DNA from: Microcaldota archaeon
GTDB lineage: Archaea; Micrarchaeota; Micrarchaeia; Anstonellales; Anstonellaceae
Direction: 5' to 3'
Assembly: GCA_026414185.1 (NCBI GenBank)
Contig: JAOAJL010000007.1
Span: 1 to 54,628, forward strand
DNA: 54,628 bases
The notes beneath the pieces were generated by a model. That model had not been told where the DNA came from and did no database searches. It was given only the letters and a program-made list of their open reading frames with translations. Position 1 is the first letter of the stretch. Every line of letters begins with the position of its first letter. The translations under genes were made by a program, and so were the position numbers. Positions 1-54,628 of the stretch are shown one piece after another.

Positions 1-19
1 AGATGTGTATAAGAGACAG
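1..19 (+). other. Nextera/Tn5 mosaic-end adapter remnant (AGATGTGTATAAGAGACAG)
   Basis: Exact match to the 19-nt Tn5 mosaic end at the extreme 5' end; the genomic reading frame begins right after it. Confidence 0.97.
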
Positions 20-196
20 GTGGTCCAGGTGCGCATGCGACACCACGACATAGTCCGGCTTTTGCGGCGGCTCAATCGGGAAATTTTCCTCGGCGTGTAT
101 TTTCAGCCCGCAGTCAAGCATTATCCTCTCGCTGCCTGAGAGAAGAAAGCAGCTTCTGCCCACTTCGCCTGCTGCCCCAAGAAACGTTATTTCCAT
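20..196 (-). CDS. MBL-fold (beta-CASP RNase-like) protein, N-terminal fragment truncated by the contig end
   Basis: Hand translation from the CAT at 194-196: MEITFLGAAGEVGRSCFLLSGSERIMLDCGLKIHAEENFPIEPPQKPDYVVVSHAHLDH, with the HxHxDH start of an MBL active site. Confidence 0.8.
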
Positions 197-245
197 GCTT
201 TTGCTTTGAAGTTAGCTATTAAAAGATTAAGGGAGAAGCCCCATC

Positions 246-1127
246 ATGAACGAGCTTACGTTCCTGGACCTGGTCATACTGCGCAAGATAGACTCTGAAT
301 CAACAGTGGAGAAGTTCGGTCCCCTCATAAACACCTCCTTCTTTGAAACGGCAAACCTGCTTGGGACCGTCAAGATAAAAGGCTACATCAATATAGAGTC
401 CTCAGTCGGGGGCTCCTCGCGCGTCACAATCACAGATGCCGGCTCCTCAATCCTTGCCGTGGCAAGCCAGAGGGCAAAAGAGCCGCTTGAGCCTCTGGAC
501 AACGCCATCCTCCACGCAGTAGCCTCGGGCGCACGGGAGCTTGAAGCTCTCCAAAACGCCATAAACGTCCGTTCAGCCGATTTGGCATTCCACATCTTCA
601 AGCTCGTTTCGCAGGGGCTGATGGACTATGAAGTCCGCTCAGCAAAAGTCCGCCTCCTTCTTACCGAGGCCGGCTTTAACGCCACAGGCGCAGTCCGGGT
701 CCAGCAGACCCTTGCCGACGCCCTTCCGCCAAAAGAAGAGCAGGCAAAACCGCAGGAGCCCCAGCAACAGCAGCAAGCAGCGGCACAACAGAGCCAGCAG
801 GAAGCAGGCGAGCAGCAAGCAAGGCAGGAGAAGGCATTTGCCCCCCCATGGGTCAAGCCCGAGGACGTCAAGCCGAAGGAGGACGTTGCGCATCTTCTTT
901 CAGACGAGCACGGCAAGAAGCATCCGCACTCGCACAAGGAAGCAAGCCACAAGCCAGAGGCAAAAAAGCTCAGTCCGGAAGAGGCAAAAAGACAGGAGAG
1001 GCGCCGCCGCTTCATCTCCAAGCTTGAATATTACTTCGTGGAGTATGCCCCCTACATCATCCTGATTATCGTGGTGCTCTTGATATTCACAGGCGCGCTT
1101 TATCTTTCATTCACAAGGGTTCCCTGA
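246..1127 (+). CDS. Hypothetical protein with N-terminal winged-helix-like repeats, Q/K-rich linker and C-terminal TM anchor
   Basis: ORF; C-terminal YAPYIILIIVVLLIFTGALYL hydrophobic segment; low-complexity QQQQQAAAQQSQQ linker. Confidence 0.65.
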   Translation: MNELTFLDLVILRKIDSESTVEKFGPLINTSFFETANLLGTVKIKGYINIESSVGGSSRVTITDAGSSILAVASQRAKEPLEPLDNAILHAVASGARELEALQNAINVRSADLAFHIFKLVSQGLMDYEVRSAKVRLLLTEAGFNATGAVRVQQTLADALPPKEEQAKPQEPQQQQQAAAQQSQQEAGEQQARQEKAFAPPWVKPEDVKPKEDVAHLLSDEHGKKHPHSHKEASHKPEAKKLSPEEAKRQERRRRFISKLEYYFVEYAPYIILIIVVLLIFTGALYLSFTRVP

Positions 1128-1131
1128 GGCG

Positions 1132-1752
1132 ATGGGCTTGGACTTCAGACTGCTCTCAAAATACGGCATCAGCTACCCCGCATCCAAGACCGTTTCCAGC
1201 CTGGAAGAAGCCCTCGCCGCAGCAGAGAAAATAGGCTATCCAGTCGCCATGAAGGCGCTTTGTTCCCAGGTTCTCCACAAGTCCGACAGGGGCGGCGTAG
1301 TGCTGGATGTAAGCTCGGCAGGAGAGGCGGAAAAGGCATACCACCTTCTTGTGGAGCGCTACCGCGGGCTGAAGCTGGACGGCATCCTCGTGCAGAAGAT
1401 GGCTGGCAAGCAAGCGGTTGAGCTAATTGTCGGCGGAAAGCGCGACCCGCAGTTTGGTCAGCTTATCATGCTTGGCATGGGGGGCATTTTCGTTGAGGTG
1501 ATGCGGGATGTCGCCTTTCGCATCTGCCCCATTGGCGAGCAGGATGCGCAGGAGATGATTCATGAGCTTCGCGCCTATCCCATCCTTGCAGGCGCAAGAG
1601 GCAGAAAGCCAGTAAACGAGCGCGCCCTTGTCGCAACCCTTCTTTCAGTCTCGCGCCTTCTGCTCTCAGAAGACCCCAAGGAGTTTGACATCAACCCGCT
1701 GCTTGCGGACGACAAGGGCTGCGTGGCGGTGGATGTCCGAATGCTCAGATAG
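1132..1752 (+). CDS. acdB: ADP-forming acyl/acetyl-CoA synthetase beta subunit (ATP-grasp)
   Basis: GYPVAMKALCSQVLHKSDRGGVVLDV and FDINPLLADDKGCVAVDVRM motifs; adjacent to the alpha subunit. Confidence 0.88.
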   Translation: MGLDFRLLSKYGISYPASKTVSSLEEALAAAEKIGYPVAMKALCSQVLHKSDRGGVVLDVSSAGEAEKAYHLLVERYRGLKLDGILVQKMAGKQAVELIVGGKRDPQFGQLIMLGMGGIFVEVMRDVAFRICPIGEQDAQEMIHELRAYPILAGARGRKPVNERALVATLLSVSRLLLSEDPKEFDINPLLADDKGCVAVDVRMLR

Positions 1753-1760
1753 GTGGGCGG

Positions 1761-3188
1761 ATGGCACTCAAAAAGAAAGTGAAAAATCTGGATGCGGTCT
1801 TCAACCCGTCCTCAATCGCGGTGATAGGCGCAAGCCGTGAGCCAAACAAGATAGGGCACGTAATAGTGAAGAATTTTGTTGACGGAGGCTTTTCAGGCAA
1901 CGTCTACCCAATCAACCCAAATGCCGAGGAGATACTTGGCCTGCCCGCATACAAAAGCGTGCTTGATGTGCCGGGGAAGGTGGATTCTGCGGTGATTGCA
2001 GTTCCAGCCAAGGCAGTCGCGCAGGTCCTTGATGAGTGCGGCAGGAAGGGGGTAAGAGGCGTGGTTCTGATAACAGGCGGCTTTTCAGAAGTGGGCAACA
2101 CGGAGGAAGAGAAGAAGATAGCTGAGATAGCGAACCGCTATGAGATTGCACTTATCGGTCCGAACTGCATGGGCGTTCTCACCCCAGCCTCGCGGGTTGA
2201 TTCGGTCTTCCTGCCAATCTACAAACTTGGCAGGCCGCGGGTCGGCGGCATCTCCTTCATCTCGCAGTCTGGGGCGGTTGGCGGCTGCATAGTGGACCTC
2301 GCCGCGCGGGCAGGAGTGGGGATGGGCAAGTTCGTGTCATACGGCAACGCGGCAGTGATAGACGAATGCGACCTCCTTGAATACCTCGCCTCAGACAGGC
2401 AGACAGAAATAATCGTCGTGTATCTGGAAGGGGTTAGAGACGGGCGCAGGCTTCTTGAGGTCGCCAAAAAAATCACGCGCAAAAAGCCCATAGTCATGCT
2501 CAAAGCCGGCAAAAGCGCGCACGGGGCTGAGGCTGCCCTCTCGCACACCGGCTCGCTTGCAGGCTCGGCAGAAGCGTATTCGGCAGCCTTCCGCCAGTCA
2601 AGGATTATTGAAGCCGCCACCCTTGAGCAGCTTTTTGACTTTGCCAAGATATTTGACCAGGTTCTTCCGTGCGGAAAGAGAATAGGAATTGTCACTAACG
2701 GCGGAGGCATGGGGGTTTTGGCAGTGGATTCGCTTGAGTATGAAGGGCTGGAGCTTGCGGAGTTTTCCGAGGAAACAAAGAAGCTCCTGCGCGCCTCCCT
2801 GCCATCTTATGCAAACGTGCGCAACCCCCTTGACATAATAGGGGATGCGGACTCCTCGCGCTACGAGGTTGCAATAAACGCACTTCTGCGGGACGAGAAC
2901 GTGGATGCCATAGTGGTGGTCATACTCTTCCAGACGGCGGCGATAGACTCCTCGGTTGTCAACATCGTGATACGCGCCTCGGATTTGCGCAAAAAGCCGA
3001 TAATAGCGGTCTGCACGGGAGGGGAATACACCGAGATGCACAAGAGGATACTTGAAAGTTACGGCGTTCCGTCCTATTCCTCGCCTTCATCTGCGATGCG
3101 CGCCCTTGCGCGCTTCATAAGCTACGCGGAGCACTACTCCCGCTACAACAAGGTTCCATGCGACGCGCCCATAAAGAAGTCAAAATAA
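1761..3188 (+). CDS. acdA: ADP-forming acyl/acetyl-CoA synthetase alpha subunit
   Basis: CoA-binding FNPSSIAVIGASREPNKIGH, GPNCMGV, SQSGAVGG, SHTGSLAGS motifs. Confidence 0.92.
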   Translation: MALKKKVKNLDAVFNPSSIAVIGASREPNKIGHVIVKNFVDGGFSGNVYPINPNAEEILGLPAYKSVLDVPGKVDSAVIAVPAKAVAQVLDECGRKGVRGVVLITGGFSEVGNTEEEKKIAEIANRYEIALIGPNCMGVLTPASRVDSVFLPIYKLGRPRVGGISFISQSGAVGGCIVDLAARAGVGMGKFVSYGNAAVIDECDLLEYLASDRQTEIIVVYLEGVRDGRRLLEVAKKITRKKPIVMLKAGKSAHGAEAALSHTGSLAGSAEAYSAAFRQSRIIEAATLEQLFDFAKIFDQVLPCGKRIGIVTNGGGMGVLAVDSLEYEGLELAEFSEETKKLLRASLPSYANVRNPLDIIGDADSSRYEVAINALLRDENVDAIVVVILFQTAAIDSSVVNIVIRASDLRKKPIIAVCTGGEYTEMHKRILESYGVPSYSSPSSAMRALARFISYAEHYSRYNKVPCDAPIKKSK

Positions 3189-3189
3189 G

Positions 3190-3924
3190 TCAGCCTCTTT
3201 TGCCGCCTTTCCTCTTTGCCCCTGCGTGCCTGACTTTCCTGTATTCCCAAAGCGAGTAGAAGAACCCGAATATTGCGGTGATGACAAGGGGGAGAATCAC
3301 AAGCCAAAGCCTCAGGTCCGCAGTCGCCATAAGGGAAACAAGAGTAAGCACGCCGCAAACCCAGAAAAGCGCGCCTGTTAGCCTGTTTGTCTTTTCCCAA
3401 ACCCTCTCATCCGCAAGCGTCCATGGGGTCCGCACCCCTATGAAGTAGTTGCGCTTGGTGAAATTCAGCATATAGCCGACATAGAAAAACAGCAGGGAAA
3501 CTGCGGGAATAACTATCACGAGGGGGTCAAATTTTGCCCAGCTCTCCATATTCGGCAAAAGCAGGGCAATGTATATCACAGCCAGCACAAAAACGAGGAT
3601 GACTTTGAATCCCCAAAAGTGAAGCGCGAACTCCTCAAGGTTGTGCTGATAAACCTCTATCTTCGGTATGACAAGCAGCCCGGCATAAATTATGAGCGAA
3701 ACTATCGGAAACAGGTATACTGCCACTGCCTTGTCCATCCAGCCGTCAGCCTGCCCCCAGGCGTTGAAGTGAATCGCAATCTGTCCCTGCTCGTTTGTTT
3801 TGACAAGGGGCTCTGCGTAAAATCCAATCGCAAACATCAGGAAAACTATGGCAAGGGGCAAAAGCTCCCTTCTCCAGCTTTTCTTCCAGACGATATGAAA
3901 CATTTCCCCACCCTCATTTTCCAT
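3190..3924 (-). CDS. SdpI/DUF1648-like membrane protein
   Basis: Multiple TM segments; NYFIGVRTPWTLADERVWEKTNRLTG motif typical of the SdpI family. Confidence 0.8.
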   Translation of the reverse strand: MENEGGEMFHIVWKKSWRRELLPLAIVFLMFAIGFYAEPLVKTNEQGQIAIHFNAWGQADGWMDKAVAVYLFPIVSLIIYAGLLVIPKIEVYQHNLEEFALHFWGFKVILVFVLAVIYIALLLPNMESWAKFDPLVIVIPAVSLLFFYVGYMLNFTKRNYFIGVRTPWTLADERVWEKTNRLTGALFWVCGVLTLVSLMATADLRLWLVILPLVITAIFGFFYSLWEYRKVRHAGAKRKGGKRG

Positions 3925-3950
3925 CGGGGAGAATAAATATAAATAAAGAG

Positions 3951-4502
3951 GTGCGAATGCCAGCCATGGAAAAAGAGCCCCTTTTCAGCGCCAAAAACGC
4001 CCTCTCGCTTCTTTCGGCGTTGGCAATGGCGATTGCGGCAATTGTGCTTTTCAGGTCCCTCCCCTTTCTTCACAATATAGGTTATTTTGAAATTTTCATC
4101 GTCTCCCTTCTTTCTTCCGCCACCATCTTCATCCCCCTGCCAGGCTTTGCAATAGTGCTTGGAGCCTCTGCGTATCTCAATCCGGTCTTGCTTGGAATTG
4201 CCGCAGGTCTGGGCTCGGGGATAGGCGAGATTTCCGGATACCTTGCTGGCTTTGCGGGAAGCGGGGCAGTGTCGCGCTTCCGCTCTTTCGTTTCGCACAA
4301 AGCCCAGATTGAAAAATACGGCGCCTTCGCAATATTCGTGCTTGCCTTCATACCGAATCCCGCCTTTGACTTGGCAGGGATTGCCGCAGGCGCAATCAGG
4401 ATGAGGTGGTGGGAGTTTCTGCTTGCCAGCTGTTCCGGTAAGATTCTGCGCTATATCCTGCTTGCCCATTTCGGGATATGGACCTCCAGCCTCTTTTTCT
4501 AA
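3951..4502 (+). CDS. VTT/DedA-like (SNARE-associated) membrane protein
   Basis: PGFAIVLGASAYLNPVLLGIAAGLGSGIGEISGYLAG and FIPNPAFDLAGIAAGAIRM motifs. Confidence 0.75.
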   Translation: MRMPAMEKEPLFSAKNALSLLSALAMAIAAIVLFRSLPFLHNIGYFEIFIVSLLSSATIFIPLPGFAIVLGASAYLNPVLLGIAAGLGSGIGEISGYLAGFAGSGAVSRFRSFVSHKAQIEKYGAFAIFVLAFIPNPAFDLAGIAAGAIRMRWWEFLLASCSGKILRYILLAHFGIWTSSLFF

Positions 4503-4563
4503 AATCAGGAAGGGAAAAACAAGCTACAAGATGACGATCTTTTTTATATGTATGCGGCTATAA

Positions 4564-5625
4564 ATGATTCGGTGTCTTCCGATGGCAGGTCCGAACTTTC
4601 TTGTCTTGCCTAAAAATTCCAAAAAGACTGAAAATCCCTTGCAAGCCGTTTCTGATTTTTTCAGCCAACTTGCAGAGGAAATCAAAAACATGCCAGGTGA
4701 CCCTAAAACAACGCTGGAAAATGTCCAGAAAAGGCTTTCGGATTATGCCAAGCAGCTCAGCCAGAATCCCGAATTTAGGAAAGACCGAGAAACTCTCAAA
4801 GAAGCCCTGCGCCTTCTTTTTGTGGCGAAACACCAGTTTGGAGAAATTGCGCAAAGCAATGCTATTGACGAAAGGTTCAAGGTTACCATCGTCTGTAGAA
4901 TCCTAGTCAAACTCTCGCAAAAGGCGGAGACCCTTGCCAAAAAGTCCGAAGAGGAGGGCAAGCAGCCTGGGCTTGCAGTGCTCCAATCCAACTTCAACTT
5001 GCTTGTTGACAGCTTCGTGGAGCAGATAAAAGCCAAAGGCGGAGTAGAAAGCCCTAATTTGCGCCAGTTCGTAAGCGACTGCCTCAAAGCTTACTTCAAT
5101 GGAGTTGCAAGCGGCAAAATCACAACCAAGCGGTTCATCATGGTAGATGCAGACAACAACATGTTCTATGCATTTGATATGGAGAATCAGGAGCTTGAGT
5201 ATTGCACCTATGCCGCTCTTGGGACGGGCAGGCTAAGCTGCGTTCCAGGCAGCCGTGGAACTCCACCAGGGCTTTCCTATTTAAACGGGGAGAATCCCGG
5301 GTCAAGAGGGGGCTTCTGCCTTTCAGGCGCTGAAAGCTTCAATGAGAACAACGATGCCCGCACCATAAGGCTGCACGACCGCAACGGTCCAAAAGGCAAC
5401 TTAAACGGCACCCAAAAGACGACATGGGGCTGCATAGGAATAAGCGAGGACATACTCGGCAAAATGCTCTCTTCAGGAAGGGAAGCGGGCCAGCCTTATT
5501 ATCAGGCAGGAGTTTTCGTCTGGTCTGCCAACACCCCAGACAAATACGCAAGCGCATATGTTAATGACGATTTCTATTCAAGCGACTATGCCTCTGCCTA
5601 TCTTGGCAAAAACAAAGCGTCTTAA
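4564..5625 (+). CDS. Protein with N-terminal helical domain and C-terminal YkuD-like (L,D-transpeptidase-like) domain
   Basis: IRLHDRNG...GTQKTTWGCIGIS resembles the YkuD H...S/T-x-GC signature (Cys codon 5431-5433); no signal peptide; N-terminus resembles the 5827-6942 product. Confidence 0.6.
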   Translation: MIRCLPMAGPNFLVLPKNSKKTENPLQAVSDFFSQLAEEIKNMPGDPKTTLENVQKRLSDYAKQLSQNPEFRKDRETLKEALRLLFVAKHQFGEIAQSNAIDERFKVTIVCRILVKLSQKAETLAKKSEEEGKQPGLAVLQSNFNLLVDSFVEQIKAKGGVESPNLRQFVSDCLKAYFNGVASGKITTKRFIMVDADNNMFYAFDMENQELEYCTYAALGTGRLSCVPGSRGTPPGLSYLNGENPGSRGGFCLSGAESFNENNDARTIRLHDRNGPKGNLNGTQKTTWGCIGISEDILGKMLSSGREAGQPYYQAGVFVWSANTPDKYASAYVNDDFYSSDYASAYLGKNKAS

Positions 5626-5643
5626 AGCTGCGCAGGCTGGCAG

Positions 5644-5767
5644 TGGGCCGGAAGAGATTTGAACTCTCGACCTTTCGATTGCAAAATCCCAAGCGGCTTC
5701 CTATTCCAGCACCCAACCGCAGGAGATTTATCAGTCGAACGCTCCAACCAGGCTAAGCTACCGGCCC
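5644..5767 (-). tRNA. tRNA-Ile(GAU), intron-containing
   Basis: GGGCCGG/CCGGCCC acceptor, TTCGA/TCGAA anticodon stem with CTGATA|A loop, GAGAG-TTCAAAT-CTCTT T-arm; 49-nt intron at 37/38 (5680-5728). Confidence 0.9.
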
Positions 5768-5826
5768 AGCGGAGAAATTTCCTGCCCAAGAGAATAAAAA
5801 GCCTTTGTCGCAAAAGCAAATGAGTC

Positions 5827-6942
5827 ATGTTTATGCCACAGCCATTTTTGCCTCAAAAAACTGCTCAAGAAGAGAATGAGACTCCATTAGGCAGATTAGC
5901 CTCTTTTCTCGAGCAGCTTGCAGACGAGCTTAGGGATTGGAAAGGAGCAGATAGCAGCTCCGCCTTCCTTCTTTCCTATGCAAAAACTAGACTGGAAAAT
6001 TTCCTTGCAGAATTGAAACAAAATCCTCAAATGGCAGACCAGAAAGAAAATCTGGCTGAGGCAGAAAAAATCGCAAAAGAAGTTTGCGACTATTTGGGAG
6101 ATCTGCAAAAAGTTCCAGGGAATTTGGACATTGGCTCTGCTATCGACTACCTAAAGAAAAAGGCAAAGGAAGCCAAGGACAAAAATGAAGAATCAAAAGA
6201 GGCACTCACATTTGAGTGGCTAAAGCAGAATGCAAATTATACGAATATCCAGCGATATATAGACTTCAAGGAAAAAAACGGTGAAAGCTATTCTCAAGAA
6301 GAACTTGATTTTCTGAAGTTTTATCTCGTAGGTAACGTTGCCGTAGAAGAGAAGCTCAAATACGGTCTGAACGAAAAGGAAAAAAATTCCATGTACGAAT
6401 ACCTCGGCATCTTTCTGGGCAATGGCGGGGATTCAAGTTATCTAACATCCGTATATGGAACCTACAAAAAAGGATCCAATGACTGCTACACATTTGCAAA
6501 CATAAAGGTGTTTGAGAAATACGAAAATCTCTATGAGGGAAAAAATTACTCTCTCGATGGAACTCGGGTTAATTCTCCCAGAGGTTTTAATGAAGGCTAC
6601 AGCAGGCTAAGGTCTTCGACAGGTTCCAATTTCTACAGTTTTTCAAAATTCTCCAACCTAACTCTCCAAGTAGGTGATGTCATTGGGGTTGACAAGTCTC
6701 CCAACGGCACGGGCAATAACCACTGGGGCATACTGGCAATAATCAATGGAAAGCCGGTAGTAATCGGAAGAGGCAGCAGATTGGAAATATGGACGCTGGA
6801 AGAGTTTTTCAGATATGCGACGGGCGTAGATATAATCAGATATGGCAGTGCCCCATATGGCGAATACATACAGTACAACGTTAGGACGCGCACAACAGAA
6901 ATAAAGAATGGTACTCTGCCAGAAGATAGCTTCATTCATTAA
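5827..6942 (+). CDS. Protein with N-terminal helical domain and C-terminal NlpC/P60-like cysteine amidase domain
   Basis: Candidate Cys/His pair NDCYTFAN (Cys codon 6484-6486) and GDVIGVD...NNHWGILAIINGKPVVIGRG (His codon 6721-6723); N-terminus resembles the 4564-5625 product. Confidence 0.55.
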   Translation: MFMPQPFLPQKTAQEENETPLGRLASFLEQLADELRDWKGADSSSAFLLSYAKTRLENFLAELKQNPQMADQKENLAEAEKIAKEVCDYLGDLQKVPGNLDIGSAIDYLKKKAKEAKDKNEESKEALTFEWLKQNANYTNIQRYIDFKEKNGESYSQEELDFLKFYLVGNVAVEEKLKYGLNEKEKNSMYEYLGIFLGNGGDSSYLTSVYGTYKKGSNDCYTFANIKVFEKYENLYEGKNYSLDGTRVNSPRGFNEGYSRLRSSTGSNFYSFSKFSNLTLQVGDVIGVDKSPNGTGNNHWGILAIINGKPVVIGRGSRLEIWTLEEFFRYATGVDIIRYGSAPYGEYIQYNVRTRTTEIKNGTLPEDSFIH

Positions 6943-6945
6943 CAA

Positions 6946-7896
6946 TCAGTAGCCGTCTCCAACGCTCTCTCTCCAGCTTTCTTTCTTGTATACCTTGGCA
7001 GTTTCGCCAAGCTCAGCCTCCTTCATGAATTCGGCGCGCTTTGAAAGGGCTGAAAGGTATTCATGCTGCGCTTTCTCAAAATAGGCGTTCTCCTCGCCGC
7101 TCAGCTCCCTTGCCTGCTTCTCGGCTCCTTTTGCCTGAATTGCGGAAAGGAGCTTTGCAAGCGCCTTTTCGTTCTCGTCAAACTCGCCTGCCATCGCCGC
7201 ATCTATCCATATGCGCCTTCCCATTATTATCCGCTCAACTTCCTGCCGCGGCTTCATATCAGAAAATGCGACTTTTTTTTTATCAACCGAGAAGCTTCCG
7301 GCATAGATGCAGCAGTCGCGCCCGAGGCGGGAGGCGAGATTGAGAAGCTGCTGCTGCTTTTCCTTCGGTAGAAAAGAAACATCAACATCCGAGCCGCTCC
7401 CCTCCTCAATAACGGCGCGCAGCGATTCAGCCTCTTTTCTCGGCAGGGTATTCAAGAGTATCGTGAGCCGCGCAATGTCCTCCCGCCTCTCATAATTTTC
7501 CCGCACTATCACCGCCCGTCTCTTCATAAGCTCATATGCTTCCCCTTCCTTGCTTCTGACTGCCCTTTCAAGCTCCGGTCGCGAGTAGCGGTTTATCTTC
7601 TCCGTCAGCTCCGCTATCTCCTTTCGTTTCGGCACGATGCTGATTAGGTCGGCAACCGCAAGTTTTTCCCCGATTGGCGCAAGCTTCTCCTCCACAGCGG
7701 CAATCTCATCGCACACTGCCTTGAGGTGCAAATCGCCTTCCTTTGCCCCGGATTTGACAAGCAAATCCTTTTTGAAAGCAAGCTCATTTCTCTTTCTTGA
7801 AAGAACTGCGTGTTCCACAAGCTCCCGCGAAGAGATTATCACCGTCCTTTCCTCTGCCCCATCCATCGGTCGCACCGCTTTGCTTTTGTCTGGCAA
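6946..7896 (-). CDS. Coiled-coil hypothetical protein
   Basis: Long ORF rich in charged heptads. Confidence 0.6.
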   Translation of the reverse strand: MPDKSKAVRPMDGAEERTVIISSRELVEHAVLSRKRNELAFKKDLLVKSGAKEGDLHLKAVCDEIAAVEEKLAPIGEKLAVADLISIVPKRKEIAELTEKINRYSRPELERAVRSKEGEAYELMKRRAVIVRENYERREDIARLTILLNTLPRKEAESLRAVIEEGSGSDVDVSFLPKEKQQQLLNLASRLGRDCCIYAGSFSVDKKKVAFSDMKPRQEVERIIMGRRIWIDAAMAGEFDENEKALAKLLSAIQAKGAEKQARELSGEENAYFEKAQHEYLSALSKRAEFMKEAELGETAKVYKKESWRESVGDGY

Positions 7897-7939
7897 AGTT
7901 TATAATCTGAATTTCATTCCAACCTGCTTAAGTGATAAA

Positions 7940-8620
7940 TCAGCGGCATAGTCCGACATCGCAATTCATGCTGCAGCAATCACTATTCTGAGTGCATCCT
8001 CTACTTTCCTCTCCGCATTCAGACTGGCACGCTCCATCAACGCAGTAAGTTCCAGAACAGCATGGAAGCGAAAGGCAGGACTGCCAAAGCGGCGCACAGC
8101 TTGGGCCAGACGATGTTGAAGCCGCACAAGGAAAGATGAGCTTTTTTTCTCCTTTCTGGCGATTCTCCATATACTTGTTGCGGTAGTCAAACTCCAAGCT
8201 CATCTCCAAATATTGCCCTCGGTTGCACTCAACAGGGCCCTCCATGTCTATATTTACGATTATTTTTTGCTGCGGGCTAAAGGTAATTGCGGTTGTGCTT
8301 GCCTCGCCTGGACGGCAAAAGGAGCGGCTCACCCCGTTTATCCTGATGCCAGTCAGGGTCAGAGCCTCAATGTCGCTGTTCACCAGCGCCATCTGATAAC
8401 CTCCTCTTCCTGATGTTCCGCATGGCGAATCAGAAGCAAGCGTGAGGCTGTCAAGCACTTTAAACGGTGTTGCCTTCCCGCTCCAGTAAAGCTGGGACTG
8501 CATCAGCGCGGTGTTGCCCGCTGCACCGCTGAAAAACCCAAGAAGCGAGATAGATATCATCGCAACTAATAAAACCGCAGCCAGGAATACGAGATATTCA
8601 AAAGCGCCCTGTGCTTTCAT
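7940..8620 (-). CDS. Class III signal peptide (pilin-like) protein with C-terminal Cys-rich modules
   Basis: MKAQGAFEYLVFLAAVLLVAMISISLLGFF N-terminus; C-terminal CTQNSDCCSMNCDVGLC. Confidence 0.75.
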   Translation of the reverse strand: MKAQGAFEYLVFLAAVLLVAMISISLLGFFSGAAGNTALMQSQLYWSGKATPFKVLDSLTLASDSPCGTSGRGGYQMALVNSDIEALTLTGIRINGVSRSFCRPGEASTTAITFSPQQKIIVNIDMEGPVECNRGQYLEMSLEFDYRNKYMENRQKGEKKLIFPCAASTSSGPSCAPLWQSCLSLPCCSGTYCVDGACQSECGEESRGCTQNSDCCSMNCDVGLCR

Positions 8621-8795
8621 AGCGATTTCTCACATCTTTTGTCTTTATAGGGCTTTTGCGATTGCCGCTCTTTTTGGGGAAGGGGGGCGCAAAGAAAAGT
8701 AGGGTGTGGGAGGTGAATTATGGCGCCCCCAGTTCCCCAAAAATATTTTTGGTCGCCTTGCTTCATCGCCCCTTGCCGGGACTGCAAGCATGAAG

Positions 8796-9323
8796 CTATC
8801 TCATAGTTTTTGCCGCAGAATACAGCACCGCCCTTCCAACCTGCCTCTTTTCAAGCAGGCCCAGCTCAAACATCCTGTTAAGGCGTGCTGATGCGGCGTT
8901 TTTCCCCTTATAGCCAAACCTCCTTCTGACCTCCTCTGCGGAGGCGAATCTTCTTTCCTTTACAAACGCAAGTATCTGCTCATCAACTTCCGGAAGCAAA
9001 ATTTCATCCTGCTGCGCTGCCTGCAATCCTCCTGCCTCAAGTGCGGAGAGCCTCGCCTCAATCTCAGAAAATTTCTGGTCAAGCTTCTCAATCAGGGTTT
9101 TCAGAAGCCTGTTCGTGTTTTCCTTCTCTGTTGCGGCAGTGTGCATAAGAGCGGCAAGAACTATCGGGTCTCGCAGTTTTTCAATATCCCGCTCAAGAGG
9201 CGCAACAATCTCGTTTCTTATCTCCTCAATAGGCTGCCTTCCGGAGCCCTCTCCAACGGATTTATAAGCTTCATCTTTCTTCATAGTCTGCCTCGTGCTA
9301 TGCCGGTGCTGAGGAAATGTCAC
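8796..9323 (-). CDS. Winged-helix transcriptional regulator-like protein (start may be 9284)
   Basis: C-terminal VKERRFASAEEVRRRFGYKGKNAASARLNRMFELGLLEKRQVGRAVLYSA reads as wHTH. Confidence 0.65.
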   Translation of the reverse strand: MTFPQHRHSTRQTMKKDEAYKSVGEGSGRQPIEEIRNEIVAPLERDIEKLRDPIVLAALMHTAATEKENTNRLLKTLIEKLDQKFSEIEARLSALEAGGLQAAQQDEILLPEVDEQILAFVKERRFASAEEVRRRFGYKGKNAASARLNRMFELGLLEKRQVGRAVLYSAAKTMR

Positions 9324-9327
9324 ATTG

Positions 9328-9350
9328 TTATCACGACATTGTCATGATAA
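9328..9350. promoter_or_regulatory. Near-perfect 23-bp palindrome, candidate operator
   Basis: TTATCACGACA-T-TGTCATGATAA: 11-bp arms with one mismatch, abutting TTATATAA, upstream of the wHTH gene. Confidence 0.65.
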
Positions 9351-9442
9351 GTTATATAAATGCCTATGTTTCTCCGTCGGAGAATCAATATAAAAATTAA
9401 ACACATAAATTCTTTTTTTAAAACATATTTGCAAAACCGCAG

Positions 9443-10102
9443 GTGTGGGATATGGGCACGGAAAGAAAGGTCCGCATAGCGGTGGACAGCCGCGAGCCTG
9501 ACGAAATTTGCGATTTTTTGGAAGCCTGCGAGGCTGAAATAGAGCTTCGCTCCCTTGAGCTTGGAGACTACCAGATTTCAGATGAGGCGGTGGTGGAGAG
9601 GAAGACCCGGCAGGACTTTGAGGCTTCAATAATAGACGGGCGGCTGTTTTCCCAGATAGCGGATTTATCAGCCTCGGTCAAGCGCGTGGTGGTCGTGGTG
9701 GAGGGGGAGTCCTCTGTCGGAAGCCGGCTTTCAAAAGCCGCCATTTTAGGAGCCTACTCCTCGCTGATTTTGGACTTTGGCTGCTCGCTTTTTTTCACCC
9801 GCTCGCCACAGGCAACAGCAGAGCTTGTCTACGCCCTCGCATGCCACGAGCAGCTTGCAAGAAAGCGGCTCTTTTCCGTTTTCGCCAAGCGGAAGGCGAT
9901 TTCCGTCGCGCAACAGCAGAGGGCAGTGGTGGAAGCCCTCCCAAATGTCGGCCCAAAGCTCGCAAGGGAGCTTCTTTCCTATTTTGACACCGTGGAAAAC
10001 GTCATCACTGCGCCTGAAAGCGAGCTTGCGCAGGTGGGCAGGCTTGGAAAGAAAAGGGCTGCCGAAATAAGAAAGATTCTCTCAACAAGGTATAAAGAGT
10101 GA
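9443..10102 (+). CDS. XPF/ERCC4-type (Hef-like) nuclease with HhH domain
   Basis: VDSREPDE...LELGDYQIS..AVVERKTRQDFEASIIDGRLFSQ nuclease motif; C-terminal LPNVGPKLARELLSYF...VGRLGKKRAAEI HhH. Confidence 0.9.
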   Translation: MWDMGTERKVRIAVDSREPDEICDFLEACEAEIELRSLELGDYQISDEAVVERKTRQDFEASIIDGRLFSQIADLSASVKRVVVVVEGESSVGSRLSKAAILGAYSSLILDFGCSLFFTRSPQATAELVYALACHEQLARKRLFSVFAKRKAISVAQQQRAVVEALPNVGPKLARELLSYFDTVENVITAPESELAQVGRLGKKRAAEIRKILSTRYKE

Positions 10103-10214
10103 TTGGCAGTGTTCGCTATTTTATCTTTATTCCCACACAAAACACACACCATTATAAGTTTCAGAGTGGAGAAAGAAGGGCTTATGCTAATTTTCGCGCA
10201 AAAACGGTGGTGAA

Positions 10215-10760
10215 ATGGACGAAAAAATAATTAGAATCGTTGCCTCAAAGCTTCGCCAGTATGAGGGCAAGCCCATAAAGCAGGAGGAGCTGCAGTCTAT
10301 CCGGGCGGCAGTCTATTCAGCGACAAAGACGAACAAATTCGCCTCCTTTTCCAACGTCAAAAAATGGGTGAAGGCGGCGCGCAGCATGATCAAAAAGCAG
10401 CAAAAAGCGCAGAAGGGCGCCAAAAAAGAAGGCAAGTCCCACAATAAGAAAGCCCTCGCCCACAGGGAGCCTGCCGAAAAGGAAGAGGGCAAAGTCATAA
10501 GGGAGCCTGCCATCCCCTCTGTCCCAAAAAAGGTTGAAGATTCAGTTAACCTGATAAAGCAGGAAGCCCCACTCCCCCAGCTCGTTCCCGCCGAGGAGGT
10601 TTCGCCTCCAAAGCCGCAGATAGTATTTGACAAAGTCTATCTCCAGTCCATAAAGTTTGAAATCGCCGGGATACGCCAGACAATGGAGCGGGTTTCGCGC
10701 CAGCTTGACAAGCTTGAAAAGGAGCTTTCTTCCCACAGCCAAGAGGCGGAGGAAGGGTAA
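10215..10760 (+). CDS. Hypothetical protein, lysine-rich, coiled-coil C-terminus
   Basis: ORF collinear with its neighbours. Confidence 0.5.
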   Translation: MDEKIIRIVASKLRQYEGKPIKQEELQSIRAAVYSATKTNKFASFSNVKKWVKAARSMIKKQQKAQKGAKKEGKSHNKKALAHREPAEKEEGKVIREPAIPSVPKKVEDSVNLIKQEAPLPQLVPAEEVSPPKPQIVFDKVYLQSIKFEIAGIRQTMERVSRQLDKLEKELSSHSQEAEEG

Positions 10761-10846
10761 GAAATCACCACACCTCTTTTTCTTGGCGCACGTGCCCTCA
10801 ACCCAATGCTTTTTAAACACTTTTATCGTTATTTTACCACATAAGT

Positions 10847-11578
10847 ATGGCAAGAGGGGAGGCGCAAGATATGCGCAAAACAGCACAACAAAAAGGCGAA
10901 ATTGCAAAAACAAGAAGCCAAGCCGAAGAGAGGAAAATCCGCAAGATGGGGCTTGTGCTGGAGGAGTCCCTGGCTTGGCTGGAAAAAAGCGTAAGCCTGA
11001 AAATGAAGCACCGGGGTGAAAAGACTTACTGGGAGATAGATGGCACTCCTCTCTCAGAGCAGGCAAAGCCGCTTTCGCTGGACCTTGAAGCCCATCTTGA
11101 AGAAAAAGCCCGCAAGGCGAGGGCAGAGGGCCGCAAGCTGCGCCTGCTTGTCTTTGGCATGGGAAGCGGCTCGCCGGATTTGGCGGCTTTTCTTGAGCGC
11201 TATGCGGACTGCGTGGAGTTCCACGGAACAACGCTGCCGCAGGACATATCCATTCTTCCCCCCTATTATATGCAAAAGCACAAGATACACTTCTGCGATG
11301 TTTCAGGCGCAACAGAAGCGCTGGGAAGGATGGGATTTGACATAATCCTGTCGCATTTTTCAACCCACGGGCAAAACCTTCTTGCCATAGACGTCTTTTA
11401 CCGCCTCCTAAAGCCTGGCGGGGAGGCAGTGGTGGTGGTGCCTCGCTTCTCCATAAAAGGCGGCTGGAAGACCATAAGCGAGCTTTGCGAGCCCTTTGAG
11501 CTTCTGGAGCACGCACAGGATGAGCAGGTGCGCGAGGGCAAGCTTGCGGAAGCCTTTCACCTCAGGAAGCCCCTATAG
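10847..11578 (+). CDS. SAM-dependent methyltransferase-like protein
   Basis: LVFGMGSGSPDLAAFL, FDIILSHFSTHGQ, FYRLLKPGGEAVVVVP motif order. Confidence 0.55.
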   Translation: MARGEAQDMRKTAQQKGEIAKTRSQAEERKIRKMGLVLEESLAWLEKSVSLKMKHRGEKTYWEIDGTPLSEQAKPLSLDLEAHLEEKARKARAEGRKLRLLVFGMGSGSPDLAAFLERYADCVEFHGTTLPQDISILPPYYMQKHKIHFCDVSGATEALGRMGFDIILSHFSTHGQNLLAIDVFYRLLKPGGEAVVVVPRFSIKGGWKTISELCEPFELLEHAQDEQVREGKLAEAFHLRKPL

Positions 11579-11621
11579 GCGCTTTTTTATTCTTTCTTGC
11601 CGTTTTCAGACTGCGACCAGC

Positions 11622-12584
11622 ATGGGCTTTTCACACAGCCTCGTAATCGGCGGAGTGGAGATTTCCCTTGATGATGCACAGCACGAAGTCTGCTTTGTTT
11701 CGCACGCGCACAGCGACCACACAGGCGCATTCAGGTCCGGCAAAAAAAGGATTGTCGCCTCGGATGAGACATTTGCGCTTTTGGGGCGGCAACCGCAGGG
11801 TTTTTCACTGCCGGGGCTTCGCCTTCACCCAGCGGGACATATGCTTGGCGCAAGGCAGCTTTCCGCAGATTGCGACGGGCAGAAGTTTGTCTACACAGGG
11901 GATTTCTCCCTCCACCAGTCATACACCATCAGCCCCGCTCCCATCCTGGACTGCGACGTTCTCATGATAGACTCCACCTATGCCCTTCCCCATCTGCGCT
12001 TTCCTCCTCACGAGCAAGTGGCGCAGCAGATAGCCTCTTTTGTCAGGAAAAACTCCTCCTCCATCATAGTTTTTGGAGCGTATGCTCGCGGAAAAAGCCA
12101 GGAGCTTGTCCGACTGCTGAATGTTGAATGCGGCGTTGCCCCGCTGGTCGGAAGGGCTTGTGCGGAATGCTGCCGCATATACCGAAAGTTCGGGGTAGGG
12201 CTGGACTTCATAGAAATAGGCACGCAAGAGGCGGAAGAGGCAATGCGCTCCGCATTTGTCGCAATTCTGCCTCCCTCGCAGGTGAATTTTGAGTTTGGCG
12301 CGCGGCTTTCAGAGGCGCACGGAATCCCCGTCAAGACCGCCGTTGCGACCGGCTGGGCGGCAACCATGCGCTTTCCTGTAGATGCCGCCTTTCCGCTTTC
12401 CGACCATGCAGACTTTGACGACACAATGCGCTACATACGCGAATCTGGGGCAAAGAAGATAATCTGCGCAAACTCAGGCGCGCAAGAGGCGGCAAAGCAG
12501 CTGCGCATGCTTGGGCTTGACGCAGTTGCGAAGGGCGAAGATAGGCAAGTCGGGCAGCAGGCGCTTTTGCTTCATGCTGATTAA
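11622..12584 (+). CDS. MBL-fold exonuclease-like protein
   Basis: In-frame ATG at 11622 within ORF 11496-12584; FVSHAHSDHTG, HPAGHMLGARQL, YTGDFSLHQ, FPLSDHADFDD motifs. Confidence 0.85.
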   Translation: MGFSHSLVIGGVEISLDDAQHEVCFVSHAHSDHTGAFRSGKKRIVASDETFALLGRQPQGFSLPGLRLHPAGHMLGARQLSADCDGQKFVYTGDFSLHQSYTISPAPILDCDVLMIDSTYALPHLRFPPHEQVAQQIASFVRKNSSSIIVFGAYARGKSQELVRLLNVECGVAPLVGRACAECCRIYRKFGVGLDFIEIGTQEAEEAMRSAFVAILPPSQVNFEFGARLSEAHGIPVKTAVATGWAATMRFPVDAAFPLSDHADFDDTMRYIRESGAKKIICANSGAQEAAKQLRMLGLDAVAKGEDRQVGQQALLLHAD

Positions 12585-12608
12585 CAAAGCAAAAGGAGGT
12601 TGGTTTTG

Positions 12609-12920
12609 ATGGCAAGGCAAAAGCCGAAGGACGAGGTTCTCGGCGAGATAAAGGGCAGAGTGCCCCTATACAAAGACGGGCTTGACGTCTCAGGCGAGAT
12701 AATCCTCTGCGAGGAAGGGCTGATTGTGCACTGTGACGGAAACACCATAAAAGCGCCATTCCGCTATGTGACCATGTTTGAAAAATCAGGCGAGCTTCCG
12801 CTTGGAAAGGTAAGCGCGGAGATGGACGTCTATGACCAGTCAGGCAACAAGTATTACTTCCACTTCGCCCTATCAGACACCCACTACAACACCATCAGAA
12901 GGGCTCTTGGCAAGGATTAG
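12609..12920 (+). CDS. Small hypothetical protein
   Basis: ORF with possible RBS AAAGGAGGT upstream. Confidence 0.55.
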   Translation: MARQKPKDEVLGEIKGRVPLYKDGLDVSGEIILCEEGLIVHCDGNTIKAPFRYVTMFEKSGELPLGKVSAEMDVYDQSGNKYYFHFALSDTHYNTIRRALGKD

Positions 12921-12980
12921 CCGCGCAAAGCAGGCGCTGCATGGAATGTGTTATATAGCTTATCTGAGCAATGTGGTAAC

Positions 12981-13553
12981 ATGGGGCGTCCATCCAAGCA
13001 AAGGCAAGCCAGCCGTTACTCTGCCAGCTGCCTGAGGGCGCAGGCGGCGATGGAATATCTTGTCACCTACGGCTGGGCGCTGCTTGCCCTCCTTTTTGTG
13101 ATTGCCGTCCTAATAAGTTCGGGCGCCTTCTCGCCAAGCGGATTTTCTGTGCAGGAGTGCACTTTCCAGCCCGACCTGCCATGCTCCTCATTCATCATCT
13201 ACAACACAGAGGGCGTGCCGGACACAACCACCGTTGAGTTCACGCTAACCAACAACCTCGGCTTTCCAATAAACATAACCAGCGTCACCTATACTGCCGT
13301 AAATATGGGCAAGGAGGGAAAGCAGCAATACAGCAGCAGCGGTTTTCCCGCAACAACGGTAATGCCGGGGCAGAAGATTGGCTTCTTCCAGCAATTCAAA
13401 GGCCAAAAGCAGCCTTCAAGCCGGGAGTTTAAGTCCATCACCGTGACAATAACCTATGTCAATTGCAAGACAAGCCCCTGCGCAGGCAGATATACCACCT
13501 CGGGAAGAATCTCCAGCATCGTAGAAACAAAGCGCAGCAGCCTGCCCTCCTAA
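12981..13553 (+). CDS. Archaeal pilin-like protein with class III signal peptide
   Basis: RAQAAMEYLVTYGWALLALLFVIAVLISSGAF; internal ATG at 12981 preferred. Confidence 0.8.
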   Translation: MGRPSKQRQASRYSASCLRAQAAMEYLVTYGWALLALLFVIAVLISSGAFSPSGFSVQECTFQPDLPCSSFIIYNTEGVPDTTTVEFTLTNNLGFPINITSVTYTAVNMGKEGKQQYSSSGFPATTVMPGQKIGFFQQFKGQKQPSSREFKSITVTITYVNCKTSPCAGRYTTSGRISSIVETKRSSLPS

Positions 13554-13663
13554 TTCCCCCCAGCTTCGTTGCGCTTCTCCTTCTCTGCCCGCCCCAATCA
13601 CTTATTTAAATTATACCGCAGTATTTTGCGCAAGGCGACCGACCAGAGAATGCAAGTGAGCAG

Positions 13664-16600
13664 ATGGTTTATCTCAAAGGCTTGAAATTCCGCGGCTTCA
13701 AGTCATTCAGGCGTGCGGAAGCAACATTCCCAAAAGGCTTCGTCTGCCTAGCAGGCCCTAATGGGAGCGGGAAAAGCAACGTCACAGACGGCATACGCTT
13801 TGCCCTGGGCGAGGGCTCTCTCAAGGCGTTGCGGGCAAAGCGCGTTTCCGAGCTTATCAATACATCCTGCAAATACGCAGAAGTCACCCTCTACATAGAC
13901 GGCGAGCAGCAATACGAGATAAAGCGCGCGATAAACGCAGAGGGCAAGACCCTCTACCGCATAAACGGCAGGCGCTCCACGCGCACCCTTGTGATGGAGG
14001 AGCTGCGCCGCTACGGGATTGAAGCCGGCAGCCACAACATCATAGCGCAAGGGCAGGTTCAGAAGATAATAGACATGTCCGCAAAGGAGCGCAGGCAGAT
14101 AATAGATTCGGTCGCAGGCATAGCCGAGTTTGACGCAAAAAAGGAGGAGGCAATCCGCGAGCTTCAGAAGGTTGAGCAGAAGATAACCGAAGCTTCAATA
14201 GTGCTTTCCGAGCGGCAGATACGCCTCTCCGAGCTTGAAGGAGAAAAGGACAGCGCTCTTGCCTACATCTCCGCGCAGGAAAATTTCAGGCGCGCGACCG
14301 CTTCAATAGCGAACATGGAGCACTCCAAGCTCTCAAAGTCATTTGCAGAAATCGTGCAGAAGCACAGCGCCGCAAAGGCGGAAATAGAGGCGCTTTCCAA
14401 GCAGTCGTCGGTGCTTGAAGCCCGCATAGCCGAGCTTGATTCGCAAAAGCAGCAGGTCGTGGCAAAGATGGGCTCCTCCTCCGCGCGGGAAGCCGCCATG
14501 CGCGAGATAGAGGAGCTGAAAGTGAAGATAGGGGCGGACAGCGCGACGCTCAACGAGAAGAGAAAGGACTTGCCGCGGCTTGAGGCGTCCTCCAAGACTC
14601 TCCTTGCGCAGATTGAAGCGCTGAAAAAATCCCAAAAGGAGGTCTCCGCCACAATTTCATCTTTGAGCTCGGAGATTTCCTCCCTCTCCAAAAAGATATC
14701 CGAATACGAGCGGAAAAGCGGGGCAAAGAGCGAGTCGGCGGCAGCCGAAGTTTCAAGGAAGCTTGAGTTTTTGGCTGAAAAAATCGTTTCGCTCAAGGAG
14801 CAGAAAGCATCATGCGAAAGCCGCCTTGCCTCTGCGGAGCGGATGATGCAGATGAAGCGGGAGGAGAAAGAGAGGCTTTCGCAGGCAATCGGCAATATGG
14901 AAGAGGGCAGGTTTTCAGGGGAGAGGGCGGTGCTGGAGAAGGAGATAGCCTCCCTCCAGACCCAGCTTGAATCGCTTTTTGAGCGCGAGCGCGAGCTGAA
15001 CAGGAGCCTCCCAGACATGGACAGGCGCCTTCTCTCCCTAAAGGAAAAAGCCGCCGCGCTGCGCGCGTCAATCGCGCCTTCAGCCGCAAGCCTTGCGATA
15101 AAGGCGGTTGAAGAGATGAAGAGAGAGGGGATGCGCGGCATATACGGGACCGTCTCCTCGCTTGTTTCGTGCGTCCAAAAATACGCATCCGCAGCGGAGG
15201 CTGCCGCATGCAACCGCCTCTCATACATAGTGGTTGATTCCACCGACACCGCGATAAGGGTCATAGAAAGGCTAAAGGAGCAGAAAGCCGGCAGGTGCAC
15301 CTTTATCCCCCTTGACATCCCAAAGCCGCAGGCGCAGGAGCCAGCCCCTTCCGCCTCCGGCTGCCTGGGGGCTCTGATAGACTTCGTGAAGTTTGACCCA
15401 GCCTTCAAGCGCGCGATGGAATATGTGTTTTCCGACACCCTGCTTTTTGACAGCGTGCAGAATGCGAAGAAGCATGTCGGACGGGCAAGGCTGGTGACTG
15501 TTGAAGGCGAGCTTATTGAGCGCTCCGGGGTAATAACCGGCGGCTGGCAGAAGGGCTCGCTTCTTTCCCGCTCCGCCCTTGAAAAGGCGGAAGCTGAAGC
15601 CGCCGAGCTTGAGCAGAAGCGAAGGGAGCTTTACGCAACCCTCTATTCAATCCGAGACGAGATGTCTGCCAAAAGGAAGGAGAAGGCGGAGGCTGAAGTG
15701 AAGCTTCGCGGCTTGGAGATAGAGCAAAAAAGCATTGAGGAGAGGAAGGCAGGGGCTAAAAAGACGCTGGAAGAGATAAAGAAGATAGAAGCAGAGCTTT
15801 CAGCCCTCTTTCAGGAGAGGGAAAGCCTCAAAAAATTCCTCGCCGGGCTATCCGCAGAGCTTTCCTCCTCCGTTTCGCAGCACGACTCCCTCAAAGGCGA
15901 GCTTTCGCGCATCGCATCGCTTGAAAAGAGCCAGGATGAGGAGTCCCAAAAAGCGCTCCGCGAGCTTTCCTCCCGCCGCTCCTCGCTTGAGGCGCAGCTT
16001 GAGGCAAAAAAGTCGGAGCTTTCCTCCCTTGCCTCCCAGCAGGCTGAAAAGGAGCGCCAGCTAGCCGAGCTTTCCGCCAGCATCGGCGAGTGCAGAAGGG
16101 AGATTGCAGAACTTGCATCTGCCCTTTCCAGCGCGCAGGCGTTGCAGAAGGAAAAGGAAGAAAAACTCTCTGAGATGAGCGCCTCTTCCCAGAAGCTGTT
16201 TGCGAAGATGAAGGAGCTTGATGCGCAGATTAAGGAAGTCGCAGACCAGCTTGCCAAGCTCAAGCTTGAGGCAGACAGGAAAAACCGCGAGATGACTGAG
16301 CTTGAGATAAAGCGCCAGACAACAGAAACCCGCCTTGCAGACTTGAAAGCCGCCCTGGAGCAATACGCCGGCGTCCCCCTCATAGACGCATCAAAGGCTG
16401 AGCTTGAGGAACTGGCGGCAAAAAGCGAAGCCACCATGAATTCTCTTGGCATGGTGAACCTGCGCGCACCCGAGCTATATGAGGAGAAGCGCAGGGAAAT
16501 AGAGGAAATCCGCTCGCGCGTTTCGTCCCTTGATTCAGAAAAGAAGGCGGTTTTTGCGATGATGGATGAAATAGAGGGCAAAAAGCGCGCGATTTTCCTC

Positions 16601-17062
16601 TCCACTTTCAGCGCAATAAACGACAACTTCAAGAAGATTTTCTCCTACATTCTGCCCGGCGAGGGCACGCTTGTTTTGGAGCAGCCCTCAAGCCCTTTTG
16701 AGTCCGGGCTTCTTATAAGGGTGCGCGAGGAAGGGAGGGACAAATACCTGGATTCAATGTCAGGGGGCGAAAAAGCCCTTCTTGCGCTTATTTTCATCTT
16801 CGCGATACAGATGCACAAGCCAGCGCCCTTCTACATCTTGGATGAGGCGGATGCGGCACTGGACAAGGAGAACTCAAAGAAGCTTTCCAACCTGCTAAAG
16901 CAGCTTGCGGAAAAGACGCAATTTTTGGTGGTCACGCACAACGACACCGTGCTTTCCAGCGCAGATGTCGCCCTCGGCGTGACGAGGACTGAAGACGGCT
17001 CAAAAATAGTCGGCGTGCAGCTTACTTCCGCCGCCCCAGTTGCCAAGCCAAGGAAAGCATAA
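13664..17062 (+). CDS. smc: Chromosome segregation protein SMC
   Basis: GPNGSGKSNVTDGIRFALGE Walker A; long coiled coils and hinge; YLDSMSGGEKALLALIFIFAIQ signature and ILDEADAALD Walker B. Confidence 0.97.
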   Translation: MVYLKGLKFRGFKSFRRAEATFPKGFVCLAGPNGSGKSNVTDGIRFALGEGSLKALRAKRVSELINTSCKYAEVTLYIDGEQQYEIKRAINAEGKTLYRINGRRSTRTLVMEELRRYGIEAGSHNIIAQGQVQKIIDMSAKERRQIIDSVAGIAEFDAKKEEAIRELQKVEQKITEASIVLSERQIRLSELEGEKDSALAYISAQENFRRATASIANMEHSKLSKSFAEIVQKHSAAKAEIEALSKQSSVLEARIAELDSQKQQVVAKMGSSSAREAAMREIEELKVKIGADSATLNEKRKDLPRLEASSKTLLAQIEALKKSQKEVSATISSLSSEISSLSKKISEYERKSGAKSESAAAEVSRKLEFLAEKIVSLKEQKASCESRLASAERMMQMKREEKERLSQAIGNMEEGRFSGERAVLEKEIASLQTQLESLFERERELNRSLPDMDRRLLSLKEKAAALRASIAPSAASLAIKAVEEMKREGMRGIYGTVSSLVSCVQKYASAAEAAACNRLSYIVVDSTDTAIRVIERLKEQKAGRCTFIPLDIPKPQAQEPAPSASGCLGALIDFVKFDPAFKRAMEYVFSDTLLFDSVQNAKKHVGRARLVTVEGELIERSGVITGGWQKGSLLSRSALEKAEAEAAELEQKRRELYATLYSIRDEMSAKRKEKAEAEVKLRGLEIEQKSIEERKAGAKKTLEEIKKIEAELSALFQERESLKKFLAGLSAELSSSVSQHDSLKGELSRIASLEKSQDEESQKALRELSSRRSSLEAQLEAKKSELSSLASQQAEKERQLAELSASIGECRREIAELASALSSAQALQKEKEEKLSEMSASSQKLFAKMKELDAQIKEVADQLAKLKLEADRKNREMTELEIKRQTTETRLADLKAALEQYAGVPLIDASKAELEELAAKSEATMNSLGMVNLRAPELYEEKRREIEEIRSRVSSLDSEKKAVFAMMDEIEGKKRAIFLSTFSAINDNFKKIFSYILPGEGTLVLEQPSSPFESGLLIRVREEGRDKYLDSMSGGEKALLALIFIFAIQMHKPAPFYILDEADAALDKENSKKLSNLLKQLAEKTQFLVVTHNDTVLSSADVALGVTRTEDGSKIVGVQLTSAAPVAKPRKA

Positions 17063-17081
17063 GAGGGGCAGAATCTGGCTC

Positions 17082-18161
17082 TCATTTGCGCAAATAGCCG
17101 ATATCATAGGTCTTAAGCCCATCTGTGGAAACAACCACCGTGCCGTTTAGGTCAGTTCTATAGACGCCTATCCCCTTCATTCCAAGCCGAGTAAGCGTGG
17201 TGGCGGAGGGCAACCCAAAGCCGTTTTCCCCGACCGAGATTATTGCGTGCTGCGGCTGCGCCTGCTCTAAAAGCGCCGAGGGGTTGGGCCTTCCTTCCCC
17301 GTGGTTGAAGTATGTCAGCACATCGCATCTTGGGCTTATGCCAGAAGAAAGAAGCGCCGGCTCAATCTCCTGCGTGGCGGGGTTGAGAAGGAGCATGCAG
17401 AAGCTGTTGAAAGTCAGCTTCAGCACAATTGCATCGCTTTCAGGGCTGCCGTAAAGCCTCTGCTGCTGCGGGTTGAGCACCTCTACCAAAAGCCCGTTGA
17501 CCTCCATCCTGTCCCCTGCCTGCGGCTGCTTGAGGAAAATGCCCTTCTTCCGCGCCTCCCCGACCGCCTCCGCAAGCATTCCGCTTGGCGCTATCCCATT
17601 TGTCCAAAGCTCGTCGGCGCCGTATTTGCGTATCGTCTCAGCCAGCCCGCCAATGGCGTCAGGCGAGTTTTTGGTTGCGACAACCACATTCACCCTCCCT
17701 ATGCGGAGCGTTTCAAAAATCTCCCTCACCGCAGTGGCATTGCCGGCATCAACAAGCATTGAGAACTCCCCCTTTCTTACCAGTATGGAATCCGCATTGC
17801 CGCCGCTAATGACATAAACTTGGAGGGGCGTTGCCGGCTGGTAATGCACCCTGAATTCCCCATCGCCGATATTCTCGCTTATGTTGCGCGGCACTATTCC
17901 TGCAAACTCGTCCTGCTCCGGCAGGCTTTGCGGCGCGCTGCTCTCATTTTTTTTGGCATCCTCCTGCCTCTCGCCCCCTTCTTTCGCGCCTTCTTTCACA
18001 ACGGTCTCGTTTCTCTCGGCGGGAGGCGCAGGCGGGGGCGCAGTCGGAGCATGCGTCACAGTCGGCTTTTCCTCCCCAGCAGGAAAGGCGCATCCTGGCA
18101 TGAAAAGCAGGCAGGCTGCGCAGGCAAGCGCAAGCGCGAACGCCAAAAATCCAGCCCTCAT
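17082..18161 (-). CDS. Lipoprotein with ComEC-like MBL-fold domain, metal site apparently degenerate
   Basis: Lipobox LLFMPGC; VYVISGGNADSILVRKGEFSMLVDAGN followed by VVVATKNSPDAIGGL in place of THxHxDHIGG. Confidence 0.7.
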   Translation of the reverse strand: MRAGFLAFALALACAACLLFMPGCAFPAGEEKPTVTHAPTAPPPAPPAERNETVVKEGAKEGGERQEDAKKNESSAPQSLPEQDEFAGIVPRNISENIGDGEFRVHYQPATPLQVYVISGGNADSILVRKGEFSMLVDAGNATAVREIFETLRIGRVNVVVATKNSPDAIGGLAETIRKYGADELWTNGIAPSGMLAEAVGEARKKGIFLKQPQAGDRMEVNGLLVEVLNPQQQRLYGSPESDAIVLKLTFNSFCMLLLNPATQEIEPALLSSGISPRCDVLTYFNHGEGRPNPSALLEQAQPQHAIISVGENGFGLPSATTLTRLGMKGIGVYRTDLNGTVVVSTDGLKTYDIGYLRK

Positions 18162-18214
18162 GTTGTTGGTTTTTCAAGTGGGCTTTAATTTGCTTTCCCC
18201 AGTCCTTCCTCTTT

Positions 18215-18730
18215 TCAGAGAAAGCTTGCTATGCTTTCCCTGCTTCTTCTTGCGTGCCTTTCCGGCTTTTCAGCAGGGTAGCCAAGCGGAATGAGAGCGA
18301 CTGGAAATTCTCCCATCCCCAAACCCAAAATGCGCGCCACCCTGCTGTCTTCAAACGCCCCAACCCAGACTGTGCCAAGCCCAAGCGCAGCCGCGGCAAG
18401 CTGGAAGTAAGCCGCCGCGATGGTCGCATCCTGCAGAGAATAGAGTTTTGCGCCCCTCTGACCGTATTTCATGGCGCTTCTTTTTCCGTCCGCAACAAAA
18501 GCGGCGACGAGAGGGGCTTCAGCCAAAAACTCCTGCTCAAATGAGGCGGAGGCAAGCTCCCTCTTCACGTCTTCATCCTCAACAATAACCATCCGATAAG
18601 CCTGCAAGTTGCCAGCCGACGGCGCAAGAATGACGGCGCTGATGATTTTTTCCAGTTTTCTTTTCTCCACTTTTTTTGGAAGATAGCTTCGCACAGACCT
18701 CCTTTCCTCCAAGACCTCAAAAAAATCCAT
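18215..18730 (-). CDS. Nitroreductase family protein
   Basis: FFEVLEERRSVRSYLPKKVE...APSAGNLQAYRMVIV...AAAALGLGTVWVGAF. Confidence 0.9.
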   Translation of the reverse strand: MDFFEVLEERRSVRSYLPKKVEKRKLEKIISAVILAPSAGNLQAYRMVIVEDEDVKRELASASFEQEFLAEAPLVAAFVADGKRSAMKYGQRGAKLYSLQDATIAAAYFQLAAAALGLGTVWVGAFEDSRVARILGLGMGEFPVALIPLGYPAEKPERHARRSRESIASFL

Positions 18731-18746
18731 TCTCCCCCTCCTGCAC

Positions 18747-19319
18747 CTATTTGGCGGTTGCCCGCACTATCTCTGAGCGAGCCTGCTCCACCTGCCCGCG
18801 CGCAACATCCTGCTTCCTGCGGAAATTCGGCAGGAGCGAGTTTGAGAAGCGTATGGGCACAAGCTCGTCATAAATCGCCTCCATGATTCCGAAGTAGCGC
18901 TGCGCTTCTTTCACTTCTCCCTTCTTGAGCATCTCAAGCATCTGCCTGCGCAGCTCGCCTATCAGGTCGCAGCACCCCAAGAGCCACGGCTCAAAAGGCA
19001 TGCCAAGCTCCTTCCAGGAAGGCAGCTCCTTCCCCTCCACAGCTGCAAGAAGCATCCTTGCCTCCGCAATCTCCTGGTATGGCTGCTCCAGTAAATAGAC
19101 AAACTCCTCTGTCTGCGAAAAAGGCGCAATCTTCTTCTCCGCCCCCTCAATTTCCCGCCTGGCTTTTTCAATTTCGCCCGCATGCAGCATCTTTATCGCA
19201 TTTGAGCAGTGCCTCACAATCTCGCGCACCCTGCCCAATATGGCATCCTGCTGCTGCTCCCGCTTTTCAAGCTCCCTTACTATCTCGCCTACTGCCTGGG
19301 CAAACCTCTCTCTCATAAC
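18747..19319 (-). CDS. Translin family protein
   Basis: DLIGELRRQMLEMLKKGEVKEAQRYFGIMEAIYDELVPIRFSNSLLPNFRRKQDVARGQVE; start placed at MRERFAQAVG. Confidence 0.8.
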   Translation of the reverse strand, partial: VMRERFAQAVGEIVRELEKREQQQDAILGRVREIVRHCSNAIKMLHAGEIEKARREIEGAEKKIAPFSQTEEFVYLLEQPYQEIAEARMLLAAVEGKELPSWKELGMPFEPWLLGCCDLIGELRRQMLEMLKKGEVKEAQRYFGIMEAIYDELVPIRFSNSLLPNFRRKQDVARGQVEQARSEIVRATAK

Positions 19320-19385
19320 TTCCCCTCCGCAAGGCATTCTATTGCCCAAAAACAGGTTTAAAAATGTGCATAGCAAACTAATCGC

Positions 19386-20066
19386 ATGCGGCAAATTGTC
19401 GTGCTCTCCCTTGGAGGCTCGCTTGTAAATCCTGGAAAGCCCGACGAGGCATACGTCTCTTCAATAGTGCGCATGCTTTCAAAGCTTCCCTACCGCTTTG
19501 GCATAGTGGTCGGCGGGGGCAAAGCGGCGCGCATTCTGGCGGAAAGAGTCCGCAAGAGGGGCGGAAGCGAATTTGAGGCGGACGAGGCGGCAATAGAGCA
19601 GACGCGCCGCAACGCCGCTTTCGTGGCGAAGATAATCGGAAAGGAGGCAAACCAGAAAATACCGCACTGCTTTGACGAGGCGCGCAGGCTTTCCAGAAAG
19701 CACCGCTTCGTGGTGATGGGGGGCACCGTGCCCGGAATAACGACCGATTCGGATGCGGTGCTTTTGGCAGAGTGCCTAAAGGCAAAGCGCGTCCTGAACC
19801 TGTCCAACATTGACGGCGTCTACTCCGACAACCCCATAAGGAACCCTGAGGCGAAAAAGTTCCGGACTCTAAGCTATGAGCAGATGATTGAGCTGGCAGG
19901 CAAAAACGACATGCGCAAGGCAGGCACGCACTTCGTCTTTGACTTTCTTGCCTGCAAGCTGATTGCCCGCTCAAAAATAGAGGCGCATTTTGTCCATGGG
20001 AAAAACCTTCTTGACGTGCGAAAAGCAGTGGAAGGCAAGCCGCATGGCGGCACGGTGGTAAGGTAG
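19386..20066 (+). CDS. pyrH: Uridylate kinase (archaeal type)
   Basis: MRQIVVLSLGGSLV, GIVVGGGKAAR, MGGTVPGITTDSDAVLLAE motifs. Confidence 0.9.
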   Translation: MRQIVVLSLGGSLVNPGKPDEAYVSSIVRMLSKLPYRFGIVVGGGKAARILAERVRKRGGSEFEADEAAIEQTRRNAAFVAKIIGKEANQKIPHCFDEARRLSRKHRFVVMGGTVPGITTDSDAVLLAECLKAKRVLNLSNIDGVYSDNPIRNPEAKKFRTLSYEQMIELAGKNDMRKAGTHFVFDFLACKLIARSKIEAHFVHGKNLLDVRKAVEGKPHGGTVVR

Positions 20067-20072
20067 CTGCCC

Positions 20073-21089
20073 CTAGTCCTCAATCTTAACCTGCCTGACT
20101 GCTATCCCAGCCTCTTTGAGCAGTTTGAGCGGAAGCTCGCTTAGGGGATACTCCGCGTTATAGACAACCTCCCTTATTCCGGAGTTGATTATCATCTTCG
20201 TGCAGATTAGGCATGGCGAAAAGGTGGTGTAGAGGGTGGCGCCCTTTATTGAAATGCCGTGGTATGCCGCCTGAACTATCGCATTTTCTTCCGCATGCGA
20301 GCATACGCATTCCTCAAGCTTTGTGCCGGAGTCCGCAAATGAGCCGCAGCGGGGGCATCCGCCTTCGTTGCAATTGCGTATGCCGCGGGGCGTTCCGTTG
20401 TATCCTGTTGAGACTATCCGCTTGTCCTTGACTATCAACGCGGCAGTGTGCCTCTTTATGCAGTTTGACCTGCTTGCCACGACCTTTGCGATATTCATGA
20501 AATACAGGTCCCAGGAAGGGCGGCTCGGCTTGAATTCGGAGGATATCTCCGCAAGAAGCTCATCCACCGACGCGTAAAGCTCCTTGAAGTCGGAGTCGTT
20601 TACAATCTTTTTTGTCGCCAAAGAGAACACTTCGGCAAGCCGCTGCCCGTGCTCGTCCTTCCCCTCAATCTCCAGCTTTTCTATGGTTTTGAAAGCCTCA
20701 AAGCTTCTTGGGTCGCCCTCCCTCCTTCTCGCCTTCATCCTCTCAAATCTGATTTCAGGCGGGGCAGTGACATAGACAAGCGTCATCCTGCCGGTCGCCA
20801 GCAGAGCGCGCGCCTCAGAAGGGTTCCTGATTGAGTCAATGACATAATTCCTGTCGGGCTGCAGCTTGTCAATCGTCCTTCTGGCAAGGACGTCGCTTCC
20901 GAAATTCCTCCTCATCTCATTGCCTTTCGCAATCAGCGCCTCGCGCGTTATCTCCTTGCCTTCCGCTGCAAGCTCCTCCCGTATGATGTCTGACAGCGAG
21001 TAGTAGTAGAAGCCCTTCCTTGCAAGATAGTCTGCGACAGTCCCTTTGCCAGCGCAATTCTCCCCCGTAAGCCCGATTATTATCGCCAT
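20073..21089 (-). CDS. Fusion: P-loop nucleotide/dephospho-CoA kinase-like domain plus dCMP deaminase
   Basis: IGLTGENCAGKGTVADYLA P-loop, then HTAALIVKDKRIVSTGYNGTPRG...CSHAEENAIVQAA...TTFSPCLICTKMIINSGI. Confidence 0.88.
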   Translation of the reverse strand: MAIIIGLTGENCAGKGTVADYLARKGFYYYSLSDIIREELAAEGKEITREALIAKGNEMRRNFGSDVLARRTIDKLQPDRNYVIDSIRNPSEARALLATGRMTLVYVTAPPEIRFERMKARRREGDPRSFEAFKTIEKLEIEGKDEHGQRLAEVFSLATKKIVNDSDFKELYASVDELLAEISSEFKPSRPSWDLYFMNIAKVVASRSNCIKRHTAALIVKDKRIVSTGYNGTPRGIRNCNEGGCPRCGSFADSGTKLEECVCSHAEENAIVQAAYHGISIKGATLYTTFSPCLICTKMIINSGIREVVYNAEYPLSELPLKLLKEAGIAVRQVKIED

Positions 21090-21093
21090 CCGC

Positions 21094-22017
21094 TCACCTT
21101 CCAGTCGCGTCAATCAGCTCAAGCAGCCTTTTAATATCCGCCACATTCACAATCGGCTTTCCGTAAGCCTCAACATCGTCCGCTATCCGCGGGCAGGCGG
21201 TGTTTATGTATGCGTCAAACGAGGCAAAATTGGAAATGGAGGCGGGATTCAGCTCGTTTGCCACAAGAATCGCCGCCCTCCTTCCCCTGCCCTCAAGCAT
21301 CCTTTTAGCCATCAAAGCGCCCGGCAGGTTTTTCTGGCCGCATTTTGTTGAAACAAGGATGCCAAAAGTCTTTGCCTGCGAAGCTGCCAAAATAGAGCCG
21401 TTGCGCCTGCGCTGCGCCATCCTCATCTCGTCGGTGAGCCAATAGGCGTCATTCGCATGCGGGTTGATGCAAAGCACTTTCTTGTCGGCAGAGATGCCGG
21501 TGGGGTGGAATTTGCCGCCCCCAAAGTAGACAATCGCCTCCGCCCCCTTCACATCAGCGGCGCTTGCGTCACACCCTAAAACCTGCCCCGCCTGCTGCAG
21601 GCGCCGGCCTCCCCTGCCAATCTTCACGCACAAGCCCTCCTTTTTCAAAATCGCCAAAAGCCTTCGGGCGTTTTTCAGGTGCTGCAGCGGGAAAACAACA
21701 GCCACGGTGCGCACCTTCTGCCTTTTGAGGAGAGCCACCCCCTTCTCAATCGCGGCGGCAGCCCTCTTCCAGTCCAGCTCAAAAAAGCACGGCACATACT
21801 CTATCCCAATCCTGCCCCTGATTTCCATGAACTTGGAATGCCCAAAGTGGATTATCCTGTCGGCTTTGACCTCCCTTGCTTCCTCAAGGCACAAGTCGCA
21901 GGCACCGTAGCAGGCGGAAGCCGAGACAAAGACGGTGTGCCCCTTCCTCTCAAGCTTTGCCGCCTCCTCCAAAGCCCTGTCTTTCAGCCCTTCGGGAAAC
22001 TGGATAAGAATCCTCAT
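21094..22017 (-). CDS. dph2: Diphthamide biosynthesis radical enzyme Dph2
   Basis: QFPEGLKDRA, SACYGACDLCLEEA, NPHANDAYWLTDEMRM, STKCGQKNL, NTACPRIADD cysteine motifs. Confidence 0.88.
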   Translation of the reverse strand: MRILIQFPEGLKDRALEEAAKLERKGHTVFVSASACYGACDLCLEEAREVKADRIIHFGHSKFMEIRGRIGIEYVPCFFELDWKRAAAAIEKGVALLKRQKVRTVAVVFPLQHLKNARRLLAILKKEGLCVKIGRGGRRLQQAGQVLGCDASAADVKGAEAIVYFGGGKFHPTGISADKKVLCINPHANDAYWLTDEMRMAQRRRNGSILAASQAKTFGILVSTKCGQKNLPGALMAKRMLEGRGRRAAILVANELNPASISNFASFDAYINTACPRIADDVEAYGKPIVNVADIKRLLELIDATGR

Positions 22018-22063
22018 GAGAGAATTGCTGTGCGCAACGAATAAAAATAGGGCTTGTCGGAGC

Positions 22064-22615
22064 TCAGCTTCCAGCCTTCTTTATCTTCCTTACCCAAACA
22101 TCAAAAACAAGGGTTTTGCCGGCAAGCTCATGGTTGAAATCCACTCTGGCGGCGCCCTCGGCAACATCAACGACCTTCCCAGTCTGCCCGCCGGCATATA
22201 TGCTGCTGCCAACAGCAATCTTCTCCCCGCCTTCTATCTGGCTGATGGGAATCCAGACGACCTTGTTCTCCTGCCGCTCCCCATAAGCCTCAGAAGGCAG
22301 TATCCTGATTTGCCTTTTTTCCCCTTCCCTCATGCCAATTAAGCCCGCCTCAAAGCCGGCAATCATCTGCCCACTTCCGACTTCAAATTCAAGCGGGATT
22401 CCGCCGGTATTGCTGTCAAAAATGCTTCCGTTCTCAAGCCTGCCGATGTAATAGACTTCCACCACGTCGCCTTTTGAGACTGCAGGGGCAGATGCGAGCG
22501 CGCCCTCCCCCAGATTCTGCGCCTGTTGCCGTATCTCTTTTTGCTCCTGCTGTATCTGCGCGCAACCGAAAACAAGAAGCAGCAGGGGTGCAAGAAGAGC
22601 CGCTGCCAATCTCAC
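22064..22615 (-). CDS. FKBP-type peptidyl-prolyl isomerase, lipoprotein
   Basis: Lipobox LLLLVFGC; GDVVEVYYIGRLENGSIFDSN, GMREGEKRQIRILPSEAYGE. Confidence 0.88.
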   Translation of the reverse strand: MRLAAALLAPLLLLVFGCAQIQQEQKEIRQQAQNLGEGALASAPAVSKGDVVEVYYIGRLENGSIFDSNTGGIPLEFEVGSGQMIAGFEAGLIGMREGEKRQIRILPSEAYGERQENKVVWIPISQIEGGEKIAVGSSIYAGGQTGKVVDVAEGAARVDFNHELAGKTLVFDVWVRKIKKAGS

Positions 22616-22645
22616 CGCAAAACCTCCATATCCTCGCCGACGGCT

Positions 22646-25042
22646 TCAGTCTTCGCCCTCGGGATACGGATGCTCCTGCTTTTCGGAAACGAGCTTTGAA
22701 AGCCTCCTGAGCAGGACTTTCATCTCGGCAGAGGCGACCACTCTCCTGGTCCGCTCAACCGCGTCCGGATTGACGGAGATGGATGTGAGACCGAATTCAA
22801 CAAGCTTCTCCGCGAATTCTGGATAGACGGAAGGCGCCTGCCCGCAGAGCGAGACGGTGACATTGTGCTTGTTGCACACCTTTACCACATGCTCAATCGC
22901 CCTCAGAACCGCGGCGTTGCGCTCGTCAAAACCCTCTGCCAGCGTTGCGTTGTCCCTGTCTATGCCGAGTATGAGCTGGGTCAGGTCGTTGCTTCCGATT
23001 GAGACGCCGTCTATGCCCTCGCGGCAGAACTGGTCAATGAGAAAGACGGTAGAGGGCACCTCAACCATTATCCACAGCTTGAAGTCCCTCGTGTGGTGTA
23101 TCCCGTGGCTTTTGAGCATCTCCTTTATGGCGCGCAGCTCGCCAATCCTGCGCACGAAAGGAAGCATGACCCACAAGTTTTTCATGCCGAACTCCTCGCG
23201 CACCTTCCTTATCGCCTGAAGCTCAAGGGAGAAAACCTCTGGCTCGGTGATGTATCTTGCGCAACCGCGCCAGCCCATCATCGGGTTTGCCTCCTGCGGC
23301 TCAAACTCCTCGCCCCCCTTCAGGTTGCGGTATTCGTTGGTCTTGAAATCCGTAGTGCGGTAGACAACCGGGCGCGGGTAAAAGGCGCTTGTGAAAACGC
23401 GCAGCTTGTCGGCAAGCTTGTCCACAAACTCCTTCCCCCTGCCCTCGCGGAGCATCTTCTTTGGGTGTTCTCCTATGTCGCCTATCATGAACTCCGCGCG
23501 AAGGAGGCCCACGCCGTCGCAGGGAAGCTTTGAGACCTTGGCAGCAAGCTCAACTTCCGCCAGATTGACATATATCTTCGTCCCGCAGACAGGCGCTGGC
23601 GCGAATGCGGCTGGTGATGGCTGGGCAGGCTGAGGCTCAGCCTCTTCCTTCTTTGCCTCCAAGGTTGAAACGTCCCCGTCATAGACAAAGCCCCGGATGG
23701 CATCCACGGTGACAAACTGCCCCTCCCGCAGCACCTGTGTTGCGTTCTTCGTGCCGACAATGCAGGGTATGCCCATCTCGCGAGAGACAATTGCAGCGTG
23801 GCAGGTCATCCCGCCCGAGTTGGTCACTATCGCACTCGCCTTCTTCATCGCGGGAACAAAGTCCGGCGTGGTCATCTCTGTGACAAGAACATCCCCCTTT
23901 TGCACCTTGCCTATCTCTTTCGGACCTGCAAGTATGACCACCTTGCCCTTGCCGATTCCGGGCGAGGCGCCAAAGCCCTCCACCAGCGGCTTTGCAGGGG
24001 AGCTTGCCGAAGCCTGTGGCGCAGCAGGCGCCGGCTTCTTCTCCTCTTCCCCCGCCATCGGGATGGACTCAAGCCCAACGGCCTTCTGCTTCAGCGTGGT
24101 GATCGGCCTTGACTGGACAATATACACCTTTCCCTCCGCAATTGCCCATTCAATGTCCTGCGGCTTGCCGTAGTGCTGCTCAATCTTTTTCGCAAGCTTG
24201 GCAAGCTCTATTATCTGCTGGTCGGTTATCTTCTGCCGAGCCTGCATCTCCTCGCGCACATTCACATGGACGTTCTGGTCATTCACCTTCGCAATCATCC
24301 AAGTCTGCCTGGCAACGTCCTTTTTCTTTATGGCAAGAGAATTCTTGTCAACAACATACCTGTCGGGCGTGACAGCCCCGGAAACCACTATCTCGCCAAG
24401 CCCGTACGCCGCTTCAATGGAAATTTCGTTTGCATCCTGGCTTACCGGATCAACGGAAAACATCACCCCTGCTTTCTCAGACTGCACCATAATCTGCACA
24501 ACAGCCGCAAGCCCGACTTTGAGATGGTCAAATTTATTCTGCGCCCTGTAGTATATGGCGCGCGGCTCAAAAAGCGAAGCCCAGCACTCCTTGACTGCCT
24601 GCACGCAGTTTTCCGCTCCCTTCACATTGAGGAAAGTGGACTGCTGACCCGCAAACGAAGCCTCTGGCAAATCCTCTGCCGTTGCCGAGCTTCTCACTGC
24701 GACATACGGCTCTCTGCCGTCCTTCACCATCTTGCGGTAAGCCCCAATTATCTCCGAGCGAAGTGCGGGCGGTATCTCTCCCGAGAGGATTTTCGTCTTT
24801 ATGGTGTCAGACGCCTTGGCAAGCGCATCGCTGTTTTCAACATCCAGCTCGGAAGTCTGCTCCTTTATGACTGCGTCTATCTTGTTGTGCCTTATGAACC
24901 AGAAATATGCCCCGGAAGTAGTGACAAAGCCGTCAGGCACAGGCAGACCTATTGACGCCATCTCGCCGAGATTTGCCCCCTTGCCCCCAACTTCTGCCAA
25001 GTTTGTTTTTCTGATTTCGGAAAACCACATGATATTTTTCAT
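22646..25042 (-). CDS. ppsA: Phosphoenolpyruvate synthase
   Basis: VGGKGANLGEM, GGMTCHAAIVSREMGIPCIVGT, VSLCGQAPSVYPEF; start placed at MKNIMWFSEI. Confidence 0.96.
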   Translation of the reverse strand: MKNIMWFSEIRKTNLAEVGGKGANLGEMASIGLPVPDGFVTTSGAYFWFIRHNKIDAVIKEQTSELDVENSDALAKASDTIKTKILSGEIPPALRSEIIGAYRKMVKDGREPYVAVRSSATAEDLPEASFAGQQSTFLNVKGAENCVQAVKECWASLFEPRAIYYRAQNKFDHLKVGLAAVVQIMVQSEKAGVMFSVDPVSQDANEISIEAAYGLGEIVVSGAVTPDRYVVDKNSLAIKKKDVARQTWMIAKVNDQNVHVNVREEMQARQKITDQQIIELAKLAKKIEQHYGKPQDIEWAIAEGKVYIVQSRPITTLKQKAVGLESIPMAGEEEKKPAPAAPQASASSPAKPLVEGFGASPGIGKGKVVILAGPKEIGKVQKGDVLVTEMTTPDFVPAMKKASAIVTNSGGMTCHAAIVSREMGIPCIVGTKNATQVLREGQFVTVDAIRGFVYDGDVSTLEAKKEEAEPQPAQPSPAAFAPAPVCGTKIYVNLAEVELAAKVSKLPCDGVGLLRAEFMIGDIGEHPKKMLREGRGKEFVDKLADKLRVFTSAFYPRPVVYRTTDFKTNEYRNLKGGEEFEPQEANPMMGWRGCARYITEPEVFSLELQAIRKVREEFGMKNLWVMLPFVRRIGELRAIKEMLKSHGIHHTRDFKLWIMVEVPSTVFLIDQFCREGIDGVSIGSNDLTQLILGIDRDNATLAEGFDERNAAVLRAIEHVVKVCNKHNVTVSLCGQAPSVYPEFAEKLVEFGLTSISVNPDAVERTRRVVASAEMKVLLRRLSKLVSEKQEHPYPEGED

Positions 25043-25172
25043 GCCAAAACCCCCCTCAAAGCCCTTTTGCGCATTCCCAAGCCCACCCAACTTCATCTGT
25101 GGCTTTTGCCAATTGCTCCAAACTCTCACTATAACTATTAAAAGGTTATGAAGCACGAACAACGTCGCAGAT

Positions 25173-25334
25173 GGGCCCGTAACTCAGCTTGGCCTAGAGT
25201 GTCTGGCTTTTATCAGCCCAGCTCTGTTGCGATTGCGCAACAAAAGCCGGCTGCGACGCAACCAGAAAGTCGTGGGTTCAGGCACCCTTCTGCGCTGCGC
25301 AGGCGGCTGCCGCCCACAAATCCCACCGGGCCCG
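25173..25334 (+). tRNA. tRNA-Lys(UUU) with two introns
   Basis: GGGCCCG/CGGGCCC acceptor, ACTC/GAGT D-stem, TCTGG/CCAGA anticodon stem with CTTTTA|A loop, GTGGG-TTCA|AAT-CCCAC T-arm; removing 25213-25260 and 25281-25318 leaves a 76-nt tRNA. Confidence 0.87.
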
Positions 25335-25385
25335 CTTTTTCCTCCCATTCAGCTCAAGCCCAAGTTTCTTTGCAAGGATGCCGTG

Positions 25386-26681
25386 CTATATCTTAAGCCG
25401 CTTCCCGTAAGTCAGCACCTTTCCTTCCGAGAGCTTTGTTTCTGCCGAAGGGGGAACTTTCCCCACCAGCTTGGGGGAAAAAAGGCGGCCTCTGCGGATT
25501 ACTTCCCTTGCCATTTCCCTAAGCTGCGCCATTTCCTTCTCCGAAAGGCACTCGTCGGCATAAAAGCCGAACTTCCCAATATCGGATTTTCCTCCCTTTA
25601 TTTTCAGGTGCTCCTCGTTTATCTTCCCGTAGATTTCAAGCCCCCTGAGCGTTCCTACACTGGTGATTCGCACCGGCCCTTTTGGAAAGTAGTTTCGGTT
25701 TTCATCAACTTCCCAGTCGCACTCCACGATGCGGTCAACCTTCACGGCGTTGGCAGCAGTGCCAGTAAGAAGGAGAAGGTCGGACTTTTTCGCGTTCCCC
25801 AGACTGAAACCGATTCTCATGGGCTGAAGCCCAAGCTTCTCCGCAATAAGCTCTGTTTTTTGCATAGTAAAGCCGGGGAGAGCGCCCGCTTCCACCGGCG
25901 GAGTGAGCAGGTAGTTTTTCAAAACTATCGCAACATTCTCAGCAGAGCCCTCCGTCACCGTCCCTCCCACGTTGCAAAACAGCACTTCCTTCAGGCTGCC
26001 TGAAAGCATTTCCAGCGCCCTCTCATACCTTTCGCCGGGAGGCACTCTTGCGCCATCAATGATTATCTCCGGCTTTTCCCTGGCAAGCCATCCAACAAAC
26101 TCCTTCATCCTTTCAACCCACAAATCAGACTGCGGGTAGTTGTCCGAACGCTTCATATGCGGGGCTGCCAGTGTCCGCGGTTCAGGGACAGCCAGCACCG
26201 AAAACCCGTCCCCTTTCTTTCCGTGGTATGAGGGCTTTGGGAAGGCAAAGATTGCAAAACCATAAACATCCGGTCCGCTTAAGGGGAGGATGTTGCTTGC
26301 GCCACGGTAGGCCAGAGGCCTGACGTATATCTCCCCTGCCCTGTCCCCCTGAAAATTCACAGGCTCGTTCCTGTCCCACCCGTTCATGTAGAGAAGATTG
26401 ACTATGGCAAGAAGGTAATCCTCGCGGGAAAATGGAACGTGAGATTTGCGAGAGTATTCAATGCCGTTCATAAGCCGCGCATAGTGCCAGTCCTGATGGA
26501 GCATGTAAAGCCGATGCCCTCCTCTCTCCTGCTGATGCACGACCACTACCGACCCTTCAAAAAAAGTGTTTGAGTAATGCATGCTTCTGCTTGTGACAGA
26601 AACTTGCGGGTCCTGCCCGAAATACTGGTCTGCCTTTCCCTCCTGCCCGCTTGCCTTCCAGTAGACTATGGTTTTTGACAT
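25386..26681 (-). CDS. Class IV PLP aminotransferase (branched-chain aminotransferase-like), enlarged
   Basis: FFEGS, YVRPLAYRG, HMKRSDNY, GGTVTEGSAENVAIVLKNYLLTPPVEAGALPGFT. Confidence 0.75.
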   Translation of the reverse strand: MSKTIVYWKASGQEGKADQYFGQDPQVSVTSRSMHYSNTFFEGSVVVVHQQERGGHRLYMLHQDWHYARLMNGIEYSRKSHVPFSREDYLLAIVNLLYMNGWDRNEPVNFQGDRAGEIYVRPLAYRGASNILPLSGPDVYGFAIFAFPKPSYHGKKGDGFSVLAVPEPRTLAAPHMKRSDNYPQSDLWVERMKEFVGWLAREKPEIIIDGARVPPGERYERALEMLSGSLKEVLFCNVGGTVTEGSAENVAIVLKNYLLTPPVEAGALPGFTMQKTELIAEKLGLQPMRIGFSLGNAKKSDLLLLTGTAANAVKVDRIVECDWEVDENRNYFPKGPVRITSVGTLRGLEIYGKINEEHLKIKGGKSDIGKFGFYADECLSEKEMAQLREMAREVIRRGRLFSPKLVGKVPPSAETKLSEGKVLTYGKRLKI

Positions 26682-26783
26682 CTCAGTCGGGGAAGTAATT
26701 GAATTTTCCATCCGCCTCACCACGCCCATCCTTGTGCGGCAAACTCATTAAAAACCCTGCTTTGCCCACATCTTCGGATAGGC

Positions 26784-27446
26784 ATGGTGCAAGAGAAGTT
26801 CCCAGGGGTTTTTGTAGTCGGCGGAAGGCTTGCCACGCTTTCCCTCGCCCCCGGAAGCCGAGTTTATGGGGAAAAGCTCGTGCGCGAGGCTGGAGGCGAA
26901 TACCGGATATGGGACCTATACCGCTCAAAGCTCGCAGCAGCCATCCACAAAGGGCTAAAAGAGCTTCCGATAAAGCCCGGCTCCACTGTCCTTTACTTAG
27001 GCGCGGCGTCAGGCACAACCGCCTCTCACATTTCAGACATCCTGGGGAGAAGCGGCTCGGTTTTCTGCGTTGAGTTTGCCCAGCGACCGATGCGCGAGCT
27101 TCTGCAGGTTTGCGAGTTGCGCGAGAATATGCTTCCCATAATGGGCGATGCCAGAAAGCCGCAAGAGTATGCTGAAATGGTGGGCAGGAAGGTGGATGTC
27201 ATCTACCAGGACGTTGCGCAGCCCGACCAAAGCGAAATATTCCTGCGCAACAGCGCCCTCTTCCTCAAGCGCGGCGGGTGGGGGCTGATTTGCGTAAAGA
27301 GCCAGTCCATAGACGTGACTGCGCAGCCGAAAAAAGTGTTTGAAAAGTTCTTGGTCCAAGTTGGAGAGGAAATTGAAGTGAAGGAGAAAATTGAGCTTTC
27401 TCCTTATGACCTGGAGCATCTCTTCATAAGCGGCAAGCGCAGGTAG
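26784..27446 (+). CDS. flpA: Fibrillarin-like rRNA/tRNA 2'-O-methyltransferase
   Basis: YRIWDLYRSKLAAAI, VLYLGAASGTTASHISDI, VFCVEFAQRPMRELL, DVIYQDVAQPDQSEIF. Confidence 0.95.
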   Translation: MVQEKFPGVFVVGGRLATLSLAPGSRVYGEKLVREAGGEYRIWDLYRSKLAAAIHKGLKELPIKPGSTVLYLGAASGTTASHISDILGRSGSVFCVEFAQRPMRELLQVCELRENMLPIMGDARKPQEYAEMVGRKVDVIYQDVAQPDQSEIFLRNSALFLKRGGWGLICVKSQSIDVTAQPKKVFEKFLVQVGEEIEVKEKIELSPYDLEHLFISGKRR

Positions 27447-28043
27447 CCTTTTCCCGATTCTGTTACAAAGGTATAAATACTCTTTCTTACATATGGGAAC
27501 ACACTGGTGCTAACCATGGCAGGAGAAACGCAAGCATTGGCAGTTCCCCTTGCAGTTAGCAACCGCTTTTTTTCAAAGAACCACCGCTCATGCCACTTTT
27601 GGCAGTAGAGCCTCTTGGCGTCCGTGACTTGGCAAATTGCGGGTGCCTCCTGACGGAAATCTCCTAGCAGAGCCAATTCTTTCTTCTGCAAAGGCGGTTT
27701 CCAAATGAAAAAAACCAGTGGAAACTGGAAAGGAGGGGTTTCAAATGGTTAAGAACGAGGTGATTTGGATGATTGGCGTTGGATTAGGAGACGACGATGA
27801 GGGCATACTTGAACCACGCGGGCCTCAAGGTCCTCTGCCGGCAAGACTTATTGCACAGGCTTGCGCAGCGTATGCCCCTGTGCGCAAGGCTGCGTGCGGG
27901 CAGGCAGGCGGCGGTTCTCCCATTGCTCTTCGCGATGGCGGAGGTGGCGGTGATGACTAGCGTCAGAAGATGCAAGCTCGCCGCCATCAGAGCCGCGCTC
28001 GCCGGTGGTTTGCAGCTTGAGGGTTGCATAGGCGGGTGAGGGC

Positions 28044-28382
28044 ATGGCTGCGCAAAAAGGCAGACCCAGAATCCTGGGCGAGCGGGAGATTGTCCTCCTT
28101 AAGTCCCTTTACTTCAAGGAAGGTATGTCTGTCCGCCAGGTGGCAGCTGTTCTTCGCGTGTCACATATGACGGTGTGGAGGGTGCTTTGTCACCTGTCCT
28201 TGCCGCGCCATGCCGGAAAGATATGCCCTAATGATGAGCGAAAAGCAGGCGTGGCTGGCGCAAGTCAGGGAAAAGAGGCAGTCGCCATAGCACAGGCATG
28301 CTCGTGCCAAGCATCCGCAGGACAGACAGCATGGCAGCAAAAAACAGAAAATACGCAGGTAAAGAAGGCTGGAGGAAATTAG
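28044..28382 (+). CDS. Small HTH-containing hypothetical protein
   Basis: GERE...SLYFKEGMSVRQVAAVLRVSHMTVWRVLCHL reads as helix-turn-helix. Confidence 0.5.
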   Translation: MAAQKGRPRILGEREIVLLKSLYFKEGMSVRQVAAVLRVSHMTVWRVLCHLSLPRHAGKICPNDERKAGVAGASQGKEAVAIAQACSCQASAGQTAWQQKTENTQVKKAGGN

Positions 28383-28574
28383 CCTTATAAACACTTGACA
28401 GCACAACCAGAGTTGCTGGTGCTACAATGCGCGAAACAGCAGATTCCGTAACAGGGGTTTCTTTGCCATCGCTCAGCGTTAGCTTCTTTTTCTTTTCCAC
28501 ATAGCCTTCGCCTTGGTGGCTTGGCAAGTGCCGGGGCGTCCTGAAAAACATTAGGGGAAGTTTTGTAAAAAGAG

Positions 28575-28838
28575 GTGTTGTTGATGATAAGCAAGACAAA
28601 GGAAATGCGGGGCAAGGGCATTATAGCAAGTGCAATTGCCGAGGCAGCGGCAAGAGGCGGCATGCCAAAAAAGGAAAGCCGCCGGATGTCCGCAGCGCAG
28701 ACCAAAAAGCTGATGCAGGACATTGAGGAAAAGAAAAATGGCGGCGGGCGTAGAGGCAAGAAGAAGGGCGAACCGCCTGCAACTAACCCCTCTGGCATTC
28801 CAGAGTGGATGCTTGGCTACCACTGGCACGGCTGGTAA
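28575..28838 (+). CDS. Small basic hypothetical protein
   Basis: Short ORF only; weak support. Confidence 0.3.
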   Translation: MLLMISKTKEMRGKGIIASAIAEAAARGGMPKKESRRMSAAQTKKLMQDIEEKKNGGGRRGKKKGEPPATNPSGIPEWMLGYHWHGW

Positions 28839-28873
28839 GCTGGCAAAGCAAAAAAGGCATGCGCCAGTAAGGC

Positions 28874-29695
28874 TTAGCTTCGCCTCTTCATCATTTCGCG
28901 CTTTCTTGCGCGCAGCTCCTCGCGTATGGCAAGCTCTTCTTCAATCTGCTTGATTCTCTTGAGAAGTATCTTGTGCACTCCGCTTCCATACTGCATCGCC
29001 TTTTTCTTCTTCTCAATCGCCGCCTGCGGCACTCCAAGCTCAGCGGCTATCTGGCGGAGCAGCGGCTTTTTGTTCTCCCGTGTGCCGAGCCTTTCTTTAA
29101 TCGGCACCTTCATCACTTCCTGCATAAAAGGCGGATACAGGAAGGGCCATGCCGCATGCATTCCGAAGTTTTTTGCCACAAGCTCCTGCGAGCGGCAGTC
29201 ACCTTTCGGAAGCTCTTTTATCTCCTTTTCAAGAAGCCTTCGCAGCTGTCCCTCCTTCATCCCGGGCCTGTAGTATCTGTCGTATCCTATGAAAAGCTCC
29301 TCCGCGCCCGTTCCTGAAAGTAGCTTCCACTTGCCAGCCCTCGCAGCTTCGCGGGCGCAGGAAAAGACAGGGACCATAAGCTCAACTTCAAGCAGGTTGC
29401 CCTTCCTTATCTTATAGCACTTTTTGTAGACAGAAACAATCTCATCCTCAGAAAGCACCACTTCCTTATGGGGCAAGCCAAGCTCTGCCGCTATGGCTTT
29501 GGCAGCCTCCAAATCAGTGCTTCCCGGCATCCCCGCCGTAACCAACAGGGGCGTCCCAAACCTCTTTGCCACAGTTGCAATAGTGCTTGAATCCAGCCCT
29601 CCGGAAAAGAGAATCGCCAGCTCTCCCTGGCAGGTGTTTCGCATCCCTTCCACAAAAAGTTCGGCTAGCCTTTTGACATCAGCCATAATACCCAA
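28874..29695 (-). CDS. Asparagine synthase-like ATP pyrophosphatase domain protein (no glutaminase domain)
   Basis: LAILFSGGLDSSTIATVAKR PP-loop; LLSGTGAEELFIGYDRY. Confidence 0.85.
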   Translation of the reverse strand: MGIMADVKRLAELFVEGMRNTCQGELAILFSGGLDSSTIATVAKRFGTPLLVTAGMPGSTDLEAAKAIAAELGLPHKEVVLSEDEIVSVYKKCYKIRKGNLLEVELMVPVFSCAREAARAGKWKLLSGTGAEELFIGYDRYYRPGMKEGQLRRLLEKEIKELPKGDCRSQELVAKNFGMHAAWPFLYPPFMQEVMKVPIKERLGTRENKKPLLRQIAAELGVPQAAIEKKKKAMQYGSGVHKILLKRIKQIEEELAIREELRARKREMMKRRS

Positions 29696-29742
29696 TCCAT
29701 CCTTATCCTTTTAAACATGATTTTTCCGAATGTTTCCAAAAG

Positions 29743-29906
29743 GGGCCCGTAGCTCAGTTTGGATAGAGCGGCACTCTCCTAACTTGGGCGTTTGTGCCAA
29801 GCACGCCGCCCAGCAACTCGCCCTCGCGCGAGGGCGAACGAGAGTCCCTTTTCCGAAATTGCTCGGAGAAAGGTGAAGGTCGTGAGTTCAAATCTCACCG
29901 GGCCCG
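29743..29906 (+). tRNA. tRNA-Arg(CCU), intron-containing
   Basis: GGGCCCG/CGGGCCC acceptor, GCTC/GAGC D-stem, CTCCTA|A loop, GTGAG-TTCAAAT-CTCAC T-arm; 89-nt intron 29782-29870. Anticodon stem GCACT/GGTGA has a terminal G.A and a T.G pair, so the intron boundary is less certain. Confidence 0.78.
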
Positions 29907-29908
29907 CT

Positions 29909-30499
29909 ATGGCAACCTCCCGCCTGCCCTACGTTTTTCTTTTTGCGCTTTTGCTCACCATCAACCTCCTTATTTTCCTTACTCCTCTCATTGCAATGGA
30001 AGGGCAATCCATAGCAGCGGAAGCCCTCTATGCCGCCTTCTCCCCGACCTGCCACCAGCTTACCTCTCGCTCGCTTTGCCTTTTCAGATGGGAAGACAAG
30101 CGCATCTCAATAGGAAGCTGCATTGAGCCTGAAAGGCTTTCATTTTCGCGGGCAAACCGGGTTGTCTATCCCGATAGGGTCGGCTACAAGTTTCCAGTAT
30201 GCGCGCGCGACACCGCCATCTATGCGGCAATGCTTCTTGGGCTTGCCATCCTGCCCTTCATAACCAGAATTGAGCTTGAAGACCTGCCTAACGTGTGGTT
30301 ATTGGTGGCTGCGGCGCTTCCCATCGGCATAGATGGCGGTTTGCAACTTCTTGGAATTTTGGAAAGCACAAACACAGTCCGCATACTGACAGGCGCGATA
30401 GTTGGGCTGGCACTCCCCTTTTATCTTCTGCCTATCCTAAATGCGCTTTACTCCCTCATAAAAGAAAAGCTGGAAGGCGAAGGGCTTCTTGCCAAATAA
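29909..30499 (+). CDS. DUF2085-like membrane protein
   Basis: AFSPTCHQLTSRSLCLF Cys/His motif, TM segments; ATG at 29909 follows tRNA-Arg. Confidence 0.7.
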   Translation: MATSRLPYVFLFALLLTINLLIFLTPLIAMEGQSIAAEALYAAFSPTCHQLTSRSLCLFRWEDKRISIGSCIEPERLSFSRANRVVYPDRVGYKFPVCARDTAIYAAMLLGLAILPFITRIELEDLPNVWLLVAAALPIGIDGGLQLLGILESTNTVRILTGAIVGLALPFYLLPILNALYSLIKEKLEGEGLLAK

Positions 30500-30550
30500 C
30501 CCAGCCCAAGTCCACTGCAGCAAGGTTCCCCCTCCTCTCCGCCCATGAAA

Positions 30551-32251
30551 TTACTCAAATATGTGCTCAACTATGGCGGCGTAGGCAGGGCGTGAGATGA
30601 ACAAGCCCAAAAGAGCGCCCAGTATGGTGGCAGTCGCAAACCCTATTATTTCCACAAGCCCTGATATGAGAAGAAGCGGCAGCATGGCAACCACCGCCAC
30701 GGTCACAGAGGTGGTTATTATCGCAAACGCCTTTTCCATCCTTTTTCTTGCTTCCTCGCCCTTTTTCAAAAGCTCGTCCGTGACCACTATCTGCGCATCC
30801 ACCCCGACCCCAATCGCAGCAAGCATGCCTGCCATCGCCGACAAGTCTATGGTGAAGGAGCCGAGTATCGCCATCAAGATGATGAGCTCCGCAAAGCTGA
30901 TGGAAAGCATAGGGACAATTATCTGCAGGCGCCGATAGCGCAGCGCGACCATAAGAGAAATCGCAAGGAGCGCAAAAGCAAGCCCTATGAGCGAAAGCCT
31001 CAGGAACTCAGAGCCAAGCGGTGCGGGTATGACGGTTCTGCTTCCTATCGTTATCTGGACGGGAAGCGCCCCTCCTTTGAGGATGGAGGCAAGCTCGCGC
31101 TCCTTTTTCAGCGCATCCGCAGTCCTCTCCTGCTGGGTTGCTCCGCTTGCAGGGCCGCTTATTGTATAGCCGTAATTAAGGAGCCCCTCGGTGACAGAGG
31201 GCACAAGGCGCGGGGCTGAGAGGAGCCCTACTGCCTTCCATACAGTGACCGCGTTGCTTGTCGGAAGATAAGGCGATATCTGATATGAAGGTGTCATCTC
31301 CTCCGCGCTTCTTTCCTCCACCAAAAAGCCCGCTTCCCTCAGCTTGCCGGCAAGCGCGCTTCCTTTCTTGATGATGGCTTTCGTCTTGTTGTTTTTCGGC
31401 TGGAGCGAAAAGTTCTTTTCAATCTCCTCCTCTATGTAGACGGCTATGTCGTCCCCTTCCAACCGCAGGGCAGACTCTGCCAGGGAGTAGGCAGTCGCCT
31501 TGGAAACCGGCGTTCCTGCCGACTTTGCATTTGCCAAAAGCTCCTTTTCTCCGACAATCACTATTGCATTTGAAGGCCTGTCAAGGAACATATAAAGAGG
31601 GTAGTTTGCCTTGCCCTTCGCCACCTCCGCAAACCTCTGTGCGCCGCGCTTGGTCACGCTGAACTGCACCCCCCAGTCTGCTCCGTGAAGATACTGAGGC
31701 GGGACTGCAGTTATTGAGCCGGAGTAGATATCCTCCCCTGAAATTGCAACCTTCCCATCCACTATGCCCTGATAGACTCCCTGCTGGGAAAGCAGCTTCT
31801 CAACATCTCGTATAAGCTGCGGGTCGGATGCCGGTAGCTCAACATATATCTCGCTGTCGCCTATCGGACGGACTTTCACCTCGGTCAGCCCAAATGAAGC
31901 CGCGCGCGTCTTTATGGTATTTACCATCTCTTCCATGACAACGGTGCCGACCGGCTGCTCCAAAAGCACAGGCAGCCGCACCCCTCCTGAGAAGTCTATG
32001 CCGTATTTCACTCCGTTTGACCAGATGGAAAAAGCCGAAAGTAGTACGATGGCGAACAAGCCGGCAACGCGGACGTTGTCGCTTTTCAGAAAGGAAATGG
32101 CAATTGCGACCGCAAGAAGGGAGCCTATGTAAATCGCGACGCCAGAAGGCTTCATCGCATACATCGCCGCGCAGGCAAGGAGCGTAAAGAGGAATATTGC
32201 CGCAACTTCGCGCGTGCGCGCCCCTTTCATTATTTCTGCAAGAGTTATCAT
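30551..32251 (-). CDS. secD: Protein-export membrane protein SecD
   Basis: YGIDFSGGVRLPVLLE, AMAGMLAAIGVGVDAQIVVTDELL; internal Met start. Confidence 0.92.
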   Translation of the reverse strand: MITLAEIMKGARTREVAAIFLFTLLACAAMYAMKPSGVAIYIGSLLAVAIAISFLKSDNVRVAGLFAIVLLSAFSIWSNGVKYGIDFSGGVRLPVLLEQPVGTVVMEEMVNTIKTRAASFGLTEVKVRPIGDSEIYVELPASDPQLIRDVEKLLSQQGVYQGIVDGKVAISGEDIYSGSITAVPPQYLHGADWGVQFSVTKRGAQRFAEVAKGKANYPLYMFLDRPSNAIVIVGEKELLANAKSAGTPVSKATAYSLAESALRLEGDDIAVYIEEEIEKNFSLQPKNNKTKAIIKKGSALAGKLREAGFLVEERSAEEMTPSYQISPYLPTSNAVTVWKAVGLLSAPRLVPSVTEGLLNYGYTISGPASGATQQERTADALKKERELASILKGGALPVQITIGSRTVIPAPLGSEFLRLSLIGLAFALLAISLMVALRYRRLQIIVPMLSISFAELIILMAILGSFTIDLSAMAGMLAAIGVGVDAQIVVTDELLKKGEEARKRMEKAFAIITTSVTVAVVAMLPLLLISGLVEIIGFATATILGALLGLFISRPAYAAIVEHIFE

Positions 32252-32255
32252 CGCA

Positions 32256-33422
32256 CTACCCCGAAAATATAGAGGACAGAAACGGCTTTTGCTCCTCCCC
32301 CGCCTTCCCGCCCTTTTCAAGATACCAAAGGACAATCACCGCATTCAGCATCCAGGTTGCAATAAGGTCCCCCACCAGCCCAGCCAGCGCTACAGCAGAA
32401 ATCTCATAATAGGTGTTGATGTGGGTGAGCGAAGCAAGTATGAAGAGGCAGACGAAAGAGAGCATGAGCGCAACGCTCATCGTCATCCCGGTTTTCATCG
32501 CCTCATAAGCCCTCTGCCTCGGTTCGCCTTCTCTCCTTTTTATTACGCGCATGGTCAGCAGAACGTCCGTGTCAAGGGAAAAGCCGATCAGCATCAGCAG
32601 TGCGGCAAAGGAGGCAAGGGTAAGGGGTATTCCAAACAGCCCCATCGCGCCAAGCCCCATGATGACATCGCAAGCAGCGCCAATCAGGACCGCCAAGCTT
32701 GGCACCACGCTTCTGAAAATCAGAAAAACCACTATGGAAACCAAAACAGTGGAGATTATTATGACATTCACTGCTTTTTCTATGAACTTTGCCGAGAGGG
32801 AAGCCGAAACCTCGTTGAATTGGGCGCTTTCATACCCGACTTCTGAGGAAAGGAGGGCAGTCAGCTTTTCAGAGTATTCATCAAGTATTGCCCTATAGGA
32901 ATTGCCGACCGCCTCCTTCAAAGCGTTTGTCTCAGAGTATTCAGTCGCATTTTGCGCCCTGCCCGCAATTCCAAAAAGTCCGTTGGCATAAGCGTCAGTG
33001 CTTTTCCTTGCTTCAAGATAGGCTGAAACCGCTTCGGCGCTTCCATTGCTTGCCGCAACTTCCGCCTCAAGCCGAGAAACATGCTCTATCTCCGAGAAAA
33101 AGGAGCTTTTGAGCTCCTCTGCCAAAGTGAGCTTCTCATCCCGCTCTATCTCAACCTCCACTTCGTATCCGCTTGGGTTTTGAAGCGACTTGACCGATGA
33201 AACTGCGAAGCCCGCATCTTCAAGTGCGGCTTTGAGCTTCTGCTCATCCACTCCTGCCGCAGTCTGCATAGTGACGAGGGTGCCTCCTTTGAAATCAACC
33301 CCCCTTTTTATGGCATAAGGCGAGCCGGGCAAGCCTATGAGAAGAAGCGAAGCTACCACAAGAACTAAGGGCACAACTATCAAAACCTTGTAATTTCCCG
33401 TGTAAGGGTTTGGCATTTCCAT
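32256..33422 (-). CDS. secF: Protein-export membrane protein SecF
   Basis: GVDFKGGTLVTMQT, LASFAALLMLIGFSLDTDVLLTMRV. Confidence 0.93.
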   Translation of the reverse strand: MEMPNPYTGNYKVLIVVPLVLVVASLLLIGLPGSPYAIKRGVDFKGGTLVTMQTAAGVDEQKLKAALEDAGFAVSSVKSLQNPSGYEVEVEIERDEKLTLAEELKSSFFSEIEHVSRLEAEVAASNGSAEAVSAYLEARKSTDAYANGLFGIAGRAQNATEYSETNALKEAVGNSYRAILDEYSEKLTALLSSEVGYESAQFNEVSASLSAKFIEKAVNVIIISTVLVSIVVFLIFRSVVPSLAVLIGAACDVIMGLGAMGLFGIPLTLASFAALLMLIGFSLDTDVLLTMRVIKRREGEPRQRAYEAMKTGMTMSVALMLSFVCLFILASLTHINTYYEISAVALAGLVGDLIATWMLNAVIVLWYLEKGGKAGEEQKPFLSSIFSG

Positions 33423-33510
33423 AAGAACGCATCCGCTCCCGCAAGCCAGCCCTACTCTATTGGGGAATATTATTTAAATGGCACTGCAAAGCCATCTTCC
33501 TTTTGCCTTT

Positions 33511-34497
33511 TCATATTATCTTCAGCAAGCCCCTCCCCACTTCCGCAAGGTCCGCCCCGAGAAGCGAGCTTCCCTGACGCATTGCGGTGAAGGTTATTAT
33601 GAGGGCAAAAAGCGGGTACAAAAGCGCCTGCATGTAAAGGACCGTTATGGTGTTCTTTATCTGCTCAAGTATGCCCGCATGCTTCTCCTCGTTCATCTTC
33701 ACCTCATAATATACCCGCATCGCAGAGCCGTAACTTGTCGCACATGGGGACTTTTCGCCTTCCTCATATGCGCTTATGCTTGTGCAGGCATGCGACGAAT
33801 TTGGCATCATTGCGACTATCAGCACGTATGTTATTGGAAAGACAAAGCCAAATGCAAGGGCAAATGCACATACAAAGCCGCCAGCCCCCCTTGTGGGCGC
33901 AAAAGAGCGGAGGATAAGTCCAATCGGCAGGAATATCTGCACCATCGTGTATTGGGAGAAGTGAAGAAGATAATACTGGACGTAGTGGAATATACCAAGA
34001 TAAACGATGGCTTTGTTTATGTAATGCGCAAGCGAAACTGGTCCAGCGAGGGCGAACGAGCCGCCCGTCCCCTCCACCCCAAAAGCATCAAAAGAAATAG
34101 AACTTGCAAGCTCAACGAAAAAATTGATTCTGAAAACAATATTGTAGATGCGATCCTCGCAGCGAATGGGACCGTTGACAATGTAGGCTTTTGCTATCTT
34201 GAATGGATCGCGCAGATGCCCTTCTGCGGCTTTTTTCAGCTCCACATTGCCGCTTGCAAGCGCCAGCTTTCCAGTAACTTCGCCCATAACCCAGTTGCCG
34301 GCAGAAACCATGCCAACCGCAAAGGCAATTATCAGGAAAGTGACGGCAACCTGCGCATACTCCGCCTTCGCCCAAAGCTCAAGCTGCTGGAGGGAAAATG
34401 CCTTTGCCGCCATCTGAACAAGAACGGTGATGAAAAGCGAAATGAGCCCGATCGTGGCGCATATCGCTTCCCACCCAAGCGGCAGATTCGCAGCCAT
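33511..34497 (-). CDS. Polytopic membrane protein, tandem paralog 6 (VirB6/TrbL-like in character)
   Basis: IFLPIGLILRSFAPTRGAGGFVCAFALAFGFVFPITYVL shared with neighbouring ORFs. Confidence 0.7.
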   Translation of the reverse strand: MAANLPLGWEAICATIGLISLFITVLVQMAAKAFSLQQLELWAKAEYAQVAVTFLIIAFAVGMVSAGNWVMGEVTGKLALASGNVELKKAAEGHLRDPFKIAKAYIVNGPIRCEDRIYNIVFRINFFVELASSISFDAFGVEGTGGSFALAGPVSLAHYINKAIVYLGIFHYVQYYLLHFSQYTMVQIFLPIGLILRSFAPTRGAGGFVCAFALAFGFVFPITYVLIVAMMPNSSHACTSISAYEEGEKSPCATSYGSAMRVYYEVKMNEEKHAGILEQIKNTITVLYMQALLYPLFALIITFTAMRQGSSLLGADLAEVGRGLLKII

Positions 34498-35565
34498 CTA
34501 TATCAGCCTCGTCAGGTTGCTCACGTCTATCTCCTCTCCCAGTATGTGGGTGAGGGAGCGGGCAATCTCTACAAGCACTATGAATGCAAGCACAGGGAGA
34601 ACCACTGCTGCGATAAAATAAAGGACAATCGGTTTTACGATGAATATGGCTGCGTTTGAAAGCCCATTGACCATCTGTTTGACGTTGCCAGTGTCTGCAA
34701 GTTGCCCTATGTTGTTTTTCAGGTCCTCCGCATTTGGCATTTTTCCGCTTTCCACCTGGCTATTGATGTCCTCTGTTTTCTGCTCAAGCTCGCCCTTTAC
34801 GTCCGTCAACTGCCCGCTTATTATGTAGTCCTGAAGCACTATGGATAAAGGGTAGAAAAACAGGAAAGTTATGGAAATGCCAATCAGCGTCCCCCCAAAT
34901 CCCCTTGACGGCTCAAACGCCCTGAAAAACAGCCCAAAAGGAAGTATGTAAGTCAAGGTCGCATACCCCATGTACTCAACCATCTTCATCTGAAGCCCAA
35001 TTAGCAGGTATGATGTTATGAAGCCGGAAACCATGTAAAACACAATCGTGTTAAGCTGACCAACAGACTCCAGGGGGTTGTCTTCCATTCCCAGTCCGAT
35101 GGGGTTGGAGATATAAGTGGTCCTCTGAAGAAGCCCGACAATTTTCGCAAAATGCATCAGGTAGCCAAACAATATCGCTCCCGTCGCCTGAAGCCCTCCA
35201 AAATAATCCTCAACAATTTCAAACATATTCTTGTCTGCGTACTTCGGCGGTTGGGAGGGCAAGTCAAGAAAACCAAGCTTGAATGCGCATGCGCCAAAAA
35301 TAAAGAAGGCAATAACCGCAAACAAGCCTGCTGTTGCAAATATCTGGAAAAGCTCAAACTTGCACCATGTAAGGAATGCTTGGTTGCGTAGGAAATTGGC
35401 AAACATGAAAAGCAGGACAAGCGAAATCAGAGAAACAAGGAGGGCAAGAAGGCAAAGCTCAAACCACCCGCTGCCAAGCACTCCAAACGAATATGGAAAT
35501 ACGTGCGGGTCGTGCGCAACTATCTTTTCGCATATTTTTTGGGCAAGCAACATAACATTCCTCAT
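34498..35565 (-). CDS. Polytopic membrane protein, tandem paralog 5
   Basis: YILPFGLFFRAFEPSRGFGGTLIGISITFLFFYPLSIVL; C-terminal LGEEIDVSNLTRLI. Confidence 0.7.
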   Translation of the reverse strand: MRNVMLLAQKICEKIVAHDPHVFPYSFGVLGSGWFELCLLALLVSLISLVLLFMFANFLRNQAFLTWCKFELFQIFATAGLFAVIAFFIFGACAFKLGFLDLPSQPPKYADKNMFEIVEDYFGGLQATGAILFGYLMHFAKIVGLLQRTTYISNPIGLGMEDNPLESVGQLNTIVFYMVSGFITSYLLIGLQMKMVEYMGYATLTYILPFGLFFRAFEPSRGFGGTLIGISITFLFFYPLSIVLQDYIISGQLTDVKGELEQKTEDINSQVESGKMPNAEDLKNNIGQLADTGNVKQMVNGLSNAAIFIVKPIVLYFIAAVVLPVLAFIVLVEIARSLTHILGEEIDVSNLTRLI

Positions 35566-36932
35566 ATTATCTTTTCAAGCGCGGATAGGTCAATCTCAGT
35601 GCCAAGCGCCTTGGCAACTTCCTTCGCCAAGGTTATTGTTATGAATATTATGAAAATAGGTATGACCAGGCTGACTATGAAAAGAAAGAAAATCACCTCG
35701 TATATTCCATACAGTAAAAGCGTCAATATTGGGGGCAGAAGAAAAGCAGCAAGCCAGCTTATATTGAATTTTTGAAGTATCTTATTCAATGCCACTGTGC
35801 CTATCGCCACACCTGCAACACCACCAAACGCACCCATGCCGCTGAGTTTTTCAAACACTCCGCCGACCGCCTTTGAGAGCACAGTATTATATATGCAAAA
35901 AACTCCGCTTCCAACAACGGGTAGTTGGCCATCAATAGAAATCACAATGTCGCCTTGTAGAACCTTCTCCTGCGAAAGGCGGTAGGGCTTGCTTGCAGGC
36001 CACGGGTCATAGCCTCTCTTGCCATTAGCGATGAAAGGCTCGTTTTCGTCCTCTGGCTGGGGGTTAATTCCAACACAGCACATCGGCTTGTCCCCAACGC
36101 AAGTCGCCCAGATATGAGGCGGATTTGCAATCGCAAGTTCGTTTTCAAAATAGTTAGTTATCATCTCGCCAAACTGGACCATCATGAACGGATAGACAAA
36201 ATAAAGCGATATGGCAAGACCGATTAGGGCGTTTGCGCCTGCCTTTGCCTGAGGTCCAAAAGCCCGAAGGAATATGCCAAGAGGCAAAAACAGCGGAAGC
36301 ATGGTGTTTTTGATAAAGCAGAGCAAAAATTCGTGTGCAAACCACTCGGCAACAGCCGCGGCTATAAGTTGCATTATCGCCCCAAGCCCGTCAAATATAG
36401 GTCTGAACATAGGGGCAATTTGAAAACTCGTAGCAAAAGCCTTAAAGCCAGCTAGCTTTATATTAGGTTTTTGGTGCGCCACAAACGAAATAATCATGTT
36501 TGAGAAAACCATAAGGGCAAAATCAAAAACAACAGTGTTTCTTATTAGAGTTGAATAAGCGCGGGCGGTGTCTATGTTTTTTACGCCAAAGTCCTCAAGC
36601 CCAGCAAACGACAAAGTCAGCACAGAGAGTATCGCTGCCGTTTCAGCCACGCCCCACAGTGTTCCGCGTAGCCACTCATTCAGCTTTGCGCTTCCGAACA
36701 AACCGCTTACTATGTAGCCTACTGATACTATCAATATGCTTAGAATCAGCGCAATCCAAGCAAGCGGCATCCAGCTATTCGGCGTGCCGCCGACGCACTC
36801 CACGGGCGCTGAAGAGCCAAACATGGTTCCGATGTCGGCAAAGTCAAACGAATTGAGCATGCCGGCAATCATTATGAGGAATATCAAAAATGCGGCAACA
36901 TATGGCATTCTTGAACGGCGTTTTTCCATCAT
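35562..36932 (-). CDS. Polytopic membrane protein, tandem paralog 4
   Basis: LFLPLGIFLRAFGPQAKAGANALIGLAISLYFVYPFMMV; C-terminal LGTEIDLSALEKII. Confidence 0.7.
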   Translation of the reverse strand: MMEKRRSRMPYVAAFLIFLIMIAGMLNSFDFADIGTMFGSSAPVECVGGTPNSWMPLAWIALILSILIVSVGYIVSGLFGSAKLNEWLRGTLWGVAETAAILSVLTLSFAGLEDFGVKNIDTARAYSTLIRNTVVFDFALMVFSNMIISFVAHQKPNIKLAGFKAFATSFQIAPMFRPIFDGLGAIMQLIAAAVAEWFAHEFLLCFIKNTMLPLFLPLGIFLRAFGPQAKAGANALIGLAISLYFVYPFMMVQFGEMITNYFENELAIANPPHIWATCVGDKPMCCVGINPQPEDENEPFIANGKRGYDPWPASKPYRLSQEKVLQGDIVISIDGQLPVVGSGVFCIYNTVLSKAVGGVFEKLSGMGAFGGVAGVAIGTVALNKILQKFNISWLAAFLLPPILTLLLYGIYEVIFFLFIVSLVIPIFIIFITITLAKEVAKALGTEIDLSALEKII

Positions 36933-38191
36933 ATCAGCCTTGAAAGTATGGATATTTCAACGTCTCCGCCTATTAGCGGCGAGAGATACTTAAAAGCGGC
37001 GAGCATCGCCATCAAGCCAAGAAAAGGGATAACTATAGAGAAGACCATCAATGCCCCAAGCGAACCGAGAGTTCCATCTGGGGAAAATTTAGGAAGGATA
37101 TTTCCCTTGAGCCAATTGGTTTTTATCATCTGCAGAAGTTGGCTTTCAAGTTTGTTCATAGTTCTCTTTTGGGCTTCAATGTTTTCCTGGCTTGCCGAGC
37201 CGCAAATATCCATTATGCTTACTTTTGTTTTGCTCATCTCATTCTGGCTCATCGTATTTGGATTGAGGTCGCCCGCAATTCCAGGAATAAATGAGTTTTC
37301 CATATCAACATCCGTTCCAAATTTTGGAGAAGAATTCTGGTCGCTTCCCCTTACAAATCCAAATAAGATGGCGTTTCCAAGGGCATAAAACATAGGCAAG
37401 ACGATATAGGCGCACAGCCCGAGAGCTATAAGAAGCCCGCCAAGCTTTCTTGTGAAGTAAAAAATGCGCAGGACAAGCCCCATGGAAAGCATAAGAGGCA
37501 AAAAGGCAACATGCAGATATTCAAGCATAAGCTGCTGTATTCTGGCAAACATCATCATTTTCACTGTAAGGTCAAAAATCACGTTGTAATACTCGCTGAT
37601 AATAGACAAGCCTGCAAGTGGGCGTATGGAGATGCCGGCAAGCTCAACTATCGCTTTAGCTGATAAGCCGATGGATATATTGTCTGCTAATGCATAAAGA
37701 GAATTAAAGGTGAGAGCGGTTATCGCATTTGTTCTTCCACTCTCATAAAGCATCTGCAAATAGTCCATAGCAAGAGCGATGTGACAGGGCTTTCCGGCTT
37801 GAATGGCGGTCCTGGGCAAGCAAGTGGAAACTGCTGGGTCGCAGCAGATGATACTGTTAACGTAGCTTCGCCAAGCAGGAGAGCCTGCGGTTGCCAACAC
37901 TCTCAGCCAGCCATCCATACTTGCCATTAGCACAAGCACAACCAGCATTATCAGAGCCGAATAGAAAAGCTGACCAACCTCCTTTTTCACCCACGCTTTC
38001 ATGCTCTCGTCGCCAAGGAAACTGAAAGCCATCCACCCCAATGCAAGAAGAAGTGAAACTATTGCCATTGCAAGAAGCGGCATGCCAAGCCATCCCATAA
38101 CAGGTTTTATCTCCTTTCCAGTAGACGATGTGCAGCCTGCCAAAAGAAGCAGGCATATGAAAAGCAACCCAACCGCCATTCCTCTGCGCAT
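36929..38191 (-). CDS. Polytopic membrane protein with lipobox-like N-terminus, tandem paralog 3
   Basis: LLLAGC near the N-terminus; LSMGLVLRIFYFTRKLGGLLIALGLCAYIVLPMFYAL; C-terminal IGGDVEISILSRLI. Confidence 0.7.
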   Translation of the reverse strand: MRRGMAVGLLFICLLLLAGCTSSTGKEIKPVMGWLGMPLLAMAIVSLLLALGWMAFSFLGDESMKAWVKKEVGQLFYSALIMLVVLVLMASMDGWLRVLATAGSPAWRSYVNSIICCDPAVSTCLPRTAIQAGKPCHIALAMDYLQMLYESGRTNAITALTFNSLYALADNISIGLSAKAIVELAGISIRPLAGLSIISEYYNVIFDLTVKMMMFARIQQLMLEYLHVAFLPLMLSMGLVLRIFYFTRKLGGLLIALGLCAYIVLPMFYALGNAILFGFVRGSDQNSSPKFGTDVDMENSFIPGIAGDLNPNTMSQNEMSKTKVSIMDICGSASQENIEAQKRTMNKLESQLLQMIKTNWLKGNILPKFSPDGTLGSLGALMVFSIVIPFLGLMAMLAAFKYLSPLIGGDVEISILSRLI

Positions 38192-38194
38192 ATT

Positions 38195-39100
38195 TTAACC
38201 CATCTTCTGGCTGATAAATTTCACAGTGCCCTTGATAAATGCAATCGTAAGCGTTATGGATAAGGCAGGCAAGAAAAGTGCCTGCAAAAGAATATACGGC
38301 ATAACTTCAAGAGGGCGGAAAAGCAAACCGTCAATGTCAAACATGCCACCCTGGCTTACCGCCCACTGCGAAAAAGCCGCATATCTGTTTTGATCCAGTG
38401 TTCCAAGCGGGCTTTTGAAATCAGCCTTTTTCAGCATCATCCCAACAATTTCAGAGTGCATAACGTAGGTATAAGGATAAACAAGCTGAAAGCCGAGGGC
38501 AGAGGCGATAAGAAAAGTGCCCGCATCCCTCGTTGGCGGGAAAATCCTCAATATTGCCCCTGCGGGAAGCACAAAAGGCAATGCAATGGCTTTTATTACC
38601 TCAATTATCACCTGCTGAACCATAAGGCTGGCGGTAAAAGGAGTCATAAGCGCAAGAAGGAAATCCGCCACCCGCTCAATAACTACAAAAGAAGGGAAGG
38701 CAGGCACCAACACTCCCCACACTGATAGCCCCCATCTCATGCTTATAGAGCCCATATACTGAGAATATATTTTCAGAACCTCCATTGACATTATCGCCAC
38801 AAGAGCAAGGTTGTTTGAAATATAGCTTAGATAGCTCCTCGCAATTGCAAACGGATCTGAGCCTGCCAACACTTCAGTTACCTGAGCCGCAAAGCAGGAA
38901 AAACCGAATATGCTAACCATAAGAAAAGCCGAAACTCCAAGCTGGTAAAGCTCAATTGAAACAAACGACTCATATTCCGGCTTTCTGAAAAAAGCTGCCG
39001 CCATGTAAGCTAAACCAAGCAGAGTGGCAAGCAGGGCAATAGAGACTGCTGCAATTGACAATGCAGTCATTGCTATGAAATCCGGAGTGCAAAGAGGCAT
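38195..39100 (-). CDS. Polytopic membrane protein, tandem paralog 2
   Basis: FVLPAGAILRIFPPTRDAGTFLIASALGFQLVYPYTYVM. Confidence 0.7.
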   Translation of the reverse strand: MPLCTPDFIAMTALSIAAVSIALLATLLGLAYMAAAFFRKPEYESFVSIELYQLGVSAFLMVSIFGFSCFAAQVTEVLAGSDPFAIARSYLSYISNNLALVAIMSMEVLKIYSQYMGSISMRWGLSVWGVLVPAFPSFVVIERVADFLLALMTPFTASLMVQQVIIEVIKAIALPFVLPAGAILRIFPPTRDAGTFLIASALGFQLVYPYTYVMHSEIVGMMLKKADFKSPLGTLDQNRYAAFSQWAVSQGGMFDIDGLLFRPLEVMPYILLQALFLPALSITLTIAFIKGTVKFISQKMG

Positions 39101-39121
39101 CTTTCAACCACCTATCTTCTT

Positions 39122-40609
39122 TCATACTAATTTTGTAATTCCCAGCAGTCTTGGCTCCCCCCCTATCAGAATTGAAAAGTCTTTCAGCAGCGTCAAAGTT
39201 ACAACTATGCTGTTTATTATGAACAGAAACATCAAGGCAAGAAGCTTGCCAGTTTCTGCAGTCGCATGTTCAAACTGTCTAAACGCAAACCGCGGTCCAG
39301 CGCTTACAATGGCACCTGTCGCATCCTTCATTCGCTGTATGAAGACGTTCTGCGTGCCCCTATCATACTGCTCCTCGTTCAATTTTCCAATCCTGTCTTT
39401 TTCTTCCATATCCCGCTTCAGCCTAACCTGCGTTTTTGTGGAAGGGTCATTTTGTGCCAGCTTCTCATTTTTCAATTTGGAGATATACTCCTCCTCTTTC
39501 TTCCCCTCTTCCGACAGGATAGTTTCAAGCCTACTTGAAAGCGCAGGATTGTCAATCGCTTCCTCGCAGAGCAAGAAAGACGAGGTCGCGTCAAGGAAAT
39601 CAGATACTGCTGGCTGGCATTTGTCTTCGTAGCAGGAATTCGTGCAACACTCCTGGTCGGTCTGGCAGCTTTCCCCCACTTTTTTATAGGCAGGGTCGCT
39701 GCACAAGGGGGGAGAATCCACCATATTCCACATATGCCAATTAAGCAGAATGGTAAGTGGAAATATGAAATAGGCTGCGAAAGCAACTGCCACGATTGTC
39801 GAGCCGGTCTTTCTTGTGAATGGAAAAACGCGCATCAATATCCCAAGTGGAAGAAAGTAGTTCAAGGCAGTCAGATCAATAAAGTTCAAAAGTATCTTCT
39901 GTGCGGCAGCCCCGCCTATTAGCGTTCCAAGCAAATCCACAATTACAGTGTTTGCCTCATTGATAAACGAAAAAAAGATCGGAAGAATAATGTTGTGTAT
40001 CTCAAATTCAACTTGGGGAACACCCCATATCATCACATTTATCTCAATGCTGAGTGTTCCTAAAAATCCACTCAGTATTTCAAATATCATCAAGCGCAGA
40101 TACCTTCCTACAAGCGCCGGCAGCAATACACCGTTGTTATCGCTTAGGGCATATGGAACGCCTACCGCTATGATATCCCAGAAACTCCATCTACATCCAA
40201 TAAAATAATCCGCCTGCCCTATCGCGAAGTTTCCTTTCTCATAGTAATAGCCGTTAATAGGGTCACCCCTCAATTCTCCGTGAAATTTAGTCCACTCCGG
40301 ACAGCTTTTTGGCATCCCGGCTGTTTTGGGGACAAGCCCATGCCCCACTTTATCAAATATGCCATTTGGTATTGTAAGAAGGATGCAGATAATCACTATA
40401 ATCGCACTTACCGCCAACTCACGCAACTCAAGCTTTGAAAATGCCTTAAGGGATGGCATAGAGAAAATTTCACTCATCATATAAGAAAGAGCGGTTATGA
40501 AAGCAGCTATCCCAAATGCCGCGATTATGGCTGGATTTTGGAAGAAGTTCTGCGCTCCATAAAGGATGAAATCCATCATTGCCAAGCCACCATCAGTTTC
40601 CTGCTTCAT
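39122..40609 (-). CDS. Polytopic membrane protein with Cys-rich insert, tandem paralog 1
   Basis: YFLPLGILMRVFPFTRKTGSTIVAVAFAAYFIFPLTILL; CQTDQECCTNSCYEDKC module; start placed at MKQETDGG. Confidence 0.7.
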   Translation of the reverse strand: MKQETDGGLAMMDFILYGAQNFFQNPAIIAAFGIAAFITALSYMMSEIFSMPSLKAFSKLELRELAVSAIIVIICILLTIPNGIFDKVGHGLVPKTAGMPKSCPEWTKFHGELRGDPINGYYYEKGNFAIGQADYFIGCRWSFWDIIAVGVPYALSDNNGVLLPALVGRYLRLMIFEILSGFLGTLSIEINVMIWGVPQVEFEIHNIILPIFFSFINEANTVIVDLLGTLIGGAAAQKILLNFIDLTALNYFLPLGILMRVFPFTRKTGSTIVAVAFAAYFIFPLTILLNWHMWNMVDSPPLCSDPAYKKVGESCQTDQECCTNSCYEDKCQPAVSDFLDATSSFLLCEEAIDNPALSSRLETILSEEGKKEEEYISKLKNEKLAQNDPSTKTQVRLKRDMEEKDRIGKLNEEQYDRGTQNVFIQRMKDATGAIVSAGPRFAFRQFEHATAETGKLLALMFLFIINSIVVTLTLLKDFSILIGGEPRLLGITKLV

Positions 40610-40644
40610 TACACAGCATAAACTTATAAGTCTGTCAAGCAAAA

Positions 40645-43600
40645 ATGGCTTTTGGTGAGTGTTTGGACTGGCGCAGGGCAGGGCTTGCATTGGCATTTGC
40701 CTTGCTAATGGTGTGCCAGCCCTTATTTTGCGATTATATATACAGCGACCTTCCCTACAAGACGCTGCTTTCTGCGAATGTCCGCTTCAATGAATTCACT
40801 GTTAAGCTGATTTATATTAACGTTTCTTACTACCAGAAGCCGGAGACCCAAAAAGTCCCGCGGTTTCCAAGCGTATATGGTGACAATTCGCAGGATGATT
40901 TTTCAGCAGCAGGTTTTCCGGTAGAGAATGGAGAAATATACTTCAAGTTTAACGGCCAGCGGGTATCTGAAAATGGCGGCGAAGAAGGGTGCTATCCAGC
41001 AAAGACGAATAGCAGCGGTATGGCAAGGTGCAAAATAAATTTTGTATGGGATTCATCAGAAGGAAAGTTTGTAAGCATAGACAAAATTAAAGATTGCGGC
41101 AACGTGGAAATAGAGTTTAAAGGCGGCTCTATCGGAGAACTTGACCTCAAACCTTCAAGCATGTCGCTTATTTTCTGCCCAAAGGAAAGCGAGGCGATTT
41201 CAGCATTCGGATCTGCAATTTATTCCGCCTTGACAAACAGACCGGCGGCTGCCTTCTTCTGTTTTACTGCGATGCTGATAAGCGGAATCCTTGTCGCCGC
41301 GATGTATTATTCAGGAAGGGACCCGCTATCCCTTTTTGACCTTACCACCCCGCGCCTTCCGAGAACAAAGCAAGGCAGAGTTTCTGGAGGCAAAGCTTCG
41401 TTTGCGGTAAGGACTGCGGCAGCAAGATATGCACAGATGAAAAAACAAGTAGAAAAACAGTATAAAAAACTGTTAGTAAAAACTGCGAAAAAGAACAAGA
41501 GGGACGTCGGAGCTGCAAAAAAGGAGTTAAAGGCGCTGCTCAAAGAGCTCAAGAGTCTGCGGGGGAAGGCAACCGATGAGGACATAAGAAGATTCCAAGA
41601 AAAGCTAAAGGCGCTTTTTGTAAAATACGGCCTCAATCCACAGAACAAGTATTACCGCGATGCTCTTTATTATGCATCTTCTCTTGTGAACATATACCTA
41701 TTTGCTGATATAGCATCGGGGGCGATGTCTGCTGCGCGCAGCGCAGAGGCGGGGGGAAGGCTTACACGGTTCATAGACGCAAAGTTGAAAAATCTCAGCG
41801 ATAGGCTTGCGGCAAACGACCAAAAATTGCAAAATATCAAAGGGGTCAAGCTCCTACTCCATGTTCCACTAATATTCGCAGTGCCAAAAATATCAAAGAA
41901 GATTCTGGATTCAGTCATGCTTAGACGAGCTGGCAAGAAGTGGATAAAATCAACTGCAAAGCTAACCATAGGGCAGGCGATATTCATCGCTGGAATAAAG
42001 AAAGAGGCACGGAAGGGAAAAGTCGCCATAACAGAAAATAGCTTCAGATGGTGGTTCAAAGGGGTGCGCCGGCTTTTTGACAAAGCCCCGTTTGAGTCTG
42101 AAGAAAGAAAGCTTACTTTGCTTGGGAAATGGTTCAAGTGGTATTACGGATGGGATTTCAAGAAATTCGTCCAAAAGCACGATATTTGGAGAAAAAAGCT
42201 TGATGAATACCGGGATGAAGTCAAAAGAGCAAGAGTACTAATAAGCGAATACCAAAACTCGCTGAAATTGCTTCTTGTAAAAGAGCTGCTTGATGAGCTT
42301 GTGCGCGAAGAGAGGGCAGAACGGTATCTTAAAGAAATATTGAAGAAGCTGGCGAAAAACAAGCAGCTGGATGAAAAAGAGATAAGAGACCTTGAAAAAT
42401 CTCTCACCGGTATATTCAAGCAAATCCGGGATTCTGCCTTAGCAAAAGCAGACAACCCAGCCGAAGCCGCAAGTCTGATGAGAAGTCTTGCAGACAAGTA
42501 TTTCCATGAACACAGGGCTCCTGAGGAAATAAGAAGGGAATTTGAAAAAATCATCAACCGAAATATCGCCCTTTTGAATGCGATTGGCCAGCATGGCGGA
42601 AAAGATGCGGCTGCTCTTCTAACAGAGCTTCTCAAAGCAGACGAGCGCCTTCGCGGCATGAACGTGGCTTCCCAGCTTCAAGAGATAAAGAAGTTACAAG
42701 ACGAACTAAACAGGGTTTACGGAATTTCAGTGCTGCTGCACGATGCCTTTTTGAGCGACCCGAAAAACTACGGAAAGGCAAAGGCAATCGAGCTTTCGCA
42801 CATAGAAGCCATCGTGGATTTTGAAGCAAGGCAGATGCTCCAAAAGATGAATGAAGCAGGCGATAAGAATGTCAAGAAGCTCATGCAAGGCGGCTTCCTC
42901 ACCAGAGAACTGATTGAAAGATACCTGGCGGAGCATAGAGAAGCGTACGAGTCCCTTGCCAAGACTGTCAACCAGAAGCTTCGCTCCATGGGCGGCATCC
43001 TGGAAGATTTTGTTGATAAAAAGATGGCAGAGGGCGATAAAACATTTTTCCTCAGGCTTGGTCTTGGCTATGCTTTTGACTCACAGGGGAAAAAATATGC
43101 AGTTGACAGTGTAAGAGAGTTTGAGTCCCACTTCATAAAAGAAGTGCGCAACCGGGTAATTAGAGAATTCTCCAAGCATGACACATTTGACAAGAGCTAC
43201 AATCCGAACGCCGACCTTGTAAGCCTCCTGAATCAAAAAATAGCGGAGCTGAGGTTACAAATAAACAGGCAGCTGGGTATGGATGAGCCGTCAATCCTGC
43301 CAGGCACAGATCCTGGCGGATCATTCCAATGCCGTCTTATAAACCGCATAGTTGGCATCCTGAATGATCCTGAGCTTAAAAAATTCATGAAAGAAAACGG
43401 CTTGGATTCCATAAAGGACATAAACGAGCTGGAGATGCTTTTCCGAGCAGGAGTAAAAGCGCCCGATTTCATCAGAGAAATTACAAAAGCCCTATTGAAA
43501 GCAAACAAAGCGCAACTTGAGCAAATTGCAGAGCTGTTGGCGACCAGCGAAGCTTCAAGGAACATGTTTCTCAAAAGCATGGAAACCGCAATCAGCAACA

Positions 43601-46600
43601 GAATCGCGGTGCTGGAGAGGCTCTCAAGCTTAGATTATGAGGACATCAAAGCCATTTGCAAGAGGCTCAATATCCAATTTTCCAGAGAGCTTTATGAGTC
43701 CAATCGGGCTGCATTGCATGAGCAGATAGTAGAGCGGCTTCCTCTGCTGAGGGACGAGGCTTTCTTTGGGAAGAGGGCGCTGGGCTTCATCTCCAGAAAA
43801 ACAGGGCTTGAGCCGGAAACCCTATGTCGTTCCTCACTAAGCGAAATAGTCCTGGTTTCCATTCTGGAAAAAAGCTTTGTCCAAACTACGAGATGGGCTG
43901 CTGAGGTATTAAAAATCAACTCAATGATCAACTACCGCTACGAAGGGCCCGCTTACTGGAAAATGTCGCTGGAGGAAATTGTCGGTCAATTGAGAGAAAA
44001 AGGCAAGATGCAACAGCAGATTGAGTGGGCAGCCCTCAGAAACCAGTTCCTTGCAAACCAATACGAAGGTAGCAGAGGCTATCATATAGAAACTCTTCTT
44101 TTTACAACGCGATGGATGAATCGCCTCGCAGAACAAGCCCTTGTCTATAGCCAAGGCAACGCGCCATGGGGCGGAACGATCCTTGCGAACTTCAATTCAG
44201 TTATGGACCACAACCGCTTCAGCTATCTTGCCAAGAAAGCCGTTTTCAGGAATTTGATTGACCATGAAAGCACACTTTTCCAGGACGCAGACTATGCGAT
44301 GAAGCTTGCCGCCCTGAAGGGCTGGACGAAAGAAGAAATAGAGGCAATACAGAAAAAGGACGCGAAGGCACTAGAACGTTTAAAGTCTATTGAATATGAT
44401 GCAGATGCATACGACCTTCTCATGAAACGCGGCTTGCAGATGCGGGATGTGCAGCAAGGGCTGGCGTACTGGATATCAAGCGACAAGATGGGGACTGTTC
44501 CGATAATCGAGTTTGACAAAGGAGAGCTTGAAAGGCAGGGGAAAGGGATAATTCTGCTTGCTGACAAAAAGGGGGACCATCTGAAAGAAGACATAAGGGA
44601 CTACAATCCTCTCCTTGCGCGGTTTAACATGTCCGATTACGCAAGCGTCGTAAACGGGCTTGTTCCAGTAAGGATTGTCTCTAAAGAAGGCGAGCCGCTG
44701 AAAATAAGGCGAGTGGACCCGCTGAAATTTCATGAAGTAGAAAGGTTTTATACAATAGGCGAGAGCAACATAAACAAAAGAAACGAGATTGCAAACATAA
44801 TCGCCGCCACAGGCTCGCTCAAATTCATGCACGTGACTGACTACCAAGTAAACTATGCGCCTCGCAGGCAGAGGATTGTCACATCAGTAGGTTCTGCGAT
44901 TGGCGGATTTGTCTTCGCAGTCTTCTATGACCACATAAAGCGCTTTAATGAGTGGTATGTGGCAGCCAACCGCTACCGCGACATGCTCTATGACCTTGAA
45001 AGGCAGATGAGCGGGATGAGGACTGCCGGAATAAAAAGATGGGACGCAAATGAAGCGCTCAGGCAATACGGGGCTGTTTTGGAAAGCGAGATGGAAGCGC
45101 TTGATAAGAAGAACCCAAGAAGCGGCGCCAGCCGCGCTGAAATACTGCGGGACCTAATAGTCAATCTCCAGAATACCGACAAGTCAAATTTCCTGAAAAG
45201 AAGCTATCTTGCCTACACGTATTCAGCCCACGCGATGGTTGAAAATGCAGTCCGTGAGGCAGAATTGGAAAAGAAAGCCCTCAAAATAATGCTTGATAAG
45301 GGCATAATAAGCAGAGATGAATACAGCCAGCTTCTCAATAGCAACGCCTGGAAGACCAGGCTTGATACTGTTTCTTCTGAGCTTCGGAGCTACGGGCTAG
45401 AGACAAGAAGCCTGGAGCGAGCTCTCAAAAGCGACTCCATTTCCGCATCCACAGCAATCTCAGCCCTGAAAGACTGCAATAGAGACGTTTCAAAAGAAAC
45501 AAGCACGTTCACAAAAGCGCTGATAGAAATGGGCGGTTCTGGGCAGATGACCAGAAGCATTTTCTCAACATGGAATCCCTCAACCACTTACAGATACACA
45601 GAAGGAATGCTTGCGAAGTCCCACTCCGCAATTGAGGCAAGCTGCATGCGCGATACTCGGACCGCTCTTGGGCAGAAGATAGGGCTTGAATACGCCTTCT
45701 ATATGGGATTTGATACCGGCCAGGGTATGTATGAAAACCCACGGACATACGCATCTTCGTTGTGGGAATACGAGCTTATTCCATACCTCCAATTTGTCGG
45801 GTGGGCACACAAGTTCTTCCTTCCGATTGCAAGCACATTTTACAGAGGTCAGGCAGGCATGTCTTCCTACTTTTTCAAGACCGAGCTTGAGCCAGGCTCG
45901 GCTGGCAAAGTCACAACTGACCTGTCTCTTCTCTTGCGCATAAAGAAAGGCGTGTCTGATTTTGCTTCCTCAACATGGCAAAATATCTCAAACTACGCAG
46001 GGGTTACGAATGTGGTGGGTGCCCTCCAGACCGGCGGCAGGATAAAATTTGACGAGCTTGGCAGGTCATATATAGACAAAGCGTGGTATTCAAACTTGGT
46101 CAAGCATTACGCTGTGCCGAGCGAATGGTACAGCACTTATGCCGCCATCCAGCGCCAAGCCAGTTTACAAGACAAAATAGCCGCCTCGGACATATTCAAA
46201 AAGAATGAAATAATCGTTGATGGCGAAGGGAAGAACGTCTATATGGGAGAGGATGGGAAGATTTACTATGGCAAAAAAGAAAAGGAAGAAGCCGAAAGAG
46301 CAGGGGTGAGCTTCGCAAATGAAGGCCAGCCGCTCAGAACGCATGACCTTGCAGAAGCGTGGGTTAAAACATTCAACGAATATATGTTCTCCTACGGGTC
46401 AAAAAAAGACGAGCTACGCGAGCAGCTTCGCGAATATGAAAACCTAATGAAGCCATATATGTATTCTCTTGTTGATTTTCGGGCAGAGGGGGCAAGGCGC
46501 GGAACCTCCGGCAAATACTTCATGGAAGACGGCTCGCGGTATCGTTTCATGAACCTTTATCTACCCAACTACATGAATGCCTGGATGGAAACTATATCGG

Positions 46601-47265
46601 TTCCAGGCGCCTTTGAGCTAAATCCGCTTGCCGGCGGAAAGGAGCTTGGGCCAAGAATCGCCGCAGACATCTCCCGCGCAGAAAAAGATTCGCGCCTTGG
46701 GCGCATGCAGGATGAGTTTGTTTTAAGATGGAATGAGGCGCTGCAAGACTTTATTGTCATAAACAACTCAACGATACATCAAGATGCAGTGCGGGACCAC
46801 TATTATTACCGCACTCCTGCCCTCCTTCACACCATAAAATACCAAAGCTATCTTGTTCGTTACGAATGGCTTGACCCGTGGCTTAGCCAATTGCCCGGTT
46901 ACAAATTCCTGCACCACAAGTTCTTTGAAGCCCGCAGAAGGCCGGAGCTTACGGACGAAGAAAACAGAAGGATGCGCACTGCGATGGCAACCTACCTGCC
47001 AACCTGGAGGGATGAGGAGATTTCCCAAAACATAGCGCTCAGAGAGGCAAATTACAATCCTGTTTTCCGTTCATATGAAAGCAGGGCGACATTTGCCCTT
47101 CAGCGGTTCTTCTACAAGCGAATAGACTCGTATATACACCGCTGCAGGCTGATACAGCGAAGCTACGGGCTGCCTGATGAATTGAGGGCGCGCTCCTCCA
47201 TGGCAATGTTAAACATGGAAGAGATGTTCCGGCTCACTTTACTGCTTGACAGTTCAATTTACTAA
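40645..47265 (+). CDS. Giant 2206-aa protein: signal peptide, about 170-aa ectodomain, one clear TM, very long charged helical region
   Basis: Single uninterrupted ORF; LALAFALLMVCQPLFC near the N-terminus; AAAFFCFTAMLISGILVAAMYYSG TM; K/E/R-rich beyond. Confidence 0.85.
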   Translation: MAFGECLDWRRAGLALAFALLMVCQPLFCDYIYSDLPYKTLLSANVRFNEFTVKLIYINVSYYQKPETQKVPRFPSVYGDNSQDDFSAAGFPVENGEIYFKFNGQRVSENGGEEGCYPAKTNSSGMARCKINFVWDSSEGKFVSIDKIKDCGNVEIEFKGGSIGELDLKPSSMSLIFCPKESEAISAFGSAIYSALTNRPAAAFFCFTAMLISGILVAAMYYSGRDPLSLFDLTTPRLPRTKQGRVSGGKASFAVRTAAARYAQMKKQVEKQYKKLLVKTAKKNKRDVGAAKKELKALLKELKSLRGKATDEDIRRFQEKLKALFVKYGLNPQNKYYRDALYYASSLVNIYLFADIASGAMSAARSAEAGGRLTRFIDAKLKNLSDRLAANDQKLQNIKGVKLLLHVPLIFAVPKISKKILDSVMLRRAGKKWIKSTAKLTIGQAIFIAGIKKEARKGKVAITENSFRWWFKGVRRLFDKAPFESEERKLTLLGKWFKWYYGWDFKKFVQKHDIWRKKLDEYRDEVKRARVLISEYQNSLKLLLVKELLDELVREERAERYLKEILKKLAKNKQLDEKEIRDLEKSLTGIFKQIRDSALAKADNPAEAASLMRSLADKYFHEHRAPEEIRREFEKIINRNIALLNAIGQHGGKDAAALLTELLKADERLRGMNVASQLQEIKKLQDELNRVYGISVLLHDAFLSDPKNYGKAKAIELSHIEAIVDFEARQMLQKMNEAGDKNVKKLMQGGFLTRELIERYLAEHREAYESLAKTVNQKLRSMGGILEDFVDKKMAEGDKTFFLRLGLGYAFDSQGKKYAVDSVREFESHFIKEVRNRVIREFSKHDTFDKSYNPNADLVSLLNQKIAELRLQINRQLGMDEPSILPGTDPGGSFQCRLINRIVGILNDPELKKFMKENGLDSIKDINELEMLFRAGVKAPDFIREITKALLKANKAQLEQIAELLATSEASRNMFLKSMETAISNRIAVLERLSSLDYEDIKAICKRLNIQFSRELYESNRAALHEQIVERLPLLRDEAFFGKRALGFISRKTGLEPETLCRSSLSEIVLVSILEKSFVQTTRWAAEVLKINSMINYRYEGPAYWKMSLEEIVGQLREKGKMQQQIEWAALRNQFLANQYEGSRGYHIETLLFTTRWMNRLAEQALVYSQGNAPWGGTILANFNSVMDHNRFSYLAKKAVFRNLIDHESTLFQDADYAMKLAALKGWTKEEIEAIQKKDAKALERLKSIEYDADAYDLLMKRGLQMRDVQQGLAYWISSDKMGTVPIIEFDKGELERQGKGIILLADKKGDHLKEDIRDYNPLLARFNMSDYASVVNGLVPVRIVSKEGEPLKIRRVDPLKFHEVERFYTIGESNINKRNEIANIIAATGSLKFMHVTDYQVNYAPRRQRIVTSVGSAIGGFVFAVFYDHIKRFNEWYVAANRYRDMLYDLERQMSGMRTAGIKRWDANEALRQYGAVLESEMEALDKKNPRSGASRAEILRDLIVNLQNTDKSNFLKRSYLAYTYSAHAMVENAVREAELEKKALKIMLDKGIISRDEYSQLLNSNAWKTRLDTVSSELRSYGLETRSLERALKSDSISASTAISALKDCNRDVSKETSTFTKALIEMGGSGQMTRSIFSTWNPSTTYRYTEGMLAKSHSAIEASCMRDTRTALGQKIGLEYAFYMGFDTGQGMYENPRTYASSLWEYELIPYLQFVGWAHKFFLPIASTFYRGQAGMSSYFFKTELEPGSAGKVTTDLSLLLRIKKGVSDFASSTWQNISNYAGVTNVVGALQTGGRIKFDELGRSYIDKAWYSNLVKHYAVPSEWYSTYAAIQRQASLQDKIAASDIFKKNEIIVDGEGKNVYMGEDGKIYYGKKEKEEAERAGVSFANEGQPLRTHDLAEAWVKTFNEYMFSYGSKKDELREQLREYENLMKPYMYSLVDFRAEGARRGTSGKYFMEDGSRYRFMNLYLPNYMNAWMETISVPGAFELNPLAGGKELGPRIAADISRAEKDSRLGRMQDEFVLRWNEALQDFIVINNSTIHQDAVRDHYYYRTPALLHTIKYQSYLVRYEWLDPWLSQLPGYKFLHHKFFEARRRPELTDEENRRMRTAMATYLPTWRDEEISQNIALREANYNPVFRSYESRATFALQRFFYKRIDSYIHRCRLIQRSYGLPDELRARSSMAMLNMEEMFRLTLLLDSSIY

Positions 47266-47302
47266 CCTTATGATTAAAAAACGCATCTGGAAAGTGATTG
47301 TC

Positions 47303-49498
47303 ATGCGCTTTGCGGCATACGCATTTTTCGCCTGCCTCCTCCTTCTTTCAGGCTGTGTCCTTTACACTGAGGATGACAGGGGAAACAGGATTTTGATGTC
47401 CGATGAAGAGAAGCTTGGGATAAGCACAATGAGTGTCCAGCCCATCAACGAGGAATGCGATGATTCAGACCCTCTTCCTTGCCGGTGCATGCTCTGCGAG
47501 AATAAAACCCCCTGGGCAGCGCGGCTTCTGCCTTTCCTTTCGCGCTGGCTGGACTCCTCCCTTAAAGGCGGAAAATGCAATTTCTCCCCCTGCAACGCAG
47601 GAACTTTCGTGAAGAACATCATGTTCCACTCAGACAAAATCCAAAACCGCGTCTTTATGTATGGGCACGGGCCTTCATTCAGCTCAACGGATTCGGCAAA
47701 CCTTTATTGCGAATACTCCCTTCAGCTTGCAACTAAGTGGATGAAGGGAATCGGAGCCCCGCCAAAAATTCCAGTTCCCGGTCGTGCCATGTGCTGGCTT
47801 GAGCGTAATGTGATGCCCCTTTATATCTACTATACCAAAGGGCAATACATAGATGAAAGCAGGACAAGGCAGATTGCAAAAGCTCTCAATGGCGCCGGCC
47901 CGGCAATACTCACAACAGAAGTGGATTTTGACTCATCAAACTCGGAGCAAGTTGAGGCTGTAAAAAAGCAGATTTTAGCATACCAAGATTGCGAGGAGTG
48001 CCTAACCGCCCTTGCCTTGAAGTCGGGTGATTACCATGGCCTTGAGCTTTTCCTAGAAGACCCGACAATTTATCCAAACGGCAAGAATCTTTCGGAGATG
48101 ATAGACCTTGTCGGGTTTGGCTTCCGCGCAAATGACTACAAAACATGCGACGTGGAGAAGATAATAGGCGAAAACTACCTGTTCAGCAGGCAGATTCTTG
48201 AAAATTATTCAAAGCCCTCAATATGGCTTTATGCTGGAGCTTCGCAGGGCAAAAATGTTGATGGCAAATGCACCTTCACGGCGCAGAAGGTTCACAATTT
48301 CTACCAGCGCCTATTTTCCCTCGCCCCCGCACTTGCAAATTCCGGAGTTATTGGGGTGAGCTTCTACGAATTCATAGACAGGACTGGTCCGCTGCCGTGC
48401 AATGATGTCCAGAACTGCGAGTTTGGCGTGATGAAACCAGACGGCCAAAAGCACCCTGAAATAAACACCTGGTCCCGGCTCTGCAAATACTACGGGACAG
48501 AGGACGTGCGCAATCCAATCATTTACCCCAGAAACGGCAAAAGCCCCCTCTGCGACTTTGCCCAGAACTTCAAAATGTTCAAGGAAGTTTCAAGGGAGGT
48601 TGGCGTGACTGAGAAAGGGCTTGAATACGAGGAAGTTTCCCCCACAGAAAAGCGCGAGAAATTCGGCTGCGGCGAAGTGTGCGTTTCAGAATTCAAGGTT
48701 CCAAAACCCGACGTCTACGACAACACAGGCAAGCAATTGGACGCAACAGCAGGAATAGACCCGTGCATTGACTTTCCAATCATAGACCAGCTTGCAGATG
48801 ACAATGATTTTTCTGCGATGTACATGCGCGCCATAATATCCCAAGAGTCGCAGTTTGACCGGTGGGTAGTTTCGTGCAATGAGGTACCATGTATCACTCC
48901 TCTTGGCACAACAATGAGTGATATCTGCACTTCCGCTGGATATGGGCCGGACTGCCCAGCCCACACCCTTGGAGGAGGAAAAACCTGTCCATCTTCAAAG
49001 CCATATTTCTGCGCCTACGGGCTTGCCCAGTGCATAGAACGCCCAGGTGACAGAAGCAGCGCAACAGACGGCTGCCGCGGAGAAGACGACTTTTACGACC
49101 CCTTCAACCCGGCTGAAAACGTCTGCTGCGGCATAAACAAGATGCGAACGGCCCTTGAGAGTGCCGAGCAATTCGTAAATTCGGTCAAGGACACTCTTGC
49201 AGAATGCTCGGGCGGTTACGAAGAAGAGGAATACGGCTGGCTTACGCACTATCTTGCCTCCCTTGAATACTATATAGGGGGAGAACGCGCCTACAAAAAT
49301 CACTTTGGCAATTTCCTTGCCCAGCGTGATGACCCAGATACTGGAGGCAAATGTAGCGGCGAAGTGGATTTTGTTGAATACCTCAAAACAATACCATGCG
49401 ACAAAGTTAAAGACTGCCGTAAATATCCACAGCAGGTTTTAAGCCGCTATATTGATGCAGTTGACAATCAGTGCGACTCCGACTGCCCAGGAAAATAA
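47303..49498 (+). CDS. Lipoprotein with C-terminal lytic transglycosylase (SLT/lysozyme-like) domain
   Basis: Lipobox CLLLLSGC; C-terminal YMRAIISQESQFDRWVVS (Glu codon 48845-48847), YFCAYGLAQCIE, DPFNPAENVCCGINKM, YGWLTHYLASLEYYIGG in SLT motif order. Confidence 0.65.
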   Translation: MRFAAYAFFACLLLLSGCVLYTEDDRGNRILMSDEEKLGISTMSVQPINEECDDSDPLPCRCMLCENKTPWAARLLPFLSRWLDSSLKGGKCNFSPCNAGTFVKNIMFHSDKIQNRVFMYGHGPSFSSTDSANLYCEYSLQLATKWMKGIGAPPKIPVPGRAMCWLERNVMPLYIYYTKGQYIDESRTRQIAKALNGAGPAILTTEVDFDSSNSEQVEAVKKQILAYQDCEECLTALALKSGDYHGLELFLEDPTIYPNGKNLSEMIDLVGFGFRANDYKTCDVEKIIGENYLFSRQILENYSKPSIWLYAGASQGKNVDGKCTFTAQKVHNFYQRLFSLAPALANSGVIGVSFYEFIDRTGPLPCNDVQNCEFGVMKPDGQKHPEINTWSRLCKYYGTEDVRNPIIYPRNGKSPLCDFAQNFKMFKEVSREVGVTEKGLEYEEVSPTEKREKFGCGEVCVSEFKVPKPDVYDNTGKQLDATAGIDPCIDFPIIDQLADDNDFSAMYMRAIISQESQFDRWVVSCNEVPCITPLGTTMSDICTSAGYGPDCPAHTLGGGKTCPSSKPYFCAYGLAQCIERPGDRSSATDGCRGEDDFYDPFNPAENVCCGINKMRTALESAEQFVNSVKDTLAECSGGYEEEEYGWLTHYLASLEYYIGGERAYKNHFGNFLAQRDDPDTGGKCSGEVDFVEYLKTIPCDKVKDCRKYPQQVLSRYIDAVDNQCDSDCPGK

Positions 49499-49578
49499 AA
49501 ACAGAGAAACCCAAATTCCGCCTATCTTCCAACACGTGTTTCCAGAGCCTCATTCCCCCCAACGCCCATCACAGGCTT

Positions 49579-49608
49579 AAATACGAAAAAAGAAAATACG
49601 AAAAAAGA
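49579..49608. repeat. Perfect 15-bp tandem duplication AAATACGAAAAAAGA x2
   Basis: Direct reading. Confidence 0.9.
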
Positions 49609-49620
49609 GAAGAAGCGCGG

Positions 49621-50061
49621 CTAATTTCCATTCTCCTTAAGCTTTGCCCCTTCCCTCTCCCGCTCAAGCTCAATTGTCTGGCGAGCCCGCCATATGTCCT
49701 TGGGAAAGTGCCTGCCGCGCATGAAGAAGTTCTTCTCATAGGTTTTTGCCTCAAACTTTGAGGCGATGATGTCTGCGGCTGGCTCAACATCAAACTCCTT
49801 GCAGGAGAAGATGTCAACCGACGCATAGCCTTTCTCGGGGAAAGTATGTATGCTGATGTGGGACTCTGCAATAAGAACTATGCCGGATACCCCCCAATCC
49901 TCCGGCTTTAGCCCCGAATACGAAAACGTATAGGGCGGCATAATCTTCGTCATGCCGATAAGCGACGGCAACTCATCCAAAAAAGAATAAACAAAATTCA
50001 CATCCTTCAATTTTTTCTTGTTGCACCCATACATGTCCATGGTCAAATGCGGTCCAAACAT
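49621..50061 (-). CDS. speD: S-adenosylmethionine decarboxylase family proenzyme
   Basis: VLIAESHISIHTFPEKGYASVDIFSC processing/active-site signature; start placed at MFGPHLTMDMYG. Confidence 0.92.
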   Translation of the reverse strand: MFGPHLTMDMYGCNKKKLKDVNFVYSFLDELPSLIGMTKIMPPYTFSYSGLKPEDWGVSGIVLIAESHISIHTFPEKGYASVDIFSCKEFDVEPAADIIASKFEAKTYEKNFFMRGRHFPKDIWRARQTIELEREREGAKLKENGN

Positions 50062-50452
50062 CTGTTTCGCTTCCTCCTTTTCTCTGCCGAGGTTCTCCCT
50101 CCCAGAGAAGACGCTATATATAAATAGACAACATTTATAAATATTCCTGTTTTCAAAAAATAAAAAAAGCTCATAATCCATTTTGGCACAAAAATATTAG
50201 TTATTATTATCTTTTTTGAAAAAAAGAAATCTAATAGCTGTTTTTTTCTGTTTAAAAAATTTAATATCGTCTTTAGCTAATTTCAGGCTTGATTTCCTTA
50301 TTTTTATCTAAAAATAGGCTCTAATGCCAGATTTAATAGATTTAGGACATCTTATATATTTTCTAACTTTCAACAACGTCTGTAAGGTGAAGTTGCTCAA
50401 TTTTGCCCCACGCGCCCCATAGCAATATATATGGCGAATGGGATTTCCTTCC

Positions 50453-51253
50453 ATGGCGCACTGCATCCGCTGCGGAGCACCGATTCGCTTTGATGCGGGC
50501 GGAGATCTTCTATGTGAAGACTGCGAAGCAGCCTCCGGTCATGGAAGCGGAACTGATGTTCCATGCCAGCGCTGCGGCATGTATCTTCCCCCCCACGAGC
50601 TTCGCATGTGGAATTCCCGCCTTTACTGCGCATATTGCATAATGGACATCCAAGATGAGGAGCACTATGGGCGAGCAAAAAGCCACTCTATTAAGGGAAC
50701 AGAGAAGGAAGCGGGCGGAGAAAGCGGCGAGCCCCATCTTCCGCACGACATGCCCAAAACCCCCCTTGTCTGCGAGCGGTGCGGAAAAGCCTCAAGCGTC
50801 CTTTACACAAATGTCGGCATGCGCCTCTGCCCTGCTTGCGCCTCCGAAGGCGGTGCAGCTGCGCCGGCAGGCTTCTTAGGTCTTGGCGTGCTTTCGTCGC
50901 TTATAAAAAAAGCGTCCGCACTCCTGCTTAAGCCGAAAATAGTTGCCAAAAAGAACGCAGGCGGCTTTGCGGTGCTGCCTGCCGAAGAAAGCAAAAACCG
51001 CGGGGAAGAAAAAAGCGCAAACCTCTCAGGCTCCAATGAAGCGGAAGGAAGCCCGCAGAATCCCCCGCCTTCGCCGCCGCCCTCGGCAGTTTTTGACATC
51101 TCCAAGCGCGCATTTGTGGAGAAGGGCGAGGAGTTTGATTCAAAACAGCCTCTGCAAGAGGGCACAAAAAAGAAAAAATCCGTTCCCAAGAAGGCAAAAA
51201 AGCTGTTTTTCAGGCTTCACCCTTCTGCTGGAAGGCAAGCAAAAGGCAGGTAG
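50453..51253 (+). CDS. Multi zinc-ribbon protein
   Basis: Three CxxC-type clusters: CIRCGAP...CEDC, CQRCGMYLPPHE...CAYC, CERCGK...CPAC. Confidence 0.7.
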   Translation: MAHCIRCGAPIRFDAGGDLLCEDCEAASGHGSGTDVPCQRCGMYLPPHELRMWNSRLYCAYCIMDIQDEEHYGRAKSHSIKGTEKEAGGESGEPHLPHDMPKTPLVCERCGKASSVLYTNVGMRLCPACASEGGAAAPAGFLGLGVLSSLIKKASALLLKPKIVAKKNAGGFAVLPAEESKNRGEEKSANLSGSNEAEGSPQNPPPSPPPSAVFDISKRAFVEKGEEFDSKQPLQEGTKKKKSVPKKAKKLFFRLHPSAGRQAKGR

Positions 51254-51257
51254 TATT

Positions 51258-51578
51258 TCACTTCCGGCTTACTCTCCTTATCGTTCCCGAAGTGCTTATG
51301 GGCTCCATCCTCGCGCTTCTGCCCTCCCACTCCGAAAGCAGTGCCATACACAGTATCGTTTCTTCCACTGCCGACCTCTCGCAGCGAACGATTCCCATCC
51401 CACTGCCCTCTTCGTAGCTGACAAGCTTGAAGGCAAGTGAAGCTATGCCAAGCTCTCCGAAAAACGACAGGAAATGCTCATGCACAAGCCTCTTTGCCTC
51501 CGTTGCGGAAGGGGGCTTGCCTTCAACAGCAAGCGAGAACGCCACATACCTCTGCCTGAATCTCTCCGTCGGCTTCAT
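51258..51578 (-). CDS. rnp2: RNase P protein component 2 (Pop5)
   Basis: RQRYVAFSLAVEG...GIASLAFKLVSYEEGSGMGIVRCERSAVEE; overlaps the rnp3-like gene. Confidence 0.78.
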   Translation of the reverse strand: MKPTERFRQRYVAFSLAVEGKPPSATEAKRLVHEHFLSFFGELGIASLAFKLVSYEEGSGMGIVRCERSAVEETILCMALLSEWEGRSARMEPISTSGTIRRVSRK

Positions 51579-52027
51579 CCCACCAGTTCCTCCGCCAGCC
51601 GGGCAGATTTTTTTATCTCAACATCGCAAAAGCCGATTACGCAGGCAAATGCCAAAAGCTCCCTGCCGGTTCTCAGCTCCCTTTCACTTCTGGCAAGCGT
51701 GCATACAACCGAAGCGCAACCTCTTTTTCTTGCTGCGGCAACAAGAAGCCTCATCTTTGAAATCAGTATGCCGCGCTTGAAGCCGCGCTGACCAAGCAAA
51801 TCCGAAAGGGAAAACACTACCGCGCCTCCGCCTCTCGCAAGCTCAACAAGCGCCCCCTCGTCCGCCTCATAGGAAGGGAAGTAGGCAAGCGCCCTGCCGC
51901 CCCTTGCCGCCGATTTGGCGTCCTGAGCGCACCTCACCTCAAAGAAGTTGCTGGCTTTTGAAACTGGGACAACGCGGCTTATCCCAGGGCTTTTCTTCAT
52001 TCCCTCCGCAATTACAAGGTCAATCAT
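51575..52027 (-). CDS. rnp3: RNase P protein component 3 (Rpp30)
   Basis: GGAVVFSLSDLLGQRGFKRGILISKMRLLVAAARKRGCASVVCTLARSERELRTGRELLAF; synteny. Confidence 0.75.
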   Translation of the reverse strand: MIDLVIAEGMKKSPGISRVVPVSKASNFFEVRCAQDAKSAARGGRALAYFPSYEADEGALVELARGGGAVVFSLSDLLGQRGFKRGILISKMRLLVAAARKRGCASVVCTLARSERELRTGRELLAFACVIGFCDVEIKKSARLAEELVG

Positions 52028-52030
52028 ACT

Positions 52031-52504
52031 CTACTGCCTTCCTTTCTTTCCAGCCGAAGTCAATCCGCGAAACGCCCTGCCTTTAGGCATGCCCGCAAGG
52101 AGTTTGCGGTCTACCAGTATGACCTCAAAGTATTTTTTCATTCCGTCCTGCCCAACCCAGTAGGAGTTCAGCACCTCAAGGTTCCTAAAGACCCTCGCGG
52201 CTTTCTCCTCTGCCTGCCGCTGAAGAGATTTCCCAGGCGACAGATATGCGACGTTCTTGGCGGGCTTTCTTCCGCCCCAAGGATGCGGTCTTTTTCGCGA
52301 CCCCCTGCCGACCGCCACGCGCGCAAGAAAGTAGCCTTCCTTTGCCTTGTAGCCAAGGCAACGCGCTCTTGCGAGGTTTGTCGGCTTGTCAATCCTCACC
52401 ACAGTGCCAAGCTTTCTCCACTCCCTTATCCTTCTTCTGTATATGTCCGCCCTCTGTCCGTATTCCTTCTGGAAAGCTTCCTGTATGTACTTGTAAATCC
52501 CCAT
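52031..52504 (-). CDS. rpl15e: 50S ribosomal protein L15e
   Basis: [59 protein letters not shown]. Confidence 0.93.
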
Positions 52505-52633
52505 CCAAATCACCGCGTTGTGCTTTTGCGAATCTGCCTTCCGTTCGGGCAACGACCCCCACATCCAAAAGGCACTCTGTTCTTGTTCAAAACATATAAT
52601 AAGCTAAGCTTCCGCGGCTTGAATCGTTCGGCG

Positions 52634-53584
52634 CTAAAGCCTGAAAGCCCTCTCCCTGTATATTATGGCGTCGCCAGCCACAGTGCGCTTTCCAAGCCTT
52701 AAAACAAGACCATCCTCGTCGCGCGCAAAGCTGCCGGAAATTACCGCTTCGCCCCTGCTTGCCTTGGCAAATGCCCCGCCGTCCATCTTGGCGATTTCTT
52801 CAAGGGCGAACCTCACAGTCTGCGTCATGGGTATGCGCAGCTTGTGCCCACCGGCAGTCAGGGTAAGGTGCTTGTGGTCTATGAAAATCCTTCCGCAAGC
52901 CCCGTTCTTCATGAAAAGCTTTATCTCCGCCTTGGCTTCCTCTATTTTCCTTCTAAGCCTTGCTTTGGAGAGGCGCTCCATAGAGCTGGCAACCAATTTT
53001 TTGAGCGCAGAAATCTGCCGCCTCGTCCTGGAAAGAAGCGCATGCGCCCCCTTTTGCTTGGACTGCCTCAGCCTGCGCAGTTTTCCTATCCTCTCTTCGC
53101 ATCTGCGTGCTTCCTTTCCGAATGCGATGATGGCGCTTCTTGTTTCAATGGCATCAAAGCTCTCCTGCGCATCCTGCATCCTGCCGAGCTGAAGCGCCAT
53201 CTTCTCAAGCGAGTCGCGCAGCTCCTCAAATTCCCCAGCCCACTCCTCTTTGCTTTGCGCCAGCGCCGCCCCCGCAGCCGCCCTTGCCGCTAAGGCAAGC
53301 TCGCCTTCAAGGGTTTCCGCAAGAATTGCGGTCTCATTGAGTTCAAGGTCAGAACCCTTTCCGATTTTCTTCTGCGCAACCTCAATCTTCGCCCCTATGC
53401 TTTCCAGCTTCTCATAAAAGCCCGCGCCAGCTTCCGCTTCTGCCAGGAATTCCTCAAGCACCATATCTGTTTCCTTTTCAAGCCGGTGATAGGTGTTTCT
53501 ACATTCCGTTATGGCATCTGCACTGGAATGCGACTGCTGAAGCGCACTGCGCGCAAGAGTTCCGCCTCTGGTCGCCACTGGCAT
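52634..53584 (-). CDS. Coiled-coil hypothetical protein
   Basis: Long ORF with helical charged composition. Confidence 0.55.
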   Translation of the reverse strand: MPVATRGGTLARSALQQSHSSADAITECRNTYHRLEKETDMVLEEFLAEAEAGAGFYEKLESIGAKIEVAQKKIGKGSDLELNETAILAETLEGELALAARAAAGAALAQSKEEWAGEFEELRDSLEKMALQLGRMQDAQESFDAIETRSAIIAFGKEARRCEERIGKLRRLRQSKQKGAHALLSRTRRQISALKKLVASSMERLSKARLRRKIEEAKAEIKLFMKNGACGRIFIDHKHLTLTAGGHKLRIPMTQTVRFALEEIAKMDGGAFAKASRGEAVISGSFARDEDGLVLRLGKRTVAGDAIIYRERAFRL

Positions 53585-53644
53585 AAGCGTGTTGTATGCG
53601 GTTGCTCTTAATAAAGCTAACCTTGGCGCCGTCGCGTCCGTCGC

Positions 53645-54628
53645 TCAGCCTTTCACAACCCCGATGGGCACAAGCCTGGCGACTATATCGCTTAAGCCCG
53701 CCGCCGCGACTGAGGCAACCACCTCGTCAACATTCTTGTATGCGCCTGGCGCCTCTTCTGCAAGAAGCTCTGCTTCGGTCGCCTTCACCATTATTCCGCG
53801 CGAGGCAAGCTCTCCTTGTATCTGCGCGCCTTTCCATCTATGAATCGCCTGCTTTCTGCTCATCGCCCTTCCAGAGCCGTGGCAGGACGAACCAAAAGAG
53901 TTCTTCATCGCCCCTTCCCTTCCAACAAGGACATAGGATGCGGTCCCCATGCTTCCCGGTATCATCACCGGCTGCCCTATTTGGCGGTAGCAGGAGGGCA
54001 ACTCCTTCCTTCCAGCGGCGAAAGCCCTCGTGGCGCCCTTGCGATGCACGCAAAGCATCCTTCTCTGCCCCTCAACTTCGTGCTCCTCAAACTTCGCGAT
54101 GTTGTGGCAGACGTCATAGACAAGGGTCATCTGCTCGCCAATCCCCCTGCCAAAGACCTGCTCAAAGGTTTCCCTCACCCAATGCATCATGATGTGCCTG
54201 TTGCAAAATGCGTAATTGACCGCGCAGCGCATCGCCTTTATGTAGCGCTCTGCCTCCGGCGAGTTTATTGGGGCGCAGCAAAGCTCCCTGTCCGGAAGCT
54301 CAATTCCGTATTTGCGCGAGGCGGAAAGCATCTCCCGCAGAAAGTCGTCGCAGACCTGGTGGCCAAAGCCCCTGCTCCCGCAATGTATCATCACTGCGAC
54401 ATTCCCTTTTTTCAGCCCGAACCTTTCCGCAATGTCCGGAAGCATTATCTCAGAAACTTCCTGAAGCTCAACAAAGTGGTTCCCTGCGCCGACCGTGCCA
54501 AACTGCGGCAAGCCCCTTTGTTTTGCCTTGTCTGAAACAACAGAGGGGTCCGCGCCTTCCATCCTGCCGTTTTCCTCCGTCCTTTCCTTGTCCTGAGACG
54601 TGCCATATCCCCTCTCAACAGCCCAATC
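53645..54628 (-). CDS. rtcB: tRNA-splicing ligase RtcB, N-terminus beyond the window end
   Basis: DWAVERGYGTSQDKERTEENGRMEGADPSVVSDKAKQRGLPQFGTVGAGNHFVELQEV, MIHCGSRGFGHQVC; frame stays open to 54628. Confidence 0.95.
   Translation of the reverse strand, partial: DWAVERGYGTSQDKERTEENGRMEGADPSVVSDKAKQRGLPQFGTVGAGNHFVELQEVSEIMLPDIAERFGLKKGNVAVMIHCGSRGFGHQVCDDFLREMLSASRKYGIELPDRELCCAPINSPEAERYIKAMRCAVNYAFCNRHIMMHWVRETFEQVFGRGIGEQMTLVYDVCHNIAKFEEHEVEGQRRMLCVHRKGATRAFAAGRKELPSCYRQIGQPVMIPGSMGTASYVLVGREGAMKNSFGSSCHGSGRAMSRKQAIHRWKGAQIQGELASRGIMVKATEAELLAEEAPGAYKNVDEVVASVAAAGLSDIVARLVPIGVVKG

Follow-up and report, generated by a model that had tools for sequence, protein, structure and literature searches.

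The window analysed here is a stretch of 54,628 nucleotides of DNA from a Ca. Micrarchaeota archaeon, a tiny DPANN organism of the symbiont type. Near its left end, two genes on the forward strand, P0001 and P0002, encode proteins that have an N-terminal head in common and C-termini unrelated to each other. Both open reading frames were confirmed, with the true start of P0001 perhaps at Met7 (position 4582), and the features of this site are as follows:

3951-4502, forward strand: VTT-domain membrane protein, left border of the site
4564-5625, forward strand: P0001, four-helix head (residues ~20-131) followed by a YkuD_2-type L,D-transpeptidase domain (predicted, ~165-325)
4582-4833, forward strand: the significantly similar part of the head in P0001
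5644-5767, reverse strand: tRNA-Ile with an intron, anticodon GAU read by eye (Rfam RF00005, 53.8 bits; sequence compared with relatives)
5827-6942, forward strand: P0002, four-helix head (~20-135) followed by an NlpC/P60-like domain (predicted, ~205-340)
5833-6087, forward strand: the significantly similar part of the head in P0002
6946-7896, reverse strand: conserved gene, function not assigned, right border of the site

Because the tRNA-Ile gene separates the two genes on the opposite strand, an operon of P0001 and P0002 was excluded. Third-position GC was 0.54 in P0001 and 0.43 in P0002, compared with 0.60-0.68 in sampled core genes.

The resemblance of the two N-termini, which an earlier note on this DNA had aligned by eye, proved to be significant. 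BLASTP reported 31% identity over 75 aa (E 9e-9), and the local alignment score was 108, against 3000 shuffles that averaged 35 and never exceeded 66 (z 12.8) and other helical proteins of the window that scored 28-64 in the same local comparison. Significant similarity is confined to about 70 residues (~15-84 in P0001 and ~8-82 in P0002), and the remaining non-catalytic part of the two proteins has no significance alone (6% of shuffles equaled its score). AlphaFold2 placed helices at residues 25-42, 47-67, 75-95, and 104-131 in P0001 (low confidence, pLDDT ~40-69) and at 20-39, 45-65, 73-95, and 102-135 in P0002 (pLDDT mostly 70-92, in a model built from a single sequence), and the same four-helix layout is thereby predicted at nearly equal positions in both heads. 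The border of the module is clean, since the similarity to relatives from other genomes begins at residue ~148 of P0001 and ~138 of P0002, i.e., past the end of the shared head.

The suggestion that this head is a trafficking module was not supported for the family as a whole: a head profile searched against 99 related genomes found no further significant match (best other E value 0.011), and the catalytic domains occur within the genus under other N-termini. The head is more aptly seen as a fusion or duplication common to P0001 and P0002, and it may still act as an adaptor in this one genome. As for known folds, Foldseek returned unspecific helical bundles, none with E < 0.001, and therefore the head offers no functional hint; the weak Pfam matches differed between the two proteins and were all below the cut-off, and neither a family nor a fold match linked the head to the N-terminal domain of a known secretion route.

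Beyond the head, the C-terminus of P0001 can be placed through its relatives. P0001 alone gave no Pfam match to YkuD. The relative nearest to it, in G005, is 51% identical across this domain and reached YkuD_2 at 4.2e-5, below the cut-off, and another relative, in G006, is a clear YkuD_2 member (1.4e-19). A profile made from P0001 and its G005 and G002 relatives matched the Pfam-positive Micrarchaeal YkuD_2 proteins with a P value of 3.5e-16, in an alignment that superposes the LH and TWGC motifs. In the YkuD_2 set, the cysteine of the GC motif (Cys290 in P0001) is present in all eight members and the upstream histidine (His271) in seven of the eight, and the second histidine of classical YkuD is absent from the whole set. 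These comparisons give a solid assignment of the P0001 C-terminus to the YkuD_2-type (PF13645) L,D-transpeptidase domains, with His271 and Cys290 as the predicted catalytic residues. In the structural model, the part expected to take the beta-rich L,D-transpeptidase fold had a pLDDT below 50, too low to be of use. Two further genes were noticed among these relatives: the YkuD_2 gene of G027 (L088, 8329-9638, reverse strand) is split into two ORFs and thus probably broken or affected by a sequencing error, and the YkuD_2 gene of G002 overlaps the gene that comes after it (L015, 11095-11901, forward strand), whose lipoprotein-like product carries HEQSH, a motif of the HExxH type, has no Pfam match, and is possibly a metallopeptidase.

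The C-terminus of P0002 was assigned with moderate confidence as NlpC/P60-like, with Cys220 and His299 as the predicted catalytic pair. It belongs to a set of 11 Micrarchaeal relatives that have the pattern DC...GDxI...SP...HWG in common, and the profile of this set aligned with E. coli MepS, MepH, and NlpC (P 7.8e-5, probability 62%), cysteine on cysteine and histidine on histidine; the control comparison with the YkuD set gave 0.035. Pfam NLPC_P60 itself reached 0.03-0.07, in two of the relatives. Searching PDB sequences with the domain profiles gave no useful match, and the C-terminal part of the P0002 model, expected to take the papain-like fold, also had a pLDDT below 50, too low to be of use. 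The earlier note's reading of two different wall-active types of C-terminus is supported, more firmly for YkuD than for NlpC/P60. In the alignments, the predicted catalytic residues stand in the order His271 before Cys290 in the YkuD_2 set and Cys220 before His299 in the P60-like set (10/11 and 11/11 members, respectively).

Whether P0002 is an active enzyme is less certain, because the third polar residue is missing (in the alignment of the 11 proteins, P0002 has Gly where several relatives carry His) and because the catalytic cysteine has been lost in the G006 relative (L016, 8644-9279, forward strand), a probable inactive protein in which ADLHSF replaces the DC motif. The absent residue weakens the claim of an active P0002, not that of NlpC/P60 descent. 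It would also fit a re-use of these folds on something other than peptidoglycan, such as a protein, a lipid, or the surface of the archaeon itself, as would the apparent lack of peptidoglycan synthesis in this archaeon and a weak resemblance of the P60-like family to the permuted C92/LRAT branch. However, this last similarity is local to the His block and the cysteine lies upstream, as in the ordinary branch, so that P0002 was rejected as a permuted C92/LRAT type; P0002 is, moreover, paired with a YkuD_2 domain, whose known members act on peptidoglycan, and relatives carry N-termini resembling peptidoglycan-binding domains, at sub-threshold scores. We regard such a change of substrate as quite improbable.

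Comparison with related genomes revealed that the site itself is variable. The VTT-domain gene and the right-border gene are each present in nine of the ten genomes of the genus. In G007 the site is empty, and the VTT-domain gene is followed by 9 bp, the tRNA, 66 bp, and the conserved gene. In G005, a member of the window's genus, and in G002, the gene after the tRNA is a YkuD_2 gene; in G004 it is a P60-like gene, followed by one further gene and the conserved gene. The catalytic-domain relatives at this site in the genus have N-termini other than the head of P0001 and P0002, and those of G005 and G002 are peptidoglycan-binding-like in Pfam (PG_binding_1 0.061 and PG_binding_3 0.05, both sub-threshold). 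Since both occupancy and N-termini differ among the relatives, wall-type enzymes come and go at this tRNA-Ile site with exchanged front parts. A phage origin was rejected, since phage records, viral contigs, and phage families all gave no match, as was a plasmid origin, for which one machine-linked relative (see below) gave no plasmid match. Three side observations concern the tRNA and its surroundings: the intron-bearing tRNAs at 5644-5767 (reverse strand) and 29743-29906 (forward strand) were missed by ARAGORN and detected by Rfam, and the first of them had escaped the earlier note; the intron of the tRNA-Ile varies in length among relatives and is absent from G005; and the stretch ahead of the conserved border gene in G002 (L027, 1-346) resembles, by its translation, a CRISPR-type repeat array.

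The archaeon is apparently unable to make a peptidoglycan wall of its own. SEDS glycosyltransferases were absent from all nine genomes searched, and the only Mur-ligase-fold protein of the window's genome (G000) reads as FolC, named by eye, so that peptidoglycan synthesis of its own was rejected and any peptidoglycan substrate should be foreign, i.e., bacterial, as judged from the gene content of metagenome-assembled genomes that are 75-92% complete. No immunity gene for P0001 or P0002 was identified in the window, and a host without peptidoglycan would need none. Both enzyme types occur together in three of 246 genomes (G000, G022, and G023; P 7.5e-4, not corrected for kinship), and G006 also has both. 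Among these, G023 holds an independent second pairing, in which a classical YkuD adjoins a P60-like gene and both have signal peptides (L020, 890-2074 and 2151-2906, forward strand). In G004 (L017, 8719-9624, reverse strand) and G006 (L016, 9299-10180, forward strand), the gene immediately after the P60-like gene encodes a protein of ~300 aa that probably has a signal peptide; the two proteins are 25% identical and may be partner, immunity-like, or substrate proteins.

As the earlier note had remarked, neither P0001 nor P0002 has a signal peptide, here by a simple hydropathy computation rather than SignalP. By the same measure, signal peptides are lacking in eight of nine YkuD_2 and seven of 11 P60-like proteins, and the remainder carry one. 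Because P0001 and P0002 have no signal peptides, they may leave the cell by another route, and our tentative reading, to which we give somewhat less than an even chance, is that they belong to a variable set of wall-active cysteine enzymes for use on bacteria, built from one head and two catalytic domains and exported independently of Sec. We infer the enzymatic activities, the target, the export route, and the role of the head as follows. From its sequence, the YkuD_2 domain of P0001 would cut or exchange the L-D bond of peptidoglycan stem peptides, and the NlpC/P60-like domain of P0002 would cut in or beside the stem peptide; the target would be a bacterium to which the archaeon attaches, on which it preys, or with which it competes; and the four-helix head may serve as an adaptor for export.

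The lack of signal peptides in most members would equally suit enzymes that stay inside. Under a salvage scheme, fragments of bacterial walls are taken up and their peptides trimmed in the archaeal cytoplasm by P0001 and P0002. For both enzyme types such recycling members are known in bacteria, where ElsL-type L,D-carboxypeptidases (YkuD fold) and YkfC-type NlpC/P60 endopeptidases trim wall peptides in the cytoplasm. An uptake of wall-derived amino acids has also been proposed for DPANN archaea (PMC11537232). Nevertheless, salvage accounts poorly for the relatives with peptidoglycan-binding-like N-termini (sub-threshold), for the signal peptides of other relatives, and for the placement of YkuD_2 genes behind a gene with a lytic transglycosylase (SLT) domain, and we consider it unlikely.

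This last placement concerns a large membrane machine in the window, which is the leading candidate for the export route under the preferred reading of enzymes used on bacteria:

33511-40696, reverse strand: six related polytopic membrane proteins, a possible export route
40645-47265, forward strand: machine protein of 2206 aa
47246-49498, forward strand: lipoprotein-like protein of 750 aa with an SLT lytic transglycosylase domain, the last gene of the machine
49621-50181, reverse strand: SpeD-like gene, which in G011 comes after the YkuD_2 gene

The SLT domain scored 0.0077 in the window's protein and 3.9e-6 (above the cut-off) in its G007 homolog, and relatives of the SLT protein were found in 81 of 99 Micrarchaeal genomes. 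The six polytopic proteins, searched for VirB6-like proteins, gave no Pfam or PDB sequence match. The conserved block (33511-49498 in the window) also occurs at L086, 326-16659. The window's genome encodes two HerA/AAA_10-type ATPases (~1e-12 each, one with a TraG P-loop at 1.1e-9), unlinked to the machine; these two HerA/VirB4-type proteins of 589 and 511 aa (L113, 1177-2946, and L115, 1333-2868, on contigs C29 and C11) are related to each other and are a candidate power source for it.

The earlier note had called a link between the two enzymes and this machine speculative, and our data lend it indirect support. In G011, where the order of six polytopic genes, large gene, and SLT gene is conserved, a YkuD_2 gene lies 33 bp after the SLT gene on the same strand and ahead of SpeD; in G010, a YkuD_2 ORF and the SLT gene share 41 bp when the ORF is taken from its first start codon. 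These genomes represent two sister genera of the window's genus, and with YkuD_2 genes directly behind or overlapping the SLT gene, a YkuD_2 protein without signal peptide is probably co-expressed with the machine in both. In the YkuD_2 tree, the G010 and G011 proteins group with G006, apart from P0001, G005, and G002 (modest support of 90-94, no branch at the starred level), and the tree does not support orthology of P0001 with the machine-linked proteins. P0001 and P0002 lie ~28 kb away from the machine, with no gene in the window between the SLT and SpeD-like genes (49499-49620), the place that YkuD_2 occupies in G011. The machine is not needed for all relatives, as some carry ordinary signal peptides, and its delivery of P0001 and P0002 is no more than plausible.

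The same gene neighborhoods would suit enzymes that are wall-opening helpers rather than toxins, loosening a partner's peptidoglycan at one spot and thereby letting the machine dock or pass on other material, much as VirB1 does. The SLT domain of the machine and the YkuD_2 genes in its gene string in G010 and G011 agree with such a role, and in monoderm bacteria VirB1 joins SLT with a CHAP cysteine peptidase (PMC12102498). Yet in the window's genus the enzyme genes lie apart from the machine and differ from one genome to the next, and most machine-bearing genomes lack them (YkuD_2 included), which makes a helper role doubtful. A bolder form of the preferred reading, in which Micrarchaeota deliver signal-less wall-cutting enzymes to bacteria through this widely conserved machine with its lytic transglycosylase, with the head as the delivery tag of this genome and the tRNA-Ile site as a cassette store that exchanges catalytic domains, also seems improbable to us.

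Several known systems resemble parts of this arrangement. One survey places archaeal peptidoglycan hydrolases, known to kill bacteria, in nearly 5% of archaeal genomes; 32% of the proteins have a known signal peptide, so that most archaeal members, like the pair described here, lack one (PMC12352652). Woldo and Danwoldo, studied there, are likewise wall-cutting enzymes of peptidoglycan-free archaea, patchily distributed and with exchanged domains, but they are modular M23 or glucosaminidase proteins with Tat signals and PG_binding_1 domains, whereas here YkuD_2 and NlpC/P60-like domains stand under a private four-helix head and the pair has no recognised wall-binding domain (PMC12352652). The murein lytic transglycosylases of Woesearchaeota and Pacearchaeota (PMC8204110, PMC9723730) are also peptidoglycan-type enzymes of DPANN archaea with a proposed tie to bacteria; they cut the glycan strand and have their counterpart in the window in the machine protein at 47246-49498, while P0001 and P0002, from Micrarchaeota, are of peptide-cutting types. 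In polymorphic toxins, NlpC/P60 and L,D-peptidase toxin domains occur under shared N-termini (PMC3482391), similar to the one N-terminal part with different wall-cutting C-termini seen here, although the present case comprises two members only, with no known trafficking domain, no repeats, and no immunity gene identified in the window. Type IV systems, those of Patescibacteria among them, have wall hydrolases of the VirB1 type (PMC12102498), in which a lytic transglycosylase and a cysteine enzyme are likewise associated with a membrane machine, comparable to YkuD_2 after SLT in two genera; here, by contrast, the proteins are separate, without signal peptide, and optional, and the machine is a candidate type IV system at most. 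In the literature searched, neither YkuD together with NlpC in archaea nor transpeptidases in DPANN led to a description of a pair of the P0001/P0002 type. Three points are new here: in Micrarchaeota, one head carries both YkuD_2 and NlpC/P60-like domains; a tRNA anchors the variable site; and a YkuD_2 gene adjoins a conserved machine.

To our knowledge, the hosts of most DPANN archaea are not known, and those brought into culture have archaeal hosts. In a Micrarchaeon that lacks peptidoglycan genes, wall enzymes of peptide-cutting types are a pointer to bacteria, be it as prey, as partners, or as rivals. The placement of YkuD_2 behind the machine genes in the sister genera suggests, short of proof, that the archaeon has means to act on other cells' walls, and the YkuD_2 protein encoded directly behind the conserved machine is a concrete candidate for its cargo or helper that can be tested with purified proteins.

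Follow-up and report, generated by a model that had tools for sequence, protein, structure and literature searches.

Six tandem genes of one family

Why would an archaeal genome keep six related genes side by side, and what would their products build? The window, by which we mean the whole 54,628-nucleotide stretch analyzed here, corresponds to the complete contig C32; the genome totals 961 kb in 35 contigs. A sequence-only reading of it had proposed six tandem paralogs with a common motif core, derived by tandem duplication and divergence and possibly forming a hetero-oligomeric ring or channel. We found all six quoted motif strings in six consecutive minus-strand ORFs, together spanning positions 33511-40579 (Table 1). 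In the direction of transcription p1 comes first, followed by p2, p3, p4 and p5, with p6 last, and the spacing between the genes (22, 4, -3, -3 and 1 nt) makes the array look like an operon. The p1 ORF is open up to 40696 (39122-40696); a start at 40609 or 40579 is likelier than one at 40696, with 40579 the likely position and 40609, as previously read, a possible one. To judge from its sequence, the short region between p1 and the divergent gene may act as a promoter.

Table 1. Features in and around the six-gene array.
Feature	Coordinates	Strand	Remarks
p1 (first paralog)	39122..40579	-	motif LPLGILMRVFPFTR; Cys-rich insert CQTDQECCTNSCYEDKC
p2 (second paralog)	38195..39100	-	301 aa, most compact, without the conserved tail; AF2 model mde73226ea121
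p3 (third paralog)	36929..38191	-	420 aa; lipoprotein-like N-terminus (LLLLAGC)
p4 (fourth paralog)	35562..36932	-	456 aa
p5 (fifth paralog)	34498..35565	-	355 aa; AF2 model m52765d740ffb
p6 (sixth paralog)	33511..34497	-	328 aa
Divergent intergenic region, short, between p1 and giant-protein gene	40580..40644	.	A/T-rich TATA-like stretch AAACTTATAAG
Giant protein, divergent from p1	40645..47265	+	2206 aa; belongs to a family of 27 that occurs next to clusters of both types
Cys-rich lipoprotein-like protein, secreted	47246..49498	+	750 aa; weak SLT (transglycosylase) match
secF-like gene	32256..33422	-	SecD_SecF_C 2.7e-26; 89 nt downstream of p6
secD-like gene	30551..32335	-	SecD_SecF_C 6.5e-9

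When p6 was compared with its own genome, the other five proteins were detected at E-values of 2.6e-8, 1.9e-7, 4.3e-6, 1.0e-4 and 1.5e-4, and a seventh copy was found on contig C6 (1.8e-5). An incomplete second cluster is located at the C6 edge, and a further member occurs by itself on C11. A family profile, built from five of the six and iterated over 42 genomic regions including that of the window, gathered 139 members in relatives, and no match fell into the gap from about 1e-31 to 0.003 (script-computed E-values depend on the chosen search space). In the motif LPxGxxLRxFxPTRxxG...P, columns G, R, R, G and P were at least 90% invariant among 109 members. The C-terminus noticed earlier in several ORFs proved to be a tail common to the family (consensus lLGge.di.gL.rLI), though it is absent in p2 and degenerate in p6 and p1. 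No meaningful match to Pfam or NCBIfam was found for the six proteins, and the best E-value in a PDB sequence search with the family profile was 0.14. The six ORFs encode homologous membrane proteins, tandem duplication and divergence are confirmed, and the similarity extends beyond generic transmembrane (TM) composition, as indicated by the genome-wide E-values (to 2.6e-8) and the 139-member profile.

Distribution and conserved order

Members of the family were detected in 265 of 303 Micrarchaeota genomes, most of which were MAGs, and 56 of the 59 genomes of the nearest relatives matched with a single query. In a scan of 85,488 species with one p5-specific pattern, the named contigs were almost all labelled Candidatus Micrarchaeota; a pattern specific to p5 leaves room for distant homologs in other phyla. 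By hand count, with clusters cut by contig ends set aside, about 60 complete clusters from many Candidatus Micrarchaeota families contained exactly six members, those of the single-contig genomes G123 and G190 among them. Six members were present in all 13 type-1 clusters fetched and likewise in complete type-2 clusters. The count was again six in distant families (G087 and G089 of f13; G123, G258, G246, G263, G222, G254 and G207 of f20/f21) and in 18 complete clusters from 13 further genomes of seven families, where the cluster on contig C1 of G051 was detected only partly. A single member was found in G279 (f25).

The order was fixed as well. Position-specific HMMs assigned p1-p6 in order in about a dozen loci outside the training set, and each position scored far higher with its own HMM than with the next type: 513 versus 105 bits for p1 (HMM t1p1), 401 versus 100 for p2, 458 versus 129 for p3, 534 versus 85 for p4, 450 versus 109 for p5 and 432 versus 140 for p6. 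In a tree of both cluster types, five positions were monophyletic (support 0.90 for p1, 0.91 for p2, 0.99 for p3, 0.97 for p5 and 0.999 for p6), and within each of these groups type-1 and type-2 members formed sister clades; the p4 clade was broken only by a clade of solo members nesting beside it. A phylum-wide tree recovered p2 (0.93), p3 (0.91), p5 (0.95) and p6 (0.999) as monophyletic and gave no resolution for p1 and p4. The sister relationship of the two types indicates that the six diverged first and that the whole block was duplicated later. As judged by these profiles and trees, positions 1 to 6 are orthologous across clusters, and the six-gene block was copied whole within the taxonomic order of the window's genome. 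Copy number and gene order, for which the sequence-only reading had proposed a check in relatives, are therefore conserved throughout the phylum.

Pilin and motor genes beside the six

In families f13 and f20/f21, one operon contains one or two pilin-like genes, the six, two c2 genes, an ATPase gene (c0, ~505 aa) and c1. The order pilin - six - c2 - c2 - ATPase was observed in G087, G089, G258, G246, G263, G222, G254 and G207; G123 has six - c2 - c2 - ATPase - c1, with no pilin seen in that stretch. An unassigned gene of ~243 aa lies between the pilin gene and p1 in f20/f21. In G023, type-2 p1-p6 are followed on the same strand by genes for the lipoprotein, the giant protein, c2, c0 and c1. 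Solo family members were located directly before c2-ATPase in about nine genomes, and in the taxonomic order of the window's genome a solo member is often immediately ahead of c2-c0-c1. Neither pilin nor ATPase genes adjoin the window's cluster itself; both are on other contigs, the motor modules being c2-c0-c1 on C29 (L058) and c0-c1 on C11 (L059).

The c0 ATPase is of the HerA/VirB4/CedB type (DUF87, 4e-17; AAA_10, 1e-14). Its best NCBIfam names were CedB (up to 3.6e-30) and CedD, with the VirB4 subfamily at 1e-10 to 2e-15, the CedB/VirB4 matches being below curated cut-offs; among solved structures it matched HerA and VirB4 4ag5 (1e-16). Because of this ATPase type, a type IV pilus/type II secretion (TFF) machine was rejected, and no TadC/PilC family match was found among family members. 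The pilin-like proteins matched Pfam T4SS_pilin (2.8e-5) and TrbC/VirB2 (1e-4), both just below Pfam cut-offs; a signal peptide and two hydrophobic segments are present in them, along with the motif GVIYAAGQxMGAETRARANVWAT. They were detected in all 59 genomes searched, including the window's own (C29 and C11), and numerous paralogs of the pilin, frequently arranged in tandem, occur in the phylum. Pilin domains also occur fused to family members, one to p1 in G053 (8.5e-21) and two to p2 in G050 (8e-22). The c2 protein, often encoded in two copies, has two N-terminal TMs and a soluble domain. It has no recognised relative, and a PDB search with its profile gave coiled-coil noise only, so the idea of a VirB3/VirB4-N counterpart comes from this layout and the gene's position.

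Neighbors in the window

The giant protein consists of a signal/ecto-domain, one TM ending in conserved SGRDPLSLFDLTTPRLPR and a very long helical cytoplasmic part. The adjacent 750-aa lipoprotein is related to lipoproteins beside type-2 clusters (E 1.7e-11); its SLT match (E 0.0077) is below cut-off, and no solved relative was found. On the other side of the array, the secF-like gene is a genus-level neighbor that also adjoins p6 in L031, L045 and L047. An accessory role in Sec/YidC, raised by the vicinity of secDF, was rejected because the link is limited to the genus.

Predicted fold and possible relation to VirB6

AF2 models of p5 (pLDDT 89.6, pTM 0.84) and p2 (pLDDT 89.5) showed one topology: an N-terminal helical hairpin, a third helix, a small beta hairpin, a long helix, the motif turn, a long helix and a C-terminal helix, with LPxGxxLRxFxPTRxxGG situated in the turn that joins the long helices. 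The comparison of structural models proposed earlier thus agreed with a single family. In Foldseek searches against the PDB, the R388 VirB6 stalk ranked first among natural proteins by probability for both models (0.85 and 0.69), and in the second case only a designed helix bundle (0.72) was above it; with E about 0.25 and TM 0.30-0.43, the fold match alone is not significant. The pilin profile aligned in register with the N-terminal hairpin of the family (E 0.002, best 4.8e-4 with type-2 p1; controls, 0.18-0.8). It has been reported that CedA1 and CedA show a relation of this pilin/VirB6 type, and VirB6 itself is suspected of common ancestry with VirB2 (PMC9905601).

None of 109 family members matched Pfam TrbL/VirB6 (PF04610). 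With the TrbL profile, no family member matched in 59 genomes, the sole match being a likely bacterial contaminant; it lies in G030 (L050) on a contig probably of Patescibacteria, with the order TrbL - 252 aa - VirB4-like. In NCBIfam, CedE matched one member at 2.5e-4 and CedA a solo member at 0.0052, with noise near 0.002 (0.0019 to an unrelated family in the same scans). The six are encoded beside VirB4-like genes in other families, and c2 may be read as VirB3-like from its two TMs and position. VirB6 homology of the six proteins is likely.

A proposed translocation machine and its alternatives

These observations suggested that the six are, quite probably, polytopic VirB6/CedA-like subunits of a Micrarchaeota Ced/Ted-type Type IV secretion-like translocation machine. 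The class of the machine, a variant of Ced/Ted-like Type IV secretion, is well supported. A near-constant number of six in fixed order, with pilin and motor genes adjacent in other lineages, indicates that the proteins are probably membrane-channel subunits, and the best reading is that a usually homo-oligomeric VirB6/CedA platform was turned into six non-interchangeable paralogs. That six positions were kept for the age of the phylum and copied as a set argues for a hetero-oligomer in which every subunit has its own place. The evidence is best fitted by the suggestion of the sequence-only reading that the proteins are subunits of a hetero-oligomeric ring or channel. A hetero-hexamer would be one stoichiometry, but the known VirB6/DotA platforms have five subunits (PMC12857230), so that a set of six genes does not necessarily imply a ring of six.

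In the proposed architecture, the two N-terminal helices would form a pilin-like hairpin anchoring each subunit, and LPxGxxLRxFxPTRxxGG would link two long helices through a tight turn that carries positive charge and lies near the membrane face. The six may assemble, most simply with one copy each, into one non-symmetric platform or pore with fixed subunit order, located above a hexameric VirB4-like motor. Such a platform could nucleate a pilus and/or let cargo, either DNA or protein, pass through the envelope of these archaea, which depend on hosts. In the taxonomic order of the window's genome, the block appears to have given rise to two specialised copies, both accompanied by a giant single-TM protein and a Cys-rich lipoprotein that is secreted, and the motor operon to have moved elsewhere (C29 and C11 in the window's genome).

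Several other explanations were considered. Different positions are only about 20% identical in pairwise comparison, as might be expected if unrelated multi-TM proteins had a short motif in common by chance or composition; this idea, to which we give practically no credence, is refuted by the genome-wide E-values, the 139-member profile with its empty gap to the next match, the same AF2 topology in two paralogs and the orthologous positions. Also very improbable is an envelope complex without transport, such as an S-layer anchor or membrane scaffold near secDF by chance. The neighbors in the window's genus (secD/secF, the giant single-TM protein and the lipoprotein, with no motor gene adjacent) would suit it, but other families have the same six in an operon with a pilin and a VirB4/CedB-like ATPase, pilin fusions exist and the secDF link is genus-only. 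It is unlikely, though harder to separate because VirB6 is a suspected relative of VirB2, that the six belong to a T4SS-like machine without being VirB6 homologs, as a lineage-specific family that arose from a VirB2-like pilin hairpin and replaced VirB6. The pilin-like hairpin, the pilin fusions and the lack of a significant TrbL, CedA or VirB6 match are in line with this origin; in contrast, the fold search favors VirB6 among natural proteins for both models, and a membrane protein gene by VirB3/VirB4-like genes is the order known for VirB6.

A more serious competitor, to which we assign an appreciable but lesser likelihood, accepts VirB6/CedA-like proteins and places them in separate homo-oligomers or mixed rings, for example as alternative platforms for each pilin or cargo. 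The many, often tandem, pilin paralogs of the phylum are consistent with it, as are solo members beside an ATPase without five partners at that locus and the Rickettsiales, whose 4-5 tandem VirB6 paralogs are not known to form a hetero-ring (PMC7648143). However, one would expect the number of alternative platforms to vary, whereas count and order are invariant at six over about 60 clusters and blocks of both types retain the full six. Beyond the preferred reading of a hetero-oligomeric VirB6/CedA-like platform, a stronger version is tentative and rather doubtful: that Micrarchaeota share an ancestral T4SS-like machine with a membrane platform in the form of an obligate hetero-hexamer, its six VirB6-like paralogs in fixed positions matching the six-fold motor below, and that these parasites use the machine as their conduit for host contact, perhaps in connection with the barrel of ARM-1. 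Cryo-tomography revealed an unidentified 21-nm barrel in the ARM-1 envelope (PMC11329633), and its link to the six-paralog machine is speculation.

Significance and comparison with known systems

The six genes and their partners define a candidate translocation machine, made of proteins without a Pfam match, for an almost phylum-wide group of host-dependent archaea. We found no description of the six-gene set in the open-access literature on Micrarchaeota with VirB4, VirB6, T4SS or pili, which is not proof of absence. It would be a rare apparent case of a VirB6-like platform passing from a single subunit used repeatedly to six that are fixed and non-interchangeable, and then being duplicated as a block, a one-to-six shift comparable to MCM2-7 or Rpt1-6. 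Because the precise genes and their partners can be pinpointed and co-culture proteomes are published (PMC11329633), the connection between Micrarchaeota and their hosts is directly testable.

Among known systems, Ced of Sulfolobales (CedA/CedE, CedA1, CedB/CedD) and Ted of Thermoproteales likewise combine a polytopic VirB6-like protein, a VirB2-like pilin and a HerA/VirB4-like ATPase, and Ced may hold two VirB6-like paralogs, CedA and CedE, the latter in one genus (PMC11868833). Unlike Ced and Ted, the proposed Micrarchaeota machine has six obligatory VirB6-like positions that were copied together, c2 as a separate 2-TM protein (often in two copies), giant single-TM and lipoprotein partners, and an almost phylum-wide presence in host-dependent archaea (the 265 genomes above). 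R388 TrwI/VirB6 and DotA of Legionella Dot/Icm have the N-terminal helical hairpin predicted here, and no natural PDB entry exceeded the R388 stalk in probability (E not significant), but both are homopentamers from one gene. The T4SS of Patescibacteria (VirB6-PrgI/VirB3-VirB4 and T4SS_pilin; PMC12102498) follows the same gene logic, also in ultrasmall episymbionts, with a single VirB6 gene and no sequence match between the families. In the rvh/virB T4SS of Rickettsiales, which are obligate symbionts, 4-5 tandem virB6 paralogs, some hugely extended, are located in a virB3-virB4 operon (PMC7648143); this arrangement of tandem paralogs with a VirB4-type gene resembles the Micrarchaeota set but is bacterial and differs in copy number and extensions, and the likeness is probably convergent. 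Together with Rickettsiales and Patescibacteria, the six-gene set suggests that obligate symbionts of several lineages elaborated the same machine part.

Pilin genes and copy number of the paralogs

VirB2-like pilins were encoded in the genome that contains the window (G000) by three separate genes, all of which lay apart from the six-gene cluster. Such domains were also found fused to the N-terminal side of the paralogs p1 and p2 in two genomes. Four genomes of one Micrarchaeota family (f25; G278–G281) each showed just one member of the p1–p6 family (E about 1e-57 in G279) in place of six, a natural reduction.

Free-standing and fused VirB2-like pilin sequences
Feature	Genome or locus	Position
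Pilin gene	G000	C29:73369-73653
Pilin gene	G000	C29:33253-33441
Pilin gene	G000	C11:26679-26948
p2 with two pilin domains in front	G050, L040	13355-15025
p1 with one pilin domain in front	G053, L122	C56:76107-77774

Other genes and a probable foreign contig

Both cluster types were adjoined by a family of giant single-TM proteins of 1000–2200 aa (40645-47265 in the window), which conserved SGRDPLSLFDLTTPRLPR past the TM and had no Pfam match. The Cys-rich lipoprotein-like protein at 47246-49498, encoded here by an archaeon, showed a weak SLT transglycosylase match and could be a VirB1-like envelope enzyme. A Pfam scan of the 4564-5625 protein gave no significant match; judged by eye, HDRNGPKGNLNGTQKTTWGCIGIS in its C-terminal half resembled L,D-transpeptidase catalytic motifs. 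In G030, contig C121 (L050) carried a TrbL/VirB6, 252 aa protein and VirB4-like cluster plus a large repeat-rich surface protein, and is probably a Patescibacteria contig contaminating this Micrarchaeota MAG.

Inserts and expansion of individual paralogs

Cys-rich, knottin-like inserts were present in p1 of the window (39122-40579) and of L008 (3-1376). They matched small disulfide-rich folds weakly and are probably merely compact extracellular disulfide modules. In type-2 clusters (L032, L034, L038, L042, L048 and L070), p3 was expanded to 700–1350 aa, as were p4, p5 or p2 in some of them, and these enlarged proteins are reminiscent of the extended VirB6 proteins of Rickettsiales.
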